39,937 nt of DNA from the NCBI GenBank assembly GCA_902384525.1, contig CABMCA010000083.1, forward strand, positions 1 through 39,937, written 5' to 3'. The stretch is from an uncultured archaeon (lineage in GTDB: Archaea; Halobacteriota; Methanosarcinia; Methanosarcinales; Methanoperedenaceae). The notes below the pieces were generated by a model that was not told where the DNA came from, searched no databases, and worked only from the letters and a program-made list of their open reading frames with translations. Of the stretch, positions 1-39,937 are shown in pieces (positions within the stretch are counted from its first letter, which is position 1; each line of letters starts with the position of its first letter). A program made the translations under genes and the position numbers.

Positions 1-29
1 CACTTTCAAGCTCCCTGATTAGGGAGAGC

Positions 30-248
30 TTGAATTCACGTGTATATCTTTTTCTTGATGTTTTTCCCATGTTTTCCCTCTATAAGACACACCTTAACTA
101 CCTGTCTACTTTGAGGGGCGCACTCCAGTCTTTTGATGACCTTTTAACACAGGTTAAAAGAGAAAAGGAAATTGAAGAATATAATAAAGAATTGATAAAA
201 TTACAGAAAGGTAATAAAAAGGTATACATTTATGACACACGGTTATGA
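30..248 (+). CDS. small hypothetical protein, possibly 5'-truncated by the window edge
   Basis: Unrecognised 72-residue ORF that would start on TTG. The frame is open back to the window edge, so this may be the 3' part of a longer gene. The first half is hydrophobic and aromatic. The second half is charged and looks like an amphipathic helix (DLLTQVKREKEIEEYNKELI). Its end overlaps the start of the next small ORF by 17 nt, which suggests a tight run of tiny genes of the kind seen in viruses and plasmids. Coding status is uncertain. Confidence 0.3.
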   Translation: MNSRVYLFLDVFPMFSLYKTHLNYLSTLRGALQSFDDLLTQVKREKEIEEYNKELIKLQKGNKKVYIYDTRL

Positions 249-378
249 GTTTTTCCTTGAATACGATTTTGTAGATTTAGATATTAATTATTTTGGAGAT
301 GAATTTGAATATGATTTTGGAGATAATTACGATTACGAGGAATGGATATTAGATGATATTTATGACGATTATTTATGA
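232..378 (+). CDS. very acidic 48-residue hypothetical protein
   Basis: ATG ORF of 48 codons encoding a strongly acidic protein rich in D, E, Y and F, beginning MTHGYEFFLEYDFVDLDIN and ending WILDDIYDDYL. It overlaps the previous ORF by 17 nt and the following one by ATGA, which suggests translational coupling. The composition is like small phage or plasmid proteins, for example DNA mimics, but no family is recognised. A weak AGGT lies about 10 nt upstream. Confidence 0.4.
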   Translation: MTHGYEFFLEYDFVDLDINYFGDEFEYDFGDNYDYEEWILDDIYDDYL

Positions 379-506
379 GTAAATTAAGACGAAGGAAGAA
401 AGATAATATAAGAATATTAATAGGTTTTCCGTTATATTGTCCTATTTGTATTAGACGAGCTATTTTAGAAGAAGAAAAACAATATAATTATTTTGTATCT
501 GAATAG
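375..506 (+). CDS. basic 43-residue protein with a CPIC motif
   Basis: ATG ORF of 43 codons that overlaps the preceding acidic ORF by four bases (ATGA). The N-terminus is very basic (MSKLRRRKKDN). A single CPIC motif near residues 22-25 could ligate zinc in a dimer. Charge is opposite to that of its neighbour. No family is recognised. The overlap and the clean stop support translation, but the size keeps this tentative. Confidence 0.38.
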   Translation: MSKLRRRKKDNIRILIGFPLYCPICIRRAILEEEKQYNYFVSE

Positions 507-535
507 ACGATAAACCAAAGGGAGTAACTGTCTAA

Positions 536-597
536 AGGTGTATGGGTGTGGGTGTGTGGGTGTGTCACTGGGTATATCCATGAGAGAGAGAGAGTAA
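536..597. repeat. low-complexity GT-rich then GA-rich tract
   Basis: A stretch of GTGTGGGT-type repeats at about 536-566 is followed by a run of GA dinucleotides at about 581-593. There is no ORF. It separates the small ORFs from dispersed repeat copy 1 and is typical of non-coding, slippage-prone DNA. Confidence 0.6.
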
Positions 598-634
598 GAG
601 CTTAAGTGGGGGATAACGATATAGTGGATTATAG

Positions 635-799
635 GGGGGGGTTGCGACCCCAGACCCCGGTGAGGCGCCGCCTCTGGCGGGATTTAATATGAAATCATTG
701 GTTGCATTGCATAATATGACACAAGGATGTTTTTATCCGCAAGAATCATGGGGTTTCATCGCAAAGCGCGAAGGGTCTGCGAAGAGATGGCGGCGGGTG
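635..799 (+). repeat. dispersed GC-rich repeat, copy 1
   Basis: About 165 bp that aligns along its length with 2072-2243 and, over its first 80 bp, with the reverse complement of 8098-8172. It begins with the hairpin GGGGT-TGCG-ACCCC, followed by the inverted GCCGCC/GGCGG element and a conserved stretch reading GGTTGCATTGCATAATATGA. The right end at about 799 lies inside a PIN-domain gene remnant, which suggests that the repeat moved into it. It codes for nothing recognisable and could be a MITE-like element. Confidence 0.75.
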
Positions 800-1072
800 A
801 TTCTTCATTCATTACGATAAAAGAAATGCAATCAGTCAATGCGTCCCTTTTTTCGTTTGGGAACTCCATATAAATAATGGTCATGCTCTTTTGACCAGTC
901 TTCTGGCCCATCTGCTTTTCCTGAGAATTTGTTGAGTGTTTCCCAGAGGTTTTGCTGACCTTTTTCTTCTCTACGTTCAATAGTTACGAGATAGCGAACA
1001 TTTAGCTCCAAATCTACCGATTCTAAGTACATTGCCATCAAAGATTACATGTAGTATTTTTGTCTGGGGCAT
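798..1072 (-). pseudogene. decayed AF2212/DUF104-like antitoxin plus PIN (VapC) toxin remnant
   Basis: Read on the minus strand from ATG 1072, the frame gives MPQTKILHVIFDGNVLR. At about 1022-1025 the homology shifts frame to SVDLELNVRYLVTIE, running to EHDHYLYGVPKR, a C-terminus I associate with AF2212-like antitoxins. The next segment, in another frame, reads ALTDCISFIVMNE, which resembles the C-terminal SLTDCISFVVM motif of PIN-domain VapC toxins. Most of the toxin is therefore deleted, and its last part is cut off by repeat copy 1 at about 799. At least one frameshift and one large deletion are needed. Family assignment rests on motif recall. Confidence 0.6.
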
Positions 1073-1190
1073 TTCTGTGCCTCTAATATCATTTATGGTT
1101 TTCTAACATTTATATACTATCCTTCGAAATTTTGGCGGTTGGGAAGCCGTTATGCAAATGCTTATAATAAAAGAACTAAAATTAGTTATT

Positions 1191-1490
1191 ATGACAGTAG
1201 CTGCAAAGACCATCAAAACAGAGATACAATTACCTGTTGATATTTTATATTCACTTGGTATCGATAAAACTCGTATTGAATATTTTGTGAAGAAGAATTT
1301 CCTGTTGGAACTTTACAGGGAAGGGAAGATATCTCTTGCCAAAATGGCGGCTTTGCTTGGAGTGAATCGAACCGAGATGCTGGGGATAATGAAAGATTCT
1401 AATATCCCTTTGAACTATGGCGTTTCGGAACTCAATGAAGATATTGAAACAGCGAAGAGACTGGGAATATTGAATGAAAGTAGTAAGTAA
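1191..1490 (+). CDS. UPF0175 family antitoxin
   Basis: About 99 residues. The core LELYREGKISLAKMAALLGV followed by NRTEMLGIMKDSNIPLNYG is the UPF0175 signature, a small helix-turn-helix-like protein that usually partners a PIN-like toxin. I prefer ATG 1191 because a TATA-like TTATAATAA lies about 25 nt upstream, fitting a leaderless transcript, and because the upstream ATG at 1152 only adds 13 residues outside the family core. The 3' end overlaps the toxin gene by 17 nt, so the two are probably coupled. As antitoxin it would bind the toxin and repress the operon. Confidence 0.8.
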   Translation: MTVAAKTIKTEIQLPVDILYSLGIDKTRIEYFVKKNFLLELYREGKISLAKMAALLGVNRTEMLGIMKDSNIPLNYGVSELNEDIETAKRLGILNESSK

Positions 1491-1938
1491 TTCTTCTCCT
1501 CTTATTTTCTTATCTGCTGTTGGCATTCTGGATCTATTGAAATCTGAGTTCGGGGAAATCCTGGTGCCTGAACCTGTTTATAATGAGGTTACTTCAAATG
1601 AGCTTAAGGGTTCAAGTGAAGTGAAGCATGCAGATTGGATCAAGGTGCAAACGATAAAAAATATTGAGGTGCTATCTTTTCTACCAATGCTGGACAGGGG
1701 CGAGGAAAGTGCAATTGTTCTTGCTATTGAACAGGAAGCAGACCTTATTTTACTGGATGATCTTGCTGGAAGAAGGGCTGCCATGATGCAGGGGCTTAAT
1801 GTGATGGGAACTCTGGGGTTTTTAAAGGCGATGCATCGCAAAGGTAGGATAAAAAATTTCAAGGATGTACTGGATAGCCTTCAAAAAAATGGATTCTGGA
1901 TGAATTCTGATCTCTATAGTAGGATGCTGGAAGATTAG
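1474..1938 (+). CDS. DUF3368 PIN-like toxin (putative ribonuclease)
   Basis: 154 residues. The N-terminus MKVVSNSSPLIFLSAVGILD, the central DRGEESAIVLAIEQEADLIL and LLDDLAGRRAA are the classic DUF3368 / PIN-like pattern, with acidic residues at the expected metal-binding positions (NSSP region, E in GEES, DD). PIN-family toxins cleave RNA with Mg2+. It overlaps the upstream UPF0175 gene, giving a complete type II toxin-antitoxin pair. It appears intact, unlike the decayed pair 400 bp upstream. Confidence 0.85.
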   Translation: MKVVSNSSPLIFLSAVGILDLLKSEFGEILVPEPVYNEVTSNELKGSSEVKHADWIKVQTIKNIEVLSFLPMLDRGEESAIVLAIEQEADLILLDDLAGRRAAMMQGLNVMGTLGFLKAMHRKGRIKNFKDVLDSLQKNGFWMNSDLYSRMLED

Positions 1939-2071
1939 GGGAAGGTGAAGAGTTCCGGCAGCGGCGCTATATCTGTGTTATCAAAAAATATAATTAGTGT
2001 CGGATAAATTTCCGGCACTTCGCGGAGCCGAAGCACTGCGTAAGCGCGAAATATATTCCAGAGAACATTAT
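1939..2071. other. non-coding spacer downstream of the toxin
   Basis: No ORF is supported. It contains short GC-rich inverted elements (CCGGCAGCGGCGC, TCCGGCACTTCGCGGAGCCG, TGCGTAAGCGCG) similar in style to the dispersed repeat that follows. Together with repeat copy 2 and the spacer to the cas3 stop it forms a gene-free stretch of about 380 bp. Confidence 0.5.
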
Positions 2072-2243
2072 CTTAACGGCGCTGGGGTTGCGACCCAGAC
2101 CCCGGTGAGGCGCCGCCGATGGCGGGGTTTAACATGAAATCAGCGGTTGCATTGCATAATATGACACAGGCTGTTTTTACCTGTAGCGCAGGAATCATGG
2201 GTTTTCATCGCAAAGCGCGCAGAGTCCGCGAAGAGAGGGCGGC
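2072..2243 (+). repeat. dispersed GC-rich repeat, copy 2
   Basis: About 170 bp in the same orientation as copy 1 (635-799). It shares TTAACGGCGCYGGGGTTGCG with copy 3 and CATTGCATAATATGACACA with copy 1. It contains the paired element GCCGCC-GAT-GGCGG. It ends about 75 bp past the 3' end of cas3. Relative to copy 3 (8098-8172) it is inverted, so copies 2 and 3 face each other across the cas effector operon. Confidence 0.8.
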
Positions 2244-2317
2244 GCGGGGGTGAAGGGGAAGATGGATGTGGCGGAGGAGTGCATTTCCTTAATAAGAAGA
2301 TGAGTTTTTTTTCAACT

Positions 2318-4510
2318 TTATATTATATTTTGATTTTCTTCATGTTCATTTATCAATAATCCCAATTCTGGATCATATTTTGCAGTTATAAAAGTCTTTT
2401 TGTCGAAATCAACCCGTCCTTCTTTGAGTAGTTTTTGAAATTGACCATTCGTTAATTGCAGACAATATTGCATGGCATCGAATAACTTTTTATTTCGGAT
2501 ACAGTCAAGATATTCCTGCCGATATTTTTCAGGAACCGCTTCTATGGAATTAAATAAATCATAAAAGTCTGATTCTCTTGTGTTTGAATTATTGAAAGGT
2601 ACTATACGATCTATCATTTTTCTAAATGAAGTTTTCGTATCTTCAAATTCTTTTTGTTTATTGCCAAAACCATTAATATATATTTCATCGACTGCTTCAT
2701 ATAATTTATCTTCAAACAATAAGTCAATTTCACTGAGAACTTTTAAAGTTTTATTTACAATCATTTTATCATAGATATATCGATCATTTTCAGAACCTTT
2801 TGAAAAAACAAATACATCGCAAATGCCTTTGAGTGGTAATCCATCGCTGTTTTTTCGTCTATTAATTCTTCCAAATCGCTGAATTAAAGCATCAATTGGA
2901 GCCGGTTCAGAGAAACATACATCATAATCAATATCAAGCGAAACTTCAATGACTTGTGTACCCACTAATAAATTCAGATTTTCAAGATTTTTTTCAATTG
3001 CTTCCCTGTCTTTCAAGATAAATCTACCATGCAACAAAGCAGATTCGGTAACTACATTTTTCAATTTTTTATAAACATCCTGGGCTCTATTTACGGTATT
3101 ACATACAACCAAAACTTTTTCTTTATTCTGCAATCTTTTTATTATTAGATCAATATTTTCAAGGATATCTCCATCGATTATCTTGCATTTATGGCGAAGG
3201 TATTTGCTCAATTCTTTTTTATCCATAACCATTTCATTTTCAATATGAAGATTATCTAAAAACATATTTTTCAAAAATGATGGCATCGTTGCAGACATTA
3301 TCAATATTTTGGCATCATTCTCCTCTATCAAATACTCACACATAGATAATATCAATCCCGCTGTTTTGGCATCATAAGAATGTATCTCGTCAAAAATAAA
3401 TCTCCCGCGGTACATTTCTAATAATCCCATCTCATATCCTTTCAATGAAAAGAAATGTTTTAAAATTTGAAAAGGTGTCATTACTTTATATGGACTATAA
3501 ATTTTCTTAGATAAATTATGTATTCCTCTGAAATCACCATCGTAGAACATCTTATATAAAAAATAAGACGCTTTTCCATGTAATAATGATACACAACTAT
3601 CATCTGAATAATATGGGCTTAATTTAATCAACAATCGCCTATACATTGCGTTTATACTCGCAGTGTAGGGTAAAACATAAAATATTCTATTTCCTAGTGT
3701 TTTATCGAGATTATTTGTAGCCCAAAATAGAGATGCTTCAGTTTTTCCAGAACCTGTTGGTGAAATGATAATCGCATTACCTTTAGTTGATAAACACTTT
3801 TCCTGAACACTCGTAACGGACTTAAAATTATATACATTACTCAAGCTTGGTAATGGTTTAAGAATCGTTTTTATCCCACTGGAAGCTAAATAATCACAAG
3901 AATTTATCATCCCTTTTCCAAATATCCCCATCTTTGATGAAAAATCCATTCTTTTCTTTTGTATTATTTCCTCCCATATCGACTTATCTTTCGATATATT
4001 CTCAATAAGATCGACTTTGCATTCTATTGAGCCCAATATTTTTTTAGAGATTTCTGGATATTTGGTTATTATTTCATTCAGTGCATTTATATTAGGTTTG
4101 ATTTCCTCTAATCGTTCTTCGTAACGAATACCCAAAAAATCGCTATCTTCAATATATTCTACTAATTTATTAATATCTTTGTGGTGAGTTAGTACTAATA
4201 TCTTGACAAAATCGAGATTTTCTTTGTTCAGGCAATTAATAAGCGGTGTTGAAAGAATTTCATGCCTATACTTCCATTCTTCTCCTTTTGGAGATAATGA
4301 TTTTTGAAAACCTTCTGCAGCCTTACCAAAATCATGAAAAAACAAAGCATCAAAAGTATCATTATAAAAAGAAGGATAATTTGTAAATTTTTGTAAGTCT
4401 GGATAAATATCCTTTAGTTGAGCGAAAATATTAAGACAATTATTTGTATGTTCTTCAAGTGATTCGCCATTACTTTTTGCTTTTATCGTTGAACTCATGC
4501 ATATATACAC
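2318..4510 (-). CDS. cas3: CRISPR-associated nuclease-helicase Cas3 (HD plus DExH)
   Basis: 730 residues. The N-terminal HD nuclease domain shows H21, the H59-D60 pair in FFHDFGKA, and later histidines including LTHHKD. The helicase domain has Walker A SPTGSGKTEAS, the DEIH box in FIFDEIHSYD, SAT in IMSATMP and motif VI QRFGRINR. Cas3 is recruited by Cascade to the R-loop and degrades target DNA. It is the last gene of the operon and overlaps cas5 by 41 nt from the first ATG, or 29 nt from the second (4498), which may be the real start. All key motifs look intact. Confidence 0.95.
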   Translation of the reverse strand: MYICMSSTIKAKSNGESLEEHTNNCLNIFAQLKDIYPDLQKFTNYPSFYNDTFDALFFHDFGKAAEGFQKSLSPKGEEWKYRHEILSTPLINCLNKENLDFVKILVLTHHKDINKLVEYIEDSDFLGIRYEERLEEIKPNINALNEIITKYPEISKKILGSIECKVDLIENISKDKSIWEEIIQKKRMDFSSKMGIFGKGMINSCDYLASSGIKTILKPLPSLSNVYNFKSVTSVQEKCLSTKGNAIIISPTGSGKTEASLFWATNNLDKTLGNRIFYVLPYTASINAMYRRLLIKLSPYYSDDSCVSLLHGKASYFLYKMFYDGDFRGIHNLSKKIYSPYKVMTPFQILKHFFSLKGYEMGLLEMYRGRFIFDEIHSYDAKTAGLILSMCEYLIEENDAKILIMSATMPSFLKNMFLDNLHIENEMVMDKKELSKYLRHKCKIIDGDILENIDLIIKRLQNKEKVLVVCNTVNRAQDVYKKLKNVVTESALLHGRFILKDREAIEKNLENLNLLVGTQVIEVSLDIDYDVCFSEPAPIDALIQRFGRINRRKNSDGLPLKGICDVFVFSKGSENDRYIYDKMIVNKTLKVLSEIDLLFEDKLYEAVDEIYINGFGNKQKEFEDTKTSFRKMIDRIVPFNNSNTRESDFYDLFNSIEAVPEKYRQEYLDCIRNKKLFDAMQYCLQLTNGQFQKLLKEGRVDFDKKTFITAKYDPELGLLINEHEENQNII

Positions 4511-5135
4511 CCTTATTTAGCTCAGTATCATAGTATGCCCTTTCAATCAGTTGTTTTGATTCTACGATACAATAAGTTCTTACTTCAATTGGTTTTCTTT
4601 CAGCTTCATTTGTATAATCAGAGGGTAAAGCAACGATTTGTCCTGGCACTTTTCCATCGAAAGGTATCATTGTATTATATATTTCAACATTTTCTTTTGG
4701 AATCAAAGTCATTTCTTCTATCTTTGTTATCTTAGCTAAATCTGATTGTCTGCCAAGTAAAAGAGTGAAGTGCGGGTTCTCTAAATATTTTTTAAAACTT
4801 AAATCCGATATATATAATGTCAATATGCAATCATATAAAAATTCCCTGTGTATTATATTGCTGCCAAGATATGAAACGGGTTTATTTTTATCCCCCCCAC
4901 CGAACTCAAGAATCCGCTCCAGATCAACACCGCTTCCTTTAGATGTAAAATCATAACCAATGGATAAATCATAAACACTGACTTTTTCACCCTTTGCAGC
5001 GGAGAGCAAACCATATATCGTAGATATTGGAGGAATTTTATATGTAGGCTGATAAGATACCACAAACATAGGGTATCTAAATGAAGCTGTAATCGCCCGT
5101 ATTTCAACACGAAGAACTTCCATATTATTCGCCAA
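4470..5135 (-). CDS. cas5: CRISPR-associated protein Cas5 (type I-B)
   Basis: 221 residues. The N-terminal RRM-like start VEIRAITASFRYPMFV and the glycine-rich IPPISTIYGLLSAAKG, typical of the Cas5 signature region, identify it. Length matches Cas5t-type proteins. Cas5 caps the 5' handle of the crRNA in Cascade. It overlaps cas7 by 11 nt and cas3 at its 3' end, so all are translated from one transcript. Confidence 0.9.
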   Translation of the reverse strand: MANNMEVLRVEIRAITASFRYPMFVVSYQPTYKIPPISTIYGLLSAAKGEKVSVYDLSIGYDFTSKGSGVDLERILEFGGGDKNKPVSYLGSNIIHREFLYDCILTLYISDLSFKKYLENPHFTLLLGRQSDLAKITKIEEMTLIPKENVEIYNTMIPFDGKVPGQIVALPSDYTNEAERKPIEVRTYCIVESKQLIERAYYDTELNKGVYMHEFNDKSKK

Positions 5136-6168
5136 TAATTTTAGTATTTGTCAATATCTCCTCTATGAATTGATCAATTGCTTTAACTGGAGTCGTAATC
5201 ACAACGTTAACTCCATCTGGCGCTTTGAAACTATCCAATTCTTTATCTTTATCTGATCCAAAGCCTGATAATTTACCGATATAGACTTTGCTCAATAGTG
5301 AATCCTTATAATCCTCCAACATTTCAGATAATGCATCGATATTGACCAATCCATTATCGTATTTATTGTGAGGCATTACATCCATGAATATATTATTGCC
5401 ATTGTTCAATACCGCCAGCATAATTAACTTAGGAGTTACATCAGTGTGATGCAATGTCTGCATGGCACCACCATTCAAAAACTTCAAAGCTTTAATGGTA
5501 TCAGAAATTCGCGTTTTCTTTTTTTCTAACGGAAGTACATATGTTTTTTCATCTTTTTTTAATCCATTTTTTTCATACTTTTCTGCGAGGTCTTTTGATA
5601 AGTTTTTGCTACCGGGTTTATCAATTATTGTAAATTTTCCGGCTGAATCAATATCCAGCGCAAAAATACCTTTAAATATATTGCTATAAAATTGATGAGT
5701 GAAAAGTATTGGATCAGTTTCAAGTTTTCTCACTAATACACCAAAATCTGAAGTAGGTCTTATTGGAAATCCAATTAAAGGCGAGCATTTTAATGGAGAT
5801 ACTCTTGTAACAGTCACATTTTCCATCTTTAACTTATCTTTTTTATCTTTCTCTAAAGTTTCAATTTTTCTGGCGCTCATATACCCAAAAATATCGTCAT
5901 CATCGTATTCCATTGGGTCTCCTTTCGTAACAGCCTGATTTTTCCCAATTTTTTCCACAGGTGAACATTTCCATCCAAATTTATTTTCTAAAACCATTCT
6001 CCACCAGTATCTTAACGCTTGTGATGAAACGTATGGTCTCATCCCTTCTGGAGATTGAATTACTTTGGTTGCTACTTCATTCTCATTCGCTGCCCTCTGA
6101 TCAATTCCTCTATTATTCAGCGCCGAAAAAGGCGCATCAATTAAGTAAGTTCCGATTATAGTTTTCAT
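5125..6168 (-). CDS. cas7: CRISPR-associated protein Cas7 (Cst2/DevR family)
   Basis: 347 residues. The start TIIGTYLIDAPFSALNNRG, the QALRYWWRMVLENKF segment and the glycine-rich LNGGAMQTLHHTDVTPKL fit the Cst2/DevR branch of Cas7, the backbone subunit that coats the crRNA spacer. Length is within the family range. It overlaps the cas8 stop by ATGA (6165-6168), and cas5 starts within its 3' end. Confidence 0.9.
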   Translation of the reverse strand: MKTIIGTYLIDAPFSALNNRGIDQRAANENEVATKVIQSPEGMRPYVSSQALRYWWRMVLENKFGWKCSPVEKIGKNQAVTKGDPMEYDDDDIFGYMSARKIETLEKDKKDKLKMENVTVTRVSPLKCSPLIGFPIRPTSDFGVLVRKLETDPILFTHQFYSNIFKGIFALDIDSAGKFTIIDKPGSKNLSKDLAEKYEKNGLKKDEKTYVLPLEKKKTRISDTIKALKFLNGGAMQTLHHTDVTPKLIMLAVLNNGNNIFMDVMPHNKYDNGLVNIDALSEMLEDYKDSLLSKVYIGKLSGFGSDKDKELDSFKAPDGVNVVITTPVKAIDQFIEEILTNTKIIGE

Positions 6169-7559
6169 TCTTCATCACCTTTTGATTTTTCTTGTTCGAC
6201 ATCATCAATTACTCCACTCGATAGCATATTGTGCAATTTTTCGTATAACCTTATGATAATTAAATCCTGAACTTCTTTCCAATTGGAATAATCTTCCGGG
6301 ATGATAGTTGAGATATATTCTTCATAAGTTATCATCGGTTGCTCCTTACCTAATTTTTGCCAATCCCTGAAAACTAATCTTAATTGATTTCTAAAAGTTG
6401 GAAAATCTCTGGCTGAAATAATATCGTTAATTCTCTTTTTAGTATTATTCTCTTCGATGCAGATGGCGATTTTGTCAGCCAGATTTTTAATTCCCTCAAT
6501 TCTCTGTTTATTCATATTTCTCACTAACTCCATATAGCATTCAACAATTATCCATGGGACGGTAGGTTTTTTAGAATTATCATCCTTGAAAGCCCATAAT
6601 ATACTTTCATTTTTTAATAAATATTCATGAATCCGATTATTATTTGTTTTCCAGATTGGAGAATCATTATTTGTATCAAATTTGGAATAGTGTTTATCCA
6701 ATAAGTTAAACCATGTTTTTTTATATTCAGGACTATTCATTAAAATAATAACAAATTTAAATATTTCATTTGGGAGTTTATATATCCTAACACCCTTTGG
6801 ATCTTTATTGAAATTATCTATATGATAAATCACAATTTCTTCATGTTCTTTTAAAATTCTAAGTCTTTTATATTTCAAGCATACTTTATATGCTAAATGA
6901 AATAGAGCATTTTGTGGCGATTTAAATCCCTCATCAAATATGCCAGAGAAATCTTTTGTTTTATAAGCACCTAGTAATTTATTTCGAGTAATATATTCAA
7001 TACATTCCTTACCATATACTTGCATAACTTCCTTATTGTTGCAGCTTATGCAGCTGGGTTTTCCACCTGTTTTATAATATAAAACTGGTGAAAATTGGAT
7101 AGCTAAAGCACATCTTGCGCAAATCTCAATTCCATCGTTGAATGATGGAAAAAAATTAGTAAAATCAGATGAACCAACCAGAGGGATTTGTGTTTTATTA
7201 AACGGTTTTTCATCTTTTCGCATATAAGCAGGGTTGCCACAAAAAATACAATACTTTTCTCTATTTTCAGATATACCGATTCCATCGATTAATTCATATA
7301 AAAATTCTCTTGACTTTTCTTCTTTATTATAATTTTTAGCAGGTTGTATGTAAGTGCTATTAGGAAAAATAGATTGCATTTCTTTTGACCAAGCTGGAGT
7401 TAAATATAGTTTAAGAAGATCATCGGCAATTTTCTTTAATTCATCTTTTGAATATTCATTCGTTTCTTTATTTGCCAATAATTTAATGGCCATTAATCCA
7501 GCATCAACTATCGGATCGCCCACGAATTCATTTTTTATTTTAGATTCGTTATTCATCAC
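6165..7559 (-). CDS. cas8: CRISPR-associated large subunit Cas8 (Cst1, CxxC-CxxC type)
   Basis: 464 residues. Two CxxC pairs in YCIFCGNPAY and EICARCALA, with a further CISC at about residue 180, match the Cst1 (Cas_CXXC_CXXC) large subunit of the I-B Tneap-like subtype, which recognises the PAM and recruits Cas3. The rest is helical and lysine-rich. The start lies inside the 3' end of the zinc-binding protein gene (11 nt overlap). Base composition becomes much more AT-rich here than in that upstream gene. Confidence 0.88.
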   Translation of the reverse strand: MMNNESKIKNEFVGDPIVDAGLMAIKLLANKETNEYSKDELKKIADDLLKLYLTPAWSKEMQSIFPNSTYIQPAKNYNKEEKSREFLYELIDGIGISENREKYCIFCGNPAYMRKDEKPFNKTQIPLVGSSDFTNFFPSFNDGIEICARCALAIQFSPVLYYKTGGKPSCISCNNKEVMQVYGKECIEYITRNKLLGAYKTKDFSGIFDEGFKSPQNALFHLAYKVCLKYKRLRILKEHEEIVIYHIDNFNKDPKGVRIYKLPNEIFKFVIILMNSPEYKKTWFNLLDKHYSKFDTNNDSPIWKTNNNRIHEYLLKNESILWAFKDDNSKKPTVPWIIVECYMELVRNMNKQRIEGIKNLADKIAICIEENNTKKRINDIISARDFPTFRNQLRLVFRDWQKLGKEQPMITYEEYISTIIPEDYSNWKEVQDLIIIRLYEKLHNMLSSGVIDDVEQEKSKGDEE

Positions 7560-7995
7560 TTCCCCTCTTCACCCTCATTTTCTTCGCCTCCCTTAACACC
7601 TCATTCATTTGATCCAGGAACTCAGGCGGCATCCCCTGGCTTATCATAAGGAGCAGAATCGAAACTGCGCCCCTGTTGTAGAATTCCTTCGCGAGGGCTT
7701 CATAATTAATTTTCTCCATGCCGATCTCCTGCACCTGTTTCCAATCCTCCTCAAAAGTAAGAGCCAGCAACCCATGAGCCACCTTTTTACATCGTGGAAT
7801 ATGCTTCGAAATGTCTTCAGGTGTCATCTTCAGTTCTTCAGGAGAATAGCCCTTTTCCAGTAATTCCATACACCTGTCACAGGTCAGCATACCATTTTTG
7901 GGCTTCGGGCAGTCCATATCAATGCCGCAAATGGAGCAGCGAGTGTTTAACTTTCGGGTATTCTTTGCTTTTCCACTTCGTTTCTCCACCTTCAT
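7549..7995 (-). CDS. zinc-ribbon protein of unknown function, first gene of the cas operon
   Basis: 148 residues. A basic N-terminus (RSGKAKNTRK) is followed by a probable zinc ribbon with C20xxC23 and C39xxC42 (plus C29), then a helical C-terminal region. It is not a Cas family that I recognise. It is the promoter-proximal gene of the operon and overlaps the cas8 start by 11 nt. It is clearly more GC-rich than cas8, cas7, cas5 and cas3. It may be a resident gene behind which the cas genes landed, or an accessory protein. A TATA box 28 nt upstream suggests leaderless expression. Confidence 0.8.
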   Translation of the reverse strand: MKVEKRSGKAKNTRKLNTRCSICGIDMDCPKPKNGMLTCDRCMELLEKGYSPEELKMTPEDISKHIPRCKKVAHGLLALTFEEDWKQVQEIGMEKINYEALAKEFYNRGAVSILLLMISQGMPPEFLDQMNEVLREAKKMRVKRGSDE

Positions 7996-8011
7996 GAACT
8001 CTTTAAATTAT

Positions 8012-8032
8012 CTCTGAGATTATAAATCTTTT
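8012..8032 (-). promoter_or_regulatory. probable TATA box of the cas effector operon
   Basis: On the minus strand AAAGATTTATAATCTC is centred about 28 nt upstream of the ATG at 7995. This is the expected spacing for an archaeal TATA box driving a leaderless transcript. Confidence 0.55.
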
Positions 8033-8097
8033 TAGAGCGGAGTGAAACTATTTTTTCCCCTGATATCAGTGCAAATATTGTTAGTTGTGATATTTCA

Positions 8098-8172
8098 ACC
8101 GGTGATTTCATGTTAAACTCCGCCATCGGCGGCGCTTCAGTTGGGGTCCGGGGTCGCAACCCCGGCGCCGTT
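8098..8172 (-). repeat. dispersed GC-rich repeat, copy 3 (inverted, partial)
   Basis: The reverse complement reads AACGGCGCCGGGGTTGCGAC and continues through GCCGCCGATGGCGGAGTTTA to ATGAAATCACCGGTTG, matching the first 80 bp of copy 2. The remaining half of the repeat is absent. It sits between the cas6 stop and the operon promoter, in opposite orientation to copy 2. Confidence 0.8.
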
Positions 8173-8222
8173 AATATATGTTGATAGAAAGTTAATAGTA
8201 CTCTTATCTGCGGTTAAATTTG

Positions 8223-8957
8223 TCATATGTTGGCTTTCAATATATCAAGACACCCGAACCCCATGGCGTTTTTCTCTCCAAGACCTGCGTCATAGGCGAA
8301 CTTTAATAATTCAGGACTTGCCTGAAGGAGCAAACTGAACAAGCTGCAGCGCCTGTAACCTTCAGAAATCCTGATCCTTTTCGGCTTCATATCATATATC
8401 TCTATTATGTCAAAATGATCCTGCGGAACTTTATCATAGAATTCACTGAAACGCTGGATCAAATTCTTATGAAGATTCTCATAGAATTTCGGATCTTTCG
8501 GGTAAAGATCAACTTCTCTTAATTCCTCATTTTCTTTTCGTATCGTCTTGACATAAATTGGAGAAATTGCCTTGAACCGGCATTCATCTCCAAAACTTAT
8601 TTCTTCCAGGATTTCAATGCGCTCAATTACCAGGTCTACTTTCCCATCAGGTCCATCCAGGTAAAATCCAGGTTCCATCAGGAGCCCTTCTGCAAAACTC
8701 TTGATAAATCTATCATCTGGTGAAGATAAGATAAAATACGCATTCTCAAATAGAAGACCTGATCTGCAAAAGTCCCTATTTATAAAAACAAGATTGGAAA
8801 AAGTATAGAATTTAAATCCCTGGTGTGCATGTGTCTCATTAGCTAACCTTATGTCGGCTTCTGCAAGTTTAAAGTATAACATTGATGCAAGACCATATTG
8901 ATAATCGAAATTTACAGGACGTTTTGAAATATTCCTGATTGTTATTTTGCTCCTCAA
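8223..8957 (-). CDS. cas6: CRISPR RNA endoribonuclease Cas6
   Basis: 244 residues from the proposed TTG start. The N-terminal ferredoxin-like core is recognisable (NFDYQYGLASMLYFKL, then FKFYTFSNLVF). The C-terminal glycine-rich loop GLGEKNAMGFGCLDIL is the Cas6 hallmark. The enzyme cuts pre-crRNA at repeats. The TTG at 8957 has AGGAG five bases upstream and gives a normal Cas6 N-terminus. The frame stays open to ATG 9044 or 9062, which would add a 29-35 residue extension. It lies upstream of the effector operon in the same orientation, separated by repeat copy 3. No CRISPR repeats for it to process are present here. Confidence 0.9.
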   Translation of the reverse strand: MRSKITIRNISKRPVNFDYQYGLASMLYFKLAEADIRLANETHAHQGFKFYTFSNLVFINRDFCRSGLLFENAYFILSSPDDRFIKSFAEGLLMEPGFYLDGPDGKVDLVIERIEILEEISFGDECRFKAISPIYVKTIRKENEELREVDLYPKDPKFYENLHKNLIQRFSEFYDKVPQDHFDIIEIYDMKPKRIRISEGYRRCSLFSLLLQASPELLKFAYDAGLGEKNAMGFGCLDILKANI

Positions 8958-9074
8958 TTTTTCTCCTGTGTAATAATGATCAAGACTTTTTAACTGGCAT
9001 AAATCTTTCCCGGCTATTGTTGAGTTTGAGTAATTCAATTTCATAAGCTTAAACAATCCCATTTAAACCCTGTA

Positions 9075-9090
9075 AGAAATTATATACCAT
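9075..9090. promoter_or_regulatory. shared TATA region between cas6 and trxB
   Basis: AATTATATACC lies about 30 nt upstream of the trxB ATG, and read in reverse GGTATATAATT sits upstream of cas6. The 54-bp gap probably holds both divergent promoters. Confidence 0.4.
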
Positions 9091-9116
9091 AATCACCATA
9101 CAAGGACTGAAGAATT

Positions 9117-10025
9117 ATGGTTTATGATATCGTCATTATCGGCGGCGGGCCTGCGGGTCTCACTGCGGGAATTTATGTAAAGCGCGCTATGCTGAATGCT
9201 GTCCTTCTTGAAAAAATGGGGATCGGAGGGCAGATAATTGTCACCGACAAGGTCGAGAATTTCCCGGGTTTCCTTGAGATATCAGGCGCTGACCTTGCAG
9301 CAAAATTCGAAGAACAGGCACGCAAATTCGGGCTTGAGATGAAAGGAATGGCAGAAGTTGATTCGATCGAGGATAAAGGAAATATCAAGATCATTAAAAC
9401 AACAGAAGGCGACATAGAAACTAAGTCGGTCATAATAGCGTCCGGCACAACGCCAAAAAGGCTGGGTGCAAAAGGGGAGATTGAATTAACAGGCAGGGGT
9501 GTTTCATATTGCGCCACCTGTGATGGTTTTTTCTTCAAAGAAAAAGAGGTTGTAGTTATAGGCGGAGGAGATTCTGCGATCACTGAAGCCATTTATCTTA
9601 CAAAGATGACAAAAAAAGTAACTGTGGTTCACAGGCGCAATGAACTGCGTGCTGAAAAGATTAACCAGGAACATGCTTTTTCAAATCCGAAAATAAGTTT
9701 TATCTGGGATTCGGTACTTGAAGAAATTGTGGGGAAAAACGTCGTTGAGAAGGTCGTTTTAAAGAACCTGAAGACGAATGCGATCTCGGAGGTAAAAACA
9801 GATGGCGTCTTCATATATGTGGGTTTGATCCCCAATACAAAATTTGTAGATGTAAAAAAGGATGAATGGGGATTTATAATCGCGAATGCTAAAATGGAAA
9901 CTTCTGTCAAAGGCATATTTGTTGCAGGAGATTGCAGGGTCACACCACTTCGCCAGATAGCAACAGCAGTAGGTGATGGGGCGATCGCTGCGGTATCCGC
10001 AGAAAGGTATCTCGAAGAATTATAA
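9117..10025 (+). CDS. trxB: thioredoxin reductase (NADPH)
   Basis: 302 residues, the usual length. FAD-binding GGGPAG at residues 9-14, redox-active CATC (C132, C135) in SYCATCDGFFF, the second dinucleotide fold VVIGGGDSAITEA, and the C-terminal FVAGDCR motif that contacts FAD. VVHRRNELRA after the second fold suggests NADPH preference. It reduces thioredoxin in the cytoplasm. It is a single gene, divergent from cas6, probably leaderless. Nothing unusual is seen. Confidence 0.96.
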   Translation: MVYDIVIIGGGPAGLTAGIYVKRAMLNAVLLEKMGIGGQIIVTDKVENFPGFLEISGADLAAKFEEQARKFGLEMKGMAEVDSIEDKGNIKIIKTTEGDIETKSVIIASGTTPKRLGAKGEIELTGRGVSYCATCDGFFFKEKEVVVIGGGDSAITEAIYLTKMTKKVTVVHRRNELRAEKINQEHAFSNPKISFIWDSVLEEIVGKNVVEKVVLKNLKTNAISEVKTDGVFIYVGLIPNTKFVDVKKDEWGFIIANAKMETSVKGIFVAGDCRVTPLRQIATAVGDGAIAAVSAERYLEEL

Positions 10026-10060
10026 TCGAATTTTTGAAAAACGTTGGTAAGAAAAGCCCC

Positions 10061-10495
10061 CTATAACATAAGCTTCATCAGGCAGGCGTTCTGGGCATCA
10101 TTATAGTATTTTTCAGCTATCCCGAACTGGGAAAATCCAAGTCTCCCATAGAATCTTTTCGCTTTAATATTATCCATCCTGACCTCAAGAATTATTTCAA
10201 TGACTCCCTCCTTTCGGAAAATGTTTATTATTTCTTTTAACAGGTTGCTGCCAACACTCCTGTTTTGATATTTGGGGTCGACAGCAAGTGAAAATATACG
10301 CCCTACTCCAGCTTGTGCCACAAATCCTGCCACATAGCCTATAACAAAACCGTTAATGTCAGCCACAATAAAAGTATCGGGATATGTCTCATAGAACTGC
10401 ATGTAAAGATAAGGATCATGCTCATTAAAAACCTTCCTTTCGATGTCGATGACCCACTGGAAATCAGAAGGCTGGAATTTTCGTATGATTATCAA
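10061..10495 (-). CDS. GNAT family N-acetyltransferase (RimI-like)
   Basis: 144 residues with the GNAT acetyl-CoA site LAVDPKYQNRSVGSNLLKEI and the RimI-like continuation VRMDNIKAKRFYGRLGFSQF. It probably acetylates protein N-termini or another amine; the substrate is unknown. The start is TTG at 10495 with AGGAG five bases upstream. That ribosome-binding site lies inside the last codons of the TnpB remnant (10492-10752), whose stop overlaps this start, so the two may be translationally coupled. Confidence 0.88.
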   Translation of the reverse strand: MIIIRKFQPSDFQWVIDIERKVFNEHDPYLYMQFYETYPDTFIVADINGFVIGYVAGFVAQAGVGRIFSLAVDPKYQNRSVGSNLLKEIINIFRKEGVIEIILEVRMDNIKAKRFYGRLGFSQFGIAEKYYNDAQNACLMKLML

Positions 10496-10752
10496 TTTTT
10501 CTCCTGCTTCATTGCTTCTTTATTGAGATTGCTCAGGCAGGCTTGAAATCCTGTAGTTCCTCCGGTACCCCTATTTCTCGGATTAACCAACTCAACTCTT
10601 TTCCCAGCGTATTCTGCTTGCCTCTTTCGTTCTTCTAGAGAATCATTGTACAGATGTCTGCATGTGGAAAGTGTTCTATTCAGGGCTGCTTCTTGATTTT
10701 TAGTAGGGTATATTCTGAATTGGAATGTTTTCTTCATACTTACTCTGAACAA
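10492..10752 (-). pseudogene. IS200/IS605 TnpB remnant with two internal deletions
   Basis: 86 codons in one open frame. Residues 6-45 (MKKTFQFRIYPTKNQEAALN and the helix that follows) are the N-terminus of TnpB. The frame then jumps to YAGKRVELVNPRN, the segment that precedes the TnpB zinc finger, and again to GTTGFQACLSNLNKEAMKQE, the extreme C-terminus. The RuvC catalytic core and the zinc finger are gone, so it cannot be an active nuclease. The expected 3' hairpin is absent. The frame has survived both deletions, which could be chance or selection for the downstream GNAT start. Confidence 0.8.
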
Positions 10753-11059
10753 ATACTTTTTTGGGTTAGGTATTACAATTTCAAGGGGTACGATTCATCT
10801 CAATCATGAAGGCGTTGAGTTTTCTCTATCCCTTCATCCCGACGCTATAAAAGTATTACTATGGATGGAAAGTATAATTATATATTCAATGCTTATGATC
10901 ATGTTTATATAGATTATTATATTTTAATCTCATATAGATTTAAATAACTTGAAATCTTGATAGGTAATCCTTGAAAAAGATTATGGATAAACAAAAAATT
11001 ATTTAACAAATGATAATTAACCAATTAAATAAACAATACTTATACCGGGGTGATTTAAA
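10753..11059. other. AT-rich intergenic region, divergent leader
   Basis: No ORF is supported in these 307 bp. The left part, with an imperfect stem CTCAA/TTGAG near 10799-10819, is probably the old left end of the TnpB element. An AT palindrome (AGATTA/TAATCT, 10911-10930) lies in the middle. The right end holds TATA-like sequence and the GGGGTGAT ribosome-binding site for the dehydrogenase at 11060. Confidence 0.5.
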
Positions 11060-11998
11060 ATGAGAGTTGCTGTAATAGGTGGTGGCGCCATGGGGCAGCA
11101 CCATATAAGAATATACAGAGAAATGAAAGACGTAGAACTTGTGGGGATATGTGATACAGACAGGGACAGGGCTGTTTCACTGGCTAAGACAAATAATACC
11201 ACACCATATTTTGACCACAATGAATTGCTAAAACAGGACCTTGATGCAGTAAGCGTGGTAGTGCCAACGACTTTTCATTCAAGAGTTGCCCTTGATGTTA
11301 TTGATTCGGGAACTCATTTGCTGGTCGAAAAACCTATCGCTGATACCCTTAAGAACGCTGATACAATGATAAAAGCCGCACGTGATGCAAAGGTAAAGCT
11401 GATGGTGGGACACATCGAAAGATTTAATCCTGCGGTCTCAAAACTAAAAGAGATCGTAGATTCCGGTATGCTCGGCAAGATAGTGTCCATATCTTCAAGA
11501 CGGGTTGGGCCATTCAATCCCCGAATACGTGATGTTGGGATAATAATGGATCTTGGTGTACATGATATTGATGTTATTTCATATCTTTACGGCCGAAAGA
11601 TCAATGAAGTTTATACGATAGCGGGCAAAGATATTCATTCATTCGAAGACCATGCATCAATCCTTTTAAGATGCGATACAAATCTTTCGGGAATGGTAGA
11701 AACAAACTGGCTGACACCCCATAAAATACGGAATCTTACTGCAATAGGATTACAGGGTGTTGCATATCTTGATTATATTAAACAGACAGTGGAATTGCAT
11801 GATGAAGCCTGGGTACGCACGGCCAAGGTTGAACCAAAAGAGCCTTTAAAGAATGAACTGGAGCATTTCATAAAATCCGTGAGGGATAACACAGCTGTAA
11901 TTTCCAATGGGGAAACAAGCAGGCATGCCCTTGAGGTAGCAATGGCTGCAATTGAATCATATCAACAAAAGAAAGCAATAGGAATTGCTGAAAGATAA
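11060..11998 (+). CDS. Gfo/Idh/MocA family dehydrogenase, probably acting on a UDP-N-acetyl sugar
   Basis: 312 residues. An NAD-binding Rossmann fold (AVIGGGAMGQHH) is followed by the family lysine motif LLVEKPIADT and the C-terminal catalytic segment MDLGVHDIDVISYLYG. The closest archaeal role I know is UDP-GlcNAc 3-dehydrogenase, which starts diacetamido-sugar synthesis for N-glycans. Convergent with a nucleotide-sugar 6-dehydrogenase, which fits a surface-glycan role. GGGGTGAT is well spaced before the ATG. Substrate assignment is inferred. Confidence 0.85.
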   Translation: MRVAVIGGGAMGQHHIRIYREMKDVELVGICDTDRDRAVSLAKTNNTTPYFDHNELLKQDLDAVSVVVPTTFHSRVALDVIDSGTHLLVEKPIADTLKNADTMIKAARDAKVKLMVGHIERFNPAVSKLKEIVDSGMLGKIVSISSRRVGPFNPRIRDVGIIMDLGVHDIDVISYLYGRKINEVYTIAGKDIHSFEDHASILLRCDTNLSGMVETNWLTPHKIRNLTAIGLQGVAYLDYIKQTVELHDEAWVRTAKVEPKEPLKNELEHFIKSVRDNTAVISNGETSRHALEVAMAAIESYQQKKAIGIAER

Positions 11999-12025
11999 AC
12001 TTTTATATATATAAAATATAAAAAT

Positions 12026-13453
12026 TTATTTATTGCAGATTTCATGGTAGTTCTTATCTCCTCTGCCAATCCCTTTATAAACAAATCCTTCCTTGATGAA
12101 AGTATCCGGGTCGATCACATTTCTACCATCGATTATGACAGGATGCTTATGCCCTGATAATTTCTTTATGGCACTTGCTTTAACATTTAAATATTGTTTA
12201 TGTCCTGTAAAAATAACTATAGCATCTGCTCCTTTAATGCTCTCTTCAAGATCCTGGGAAATTTTAAGGCTGCCATCCCGGGAGACATAAGGATCGTGTA
12301 TCGTAACTTTGGCGCCATCTTTTTCCACCATATCTAAATAAGGTTCAGAAGGCGTATTTCTCGTATCATCAGAGTTATTGATAAAAGCCCAGCCAAGTAA
12401 TGCTATTTTTGAACCGTTGAGTTTCTTCCCTATACCTGTTAATCCCTCATTTGTAAGATTATACATATGCTGGGGCATGAAATCATTTATTTTTCGTGCA
12501 AGGACATAAAGGGACACAGATTCCGCAGGATAATCCAGTTTTGAACCGGAAATTTTGACTCCTATTTCAAGATGATAAGTATCTTTTGTTAAACAATGCC
12601 CTCCGACGCCTGCGCCCGGGTAGAGGATGGCTCTTGTTATTCCATCGCCTTTTAGGCTGTCAATACCTGTCCTTACATCATAGACATTTATTCTCATGGC
12701 TTCGCAATAAAGAGCTAATTCATTGATGGCAGCAATTTGTAAATCCCTGAATGTATTTTCAGCAGTCTTTGTAACCTCGGCTGCGGTTGAATCCATGGCT
12801 ATTATTTTGCCTCTGGTGAGGACAGGGGTATAAAGTTCAACTGCGCGGTCGGTACTTACCTTATTTATCCCCCCCACTATCCTGTCGTGTTCCTGGATAT
12901 TCCGTATTAGTCTTCCAACCATCACTCTTTCAGGAGCATGGGCAAGCGCGAAATCTTCACCTGGTATAAGGCCGGATTCTTCCTTCAGTATATCTGCTGC
13001 AAAATTTTTTGTAGTTCCGGGTGTTATTGTTGACTCAAGAACTACAAGAATTCCCTCGCTGAGGTACTTTCCGATCTGGCGGATTCCTTCTTCCAGTGCG
13101 CCAAAATCAGGTTCAAGCTCACCTTTATCCTTAAATGGTGTCTGGATGGCAAGTGTGACTGCATCCAGGTCTCTAATTTTTGAAAAATCAGATGTGCTTT
13201 CAAATTTACCATCTAAGCGCACTTTTTTGATCAGGTCTTCAATTCCTGGTTCTTCTCCTTTAAGCGGGCTTATTCCATTATTCAGCATTTCGATTTTATA
13301 ACCTGAACTCCGGGATGCTCTCTGGAAGCCCCATACAAAATCAAACTTTTCTGCAAATAAAACCGCTGACGGGATCCCCACATAGCCCATTCCGACCACG
13401 CCAACTTTGCGGATCGGGCCTTTCTCTCTTAATATTTTTCCAAGTTTGCTCAT
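12026..13453 (-). CDS. nucleotide-sugar 6-dehydrogenase (UDP-ManNAc/UDP-Glc dehydrogenase family)
   Basis: 475 residues. Rossmann motif VGVVGMGYVGIPSAVLFAEK near the N-terminus, LESTITPGTT, the central helix around AENTFRDLQIAAINELALYC, and the catalytic cysteine in GVGGHCLTKDTYHL. The C-terminal UDP-binding domain includes ALLGWAFINNSDDTRNTP. The enzyme oxidises C6 of a UDP-sugar to the uronate with two NAD+. UDP-ManNAc (WecC type) is more likely than UDP-Glc because of the neighbouring sugar gene, but sequence alone does not settle it. It may supply N-glycans for the archaellins or S-layer. Confidence 0.88.
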   Translation of the reverse strand: MSKLGKILREKGPIRKVGVVGMGYVGIPSAVLFAEKFDFVWGFQRASRSSGYKIEMLNNGISPLKGEEPGIEDLIKKVRLDGKFESTSDFSKIRDLDAVTLAIQTPFKDKGELEPDFGALEEGIRQIGKYLSEGILVVLESTITPGTTKNFAADILKEESGLIPGEDFALAHAPERVMVGRLIRNIQEHDRIVGGINKVSTDRAVELYTPVLTRGKIIAMDSTAAEVTKTAENTFRDLQIAAINELALYCEAMRINVYDVRTGIDSLKGDGITRAILYPGAGVGGHCLTKDTYHLEIGVKISGSKLDYPAESVSLYVLARKINDFMPQHMYNLTNEGLTGIGKKLNGSKIALLGWAFINNSDDTRNTPSEPYLDMVEKDGAKVTIHDPYVSRDGSLKISQDLEESIKGADAIVIFTGHKQYLNVKASAIKKLSGHKHPVIIDGRNVIDPDTFIKEGFVYKGIGRGDKNYHEICNK

Positions 13454-13576
13454 GGTATTCTATCGTTGAATTGATAGTTCTAATATTAAATTTTAGTATC
13501 GCAGTACAATTCATTTCTAGTAAAATATGGGCTAAAAAGCATTCCTGGGAGGTTTTCAAATTATATCAACCTTGAA

Positions 13577-14383
13577 ATGAGCATATTCGTAGGAAATGGT
13601 CAATCCACACAAAAAAATAGAGGTATCGCTCATCTAAAGGCTAATATAATTGTTAGGATAATTATGGTCATCATGTTTGACGGTTTATTTTTATATGGAA
13701 TTGAAGAAACTCTCGGAATTCATGTAATTCTTTCAAATCTCTTCTGGTGGACATCGTTACTTCTGGTCATTACAGCCTACAAGTACAGACGTAACTGGAA
13801 TGTGGGTGAAATGCCATGGAAATATCTGTTCCTGACATTTTTATTTTTCGGGATCCGTGAATTGGGACATTTATTCAAATCGCCTGTTTTAGACTCAATA
13901 AGATACATTTTTGGCATAGGCTCTGCGATATTCCTGACATCCGCATTAATACTCATTTATATGAAATTATACAAAAGAAAAATTACATCTAAACCTATGA
14001 GTTTTATTCCATTCATATTTGTCCTTGTATTTCCAATCCTTTTAATTTACCTGTATTTTTCCGGAATGAAAACCGAAACTATAAAAAATATTTTTTTTAA
14101 CCTGGAAAATATTATTTGGATGATAGGAGGCTCAATAACAGTATATACAACTTATAGGCTTGGAACGAAATCAACGGGAGATTTTGTTCACGTTTTTATG
14201 TTTTTCCAATTCGCAGCTATTTTTGCCATTTTATGGAAATTCCTTGGTGTAATAGGCACCATTAGCTGCCCCATTCCTTATTCGATCCGTGAATTAATGG
14301 AGACATTATTTGGAGTATGTGCAATAATCTCCGTGTATGTCCTTGAAAAAATGTTGAGAAAATTATCCAGACACATTTCATAA
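13577..14383 (+). CDS. polytopic membrane protein, about seven transmembrane segments
   Basis: 268 residues with roughly seven hydrophobic spans, starting around residues 24-42 and ending around 240-255, linked by short basic loops (KYRRNW, KLYKRK) and ending in a basic tail (EKMLRKLSRH). Conserved-looking motifs are FFGIRELGHLF and a histidine in DFVHVFMFF. There is no catalytic domain. The organisation resembles archaeal 7TM sensor modules but without an attached kinase. A roadblock/LC7 gene follows after 8 bp, so the two probably act together. No family name can be given. Confidence 0.8.
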   Translation: MSIFVGNGQSTQKNRGIAHLKANIIVRIIMVIMFDGLFLYGIEETLGIHVILSNLFWWTSLLLVITAYKYRRNWNVGEMPWKYLFLTFLFFGIRELGHLFKSPVLDSIRYIFGIGSAIFLTSALILIYMKLYKRKITSKPMSFIPFIFVLVFPILLIYLYFSGMKTETIKNIFFNLENIIWMIGGSITVYTTYRLGTKSTGDFVHVFMFFQFAAIFAILWKFLGVIGTISCPIPYSIRELMETLFGVCAIISVYVLEKMLRKLSRHIS

Positions 14384-14391
14384 CGATAAAA

Positions 14392-14757
14392 ATGACCACT
14401 AAAGCGGAATTATATTTACTTGCACTTTCGGAATTGGAAAATTCCACCGGAGATATCATATCTACAGCTATCGTAACGCATGACGGGCTTATTATGGCAA
14501 GCACAAGATCGGATACTATGCACAGGGAAACATTTGCAGCTTATGGAGCGGCTACATTCAAACGTGCTGGTGAAACCATGGAAGAGCTAACGGGTGAGAA
14601 TATTGATGTGTTAATATATGAATCAACAAACCACATGGTAGTGACGTCTCGCGCGGGTGCGTATGCTCTATTGATAGTCCTTACAGGAAAGAATGTCCAG
14701 ATGGGACTTGTACTTATGAATGCACAGAAGACTGCCATGAAGATAAAGGAAATATAA
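14392..14757 (+). CDS. roadblock/LC7 domain protein
   Basis: 121 residues forming one roadblock/LC7 domain: an N-terminal helix, the strand DIISTAIVTHDGLIMAS, helix FAAYGAATFKRAGETMEEL, then strands around HMVVTSRAGAYALLIVL. The family (MglB-like) regulates small Ras-like GTPases or acts as a dimeric scaffold. It follows the 7TM gene by 8 bp and is probably its cytoplasmic partner. No cognate GTPase gene is in the window. Confidence 0.88.
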   Translation: MTTKAELYLLALSELENSTGDIISTAIVTHDGLIMASTRSDTMHRETFAAYGAATFKRAGETMEELTGENIDVLIYESTNHMVVTSRAGAYALLIVLTGKNVQMGLVLMNAQKTAMKIKEI

Positions 14758-14772
14758 AATTTTTACATTGCC

Positions 14773-15074
14773 ATGAAACGAACACAAGCAAGAGCAAAAC
14801 TATAGTTAATAAAAATAATAACGAAGAGCCAATCATAGGAGAAGGTAAAGCAGCTCTTCTTGAAGCCATGAACAATGAGGGTTCCCTGAACCGGGCATGC
14901 AAGAAAGTGAAAATGTCTTACAAGCATGCATGGCTTTTGTTAAAAGAAATTGAAGAAAGCGTTGGAGAGCCCCTGATAATAACGCAGCGCTGTGGCCTGG
15001 ATCAGGGAACATCCCTGACTGAAAAAGCATTGAATCTGCTTGATGAATTTAATACATATCAAAGTTTTCTTTAG
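14773..15074 (+). pseudogene. ModE-like winged-helix regulator, apparently frameshifted
   Basis: The body, EEPIIGEGKAALLEAMNNEG through MSYKHAWLLLKEIEESVGEP to TSLTEKALNLL, is the LysR/ModE-type N-terminal DNA-binding domain. The only canonical in-frame start, ATG 14868, would cut off the first helix. ATG 14773 gives MKRTQARAK, a typical ModE-like N-terminus, but in another frame that stops at TAG. Adding one A to the AAAA run at 14796-14799 joins the two. It is therefore a single-base deletion, a sequencing error or recoding. A ModE-type protein would sense an oxyanion such as molybdate, but the sensing domain is absent. Confidence 0.7.
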
Positions 15075-15098
15075 CGACGAGGGATTTTTTATCTTCAT

Positions 15099-15152
15099 TC
15101 AGCGTTTATAAAATATCGCAACAATCACAAATACCACTATGGCGATGACCAC
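15099..15152 (-). CDS. possible 17-residue hydrophobic peptide
   Basis: GTG ORF encoding MVIAIVVFVIVAIFYKR, a near-perfect single transmembrane helix with a basic end. A GGGGG stretch lies about 18 nt upstream. It is too short to rely on; only the uniform hydrophobicity and terminal positive charge argue for it. Confidence 0.2.
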   Translation of the reverse strand: MVIAIVVFVIVAIFYKR

Positions 15153-15304
15153 ACAAGTATAAAAGTACCCCCAAAAAGCTTATATCTGATGATGTTGATT
15201 TAATGGCTATCAGTTGTCTAATTAGGTAATTTATAGAGTTTGGGGTTTCCCCTCTGTGTTTGCTTTTTTTGGTAGATTGGTTAAAAATAAACAGAGGTAA
15301 AAAT

Positions 15305-15517
15305 TTGTTAACAGAAGAAGATAGAATTTCTCCGGTCTCGCAAGGCGCTATCCACGATGTAAAGATCGATAGTATTGCCAGAGAAGGAGATGGAATAGCA
15401 CATATACAGGGTTTAGTGATTTTTGTGCCTGGCACGAAAATCGGAGACCAGGTAACGATTAAGATCGAGCGGGTAATGCAAAGATTTGCAATCGCAGCAC
15501 TTACCGGAAAGAATTAA
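15305..15517 (+). CDS. TRAM domain protein
   Basis: About 70 residues, essentially one TRAM domain: VKIDSIAREGDGIAHIQGLV and IFVPGTKIGDQVTIKI. Small archaeal TRAM proteins bind RNA and act as RNA chaperones, often in cold response. The TTG at 15305 has GAGGT six bases upstream and gives the expected length; longer starts add unrelated residues. The leader carries a GGGG-TTT-CCCC hairpin at 15242-15252 followed by T7, possibly an attenuator. Confidence 0.88.
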   Translation: MLTEEDRISPVSQGAIHDVKIDSIAREGDGIAHIQGLVIFVPGTKIGDQVTIKIERVMQRFAIAALTGKN

Positions 15518-15542
15518 AATAACAAAATTAACGGAGATATAT

Positions 15543-15749
15543 ATGAGTAACGATAGAAAAAACGACAGCCGCAGCAGCGGTGGATTCAGAGCAACAGGTC
15601 CGAGAGATATGCACATGGGCCCGAGAGAAATGTTCAAAGCAACTTGTGCAGACTGTAAACAGGAAACTGAAGTCCCCTTCAAACCATCTGGCGACAGACC
15701 GGTATATTGCAGGGATTGCTACCAGAACCATAGACCAAAGAGATTTTAA
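15543..15749 (+). CDS. CxxC-CxxC zinc-ribbon protein
   Basis: 68 residues. A disordered N-terminus rich in R, S and G with a GPRDMHMGPREMF segment precedes a zinc ribbon, CADCKQETEVPF and CRDCYQNHRPKRF. Such small zinc-ribbon proteins are common in methanogenic archaea and probably bind nucleic acid. ATG 15543 has GGAGAT six bases upstream. It lies 25 bp after the TRAM gene in the same orientation, so a shared RNA-related role is plausible. Confidence 0.85.
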   Translation: MSNDRKNDSRSSGGFRATGPRDMHMGPREMFKATCADCKQETEVPFKPSGDRPVYCRDCYQNHRPKRF

Positions 15750-15988
15750 ATAACATCGGGCGCTGATAGGAATATCAATGCCCACGATATTTTTTGCATT
15801 TATTATTTATTAGCCGGAGGCTTAAAGATCAAGACTTTACCTTCATTGAATGAATTGTATATACACATTTTGTCTTCCTGCCTTCAAATTTTTTCCTGGG
15901 TACTATGAGGTTTCGCGTCGGTGTTAGGGCCGATAAGAGAATACAAACAAAATATTATTTACTCTAATAGCCCAATAATGAATTATAC

Positions 15989-16864
15989 ATGGAAGACATC
16001 AATAAAAACCTGAAAATCGCAATTATCCTGACAGCGTTCATCTTTCTCCTTGAATTTGCAGGCGGGATAATATCAAACAGTCTGGCCCTGCTCTCGGATG
16101 CCGCTCATGTTTTCATGGATGTTATCGCCTTATTACTTACCTATGGTTCGATCAGGATCTCAGCGCGTCCGTCCAACAGGAATGTGACCTTCGGTTATCA
16201 CAGATTTGAAATATTTGCCGCCCTCATCAATGGATTGACAATAATAGGGATCTCGGTTTTCATCTTTTATGAGGCATATGGAAGGATTTTAAACCCCCCT
16301 CATGTAAAAGGCTTTGAAGTGCTCATTATCGCAACTGTTGGACTTCTGGTCAATGCCTGGGCTGCTTTAAAACTGCACGGGCATCATGACCTCAATATCA
16401 AAGGTGCCTATCTCCATGTGATCGGTGATGCTCTTGCATCCATAGCCGTAATAGCAGGGGCAGTAGTTATTATTTCCACCGGGAATAATGCTGTTGACCC
16501 GATCTTAAGTATTTTGATAGGCCTGATGCTTCTTTATGGGGCGGCCAAACTCGTTTTCGGTTCAATCCGTATCCTTCTTGAATTTGCACCACAGCACGTA
16601 GATGCGGATGTTCTTTCAAAGGCAATGATGGAAATAGAAGGCATAAAAGGGATACATGATATCCACATCTGGAGCATTTGCTCAAATATCCATGCCATGA
16701 GCGCACATGTGCTTGTGGACAGGATACGTGTACAGCAGACAGAGATATTAATTAGTGAAATAAACCGGATAGTAAAGGAAAGATTCCAGATAGTCCATAC
16801 AACGATGCAATTCGAATGTGCCGAATGTGTTCTTCCTGAAATCGGCCACCAGACCGGACATTAA
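15989..16864 (+). CDS. czcD: cation diffusion facilitator (Zn/Co/Cd efflux, CzcD-like)
   Basis: 291 residues, six transmembrane segments and a cytosolic C-terminal domain. Metal-site motifs SDAAHVFMD in TM2 and HVIGDALAS in TM5 give the HxxxD pair expected for Zn2+ transport. A histidine-rich loop (KLHGHHDLN) lies between TM4 and TM5. The C-terminal domain has GIHDIHIWS. It exports divalent metal in exchange for protons. Single gene, convergent with cheD with only 7 bp between the stops. Confidence 0.92.
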   Translation: MEDINKNLKIAIILTAFIFLLEFAGGIISNSLALLSDAAHVFMDVIALLLTYGSIRISARPSNRNVTFGYHRFEIFAALINGLTIIGISVFIFYEAYGRILNPPHVKGFEVLIIATVGLLVNAWAALKLHGHHDLNIKGAYLHVIGDALASIAVIAGAVVIISTGNNAVDPILSILIGLMLLYGAAKLVFGSIRILLEFAPQHVDADVLSKAMMEIEGIKGIHDIHIWSICSNIHAMSAHVLVDRIRVQQTEILISEINRIVKERFQIVHTTMQFECAECVLPEIGHQTGH

Positions 16865-16871
16865 AATATAG

Positions 16872-17360
16872 CTAAATTTCCTTCGTGTCATGAAAAGCGC
16901 TTTTTACATACATAATGCCTGAAGCAATATTGAATTCGACAGTTCTTCCATAATTCGAACCAGTATCACTGGCAAGAAGAGGAATATTCAATTCATTGAG
17001 TTTTTTCTTAACTGCTTCGATATTTCTCTCCCCGATATTGATGGAACTACTTCCGATATTGAACATGCTGGCACCACCTGCTATCTTTGCTTCTAACCTG
17101 CTTTTCGCACAGCCTTTCTCAAGCAGCAGGTCCACTACCATTTCGATGGCTGAATCTGCAAATTTCATAGGATTACTCTTATTATTCGCCTCGGATATAC
17201 TGGGAAGAAGTATATGGGAAAGTCCTCCGAATCGGGCTACAGGGTCACGAATTGAGATGGCCACGCAGGACCCAAGACCAATGGTAACAAGTACCGCAGG
17301 ATTATGAACAACTACAAGTTCTGCAATTCCAATAATTATCTTTTCAGGTTTCGGATCCAT
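16872..17360 (-). CDS. cheD: chemoreceptor glutamine deamidase CheD
   Basis: 162 residues. The catalytic cysteine C32 in TIGLGSCVAISI and H49 in GGLSHILLPS are in place, and GERNIEAVKKKLNELNIPL is the usual late motif. CheD deamidates receptor glutamines and binds CheC. It is the last gene of the che block but is separated from cheC by 120 bp holding a TnpB-end-like hairpin and an AT-rich promoter-like region, so it may be transcribed separately. Confidence 0.94.
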   Translation of the reverse strand: MDPKPEKIIIGIAELVVVHNPAVLVTIGLGSCVAISIRDPVARFGGLSHILLPSISEANNKSNPMKFADSAIEMVVDLLLEKGCAKSRLEAKIAGGASMFNIGSSSINIGERNIEAVKKKLNELNIPLLASDTGSNYGRTVEFNIASGIMYVKSAFHDTKEI

Positions 17361-17450
17361 AATTTATAATATTCGTCTATATTCAGATATAACTAAGCAG
17401 TATAATTATGCTTATCATTATGATGCAGGTTAATATTATAATTATAAAAA

Positions 17451-17485
17451 CAGGAAGCCACCTACTTGCAGGGCGGCAGTTCAGT
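17451..17485 (+). mobile_element. TnpB-element right-end scar at the cheC 3' end
   Basis: CAGGAAGCCACC begins a hairpin (17457-17477, one mismatch and one wobble) followed by AGTTCA. The pattern GAAGCC-hairpin-GTTCA, with CAGGAAGCC encoding the KQEA end of TnpB, is what I recall for the right ends (and omega-RNA 3' ends) of archaeal IS200/IS605 elements. The terminal TTCA supplies the TGA stop of cheC on the other strand. No TnpB gene accompanies it. Confidence 0.55.
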
Positions 17486-18098
17486 TCCCAACCAGCTTGT
17501 TGATAGCCTCAAGCATCTTTGTAAGAGAGTTAGAATCAGTAAATATCAATATTTTCCCGTCGATTTTTTCAGAATTAATATCAAATTGGGTCTTGAGGAA
17601 TAAAACATCTTCAACATCCGGGCTCATCAGGCATACAACCTGGTTAATTATCGCATCCGATATATCGTATACATCCGACGGCGGGGACAAACCTATCGAT
17701 ATTGACAGGAAATTTGAAAGAGCAGAAATATATGTACCCCCCATGATATTACCCAGTTCCTTCAGGACTGATGTTTCCATTTCATCGAATCCTTTTGTTA
17801 CATCGGCTTCACCAATTACAAGCCTTACCAAAAACTTTGCCGTTTGCTTTGATAATAAAAGGAGCAAAAAGCCTTTTGCATCCCCTTTGAGTTCAAGTAT
17901 TATCCCGATAACAGGTTCTTCATTTCTCACAAGCAGTGGCACCTTGATCAAAGGTATTAATTTAAGTTCCGGAAGCGATATCCCCACTTGTTTATTTACC
18001 ATCCGGGAAAGGGAAGTTGTCGCATGTCCGATCCCGATATTTCCAACTTCCTTTAGTGCATCGCTCTGGAAATCCGTGAGCGTTTTTATATCACTCAT
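17481..18098 (-). CDS. cheC: CheY-P phosphatase CheC
   Basis: 205 residues with both CheC active-site helices: E17 and N20 in ALKEVGNIGIGHATTSLSRM, and the second copy in SVLKELGNIMGGTYISALS. It dephosphorylates CheY-P and is stimulated by CheD. The start overlaps the cheR stop by four bases. The stop codon comes from the TnpB-end-like sequence, so the native C-terminus may have differed by a few residues. Confidence 0.94.
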   Translation of the reverse strand: MSDIKTLTDFQSDALKEVGNIGIGHATTSLSRMVNKQVGISLPELKLIPLIKVPLLVRNEEPVIGIILELKGDAKGFLLLLLSKQTAKFLVRLVIGEADVTKGFDEMETSVLKELGNIMGGTYISALSNFLSISIGLSPPSDVYDISDAIINQVVCLMSPDVEDVLFLKTQFDINSEKIDGKILIFTDSNSLTKMLEAINKLVGN

Positions 18099-18937
18099 AT
18101 TTTTTCCCTCTTTTGAAATATTCTTTCTTTCAAATCAAAACGTTTGAAAAGTTGGGTTGAAGGCCCTACCAGAGTCTCAGTTTTTCCCATAACAAAATAT
18201 CCCCCGTCATTCAGAGCATTATAAAAATTCATATACAATATCTCCTGTAATTTTTGTTCAAAATAAATTGTAACGTTCCTGCAAAATATAATATCAAAAC
18301 CTGAAAATTTCGGTCCTGAAATCAGATCATGGCGTTTCACCTTCACAAGCCTTTTTACTTCATCAATGACCTGGTAATTATTATCTTTCTTTACGAAAAA
18401 CCGATTGATCCTTTCCTGGCCTATTTTTTCAAGCTGTTTTGGCTGGAATATTGCCATTTCTGCTTTCGCAATTGAGTCATCATCGATATCTGTAGCCTGG
18501 ATCGAAATATTATATCTTTTGGCAGAACTTCCAAGGAATTCATTCAACATAATTGCGATCGAATAAGGTTCTTCACCATTTGAGCATCCTGCGCTCCATA
18601 CTTTGATGACTTTATTAATTCCCTTTTGTTTGATCAATTCCGGAAGAACATTGTTCCGGACAGAGTCAAATGTTTCCGGGTTCCTGAATAATTCCGTAAC
18701 ATTTACGGTTAATGTTTCTTTGAGCTTGTTTATTTCGTCCTCATTTTTTGACAGCACCTGTGCATAATCCCTGTAAGATTTTGACTCGGTCGCACGAAGC
18801 CTTACAGCAAGCCTTCTCTTCAGGTGAGGCTGTTTATAGTCTTCACAGTTAAATCCTATTTTTCTTTTAATGATATACTTCAAATCTGAAAATTCCTTCT
18901 CATCTTCACGTATGATGTCTGATAGTAAATTCATCAT
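18095..18937 (-). CDS. cheR: chemotaxis protein methyltransferase CheR
   Basis: 280 residues. An N-terminal helical domain (FSDLKYIIKRKIGFNCEDY) is followed by the methyltransferase domain with FRNPETFD, the SAM-binding VWSAGCSNGEEPYSIAI, and FCRNVTIYF near the active site, ending in MGKTETL. It methylates receptor glutamates using SAM. It overlaps cheA and cheC by four bases on each side. Confidence 0.95.
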   Translation of the reverse strand: MMNLLSDIIREDEKEFSDLKYIIKRKIGFNCEDYKQPHLKRRLAVRLRATESKSYRDYAQVLSKNEDEINKLKETLTVNVTELFRNPETFDSVRNNVLPELIKQKGINKVIKVWSAGCSNGEEPYSIAIMLNEFLGSSAKRYNISIQATDIDDDSIAKAEMAIFQPKQLEKIGQERINRFFVKKDNNYQVIDEVKRLVKVKRHDLISGPKFSGFDIIFCRNVTIYFEQKLQEILYMNFYNALNDGGYFVMGKTETLVGPSTQLFKRFDLKERIFQKREKI

Positions 18938-20850
18938 AATAATGTCCCCACATCAAGGATCAAAGCAACATTGCCGTCCCCAAGTATCGTGGCTCCTGCA
19001 AATCCCTTGACTCCTTTTAATATATTATTGTCAAGGTTCTTGATTATCACTTCCTGCTGGCCGACAACCTGGTCTACTACCAGCCCTACATTACTGCCTG
19101 CGCGTTCGACTACAACCACAAGAAGTTCTTCGGAGCCATTACCTTTAATGTCAAAGAGCGTATGTAATCGAACCAGAGGCAGGACATCTCCCCGTATCAG
19201 AACTACTTCTTCACCCTTGATCGTCTTTATTTCTTCTTTCTTAATTGACAGATCTCTTATAACATTAGTAATAGGTATGGCATAGATATCTGAACCAACT
19301 TTAACCATCAGTGAATGAATGATCGCAACAGTCAAAGGAAGCTTGAGTCTCATCATTGTTCCTTTCCCCAGGACAGATTCAAGTTTAATCGATCCGCCCA
19401 TTCCTCCGATCTTTGTCCGCACCACATCCATTCCTACTCCTCTTCCGGAGATTTCTGTTACCTTCTCAGCAGTACTGAATCCTGCCATGAATGACAGGTT
19501 TATCGCCTCAATATCGGAAAGTTTTGCTGCTTCTTCCTGTGTCATCAATCCTTTCTTTACAGCAGTTTCTCTCATTTTTTGCGGGTCCATCCCTTTGCCA
19601 TCATCAACCGCTTCAATAACAACATGATTTTTTTCCCGCCTTGCAGTCAGTTTGATCGTTCCTTTCTCGTTCTTGCCATTCTGTTTTCTTACCCCGGGGG
19701 ATTCAATACCATGGTCAATGCAATTCCTCAGGATATGCACAAGCGGGTCTCCAATTTCATCAAGTACTGTACGGTCAAGTTCAATATCCCCGCCTTCCAG
19801 GATCAAATCGATATCTTTCTCCTGATTCTTCGCAAGATCCCTTACCATTCTCGGGAACCGGTTAAATATCTGTTCAATAGGCACCATCCTTGATGCCATG
19901 ATCTCTTCCTGAAGGTCGTTAGTAAGGCGGTTAAGACTGGCAAGCGTCTCCTCAAGATCATCCAATTTATGCACACTGGCAAGCTGTATTAACCGGATTT
20001 TGTTTATAATAAGTTCCCCTACAAGATTCATCAACGAATCCAGGCGTTCTATGCTTACCCGTACACTCTGTACGCTTTTTATAGAGGTTTTACTCCCCTC
20101 GGTGACACACGTTTTTTCTTCAATTTTTTCCCTGGATTTAGAGCCTGTGTGGGATTTAACTTCCACTTTTGATATCTCGGATACTTTTTTTGACGCATCT
20201 TCTAATTTTTTGGCATCTTCTATTGTCGAAACTATGATCTTGAATTCCCGATCGAATTTTTCATCCTCCAGATCCTTTATCGGAGGAACTGTTTCAATAA
20301 TCTCGCCAATCTCAGATAGATTTCTCATTACTACTGTTGACCTGGCAGATTTAAGCATGCAGGATTCATGAAGCGTCACAGTTATTTCATAAATATTGCA
20401 GCCTGTTTCGGATTTTTCCCGGGGATTAATAGATGCATTAGTTTGAACTGTTTGCTCATCCTTTAATGGAACAGACACATAATCATTTCTTGATAATTTG
20501 CCAATGAGAGAAGCAATATCAATTTCTGAGGATTTTTCCGGCGTTTCCACCATTTTTTCAAGTGTATCAAGACATTCGAAAAGAACATCTATTGCAGAAG
20601 AGTCAAGCTTTATCTCATTTTTCCGGACCCTGTCCATCAGGTTTTCCATGTTATGGGTAAGTTCTTTAATATTGGTATAACCCATTGTTGCAGACATGCC
20701 TTTGAGGGTATGGGCTGCCCTGAACATCACATTTATGGTTTCACTGTTCGCCGGATCTTTTTCAAGACTGAGAAGTGCATCATTCATTGATTGGAGATGT
20801 TCCGCGGATTCAACTGCGAACATTTCTTTATATTCATCCATGTCATCCAT
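18934..20850 (-). CDS. cheA: chemotaxis histidine kinase CheA
   Basis: 638 residues. P1 has the phosphorylated H47 in AAHTLKGMSATMGY. A linker and P2-like region follow. P3 (SIERLDSLMNLVGELI) is the dimerisation helix. The ATPase domain has the N box ILRNCIDHGIE, G1 DDGKGMD and G2 GRGVGMDVV. P5 is the C-terminal CheW-like domain. It phosphorylates CheY and CheB in response to receptors. The downstream cheR starts in its stop codon. CheW and receptor genes are not in this window. Confidence 0.96.
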   Translation of the reverse strand: MDDMDEYKEMFAVESAEHLQSMNDALLSLEKDPANSETINVMFRAAHTLKGMSATMGYTNIKELTHNMENLMDRVRKNEIKLDSSAIDVLFECLDTLEKMVETPEKSSEIDIASLIGKLSRNDYVSVPLKDEQTVQTNASINPREKSETGCNIYEITVTLHESCMLKSARSTVVMRNLSEIGEIIETVPPIKDLEDEKFDREFKIIVSTIEDAKKLEDASKKVSEISKVEVKSHTGSKSREKIEEKTCVTEGSKTSIKSVQSVRVSIERLDSLMNLVGELIINKIRLIQLASVHKLDDLEETLASLNRLTNDLQEEIMASRMVPIEQIFNRFPRMVRDLAKNQEKDIDLILEGGDIELDRTVLDEIGDPLVHILRNCIDHGIESPGVRKQNGKNEKGTIKLTARREKNHVVIEAVDDGKGMDPQKMRETAVKKGLMTQEEAAKLSDIEAINLSFMAGFSTAEKVTEISGRGVGMDVVRTKIGGMGGSIKLESVLGKGTMMRLKLPLTVAIIHSLMVKVGSDIYAIPITNVIRDLSIKKEEIKTIKGEEVVLIRGDVLPLVRLHTLFDIKGNGSEELLVVVVERAGSNVGLVVDQVVGQQEVIIKNLDNNILKGVKGFAGATILGDGNVALILDVGTLL

Positions 20851-20861
20851 AATTATTTCCT

Positions 20862-21923
20862 CTATGTATTTTCCGTTATGCTCTGAGCAATTTTGTTAAT
20901 TGGTAAAATGTGATCTGCCAGTTTTTGGTCTATCACAGACCTTGGCATGCCATAAACCACGCATGTTGACTCATCCTCGGCTATCACCTTGCCACCTGCT
21001 GATTTTAGTTTCCTGATGCCATTTGTTCCATCAGAACCCATTCCTGTAAGTATTACCCCAAGTGTATTTTCTCCAAAGATCGGCGCCACAGAATCAAGAA
21101 GAACATCAATAGAAGGCCGTACACCCTGTACCTTTTCAGTCTTTGTGAGTGTGACTACTTCTCTAAGCTCACCATTAATATTTTGCTGTTTTACGATCAT
21201 ATGAAAATCCCCGGGAGCTATATAAACAGTTCCCACCTCCAGAATATCACCATCAACAGCCTCTTTCACTTTTAGCATGGATTGGGAATTCAAACGGTCT
21301 GCAAGGGATTTGGTAAATCCGGAAGGCATGTGCTGTACAATAAGGACAGGAGCACGAAGATTGGAAGGTAAAAAGGGTATGACCTGCTGTAATGCCCTGG
21401 GTCCGCCTGTGGAAGAACCTATTATTATTATCTTTTTAGTCCTGATTCTTTGTATGGATTCGATCTTTTCTTTCTTGCGAACGTTTACTTTCCGTTCTTC
21501 TATGAATCCAAGCTTATGTACCGCCACATTTGCAGCCGCTTTAACTTTTTTTATCAATTCATCTTTTATCTTGGCCATATCAAGGCTTATGTTCCCTGAA
21601 GGTTTCTGGATAAAATCAACTGCGCCATATTGGAACGCTGTCAGGGTAAGATCGGCTTGTTTTGATTCCTCACCACTTAACATAATAACGGGCGTGGGAC
21701 ACTCACTCATTATATAACCAAGCGCATGTAATCCGTCAAGAACAGGCATTTCAACGTCCATAGTGACTACATCAGGCCGGAGTTCAGTTATTTTTTCTAT
21801 TGCATCCTGTCCGTTTTTTGCCTTGCCTATAATTTCTATATCAGGAGAAGCTGCCAGAATATCAATAATGATTTTGCGCATGAACGCTGAATCATCAACT
21901 ACAAGAACTCTTATTCTGGGCAT
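20862..21923 (-). CDS. cheB: protein-glutamate methylesterase CheB
   Basis: 353 residues. Receiver domain with D10, D11 and phosphoacceptor D56 in VVTMDVEMPVLDG; linker; then the methylesterase domain with catalytic Ser in GSSTGGPRAL, His in VQHMPSGFTKSLADRL and Asp in ILTGMGSDGTNG. It removes receptor methyl groups. It lies 12 bp after cheY1 and 11 bp before cheA in the same operon. Confidence 0.96.
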   Translation of the reverse strand: MPRIRVLVVDDSAFMRKIIIDILAASPDIEIIGKAKNGQDAIEKITELRPDVVTMDVEMPVLDGLHALGYIMSECPTPVIMLSGEESKQADLTLTAFQYGAVDFIQKPSGNISLDMAKIKDELIKKVKAAANVAVHKLGFIEERKVNVRKKEKIESIQRIRTKKIIIIGSSTGGPRALQQVIPFLPSNLRAPVLIVQHMPSGFTKSLADRLNSQSMLKVKEAVDGDILEVGTVYIAPGDFHMIVKQQNINGELREVVTLTKTEKVQGVRPSIDVLLDSVAPIFGENTLGVILTGMGSDGTNGIRKLKSAGGKVIAEDESTCVVYGMPRSVIDQKLADHILPINKIAQSITENT

Positions 21924-21935
21924 TGCTAGACCTGA

Positions 21936-22292
21936 TCACATATTCTTGGAAACAGCTTCCAGAACTTTTGCAGCGTCAAATGGTTTCACAATAAAATCCC
22001 TTGCTCCGATCTTGATTGCATCATTTACTACAGTCTGCTGTCCGATTGAACTGCACATAACGACTTTTGCATTACTGTCTAAAGCCATTATTTGCTTCAG
22101 GCATTCAATACCATCAACGTTTGGCATGACTATATCGCAGAATACAAGATTCGGTTTATGTTCTTTGTATTTTACAATACCGTCCGAACCATCGACTGCT
22201 TCTAATAATTCATGTCCTGTCGGTGCAATGATCTTTTTAAGCATCATTCGCATGAATGCCGCATCATCCACCAGTAATATTTTTCCAGCCAT
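21936..22292 (-). CDS. cheY: chemotaxis response regulator CheY (copy 1)
   Basis: 118 residues forming a stand-alone receiver domain: D9 and D10, phosphoacceptor D53 in FCDIVMPNVDG, the switch serine S81 in VVMCSSIGQQ, and K103 in IVKPFD. All key residues are present. It leads the cheY-cheB-cheA-cheR-cheC operon and has its own promoter at 22371-22400. It should carry the signal from CheA to the archaellum switch, in archaea through CheF. Confidence 0.95.
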   Translation of the reverse strand: MAGKILLVDDAAFMRMMLKKIIAPTGHELLEAVDGSDGIVKYKEHKPNLVFCDIVMPNVDGIECLKQIMALDSNAKVVMCSSIGQQTVVNDAIKIGARDFIVKPFDAAKVLEAVSKNM

Positions 22293-22370
22293 TATTCCTC
22301 CGAGATATTATTTTTTGATTTCCATGTTTTAAAGTTGATTTCGTTATACATGCTATTCCCAACCACATCA

Positions 22371-22400
22371 GTATATACAAAAGTGTGATATTGGTGTGAT
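22371..22400 (-). promoter_or_regulatory. cheY1 operon promoter with TCACA direct repeat
   Basis: On the minus strand two TCACA half-sites 11 nt apart (22384-22388 and 22395-22399) lie directly upstream of TTTTGTATATAC (TATA at 22371-22378). The predicted transcription start near 22348 leaves a leader of about 55 nt. The same arrangement occurs at cheY2 and the archaellin operon. Confidence 0.65.
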
Positions 22401-22446
22401 ATTACATGATTACACATCATCAGTGTCAATGCAGCAGTCTGAAAGA

Positions 22447-22809
22447 TCAGGCTGGCACATTTTTATAAAAAATTGCCAGGACTTTTGCTGCATCAAATGG
22501 CTTGATAATATAACCCCCTGCACCCATTTTAATTGCCTCATTTACTACCGTTTGCTGCCCTATCGAGCCGCAAATAATGACTTTAGCATTACTGTCATGT
22601 GCCATTATTTGTTTCAGGCATTCGATCCCGTCAACATTTGGCATCATTATATCCAGGAACACAAGGTCAGGTTTATGTTGCTTATATTTGGACACACCAT
22701 CCGACCCATCAGCAGCTTCAATTAATTCATTTCCAGTCGGAGCAAGGATTTTTTTCAGCATCATTCTCATAAAAGGTGCATCATCCACAAGCAATATTTT
22801 TCCGATCAT
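22447..22809 (-). CDS. CheY-like response regulator (copy 2) lacking the switch Ser/Thr
   Basis: 120 residues, highly similar to CheY copy 1 along its whole length. D9, D10, D53 (VFLDIMMPNVDG) and the lysine in IIKPFD are conserved. The position equivalent to S81 of copy 1 is glycine (VIICGSIGQQ), so the usual Ser/Thr switch is missing. The C-terminus also differs (AIFYKNVPA). It could be a phosphate sink or a regulator with altered activation. The gene and its promoter region look like a tandem duplication of cheY1. Confidence 0.93.
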   Translation of the reverse strand: MIGKILLVDDAPFMRMMLKKILAPTGNELIEAADGSDGVSKYKQHKPDLVFLDIMMPNVDGIECLKQIMAHDSNAKVIICGSIGQQTVVNEAIKMGAGGYIIKPFDAAKVLAIFYKNVPA

Positions 22810-22882
22810 TTTTCCTCGATATATTATTTCGTAGATTTCTATATTTTAAAGCTGTTATCATTAATGATGGTCAATCACACCG

Positions 22883-22913
22883 ATATATACAAAAGTGTGA
22901 AATTTAGTGTGAT
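22883..22913 (-). promoter_or_regulatory. cheY2 promoter with TCACA direct repeat
   Basis: Minus-strand TCACA half-sites 12 nt apart (22896-22900, 22908-22912) precede CTTTTGTATATAT (TATA at 22883-22890). A TCACAC on the plus strand at 22875-22880 makes an additional inverted arrangement around the TATA box. The predicted leader is about 50 nt. It begins immediately after the arlJ stop. Confidence 0.65.
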
Positions 22914-22923
22914 CTCATTATCA

Positions 22924-24576
22924 TTACAAACCCAATAGCGGCCCCATCCCCTGAATTGTCAATTCAGCAGTCAGCGCAGAAATCCAGACAAGTCCTACAA
23001 AATGAGTATAGGTATTAAAATGATGACCCCCATCAACAATTCTTATTAGCATTGCAGACATAAGTGAATGACACACCATCATTATCATAAGCATAGTAGT
23101 CATCAGTGGAATATTAGTGGCAGAAATCGTAGCAATTGAAATCCCTATATCGATATCGGGAATCGAAACATTTGAAAACATTTTTGCCAGCATTGCAATT
23201 ATAGACACAGCAAGGAACATAGTCGCTGCAATTCCTGCGGTCATGCCATAAAGCACGCCTATCAGGCTTGAAGCGCTGCTATATCTCAATTTTCTCATTG
23301 AAAGTATACTCATAAAATTGTGGCTTATAATATCTCCGATTAAAGCTGGTTTCCCACCCACATTTGTTCCTTCCACGAACATCGTTGCAAAACGTTCAAT
23401 CAGATTACTCCCTGTTCCTGCAGCGAAATGCTCCCATGAACGCGGAGTATTGAGCCTTGTTCTGAGTCTCTTATACAGGTTATTTACATTTTCTGAAAGC
23501 GGGCCGAAATCATGAGAAATCAATTCTTTTAGTGACTCAAGAATAAGTCCGCTTCTTGACCCTGCAGCCCCGCCAAGAGAACGGATGAAGGCTCCAAAAT
23601 TATTATCATACCTTTTTATCTTATTTTCCTCAGTCCGCGCTATCAGTCCGGTAAGTAATAACGGAGTTAACGAAGTAGCAAACATTATAGTTGTTGGTAA
23701 TTTAGAAAATGGAACAACAATTCCCGTAACGATTATACAGAGGAATAAAGAAACCGGCATAGACCATTTGATCCTGCGGTCAGCAGTTGTCTCGATTTCA
23801 AGTGTATGCCATATCCTGTCGGCAGGAACCTTTGACCTGGCATATAACAATATTACAAATTCCGTACCTATGAACAAGACTATTGCGCCGCCAAGCAGTA
23901 ATATGGAATCCATGCCCGTAATTATTGGCATGATGATCGCGAATGCTACTATGAATATGAGGGACATGCACATTGAAATAAACATTTCTTTTATCATATC
24001 TATAGAATTCAAAGAGTCCTGGTACATGGTCACAAAATCCTTCATTACCACGGTTTGCTCGGATAACACGAACTCTCGGAAATCCTGCCCTGCCTGGACA
24101 GAATGCGCCATCCGATCAAGAAAGTCCGAAAAAAGAATGGAAGGTGTCCGCTGGGCTATGAATCTGCATGCAACCGGGAAACTTACATGCCAGTAGTAAA
24201 TAAGAGCATGTATCCTTCCTGTCTCTTTTGCCAGATAACCATAAGCTTCAGTATGTGACAGTTTGAGTAACAGATCAACCCTTGTCATCTGGGAAGTAGC
24301 AAGAACACCCATATGTGTAATATAGTAATGTATATTATTGTCAATTTCTTTTTTTTTCCCTTCCAGGCTTGATATGGGATATATTATCACCATTGCAAAT
24401 AGTGCAATGGGGACAAGCATTACACCCAGGAAAAGAACTCCTTCCATGACTGAAGGCACAAGTAGCAGGATTATAATTGGAAATAAAATCGCTAAAATAG
24501 TTATCGGGATCACAAAATTCATAAAATAGTTTTTTTGCGAGATCCCAAGGCAATGGAATATGACTTTTGTGTTCAT
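22924..24576 (-). CDS. arlJ: archaellum membrane platform protein ArlJ (FlaJ)
   Basis: 550 residues, a polytopic membrane protein of the TadC/GspF family with hydrophobic spans clustered near residues 18-70, 200-255 and 280-320 and at the C-terminus. GAAGSRSGLILESLKELI and a cytoplasmic helical domain (NNLYKRLRTRLNTPRSWEHF) fit ArlJ. It anchors the ArlI motor. It is the last gene of the archaellum operon and starts three bases after arlI ends. Confidence 0.94.
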   Translation of the reverse strand: MNTKVIFHCLGISQKNYFMNFVIPITILAILFPIIILLLVPSVMEGVLFLGVMLVPIALFAMVIIYPISSLEGKKKEIDNNIHYYITHMGVLATSQMTRVDLLLKLSHTEAYGYLAKETGRIHALIYYWHVSFPVACRFIAQRTPSILFSDFLDRMAHSVQAGQDFREFVLSEQTVVMKDFVTMYQDSLNSIDMIKEMFISMCMSLIFIVAFAIIMPIITGMDSILLLGGAIVLFIGTEFVILLYARSKVPADRIWHTLEIETTADRRIKWSMPVSLFLCIIVTGIVVPFSKLPTTIMFATSLTPLLLTGLIARTEENKIKRYDNNFGAFIRSLGGAAGSRSGLILESLKELISHDFGPLSENVNNLYKRLRTRLNTPRSWEHFAAGTGSNLIERFATMFVEGTNVGGKPALIGDIISHNFMSILSMRKLRYSSASSLIGVLYGMTAGIAATMFLAVSIIAMLAKMFSNVSIPDIDIGISIATISATNIPLMTTMLMIMMVCHSLMSAMLIRIVDGGHHFNTYTHFVGLVWISALTAELTIQGMGPLLGL

Positions 24577-24579
24577 ATT

Positions 24580-26211
24580 TCATACCTCAAAAGGAATACC
24601 TTCAAGACCTCTTGCCTGGTATGCCCAGATTATATCCCTTACTTTATAATAATCCAGGATATTTTCTTCTACCATCCTGGTAAGTATTTTGGCACGTAAA
24701 GCAAGGTCATCATATATCAGGCGCTTATCGTCATAACCCTGCTTGGTAGCTATCTTGTCAAGGAGGAAACTATTATTCATACCCCTGAAACGATGCCTGT
24801 CATTTGTAAAATCCCATTCAAAAACTCCCCGGGTTATTACACCTCCTGCTTCTTCCAGATACCCTTCGATCTCATCAACCGATGTGCATCTTCGCAAATA
24901 TTTGCCTTTTCGGTATATTGCCTGAAGTATCAAAGCTGCATTGAGGTTATCAGCAAATGTTGGCGGGATATTTATAGGTTCACCAGTAAGCCTCTGGAGA
25001 AGTTTTCTGACAGATGAAGCATGGAACGTGGCAAGAACAGCATGTCCGGTCTGCATTGCCTGGAATGCGACTGCGCCCTCTGCGCCCCTGATTTCACCCA
25101 CTATGATATAGTTTGGTCTTGACCGCAGGGCAACCTTTAAGAGAGTAAATGTATCTACCTGGGATTCAACCGGGCCATCAAGCCGTGTGATCAACTGCTG
25201 CCATGCTGGCTGTGGCGGAAGTACTTCAGCGGTATCTTCTACTGTATACATCTTTGATTTGCTGCTAATGAAAGGCAATGCAGCGTTAAGCATTGTTGTT
25301 TTGCCGCTTGCTGTTTCACCGCTAAAAAAAATGCTCATCTGGTTCTCAAGCAAAAGCCAGAGATATGCGCAAAGATTTGCGTCTACACTTCCCCACTTGA
25401 TAAGCTGGGGAATACTCGCCGGCACTTCCATGAATTTTCTCATGGTAAAACTGGAACCTTTCCGGCTGATGTCAGTACTATAAATAGCCGCAATTCGTGT
25501 ACCATCACCAAGAGAACCATCGATCAGGGGGCGCGCGTCGCTTACGGGCCTGCCGATGCGTTCACCCACAGTATGCAGCCAATGACTCAGGTTTTCCTGG
25601 GTGCCAAAGGTCAGATTGGTTGTAAGCATATTCATTATCTTATGGACTATGTATATACCGCTTACTCCAATACTATGAATATCTTCAAGGTAAGGATCCC
25701 TTATTACAGGTTCTATCGGCCCCTGGCCGATAACATCCCGGTCAAGGAAATAAGAGATTTTATCATATTCATCCTGAGTTAAAGATATGGATTTTGCTCC
25801 AAGAAATTTATCCAATATTCCAATTGGTACCAGTTTCCCCGCAATATGGACAGATTCATTAAAAAGTTTCATCATTAACTTTCTCAATTGTTCCTCATTT
25901 TCAGGAACTATCTCATCAGCAGCTTTTTCAAGAATGGTATCCATTATAGCCTTATATTTTTTCGTCTCATCCGGGGATAGGGCTGGCTCAATCGCAATAT
26001 AAAAAATTTGCTTTGTGACCTTGTCACCTTTTAGATGGATAAATATCGGGTCGCCCACAGGATAAATTATGGAAGGTACAGGAATGTCTACAATATCACG
26101 GGATAATTTAGGCATGAAGTCCGGCATTATCCCGCTTTCTTTCCTGCATTTATCCACATATTCCGCCAGATGCGGGTTTCTTTTCAGGGCTTCTTCGAAT
26201 TTATCATCCAT
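24580..26211 (-). CDS. arlI: archaellum ATPase ArlI (FlaI)
   Basis: 543 residues, type II/IV secretion ATPase family. Walker A FSGETASGKTTMLNAAL, Asp box near MYTVEDTAEV, Walker B VGEIRGAEGAV and the His box TGHAVLATFHASS. A long N-terminal domain contacts ArlJ. It powers both assembly and rotation of the archaellum. The gene lies 13 bp after arlH. Length and motifs are normal. Confidence 0.95.
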   Translation of the reverse strand: MDDKFEEALKRNPHLAEYVDKCRKESGIMPDFMPKLSRDIVDIPVPSIIYPVGDPIFIHLKGDKVTKQIFYIAIEPALSPDETKKYKAIMDTILEKAADEIVPENEEQLRKLMMKLFNESVHIAGKLVPIGILDKFLGAKSISLTQDEYDKISYFLDRDVIGQGPIEPVIRDPYLEDIHSIGVSGIYIVHKIMNMLTTNLTFGTQENLSHWLHTVGERIGRPVSDARPLIDGSLGDGTRIAAIYSTDISRKGSSFTMRKFMEVPASIPQLIKWGSVDANLCAYLWLLLENQMSIFFSGETASGKTTMLNAALPFISSKSKMYTVEDTAEVLPPQPAWQQLITRLDGPVESQVDTFTLLKVALRSRPNYIIVGEIRGAEGAVAFQAMQTGHAVLATFHASSVRKLLQRLTGEPINIPPTFADNLNAALILQAIYRKGKYLRRCTSVDEIEGYLEEAGGVITRGVFEWDFTNDRHRFRGMNNSFLLDKIATKQGYDDKRLIYDDLALRAKILTRMVEENILDYYKVRDIIWAYQARGLEGIPFEV

Positions 26212-26224
26212 GATGATCTCACCC

Positions 26225-26917
26225 TTATGAAACTCCGGAAATGTTGATCATGACACCGCTTTTTGCTTCTACCTTGAATCCGATCATTGCCCCAACCTGT
26301 ATTTCGGGATTCGAATATTTGTTTATGACCATAGTTCGCAGCATTTCAGTCCCCATCTGCCGCATTTTGATTGTTATCATGATCTCAGCTGCATCTTTAA
26401 ATTCGGAAACTACATGAGCAGGCATCTCTGTAGTGTCCATTGTAATAATGATCGTTTTCTGTAAACCTGTTATTTTCTTGAAAAATGAAATAAGCTCAAG
26501 GCTTTTCTGTGCATCAGTCCCATATCGGATAAGCGCCGAAAGAGTATCTATAATAATTATGTTTTTTTCATAAAGTCCTTCCGCACCCATAAGGCGCTGG
26601 AGAAAATCAATCCGGGGCTTTGATTCTTTTAACAATGGAAAAACCGGAATATACAATAGTTCGCCTTTTAGCAACCTGATCCCTATCGGATAATCAATTG
26701 ATTTCATCTGCCGGATGAAATTTTTCGTGGTTAATTGAGTTGAAATATAGGTGACTGTATTTTTATTGTCAAGAAGACCATAAGCAAATCTCTGGCACAG
26801 TGCGCTTTTTCCGCTTCCGCTGGGACCGTCTATCATTATCAGGGAACCTTTCGGAAAACCGCCCCCCAGCATCTGGTTCAATTCGTCCCTGTCAAGCACA
26901 AAATTATATCCTGCCAT
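26225..26917 (-). CDS. arlH: archaellum accessory ATPase ArlH (FlaH)
   Basis: 230 residues, RecA/KaiC-like fold. Walker A GPSGSGKSALCQRF near residue 35 and the Walker B strand NIIIIDTLSALI. It binds ATP, forms a ring on ArlI and is thought to regulate the motor. Positioned 2 bp after arlG and before arlI, the canonical order. Confidence 0.94.
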   Translation of the reverse strand: MAGYNFVLDRDELNQMLGGGFPKGSLIMIDGPSGSGKSALCQRFAYGLLDNKNTVTYISTQLTTKNFIRQMKSIDYPIGIRLLKGELLYIPVFPLLKESKPRIDFLQRLMGAEGLYEKNIIIIDTLSALIRYGTDAQKSLELISFFKKITGLQKTIIITMDTTEMPAHVVSEFKDAAEIMITIKMRQMGTEMLRTMVINKYSNPEIQVGAMIGFKVEAKSGVMINISGVS

Positions 26918-26919
26918 AT

Positions 26920-27375
26920 CTATGGTGTCCTGAATGAAAAAGTATCTTCAATTCCGTTATTCGTTATTACCCTGATATTATGACTGCTTGCGGAAAGCGA
27001 GGTTGTCGCATTAATTTGCAGTACATCTCCTGAAAGCCACATCGGATCGTTACCTAAAATTGTTTTGTTAAGGTTGCTGTCAATAACAATAGTTCCGTCT
27101 ATAATAACTGTAACATATTGTATGCCGAGATTTTCTTTCCCCGTATTTTTTACATAAAATGTATAAATGCCGCTGCTACTGTTATAAGGTATCGATTCAG
27201 GATCGCTTATGATGGTGATATCCGTTTTCAATTGTTCCGCAAATGTCTTACTCCCGACAATTGCTGCTGAGGAGATCGATTGGATGTTCAGGAAAATTGC
27301 TCCAACTATACTCAATGCAATTATTACAGATGTGATGAAAAAGACCATCTGAGTTGCTGATGCGCCTGCTCCCAT
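26920..27375 (-). CDS. arlG: archaellum stator-associated protein ArlG (FlaG)
   Basis: 151 residues. One N-terminal transmembrane helix (TQMVFFITSVIIALSIVGAI) followed by a beta-rich external domain with TDITIISDPESIPY and YTFYVKNTGKENLG, typical of ArlG. With ArlF it forms the stator filament that binds the S-layer. It sits 9 bp after arlF. Confidence 0.92.
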   Translation of the reverse strand: MGAGASATQMVFFITSVIIALSIVGAIFLNIQSISSAAIVGSKTFAEQLKTDITIISDPESIPYNSSSGIYTFYVKNTGKENLGIQYVTVIIDGTIVIDSNLNKTILGNDPMWLSGDVLQINATTSLSASSHNIRVITNNGIEDTFSFRTP

Positions 27376-27384
27376 TTTTATCTC

Positions 27385-27783
27385 CTAGGTCAGTGAATAA
27401 TAATCAGCTGCACCATTTTCGGTTATAATCTTCACTCTGCCGCTTACAAATGCGATCGTTATATTGATGGATGTCTCAGGCGGCCAGACGCCGCCTGGAT
27501 TTACACTATAAGACGAATTGAATTTCCCGTTTAATATTACATTGATCTTACTGGAATTAAGGGTCATTGAACCATTATTAAATACAGTCAGGTTTCTGCT
27601 ACCCTGGTCCCAGTTCGTGATTACTATTTTGGTATTCAATTTTTCATTCCATAATTCATTTGAACTTTTTTTTGCTTCCTGGACCTGCCGATATGACATA
27701 TCCGCCATAGGATAGAACATTGACGCCATTTGCAGAATGGACGCAATGAATATAACTATAACAGCAGAGGTTGAAAAACCCAT
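27385..27783 (-). CDS. arlF: archaellum S-layer-binding protein ArlF (FlaF)
   Basis: 132 residues. The start MGFSTSAVIVIFIASILQMA is the typical ArlF N-terminal helix. The rest is a beta-sandwich domain with N-glycosylation sequons (NLT, NGS, NSS). ArlF binds S-layer protein and holds the motor static. It follows the third archaellin by 15 bp with no arlC, arlD or arlE gene in between. Confidence 0.92.
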   Translation of the reverse strand: MGFSTSAVIVIFIASILQMASMFYPMADMSYRQVQEAKKSSNELWNEKLNTKIVITNWDQGSRNLTVFNNGSMTLNSSKINVILNGKFNSSYSVNPGGVWPPETSINITIAFVSGRVKIITENGAADYYSLT

Positions 27784-27798
27784 AGGATATCTCCACTG

Positions 27799-28449
27799 TT
27801 ATGGATATAGTCGTACGTACCTGTTTACTCCGAACGAGTTTGGAGTTGCTATTTCGAGATTTACAGCTTGCCCTAATTCCTGGTTCAAAGATAGCCAGAA
27901 GGTTTTTCTCGGGGCTAAGGTTATACCCTGTATGGCATTGTAAGATACCTTGATTTCTATTAAATCTCCACTGTTAAGTACAGGAGTTGTATTAGAAAAT
28001 GACTTATCTTCATCCCGCACTGATATAGCAGTATAAGTTGTGTTAGTAGTGTTACTACCGTTAGTAACATTATAAACTTCACTTGAAAAATTTAGATCAT
28101 AGCGTTTAGTAGAATCCATAATCGTTACAATAACCTGCCTCAAATCTATCGAAGTAGTACCTACATCCGGTTTAATCCTGATCAATAGATCATTTATTGA
28201 TTGATTCATAGTTCCATTGCCCGCATCACCTCTATCTCCAAGAACCTGCTCCACAACGATATTTGAAGATATCTGCTGCGTGGCCTCTTTGCTTGTCTTT
28301 GTAGCTTTCTGCTGAAGCGCCCCTGTTGTGTATATCAGTACTGTGGCAGCTACTGCGGCGACAAGCACCATCGCAATGAATATGATCAAAGTGCCAACTC
28401 CGATATCACCCCTTTCATTGTCTGTCAGGAATTTCTGGTTTGCTTTCAT
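27799..28449 (-). CDS. arlB3: archaellin (third, with canonical processing site)
   Basis: 216 residues. A class III signal peptide of 14 residues ends in NERG, cut before DIGVGTLIIFIAMVLVAAVA, the conserved hydrophobic helix that packs the filament core. The exposed domain carries many N-glycosylation sequons (NGT, NQS, NFS, NVT, NGS, several NTT). Of the three archaellins it is the only one with basic -2 and Gly -1. AAAGGAG precedes the start. It lies downstream of a hairpin-T6 element that may reduce its expression. Confidence 0.94.
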   Translation of the reverse strand: MKANQKFLTDNERGDIGVGTLIIFIAMVLVAAVAATVLIYTTGALQQKATKTSKEATQQISSNIVVEQVLGDRGDAGNGTMNQSINDLLIRIKPDVGTTSIDLRQVIVTIMDSTKRYDLNFSSEVYNVTNGSNTTNTTYTAISVRDEDKSFSNTTPVLNSGDLIEIKVSYNAIQGITLAPRKTFWLSLNQELGQAVNLEIATPNSFGVNRYVRLYP

Positions 28450-28473
28450 ATATACTCCTTTCCTTTAAAAAGG

Positions 28474-28498
28474 AAAAAATTCCCCTTTATCAGGGGAA
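28474..28498 (-). terminator. hairpin plus T-run between archaellins 2 and 3
   Basis: On the minus strand TTCCCCT-GATAA-AGGGGAA is followed immediately by TTTTTT. The seven-base stem encloses the stop codon of archaellin 2. It has the shape of an intrinsic terminator inside the operon and could give partial termination or an RNA-processing site, lowering archaellin 3 and the motor genes relative to the first two archaellins. Confidence 0.6.
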
Positions 28499-29086
28499 TA
28501 ACTGGACATAATTCTTGGTTCCCCAGGTTGCAGGGGCTATTATTTCCCTCATTACCATTGTGCCTGATTCCGGAACTATCTCAATAAGGCCTTTTTCCCT
28601 GAGACCTAATCCGTTAGTCGGTTTAATTGTAATTATACCAAGGTCACCTACTTGCAGGACTTTATTCGCGGTTCCGGTAAATCGCTCTTCAGTGTAGTTA
28701 AACATCGTTGAATCCAAACTAGATGTATTACTACTACTGTAATTCATTGTATCCGTTTTCCCGCTATCAATATATCTCACAACAACAGATTGGAAATCAA
28801 TATTTTGCCCGCCAGCCGATAATTGTATAGCTACGGTAAAGTTTGCAATCTTCGATGTACCCGTATTAACATTCCCGATAATCGATACAATATTCAAATT
28901 GGAAGTGACTTCTGTTGCTGCTTCCTTACCAGTCTGCTGTGCTTTTTGCTGCAGAATGCCGGATGTCTGGATCAGCACTGCTGCTGCAACTGCTGCTACC
29001 AGGACCATCGCTATAAATACTATTAATGTCCCTATGCCAACATCTGCCGTATCATTTATCAATATGCTATTTTTTTGTTTATTCAT
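28490..29086 (-). CDS. arlB2: archaellin (second)
   Basis: 198 residues. Leader of 14 residues ending NDTA, then DVGIGTLIVFIAMVLVAAVA. The globular part has sequons NFT, NYS, NTS and NYT and ends in a typical archaellin C-terminus (TWGTKNYVQLFP). The -1 residue is Ala and there is no basic residue at -2 or -3, unlike archaellin 3. AAGGTGA precedes the start. It is the middle archaellin of three. Confidence 0.94.
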   Translation of the reverse strand: MNKQKNSILINDTADVGIGTLIVFIAMVLVAAVAAAVLIQTSGILQQKAQQTGKEAATEVTSNLNIVSIIGNVNTGTSKIANFTVAIQLSAGGQNIDFQSVVVRYIDSGKTDTMNYSSSNTSSLDSTMFNYTEERFTGTANKVLQVGDLGIITIKPTNGLGLREKGLIEIVPESGTMVMREIIAPATWGTKNYVQLFP

Positions 29087-29113
29087 ATTTTCACCTTCTA
29101 AAGAATTTTTCCT

Positions 29114-29680
29114 TCATGGGAATAACTGATACTGGGTATTTCCTCCAAATGTTGATGGGGCAACAATATCTTTTATTACCATAGTGCCTTTTTCAGGAAT
29201 AATCTGGATGGTGGCGGATTTCCTGGCTGATAAATTCATACTGTTACCAGAAAGATTAACATTAAATTTGCCCAGATCGCCTGGCGAGAGAATATTGGCA
29301 TCTGCATCTAACATTCGTTCTTCAGTATAAGTTTGAGAAATGTTAATAAAATTTGCATGACTATCATCTATATATTTCACTACAGCTTTTCTTATATCAA
29401 CAGGATTCCCACCGGCTGATATCTCTATTGAAAAGTTAAGTGACGTAGCATTTTCGTCTGCTACAGTAGCGACGATCGATACAATTTTCAAGTTGGAAGA
29501 TATTTCCGATGTGGCTTCCTTGCCTACAGTTGTTGCTTTTTTCTGAAGTATCCCGGATGTCTGGATCAACACTGCTGCTGCTACCGCCGCAACAAGTACC
29601 ATGGCGATAAATATGATTAGAGTGCCTATACCGACATCGGCGTCTTCATTTTTTATTAATTTTGTTCCTTTAGCTTTCAT
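29114..29680 (-). CDS. arlB1: archaellin (first of the operon)
   Basis: 188 residues. Leader of 14 residues ending NEDA, then DVGIGTLIIFIAMVLVAAVA. The outer domain has sequons NAT, NFS, NIS and NLS and ends FGGNTQYQLFP. As the promoter-proximal gene it is probably the major filament subunit. The -1 residue is Ala with acidic -2 and -3, atypical for prepilin peptidases of the FlaK/PibD type. The start is preceded by CGGAGGCG. Confidence 0.94.
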   Translation of the reverse strand: MKAKGTKLIKNEDADVGIGTLIIFIAMVLVAAVAAAVLIQTSGILQKKATTVGKEATSEISSNLKIVSIVATVADENATSLNFSIEISAGGNPVDIRKAVVKYIDDSHANFINISQTYTEERMLDADANILSPGDLGKFNVNLSGNSMNLSARKSATIQIIPEKGTMVIKDIVAPSTFGGNTQYQLFP

Positions 29681-29724
29681 AACGCCTCCGTTAAATTTTA
29701 TATTTTTTGATTTATAGAGTTAGG

Positions 29725-29740
29725 TGGCGTCATTACGCCA
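29725..29740 (-). promoter_or_regulatory. leader hairpin of the archaellin mRNA
   Basis: TGGCGT-AATG-ACGCCA on the minus strand is a perfect six-base stem with a four-base loop, about 45-60 nt before the first archaellin start and downstream of the predicted transcription start. It may stabilise the abundant archaellin message or regulate translation. Confidence 0.5.
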
Positions 29741-29775
29741 GACCTTTCATCTTATAATCATTATCATGATGCATA

Positions 29776-29806
29776 CATATAAACGGTGTTGTGAAAAAGG
29801 TGTGAT
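29776..29806 (-). promoter_or_regulatory. archaellin operon promoter with TCACA direct repeat
   Basis: Minus strand: ATCACACC and TCACA, half-sites 11 nt apart (29801-29805 and 29790-29794), then ACACCGTTTATATG with the TATA box at 29776-29783. The spacing from repeat to TATA matches the cheY1 and cheY2 promoters. The predicted leader is about 70 nt. Confidence 0.65.
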
Positions 29807-29872
29807 AAAAAAGGCAAAATGCGCAGGTGAATCTCCCTGCACCAGAGGAGGGATGGTAATAATTAAAGAATA

Positions 29873-30505
29873 TCAGGCTAATAAAAACCGGTCATTTTTG
29901 AAATGTTTTATTTCGGTTTGTGCTGAATTGATCTTTTCTTTCAAATTCTCAAGAAGTTTCTTGCTTTCCGGGTCATTTTCAAGTGTATGGTCCGGATAAA
30001 GCTGTCGCATCAAGATGAATCGTTTCCTGTCAAGAATGTTTTGTTTCAATAATAAGAATAATAAATACAATACATCCTCCTTTTCTTTGTGATATTTAAT
30101 TGTTTTAACGCATTGTTCAAGATATGAGGGAATTTCAATAGCATCCCTTACAGCCATATGGAGGCAATCCAGAGTTACAGGCTTTATGAGGTAATCCGAG
30201 ACCATGGAAAGTCTAAACATATCACTGATTACGGGAATTTTTGATGTATTGACCACAATAGGTATATCCGAATGATTCTTTTTTATTTTTTCTATTAAAT
30301 CCCATCCATCCATGTCCGGAAGTTCCATATCCATCAAAACCACATCGGGAGAACTTTTTTTAATTCCGGCCAGGCACCCTTTTGCGGTAAATGTTGTGTT
30401 AACAATATACGTATTATCAACCATGAGAAGCATTTCGGCAAACAAGTCAGCTATATCCGGTTCACCGTTTACAATAAGGATGGATTTCTGCTTTTTTTCA
30501 GTCAT
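29873..30505 (-). CDS. response regulator with degenerate acidic pocket
   Basis: 210 residues. Residues 8-125 form a receiver domain with phosphoacceptor D59 in VVLMDMELPDMDGWD and the lysine in DYLIKPV. The usual acidic pair after the first strand is replaced: ILIVNGEPDI instead of IL-V-DD-E. The C-terminal 85 residues are helical and charged (IKYHKEKEDVLYLLFLLL) with no known output motif. It lies upstream of and parallel to the archaellin operon, so a motility role is possible but unproven. Confidence 0.85.
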   Translation of the reverse strand: MTEKKQKSILIVNGEPDIADLFAEMLLMVDNTYIVNTTFTAKGCLAGIKKSSPDVVLMDMELPDMDGWDLIEKIKKNHSDIPIVVNTSKIPVISDMFRLSMVSDYLIKPVTLDCLHMAVRDAIEIPSYLEQCVKTIKYHKEKEDVLYLLFLLLKQNILDRKRFILMRQLYPDHTLENDPESKKLLENLKEKINSAQTEIKHFKNDRFLLA

Positions 30506-31048
30506 ATGATTTTACTTGGAAGACACATTAATATAAGGTTGAGTATGATTATTCTTCACAAACATTGAAATTAAGTGAGATATTTTCTAAAGAGTATCAA
30601 AAGCTACTCTATGAAATTTTAAGGTGTAGCCGATTCCTTTTATATGATTATTAATTATCTTCATCAGAAATATTGCCCATATTTTAACTCCTGTGAAGGC
30701 TGATTTTGAATATAGTACATATTTTCTGATAAAATCGGATAATTTCACACCAGATAAGAATTTGTGAGATTAATTTCCACACCAATGCCAGACAGGCGCT
30801 GGTAACTACTTTACTAACTTCCTGACATAGTATAAATATAAATATTGGCACACACATATAATGAAATTACAGGGAAGTAGGGATGTAACAGAAAATGAAA
30901 GACAATAGCAATCTTTCAATTAGCTGCTATAATTATACAACAAATATAATATTCATTCAAAGTTTCCTTTAACTCTTAAGATTGAGTGGGAGCATAATAG
31001 AAACTGAGATTGAAAATATAAATATAAATTAAAAGGAGGTGAAAAAGT
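30506..31048. other. 543-bp AT-rich intergenic region
   Basis: No standard gene is seen. It contains a TATA-like region for the response regulator on the minus strand (CTTATATTAATG, near 30530), a small stem CCAG/CTGG at about 30788-30802, a strong plus-strand TATA (TATAAATATA, 30831-30840) followed by a 15-codon ORF, and at the right end the promoter and AAAGGAGGTGA of the gene at 31049. Confidence 0.5.
30861..30908 (+). CDS. possible leaderless 15-residue ORF or small RNA start
   Basis: ATG lies 26 nt after the centre of TATAAATATA, the spacing expected for a leaderless archaeal message. The ORF encodes MKLQGSRDVTENERQ and then stops. It may equally mark the 5' end of a non-coding RNA running towards 31000. 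Only the promoter spacing supports it. Confidence 0.22.
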   Translation: MKLQGSRDVTENERQ

Positions 31049-31282
31049 ATGGCAACACCGAAACACTCTGTTGAAGAGGAGGAGTCAGGTAAACAGGCTG
31101 GGAAATCTCATGAAAAAGGCACAAAATCAGAGACTGCTGAAGCATACAAAGAGAGAATGAGGAATTTCAACAAAGAGCTAATGGAGAAAGTAAAGGAATC
31201 CGGCGAAGAGCCAATGTCAGGCACACCCTCAAAGGCATCTAAGAGGGCAGCAGCATCGGAGGAAGCATCAGCATCGGAGTAG
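31049..31282 (+). CDS. small hydrophilic, disordered hypothetical protein
   Basis: 77 residues, almost entirely charged or small residues, with a central helix (EAYKERMRNFNKELMEKVKE) and an Ala/Ser/Glu tail. No hydrophobic core, no known family. The perfect Shine-Dalgarno AAAGGAGGTGA at 31032-31042 strongly supports translation. It could be a stress-related or nucleic-acid-associated disordered protein, but nothing proves it. Monocistronic. Confidence 0.7.
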   Translation: MATPKHSVEEEESGKQAGKSHEKGTKSETAEAYKERMRNFNKELMEKVKESGEEPMSGTPSKASKRAAASEEASASE

Positions 31283-31450
31283 TTATAAGATAAAATACAC
31301 ATCTATAGCCTTTTATGAGGGATATAAAAGCTACAATACTATGCTGTTTCAGAAGAATTATTGGAAGGAGCATTCCCTCATTTTATTTTTTTATGGTCTT
31401 CTTCAGGAATCAGGAAGTCCGAAACTATTGTATGTGTATCAATTTTATGA

Positions 31451-31486
31451 AACAGGAAGCCACCCTACTGGGTGGTAAGTTCACTT
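31451..31486 (+). mobile_element. TnpB-element right-end scar at the DUF2769 gene 3' end
   Basis: AACAGGAAG then CCACCC-TACT-GGGTGG (perfect six-base stem, 31460-31475) then TAAGTTCAC. The upstream bases encode MKQEA in frame, the end of TnpB. The element resembles the one at 17451-17485 and archaeal IS200/IS605 right ends. Its TTCA gives the TGA stop of the convergent DUF2769 gene. No transposase gene is attached. Confidence 0.6.
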
Positions 31487-31780
31487 CATACCTGACTGCT
31501 CTTTACCAGAACCCTTGAGGCAATAGCTGTCCCATCTGAGAGACAGGGTCTTCTGGACAGGGCAGTTGGGGCATAGACAGCCTTTATAATTCTTGATTAT
31601 TGTGCTTTTCCCGATTGCGCAAAATGTAAGTTTACTCTCGCCTGTTCCAATATAAGTAGGACAGTTTACACAAATACATATTTTATTCAGATCTTTGATT
31701 TTATCCTGCATCTGTGCCGGAGTCATTTTGCTCATTGCTTCCATATTTTGTTCAAATGTTTTCTGTGCTTCTTTTGGCAT
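31481..31780 (-). CDS. DUF2769 family cysteine-rich protein
   Basis: 99 residues. A helical N-terminus is followed by a cysteine cluster: CICVNCPTYIGTG, FCAIGKSTIIKNYKGCLC, PNCPVQ and YCLKGSGKEQ. This matches DUF2769, a small family known mostly from methanogenic archaea, probably binding metal; its function is unknown. AGGGGGTAAAAT precedes the ATG. Its stop codon lies in the TnpB-end-like hairpin element, so the last residues may be altered. Confidence 0.85.
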   Translation of the reverse strand: MPKEAQKTFEQNMEAMSKMTPAQMQDKIKDLNKICICVNCPTYIGTGESKLTFCAIGKSTIIKNYKGCLCPNCPVQKTLSLRWDSYCLKGSGKEQSGMK

Positions 31781-31897
31781 ATTTTACCCCCTTAAATTAG
31801 CATATTAACAATTCTGATTATTAGTATATAATTGTTTTCAATAGATTTAATACCCTTGCCATTACATATTATTAAATGAAATTCGGGGTGAATAAGT

Positions 31898-32284
31898 ATG
31901 GATAGAAATAATGAACAAACTAAAGACAAGTTAAAGAAAATTGAAATGGGGTTAAAATGCATCAGGGATTTGAACCTTCTTGATGATTTTTTTGATGAGA
32001 CATGGAAAGTGGGGACAGAGAAGTTCCTGGATAAATATGAAGATAAAAAATCATTTTATGATCTGCCCCTCGAAGAAACCGATACAGCTTTAGATCAGAT
32101 AACTGAATGGTTCGGAGATGATTATGGGCTGGCTGTAATCGATGGGGAATTCTGGATGGTTGCTGTGGGCAGCGTAGAAGAAGGCGGCAACAAGTGGTGG
32201 TTCAAAATGAGAATCAAAACGGATGATATAGAGACCGCCAGGAAAGTCATTTTGCTGGATAAATGCAGGCCAAGGAGATACTAA
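31898..32284 (+). CDS. acidic hypothetical protein, 128 residues
   Basis: No recognised family. Acidic, mixed alpha/beta: helices in the first 45 residues (KLKKIEMGLKCIRDLNLLDD), an acidic DKYEDKKSFYDLPLEETD stretch, then strands YGLAVIDGEFWMVAVGS and KWWFKMRIKTDDIETA. Soluble, no signal peptide or membrane span. GGGGTGA seven bases before the ATG supports translation. It lies 80 bp upstream of tRNA-Phe, on the opposite strand. Confidence 0.75.
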   Translation: MDRNNEQTKDKLKKIEMGLKCIRDLNLLDDFFDETWKVGTEKFLDKYEDKKSFYDLPLEETDTALDQITEWFGDDYGLAVIDGEFWMVAVGSVEEGGNKWWFKMRIKTDDIETARKVILLDKCRPRRY

Positions 32285-32364
32285 ACTCTTTGAGAGAGAA
32301 TCTATTTTTTTGTTGATGAACCTCAGAATGAGATAATTATTCCTATTCGAAGTAAAAAGAATAG

Positions 32365-32438
32365 TGCCCAGACCCGGACTTGAACCGGGGACATCTGCGT
32401 CTTCAGCGCAGCGCTCTCCCAGGCTGAGCTATCTGGGC
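32365..32438 (-). tRNA. tRNA-Phe (GAA)
   Basis: The minus strand folds as a cloverleaf: acceptor GCCCAGA/TCTGGGC, anticodon stem TGCGC/GCGCA-like with loop CTGAAGA (anticodon GAA), T arm CCGGG-TTCAAGT-CCGGG, discriminator A. No intron is seen and CCA is not encoded. Confidence 0.95.
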
Positions 32439-32523
32439 ACAACAGGTGCTAATTGCCGACATCGTATATCAAACCTTTGTCGGCGACGCTTACAATATAT
32501 TTAACCATAGAAAAAGGTTTCGA

Positions 32524-32778
32524 TTATCGAGACAGGAACATTTTCACAAGATATACGCCAACGCCAATGACTACAAGGCTGAAAATCGCTCTAACAAGAG
32601 GCACATACTGAGTTATAACCAGCATGTTAATTGCCTCCTGCATATTGAAAAAAAATGTGTAAAGTGCGATAAAGATAAGTCCAACCAGCATGATAACAAT
32701 TGCAATGTTGACCAGCTTTTGGAAACTGTTATCTTCTATCTTTTCTACACTTTTTTGTTCCTTTTGTTCCCCTTCCAT
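32524..32778 (-). CDS. small two-span membrane protein
   Basis: 84 residues. A charged N-terminus (MEGEQKEQKSVEKIEDN) is followed by two hydrophobic helices, about residues 24-43 and 58-79. No family recognised. It is the last gene of a three-gene operon after two lipoproteins (6-bp gap), so it may anchor or assist them at the membrane. Confidence 0.75.
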   Translation of the reverse strand: MEGEQKEQKSVEKIEDNSFQKLVNIAIVIMLVGLIFIALYTFFFNMQEAINMLVITQYVPLVRAIFSLVVIGVGVYLVKMFLSR

Positions 32779-32784
32779 TTTATT

Positions 32785-33678
32785 TTATCTCCTGCGTCGG
32801 ATAATTATTTGATATACAAGCAATATTCCGATCAATGCCGTTTCAGCCAGGAATCCAGGTTCTTTGGGCTGCGTTTGTACAGGTTTTGGTTTCCCTTCTT
32901 CCACAAGCATATTAGTTATGGGTTCGTTATATTTCAAAGTATTCAGTTTTACTTTGTCAACCAATTTAGCCTGTGCAACTGTTCTTCCATTTTCCTGGAC
33001 TTTCACGGAAAAACTATATTCCTTATTCCTGGGAATGGTGAATGTAACCTTGCCCCTGGATCTGCCTTCGCTTTTTATTATGTTTAGCGTATCACTCTGG
33101 ATATATGTATTGTAAGGATCTATCTGGGCTGTCACTTCAAGGGTCAATGGATTTGAATCTCCTCCCTGATTATATAATCCGGGTGAAACATCCACTACAG
33201 CCATTGAAGCGTCATTGAGAAGTTTGGTTACGACAATAGTCATATCAATAAGTTTGATATCCGATGGCTCACCTGGCGCAGGTTTTGCTTTGACAACAAC
33301 AGGAGCAACATATTCAGGAGTTAAGAGCTTTTCTCCTTCAAATACCTGGACAGCAACTGCATATTCGCCGGGATTCGGAACATTGAGTGATACACTGTTG
33401 GACGAAGAAGATTTGCTTTTAATATAACCTATATCCGAATCCTTTTCTGCAACTATTAAATTTGTTGAAGGTTCCCTTATTTTTATTTTGACTGTAAGTG
33501 AGCCAGTATCAGTATCCTGGTCATTCCTGATATACGGGGTCACAGTGAGTTTTGTTCCGTCTTCACCCTGTGAATACATAACATCGGTTGAAGTTATATA
33601 GACGCTACCGTATTCTTTCATGCAGCCGCTAAGGGCTACTGCAATAAGAATAAAAAATAAAAAAACCTTCAATTTCAT
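32785..33678 (-). CDS. putative lipoprotein with C-terminal membrane anchor
   Basis: 297 residues. A signal peptide ends in the lipobox ALSGC (Cys about 19). Two beta-sandwich-like repeats follow, each describing extracellular CARDB-like folds (residues about 25-130 and 140-255). A Pro/Gln/Lys linker leads to a C-terminal hydrophobic helix and RRRR. It is therefore held at the outer face of the membrane by both ends. It starts 3 bp after the upstream lipoprotein gene. Function unknown. Confidence 0.8.
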   Translation of the reverse strand: MKLKVFLFFILIAVALSGCMKEYGSVYITSTDVMYSQGEDGTKLTVTPYIRNDQDTDTGSLTVKIKIREPSTNLIVAEKDSDIGYIKSKSSSSNSVSLNVPNPGEYAVAVQVFEGEKLLTPEYVAPVVVKAKPAPGEPSDIKLIDMTIVVTKLLNDASMAVVDVSPGLYNQGGDSNPLTLEVTAQIDPYNTYIQSDTLNIIKSEGRSRGKVTFTIPRNKEYSFSVKVQENGRTVAQAKLVDKVKLNTLKYNEPITNMLVEEGKPKPVQTQPKEPGFLAETALIGILLVYQIIIRRRR

Positions 33679-33681
33679 ATC

Positions 33682-34470
33682 TTATAGTTTTACCTTGAGT
33701 TTTATTGTCTTTGAATCAATGACTTTATCACCCATCATAAGAGTAACGAATACATCTGTCTCTCCATTGGGTGCGTTTTTCAATACCTGGATTTGAAGAG
33801 GTAGTGTATTGGATGTTCCGCCTTTTGCCATTGCATTCCCGATTGTGAGTGAATTATTTGTTCCCATTCTCTTATTATCAACATCCACGAATACTTTCAG
33901 GGTATTTTCATCTATTGTTGACCTGCCATCATTTTTAATTGAAAAGGTTACAGTCAGATTATTTCCAGCACTTGCTTCCCATGTGGTTACTTCAGCCTCT
34001 GATATGCTGTTAATATCCTTAACAAAGCCAACGAACTGAAGTTTTGCATCAGGAAGAACTATGGTATTCACAGGAATTGATTTCGTATTAGTTATGAGAT
34101 TGCCTTTTGCATCCTTTCCTGACTGATAGGAGACTGTAAGAGTTGTTGTACCTGTAACATCTTTGAAACCTGGTGCCTGGATTTTTGCAGGTAAGAGAAC
34201 AGTGGACGGCTGGTCTGCCCTTGCAGGAATATTCAAATTTCCGCCAGAGAGAACTGTGAAAGGCTCAAGTGACTTTACAGAAACAGAATCTATCGGTGAT
34301 GTAGCGTTGTTCATAACATTCACTGATATTTCTTTTTCCTGAAACTCTTTCATCTGGATCGGCGCAACACTTATTGTTATGTCCGATGGGTTAACTGGAG
34401 TTACTGTCGATACACATCCTGATAAAAGGACGACTAAAGCTAATAGTATATACATTAATGGTTTTTTCAC
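33682..34470 (-). CDS. putative lipoprotein with Ig-like/CARDB-like domains
   Basis: 262 residues. The signal peptide LALVVLLSGC gives a lipobox with Cys about 19. The mature part is beta-rich, with a segment EISVNVMNNATSPIDSVSVK and a second domain NLTVTFSIKNDGRSTIDENT, reminiscent of CARDB or other Ig-like adhesion folds. First gene of a three-gene operon with the next lipoprotein and a small membrane protein. It is likely exposed on the cell surface; no enzymatic motif is seen. Confidence 0.8.
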   Translation of the reverse strand: MKKPLMYILLALVVLLSGCVSTVTPVNPSDITISVAPIQMKEFQEKEISVNVMNNATSPIDSVSVKSLEPFTVLSGGNLNIPARADQPSTVLLPAKIQAPGFKDVTGTTTLTVSYQSGKDAKGNLITNTKSIPVNTIVLPDAKLQFVGFVKDINSISEAEVTTWEASAGNNLTVTFSIKNDGRSTIDENTLKVFVDVDNKRMGTNNSLTIGNAMAKGGTSNTLPLQIQVLKNAPNGETDVFVTLMMGDKVIDSKTIKLKVKL

Positions 34471-34698
34471 GATATCACCTGATGTTAAACTATTTATTTA
34501 CATGTTTAACTATTTATAATCCTACTTAATCATACAAATTCATTTTTGACTATATATAGATTTCCCCCAAAATTGTACCACTTAACTTTCGTAACTTTAT
34601 TCTAAACGAAATGATGTATATTTTCCTATAGCCCGGAAATTATCGATATCGACAAATGCCGGAAAAATATAAATATTAACGGCTTCTATAATATAATT

Positions 34699-35997
34699 GT
34701 GAGAGTTTTGATCCGGAACTTTATTTTATTTATTTTGATATTGGGTTTAACCGTTGGTCTGGCACAGGGTGAACCCCTGAAAAACCTGACAGATGTTGGC
34801 ATTTTCACAACATCCGAACCTCACGATGCCGAATTCTATAAGGATTACATGTTCATTGCTGATGGGAACTCCCTCCTGGTATACAATGTAAGTAATCCTG
34901 AAAAGCCCGGGCTACTCAATAAAGTCACAGATTTTGATAAGGTTTATGGGATATCTATTCTGGGAGATCGTTTGTATATGGCATCAGGTCCGGGTTGGAT
35001 ATATGTACTCAATATCAGTGATCCTGAAAATCCAACAAAATTACAACAGATCACCTACCTGGACAATGCAAATGATGTTGCAGTAACTGAAAAATATATG
35101 TATGTAGCTGATACAAATACCGGATTTCTTATTTTTAATTTCAACAATCAGACAAATCCGAAACTTGCTGGAATGTTTTATGTATTAAAATCCAACATTA
35201 GTGGAACTCTTCAAGGATGGGCCGGGATATCAATTGAAGTTTCCGGGAATTATGTGTTCTTAAGTGCAGAAAAAAGAATTGGATTTTATATTGTTGATGT
35301 ATCCGATCCGGAAAATCCAAAGGAAGTCTTTCATTCTCTTGGAAAAAATGTATATGATATAGCTATACGAGGAAATGATGTTTATCTTGCCAGGGCTGAT
35401 GGAACATCTGAATATAACCTGCTGGATGTCAGCAACCCTTATGCACCAAATACTACTGGTACATTTTTTATAAATGAAATAAAAGATAGAGCCGCTATTG
35501 CAGTCCATCCATCGGGTGATTATATCTATGCGGCATCGGGTGACACGTGGCATATTTTCAAAGTTCCTGATACCATTCCTCCACAGATAATAATTGATAG
35601 ACCACAGCAGGGCGAAATATTTTCAAACCAGGTAATTAACATCTCGGGTACTGCTTCTGATAAAAATGGTATTAAAGAAGTTCTGGTAAATGGAAATTTT
35701 TCCGGGACAAAGGTATGGGATCAAACAGTCAAGCTTCAGGAAGGGACTAATAACATCGCCATAACTGCATGGGATACGAATGGGAATAATATTACTGAAA
35801 GTATTCAGGTTGTATACCATCCACAGGCCATATTTACACCTGTGCAAACAATTACTTCCAGCCCATCACCAAAGGAAACCCCTGAAATCGTAAAAGATAC
35901 TGTTAAAAACCCTGTATCTTATAATATTATATTAATTGCAATGCTCTTTTTAATAACTATAGCTTTTATTTATTGGATAACCAAACTAAAAAAATAG
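34699..35997 (+). CDS. secreted LVIVD-type beta-propeller protein with C-terminal anchor
   Basis: 432 residues. Signal peptide (FILFILILGLTVGLAQG), then six or so LVIVD-like repeats, each ending in a pattern like LLVYNVSNPEKPG or IYVLNISDPENPT (about residues 30-290), then an Ig-like domain (INISGTASDKNGIKEVLVNG), a Pro/Thr/Ser linker and a C-terminal transmembrane helix followed by KLKK. Probably a glycosylated surface protein. The GTG start has AAATATAAATATT about 27 nt upstream, so it is leaderless. Confidence 0.88.
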   Translation: MRVLIRNFILFILILGLTVGLAQGEPLKNLTDVGIFTTSEPHDAEFYKDYMFIADGNSLLVYNVSNPEKPGLLNKVTDFDKVYGISILGDRLYMASGPGWIYVLNISDPENPTKLQQITYLDNANDVAVTEKYMYVADTNTGFLIFNFNNQTNPKLAGMFYVLKSNISGTLQGWAGISIEVSGNYVFLSAEKRIGFYIVDVSDPENPKEVFHSLGKNVYDIAIRGNDVYLARADGTSEYNLLDVSNPYAPNTTGTFFINEIKDRAAIAVHPSGDYIYAASGDTWHIFKVPDTIPPQIIIDRPQQGEIFSNQVINISGTASDKNGIKEVLVNGNFSGTKVWDQTVKLQEGTNNIAITAWDTNGNNITESIQVVYHPQAIFTPVQTITSSPSPKETPEIVKDTVKNPVSYNIILIAMLFLITIAFIYWITKLKK

Positions 35998-36037
35998 CGA
36001 CAACAAAGTTTCGATAAACAGGCTTTCAGAATAGGAG

Positions 36038-36703
36038 TCATGATGATGCTATTAAAATTACATCGTTTTCTGCTGGTATTTTACGGCCATTTTCCCCAAA
36101 GGCTTCATACATTGATTTTAGTGCCTCTTCCTGAGTGGAAGCACTTCCGAATAACATGTATATAGATGCCGGATAATTCAACAGTTTATTTATTTTCTGA
36201 GGACTCTTATTATTAGAGAGATACATTGTTATTAATTTTGCATAGAAACTGTTTATTTCAGGATCTATACCCGTTATCTGGATTGATATCTGACCATTTT
36301 CACTTCCGATATTCACGGAAATAGGCCAGTTCAGGAATGAGATCTCTTCATTTATTACCTTGTTAAGGGTATTGATATCATAACTATTGATATTTTGTTG
36401 TGAAAACAATTGAATTGCTTCATTTATGGGGGGTAAACTGATTTTCCTGTTACTTAAAAGCCATCTGAACATTGTCAGGGGAATTGTTATTCCATAAATG
36501 CGGTTTCGTGTCTGCTCCATCGCATGATTTTTTTCTTTAAAAAGATCTTTTGCAGTTTCCAGGCTTCCCATATTTTCAGTAACAAAGCCGGTGAAATCGA
36601 TAATATCTCTCATTGCTGCAGATAGATTACCCTGGTGTTTCTTAAGCAATGGGTCAAGCATCTTCAAATGGGTGTCACTTATAGAGACATTCTTTCTTAG
36701 CAT
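36038..36703 (-). CDS. hypothetical protein with ribbon-helix-helix-like N-terminus
   Basis: 221 residues. The N-terminus MLRKNVSISDTHLKMLDPLL followed by a helix (LSAAMRDIIDFTGFV) resembles a ribbon-helix-helix DNA-binding fold. The remainder, helical then beta (PISVNIGSENGQISIQITGI), has no recognised family. It may be a transcription regulator with a ligand or dimer domain. A TATA-like GTTATAAATAG lies about 100 nt upstream on the minus strand. Monocistronic, convergent with the propeller gene. Confidence 0.72.
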   Translation of the reverse strand: MLRKNVSISDTHLKMLDPLLKKHQGNLSAAMRDIIDFTGFVTENMGSLETAKDLFKEKNHAMEQTRNRIYGITIPLTMFRWLLSNRKISLPPINEAIQLFSQQNINSYDINTLNKVINEEISFLNWPISVNIGSENGQISIQITGIDPEINSFYAKLITMYLSNNKSPQKINKLLNYPASIYMLFGSASTQEEALKSMYEAFGENGRKIPAENDVILIASS

Positions 36704-36840
36704 ATTTCACCTTTTATAATTGGATTTTTACAGGTTCATAAAGCGTAAAATCTTGATATTGCTCTATGATTCTTATGATAATGATAATAATAGCTAATAC
36801 TATTTATAACTTATCCCAAAAATTCACCAAAAACATAAAT

Positions 36841-37617
36841 TTAAATTGAAATTATTATTTCATCTTCCTGCTTCTTACCAAACATTTTCGCTGCATTCCC
36901 CGTGTTCACTGCTATCTCAAGAAACCCATGGCTGCCTATCAATATAAGAGGATCGCCCTCTTTGAAAAATGCATATGAACTACCAAATATTACCCTTCTT
37001 TTCCCGATCCGTAATTCATCCCCGGGCCGAAAATCCCCTGATTCTGCGGAAATATTCGTGATAATATTACCGAATGAGTCAATATATATGACTGTGCCAT
37101 GAATGGAACCATTCACTTTTTTCCCCTTCCCAAAATCAAGATCTTTATAATCAAGGATACGTCCACCTAAATTTTCGATCCTTGATCCTTTTGAAATATG
37201 CGCCCCCACCGGAGCAAAAATATCCCTTCCATGAAAAGTGCATGATATATTTCTTTGAAATAGATTTGTATTTGAAATCTCATATACTTCTATCGTTCCG
37301 ATGCTTTTTGCGGCAGGGATAAGAAGACCGTTGTCCGGCCCGATAAAATAATGGGTATCACCGTCCAGGGATACTGCCTTGATCGCAATTTCGCGCCTTT
37401 TTGTCCCGACACCAGGATCAACTACTGCTATATGGACAGTTCCGGACGGGAAATATCTTGCACAAGTCATTAATATGAATGCTCCGGCGCGTATATCATG
37501 GCGGGGTATTGAATGTGTGATGTCCACAATGTTTGCATCGGGATCAATTCCGAGTATTACGCCTTTCATGGATGCCGGATATACATCCCCGAAATCTGAA
37601 AGCAGGGTTATTACCAT
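36841..37617 (-). CDS. SAM hydroxide adenosyltransferase (DUF62 family)
   Basis: 258 residues. Family motifs are complete: LLSDFGDVYPASMKGVILGI, DITHSIPRHDIRAGAF, AVVDPGVGTKRREIA, GPDNGLLIPAA and CTFHGRDIFAPVGAHIS. The enzyme hydrolyses S-adenosylmethionine to adenosine and methionine and is related to fluorinase/chlorinase. Its role in archaea is unclear. The gene ends with a flexible lysine/acidic tail. Nothing unusual is seen. Confidence 0.92.
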   Translation of the reverse strand: MVITLLSDFGDVYPASMKGVILGIDPDANIVDITHSIPRHDIRAGAFILMTCARYFPSGTVHIAVVDPGVGTKRREIAIKAVSLDGDTHYFIGPDNGLLIPAAKSIGTIEVYEISNTNLFQRNISCTFHGRDIFAPVGAHISKGSRIENLGGRILDYKDLDFGKGKKVNGSIHGTVIYIDSFGNIITNISAESGDFRPGDELRIGKRRVIFGSSYAFFKEGDPLILIGSHGFLEIAVNTGNAAKMFGKKQEDEIIISI

Positions 37618-37664
37618 ACAAGAAACATTTAATACCTGCTAAACTATAAAACCCGTTGTCAAAT

Positions 37665-37738
37665 GGACTCGTGGGGTAGCCAGGATATCCTGGCGGGCTT
37701 CGAACCCGCAGACCCGCGTTCGAATCGCGGCGAGTCCG
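37665..37738 (+). tRNA. tRNA-Arg (TCG)
   Basis: Acceptor GGACTCG/CGAGTCC, anticodon stem GCGGG/CCCGC with loop CTTCGAA (anticodon TCG), T arm CCGCG-TTCGAAT-CGCGG, discriminator G. No intron, no encoded CCA. It lies between two minus-strand genes. Confidence 0.93.
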
Positions 37739-37830
37739 TTAATTTTTATCAAAGTGAAAAAAAGGTTTGGATTTTAAATATAAAATAAAAAAATATGTAA
37801 AACAATTTCCGGCTTATAACCGGAAATGGT

Positions 37831-39003
37831 TCATTGTAACCAATACCATATCAGGATCAGTATTATTAATAGTATTATTGCATACCAGACATAATTACTG
37901 CTCTTTTCTTCTTCAACCTTTGGTTGTGGTCTTGGCGTCTCGATCCTTGGCGCAGGTTTTGGTTTTGGTGGCTCTGGCTTTGGCTCTGGTTCACGCACCG
38001 GTTCAGGTTCAGGCTCTTTGACTTTTTCCGCAGAGCCTGATATGAACGGGCTTTGAACACCAGTCAATACTGCCATAACACGGACTTTTCCTGTCAGGCT
38101 GTTATCTACTTTTGCGCCCCAGATTATCCTCTTGGTATTCGGGACCTTGTCCATGATCAATTCACCAGTAACTGCTACTTCTTCCAGTGTCAGGTCTTCG
38201 CCACCTACGATGTGGATTAGCACACCATAACAATCGGAAATATTTGTAACGTCAAGCAGTGGTGTACTGATGGCCTGCGAAACAGCTTTTATAACTCTAT
38301 CCACACCATCTCCTTCACCAATACCTATCGAAGAGATACCGCCGCGTTCCATTACAGCGCGAAGGTCTGCATAGTCAAGGTTCACAAGGCTTGGCTGGGT
38401 GATAGTATCTGTAAGATTCTTTACGAATGCACCAACGAGTGCATTGGCAACATTAAGGGCTTCTTTTAAGGGCAGGTTTCCTGCAACTTCCCTTAATTTT
38501 GAGTTATCAATAATTACCACAGAGTCACAGGATTCTGCAAGCAGTTTTATTGCTTCTCTTGCTTTCTCCCTTCTTGACATTTCAATCGTAAATGGGATTG
38601 TGACGCAGCCGATGGTAAGTGCGTTAACGGAGCGGGTCAGCTCTGCAACAACCGGTATTGCGCCAGTTCCGGTTCCACCACCCAATCCAGCGACCAGGAA
38701 TACAAGATTTGTACCTTCAAGTTCTGTTTTTAATTCATCGATATTCTCTCTTGTAGCCTGTGCACCCATTTCCGGATAACCGCCGCATCCGTGACCCTTG
38801 CATATTTTTTCCCCGAGTAAGATCACTTTATCAGCTTTTTGAACGTAAAGATGATTTACATCAGTATTTGCTGCAATTATCCTTCCGCCTGTAATACCTT
38901 TTTCTGCAATCCAGGTCGTAATATTACAACCTGCACCACCTAAGCCTACGACGGCAACTGATGGTTTTGCTGTTTTTGCAAACTCTTTTAGATCCGTAAC
39001 CAT
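37831..39003 (-). CDS. FtsZ-family GTPase with C-terminal transmembrane anchor
   Basis: 390 residues. The tubulin/FtsZ core has VVGLGGAGCNITTW, ANTDVNHL, the signature GLGGGTGTGAIPVVAEL and the T7 loop NLDYADLRAVMERGG with its catalytic Asp. Unlike ordinary FtsZ, a Pro/Glu/Lys-rich linker (about residues 325-368, many PEP repeats) leads to a terminal hydrophobic helix of about 20 residues ending WYWLQ. It is thus membrane-anchored without FtsA or SepF. AAGGAGG precedes the ATG. It may form a membrane-bound filament for division or cell shape. Confidence 0.9.
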   Translation of the reverse strand: MVTDLKEFAKTAKPSVAVVGLGGAGCNITTWIAEKGITGGRIIAANTDVNHLYVQKADKVILLGEKICKGHGCGGYPEMGAQATRENIDELKTELEGTNLVFLVAGLGGGTGTGAIPVVAELTRSVNALTIGCVTIPFTIEMSRREKAREAIKLLAESCDSVVIIDNSKLREVAGNLPLKEALNVANALVGAFVKNLTDTITQPSLVNLDYADLRAVMERGGISSIGIGEGDGVDRVIKAVSQAISTPLLDVTNISDCYGVLIHIVGGEDLTLEEVAVTGELIMDKVPNTKRIIWGAKVDNSLTGKVRVMAVLTGVQSPFISGSAEKVKEPEPEPVREPEPKPEPPKPKPAPRIETPRPQPKVEEEKSSNYVWYAIILLIILILIWYWLQ

Positions 39004-39135
39004 ATTATAATAGCCTCCTTCGAATGAATGGCTATCTATTTATATTGTTATTTTAGTATATATGCTTTTTCAACGAATTGCATAACAATCATGAGAATAA
39101 GATAACTGATCATAACCAGAAAATATGTTTTAATA

Positions 39136-39209
39136 TGGGCCCGCGGAGATTCGAACTCCGGATCTCCGCCATGTCAAGGCGACGTCATAACCAACTAGAC
39201 CACGAGCCC
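39136..39209 (-). tRNA. tRNA-Val (GAC)
   Basis: On the minus strand: acceptor GGGCTCG/CGGGCCC (one G-T pair), anticodon loop TTGACAT (anticodon GAC) on stem TCGCC/GGCGG, T arm CGGAG-TTCGAAT-CTCCG, discriminator A. No intron. Confidence 0.95.
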
Positions 39210-39293
39210 GGTTTCTTCCCTCTAGTGGATTATTGTTATTAAACCTATCGATTGACCAAAGTTTTATATCGTAACAAATTAAAATAGTTCCTG

Positions 39294-39605
39294 ATGGGAA
39301 CTGTTAGTGCAAAGAAAAGGCTTGAGATCATAGAACGGGATGTGATCCCTTCAATGTTCGTCGGTGTGCTCTCAAAGGACGACAAGTGGCTGGAACATAC
39401 ACTAAAAGAGACACTCCCACGGCTTGAAGAACGGACATATCGCCTGGCGCAGGAATGCAAGAAAAGCGGGGAATGCAAAGAAGATGATCCGTTAGTTGAT
39501 GAAACACGTATCAGGGCTTTATTTGAAGATGCCCGCTCAAAACTTGAAAAAGAGCATCTCACAAGGGAGGCACATTCGAGGTATTCGCATGGCACAGTTA
39601 CATAA
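39294..39605 (+). CDS. conserved-looking helical hypothetical protein
   Basis: 103 residues, soluble and mostly helical, with a short cysteine pair in AQECKKSGECKEDDP. No recognised family. A TATA-like TTTTATATC lies about 27 nt before the ATG, so the message is probably leaderless. It is a single gene between tRNA-Val and the broken transposase. Confidence 0.75.
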   Translation: MGTVSAKKRLEIIERDVIPSMFVGVLSKDDKWLEHTLKETLPRLEERTYRLAQECKKSGECKEDDPLVDETRIRALFEDARSKLEKEHLTREAHSRYSHGTVT

Positions 39606-39684
39606 TTCAGTTATGGTCAAAGTAATATCATCACAATAAATACTTAATTATTCTTTAATGTAATGATATTACCTGCTACTGACC

Positions 39685-39937
39685 ATGGCTACAATATCTT
39701 CTACATTTAAAAATATATCGCAAATCCCAAATCTGCTAAATGTTTTTGGTGGTTTTGGTAATGACTATGAATACACAGAAACCTGCATAATCCGTAAAAT
39801 AAAACCGCCCCAATGTCCCGAATGCAAAAATTCAACCGTGCATAATGGTTTTAACCAATACACGAAAAAGGTACGTGGAAGAATAAAAATCTGAAAGTAT
39901 CTCTGCAAACATTGCGGAAAAATGCTTGAAGAACAAA
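39685..39937 (+). pseudogene. transposase N-terminus interrupted by an in-frame stop
   Basis: The reading frame MATISSTFKNISQIPNLLNV continues to a zinc ribbon, CPECKNSTVHNGFNQYTKK, and after KVRGRIKI meets TGA (39892-39894). The same frame then resumes KYLCKHCGKMLEEQ, the second CxxC of the ribbon, up to the window edge. The stop probably replaced an Arg codon (CGA to TGA). This looks like the N-terminus of an archaeal insertion-sequence transposase; its family is not certain. The rest lies outside. Confidence 0.65.

Follow-up and report, generated by a model that had tools for sequence, protein, structure and literature searches.

The window, by which we mean the whole stretch of DNA analyzed (39,937 nucleotides), carries on its minus strand at 37831..39003 an open reading frame that has an ATG start codon with an AGGAGG-like site upstream and encodes an FtsZ protein of 390 residues. 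Orthologs, a phylogenetic tree and matches to Pfam and NCBIfam models place this predicted tail-anchored protein in subgroup A of a clade that we call FtsZ3. The immediate upstream neighbor is a tRNA-Val (gac) gene (39136..39209, minus strand) and a tRNA-Arg (tcg) gene lies downstream (37664..37739, plus strand); both are outside the system described here. Beyond the latter is a SAM hydroxide adenosyltransferase gene (SAM_HAT, 36841..37617, minus strand), which was present in 12 of 28 neighborhoods compared and is probably unrelated to the FtsZ system. Elsewhere in the window are Type I CRISPR-Cas genes (2318-9062; a Cas3-like helicase, a DevR/Csa2-like Cas7, a CXXC-CXXC protein and Cas6) and, about 7 kb from the ftsZ gene, a chemotaxis and archaellum cluster (18934-29680) encoding CheA, CheB, an archaellum ATPase and membrane protein, and three archaellins. 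The named relatives of the ftsZ gene come almost entirely from Candidatus Methanoperedens, a genus of anaerobic methanotrophic archaea, and the host is a member of this genus.

An earlier note on this sequence had described a complete FtsZ GTPase core with a T7 loop, followed by a Pro-Glu-Lys linker and a terminal transmembrane (TM) helix. All of these parts were borne out. The core plus FtsZ_C domain comprises residues 1-318 (38050..39003, minus strand) and scored 131.9 bits with Pfam Tubulin and 90.3 bits with FtsZ_C, both above the curated cut-offs, as well as 338 bits with the NCBIfam ftsZ equivalog model (cut-off 295). The tubulin signature GGGTGTG (residues 108-114; 38662..38682, minus strand) has conserved glycines that are invariant in a 59-sequence alignment. 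The T7 catalytic loop NLDYADL (residues 208-214; 38362..38382, minus strand) has the NxDxxD pattern, with N208 and D213 invariant in the same alignment and D210 at least 90% conserved. The protein thus has the domains and both motifs of the FtsZ superfamily. An AlphaFold2 model built with the 59-sequence alignment gave an FtsZ fold to about residue 318, disorder over residues 323-368 and a helix at residues 369-389. The top Foldseek match of the core was the Methanocaldococcus jannaschii FtsZ 2vap (E 6e-41, rmsd 1.9), an FtsZ1 and the closest solved structure.

The segment that links core to tail (residues 323-366; 37906..38037, minus strand) is predicted to be disordered and is composed largely of Pro, Glu and Lys (14, 11 and 6 of its 44 residues, respectively); its length and sequence differ between orthologs. 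The C-terminal helix (residues 369-389; 37837..37899, minus strand) was modeled with pLDDT values of 91-95. Because it has no charge, a mean Kyte-Doolittle hydropathy over 19 residues (KD19) of 2.39 and a hydrophobic moment of about zero, it is predicted to be transmembrane rather than amphipathic. The same tail is found in the orthologs. Terminal KD19 values were 2.25-2.97 in 30 of 30 loci (L009-L038, the window gene itself plus 29 orthologs), and an uncharged C-terminal stretch of 20-29 residues was found in the 29 complete sequences. A copy in a sister-genus genome (G032) had a terminal KD19 of 3.04. A survey of TM-bearing FtsZ proteins, which the earlier note had called for, found strongly hydrophobic tails in our Halobacteriota sample only in the Methanoperedens orthologs and G032; none of 68 FtsZ-type sequences from other Halobacteriota genomes exceeded a hydropathy of 1.02 within the last 60 residues. 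With one C-terminal TM helix and no N-terminal TM segment, the protein has the layout of a tail-anchored protein, as judged from sequence and structure prediction.

The TM-tailed ortholog was found in 30 of the 31 genus genomes searched (that of the window included) at 79-97% identity; one of these sequences is cut by a contig start and another has an in-frame stop. The sole genome of the 31 in which it was not found, G028, is 68% complete. The G032 ortholog is 71% identical. As a rule there is one such gene per genome, and the named genomes that have it, among them those of M. nitroreducens and BLZ2, stem from many independent projects. The pN/pS ratio is 0.09 for the core, 0.39 for the linker and 0.40 for the TM segment. 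Purifying selection on the core is strong; the weaker constraint on linker and TM segment fits a need for hydrophobicity alone and does not speak for specific TM contacts. As the source genomes are nearly all metagenome assemblies, the tail could be thought an artefact of assembly, or the gene a decaying paralog. However, the same tail in the 30 genus loci and in G032, across many independent assemblies, rules out the artefact that the earlier note had named as fatal to its reading, and with the core pN/pS value makes this explanation as a whole vanishingly improbable. A second alternative is that the TM-bearing FtsZ is a non-polymerizing membrane GTPase, acting on other FtsZ proteins as a regulatory switch or receptor. 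Such a role would suit a strongly conserved protein that usually occurs once per genome among several tail-less paralogs, but the residues for polymerization-coupled GTP hydrolysis have been kept, including those of the T7 loop, which completes the active site of the next subunit. We consider a switch of this kind quite improbable.

Eight tubulin-type genes were found in the host genome. FtsZ1 (L001, at C48) and FtsZ2 (L002, at C16) are both present, as is SepF. The FtsZ2 protein ends in the peptide SIIDQIL and its gene is preceded by a ribbon-helix-helix (RHH_1) gene, an arrangement known for FtsZ2 (PMC9871819). A gene at C55 (L008, G000:C55:19593-20126) encodes a CetZ-like protein with a CetZ_C match below cut-off, which may represent the Halo.Tub type of PMC9871819. 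The remaining five genes, the window gene among them, group together in a tree of 79 sequences from Halobacteriota. With their orthologs and three ANME-1 sequences they form a third clade (support 100/100; stem 1.6 changes per column), beside FtsZ1 (support 100/99) and FtsZ2 (100/100). FtsZ3 is our working name for this clade, since the NCBIfam model names all members FtsZ. The window FtsZ is about 38-43% identical to FtsZ1 and FtsZ2 and grouped with neither in the 79-sequence tree. It has neither an RHH gene upstream nor the FtsZ2-type terminal peptide, and in Pfam searches it matched FtsZ_C and not CetZ_C. The window protein is neither an FtsZ1 nor an FtsZ2 but a member of a third FtsZ clade in archaea. 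The earlier note had proposed a phylogeny against these groups and a search for the two ordinary genes, and had held that its reading would fall if this were the only FtsZ of the genome. The genome contains FtsZ1, FtsZ2 and four further third-clade genes.

The third clade falls into subgroups that differ mainly behind the core. Subgroup A, to which the window gene belongs, combines the linker with a TM helix, found in no other subgroup. Subgroup C has a linker followed by a conserved helical tail (about PKEVVKPLREAMEHM...ISKAAVFSKEK), and the proteins of subgroups B, D, E and F end soon after the core and are nearly tail-less. In 15 of 27 named loci (L044, L052, L056 and 12 others) SRP54 precedes the subgroup A gene by 29-127 bp in the same orientation, and in other loci, the window included, the A gene lies near the SAM hydroxide adenosyltransferase gene. 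The SRP54 adjacency could be taken as a functional link to membrane insertion; we do not rely on it, as it is missing in the remaining named loci. Subgroup B genes (L064, L066, L074 and other loci; G000:C73 in the host) lie directly behind two CdhD-family genes in 18 of 21 loci. CdhD-family proteins are acetyl-CoA decarbonylase/synthase subunits, and this is an odd site for a cytoskeletal gene. The Methanoperedens loci alone showed no operon that accounts for function.

We searched for the clade in 238 genomes of the class and 393 genomes of the phylum. FtsZ3 was found only in Methanoperedens, in G032 and in two genomes of one genus (g97) of the Methanophagales (ANME-1); it was not found in other members of g97, nor in close relatives, in which FtsZ1 and FtsZ2 are present. 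Further matches were rejected. Those in G479 and G545 (46%) adjoin ribosomal and NusG-like genes and the G479 copy groups with FtsZ1, as does L220 of the pair L220/L221 (49%). A search of the viral_contigs set gave no relative of the FtsZ3 genes; Borgs have been reported to carry large FtsZ/tubulin homologs (PMC9605863).

The ANME-1 locus of Methanophagales Kmv05 (L104:3173-7089) brings the clade together with a second protein family. Adjoining FtsZ2 is the gene order FtsZ3 - two-TM protein - FtsZ3, in which the middle gene (L104:5615-5968) encodes 117 residues that include two TM segments and one long helix. One of the flanking FtsZ3 proteins has a Pro/Glu/Lys linker and no TM helix, and its counterpart ends in a C-type tail. 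Either a frameshift or an assembly error has shortened the first FtsZ copy of the second ANME-1 genome, G356 (L121:3519-4262), to 247 residues. Homologs of the two-TM protein were present in 18 of 18 Methanoperedens genomes tested, with two each in 17; those of the host are at G000:C109:11617-11961 and G000:C101:2178-2516. The Methanoperedens form tested matched no Pfam family, the model of a Methanoperedens homolog had a pTM of only 0.44, and in Methanoperedens these genes are not adjacent to the FtsZ3 genes. Within the 393-genome phylum sample (apparently one sample), the five genomes with FtsZ3 were also the only five with the two-TM protein. The two-TM protein was not found in ANME-1 genomes that lack FtsZ3, even those of the same genus, and it was not detected in G032, a 67% complete genome that has FtsZ3. 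The co-occurrence spans only two lineages, which are probably linked by one transfer, and so represents few independent events. The gene order and the shared genomes support the two-TM protein as a possible dedicated membrane partner of the third clade.

Cores and tails have not evolved as one. In a core-only tree a single clade of TM-tailed sequences was rejected (AU p 0.0003), as was a single clade of C-tailed sequences (AU p 0.005). The cause lies in G032, where the A core is sister to the C core although their tails differ. These two cores are 83% identical to one another versus about 70-77% to their genus counterparts, and each protein has kept the tail of its subgroup. The two FtsZ3 copies of ANME-1 likewise have cores that cluster in the tree, with patches of 92-100% DNA identity that suggest recent gene conversion between the copies. 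Either gene conversion homogenizes the cores or tails have been gained or exchanged repeatedly. Homogenized cores under different tails are what might be expected of co-assembling subunits. This is suggestive only, as concerted evolution can result from conversion between similar genes without contact between the proteins.

These data bear on whether the TM-bearing FtsZ is instead an extra subunit of the division ring, one that copolymerizes with FtsZ1 or FtsZ2 and provides an integral anchor, in effect a ZipA-like role built into FtsZ. The identity to FtsZ1 and FtsZ2 given above, the equivalog cut-off that is still passed and the ANME-1 FtsZ3 pair that adjoins FtsZ2 are all in keeping with such a subunit. 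Against it, the long stem parts FtsZ3 from the other two clades, close relatives that have FtsZ1 and FtsZ2 do without FtsZ3, the host already has SepF and an FtsZ2 with its terminal SIIDQIL peptide, and the homogenization of cores proceeds within the FtsZ3 clade and not with FtsZ1 or FtsZ2. We therefore regard a ring subunit as unlikely.

The explanation that we prefer, with a probability of roughly 0.55 for the whole, is that the tail-anchored FtsZ holds mixed filaments of FtsZ3 paralogs at the membrane, apart from the SepF-anchored ring. The C-terminal tail would insert into the membrane as in other tail-anchored proteins; ArsA/Get3-type ATPases are encoded in the host genome, a family also present in 14 of 14 control genomes. 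The GTPase core would remain cytoplasmic, with the extended linker of about 50 residues bridging the gap to the membrane, and the single TM helix would fix the subunit there without FtsA, ZipA or SepF. The clade would have expanded in Methanoperedens into the TM-anchored A proteins, the helical-tailed C proteins and the nearly bare cores of B, D, E and F. Subgroup A would seed a GTP-driven mixed FtsZ3 filament and hold it on the membrane. The conserved tail of subgroup C probably binds a partner, and the two-TM/coiled-coil protein could be a membrane-side partner or receptor that with C forms a further link of the filament. Support for this mechanism comes from conservation of the catalytic core and T7 residues across the clade, and support for a separate system from the presence of FtsZ1, FtsZ2 and SepF in the same genome together with the third-clade stem. 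The filament system would act on the cell envelope, perhaps by constriction, or on cell shape. We infer its topology, polymerization, co-assembly, partner role and cellular function from these comparisons. The broader proposal, that the tail-anchored FtsZ, its co-evolving paralogs and the two-TM protein make up a third archaeal FtsZ system of membrane-bound mixed filaments, independent of SepF as well as of the FtsZ1/FtsZ2 ring, that passed by gene transfer between anaerobic methanotrophs of two classes, is more tentative, at somewhat less than even odds.

A cytoskeleton for cell shape or surface appendages, equivalent in function to CetZ and uninvolved in division, would differ from the preferred explanation in output only, the mechanism being the same. 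A lineage-restricted expansion into multiple copies, as for CetZ in haloarchaea, the availability of ordinary FtsZ1 and FtsZ2 for division and the chemotaxis/archaellum cluster in the window are consistent with it. However, the protein is a true FtsZ by its FtsZ_C domain and equivalog score, the genome has a separate CetZ-like protein, and clustered archaellin-like genes were near the ortholog in only two other loci, and hence we judge it rather unlikely. The suggestion of the earlier note that the protein belongs to a third, membrane-bound tubulin-type system is supported and largely holds: the third clade and the TM tail stand, and filaments of its own are a plausible extension. That note had missed that the genome has five clade members, one of which has a TM helix, as well as the ANME-1 members and the co-occurring small membrane protein.

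In the general view FtsZ filaments depend on an adaptor or on a peripheral helix for contact with the membrane. The window protein shares with archaeal FtsZ1 and FtsZ2, which work with SepF (PMC8178401, PMC8187382), the fold, the GTPase and T7 motifs, FtsZ_C and the order of core, linker and C-terminal element. Unlike these, the window FtsZ falls outside both clades, has its own TM helix and lacks an FtsZ1- or FtsZ2-type terminal peptide, and FtsZ3 is confined, in the genomes searched, to Methanoperedenaceae and a single genus of ANME-1. An Odinarchaeota FtsZ1 binds membranes directly without an adaptor by an N-terminal amphipathic helix (PMC12583498), whereas the window FtsZ has a C-terminal integral helix behind a linker and belongs to the third clade. 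Mycoplasma and chloroplast FtsZ proteins are cited in PMC12583498 as binding membranes directly through an N- or C-terminal element; these are bacterial or plastid proteins, and the open-access text consulted gave no report of an integral helix. Within the FtsZl1 family, N-terminal TM helices were described in 2010 for a crenarchaeal protein (PMC2875224). That family is highly diverged with its TM segments N-terminal, whereas the window protein has a canonical FtsZ core and a C-terminal TM helix, no Tubulin_2 match, and no vWA-type or other partner neighbors seen at its locus or those of its orthologs. CetZ of Haloferax is likewise an archaeal multi-paralog tubulin family besides FtsZ1 and FtsZ2, but it has CetZ_C where the window protein has FtsZ_C. 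To our knowledge CetZ lacks a TM anchor. Our searches of the open-access literature turned up neither a canonical FtsZ bearing a C-terminal TM helix nor the FtsZ3 clade, and the text of a 2023 family survey (PMC9871819) mentions neither Methanoperedens nor FtsZ3. The family belongs to the known FtsZ kind, its TM-tailed variant and third clade are apparently undescribed in that literature, and the earlier note's last reservation, that the family might already be well described, fell away within it.

The host genus matters for methane removal. FtsZ transcripts have been reported in Methanoperedens studies (PMC11208441, PMC11337218, PMC12138975), and such reports cannot be read unless it is specified which of the seven FtsZ genes is meant. 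An FtsZ with an integral anchor beside a full FtsZ1, FtsZ2 and SepF set would be the natural equivalent of the membrane-targeted FtsZ that has been engineered for reconstitution, and the five FtsZ3 paralogs plus the small membrane protein provide a concrete gene set for studying how tubulin-type filaments may shape membranes.
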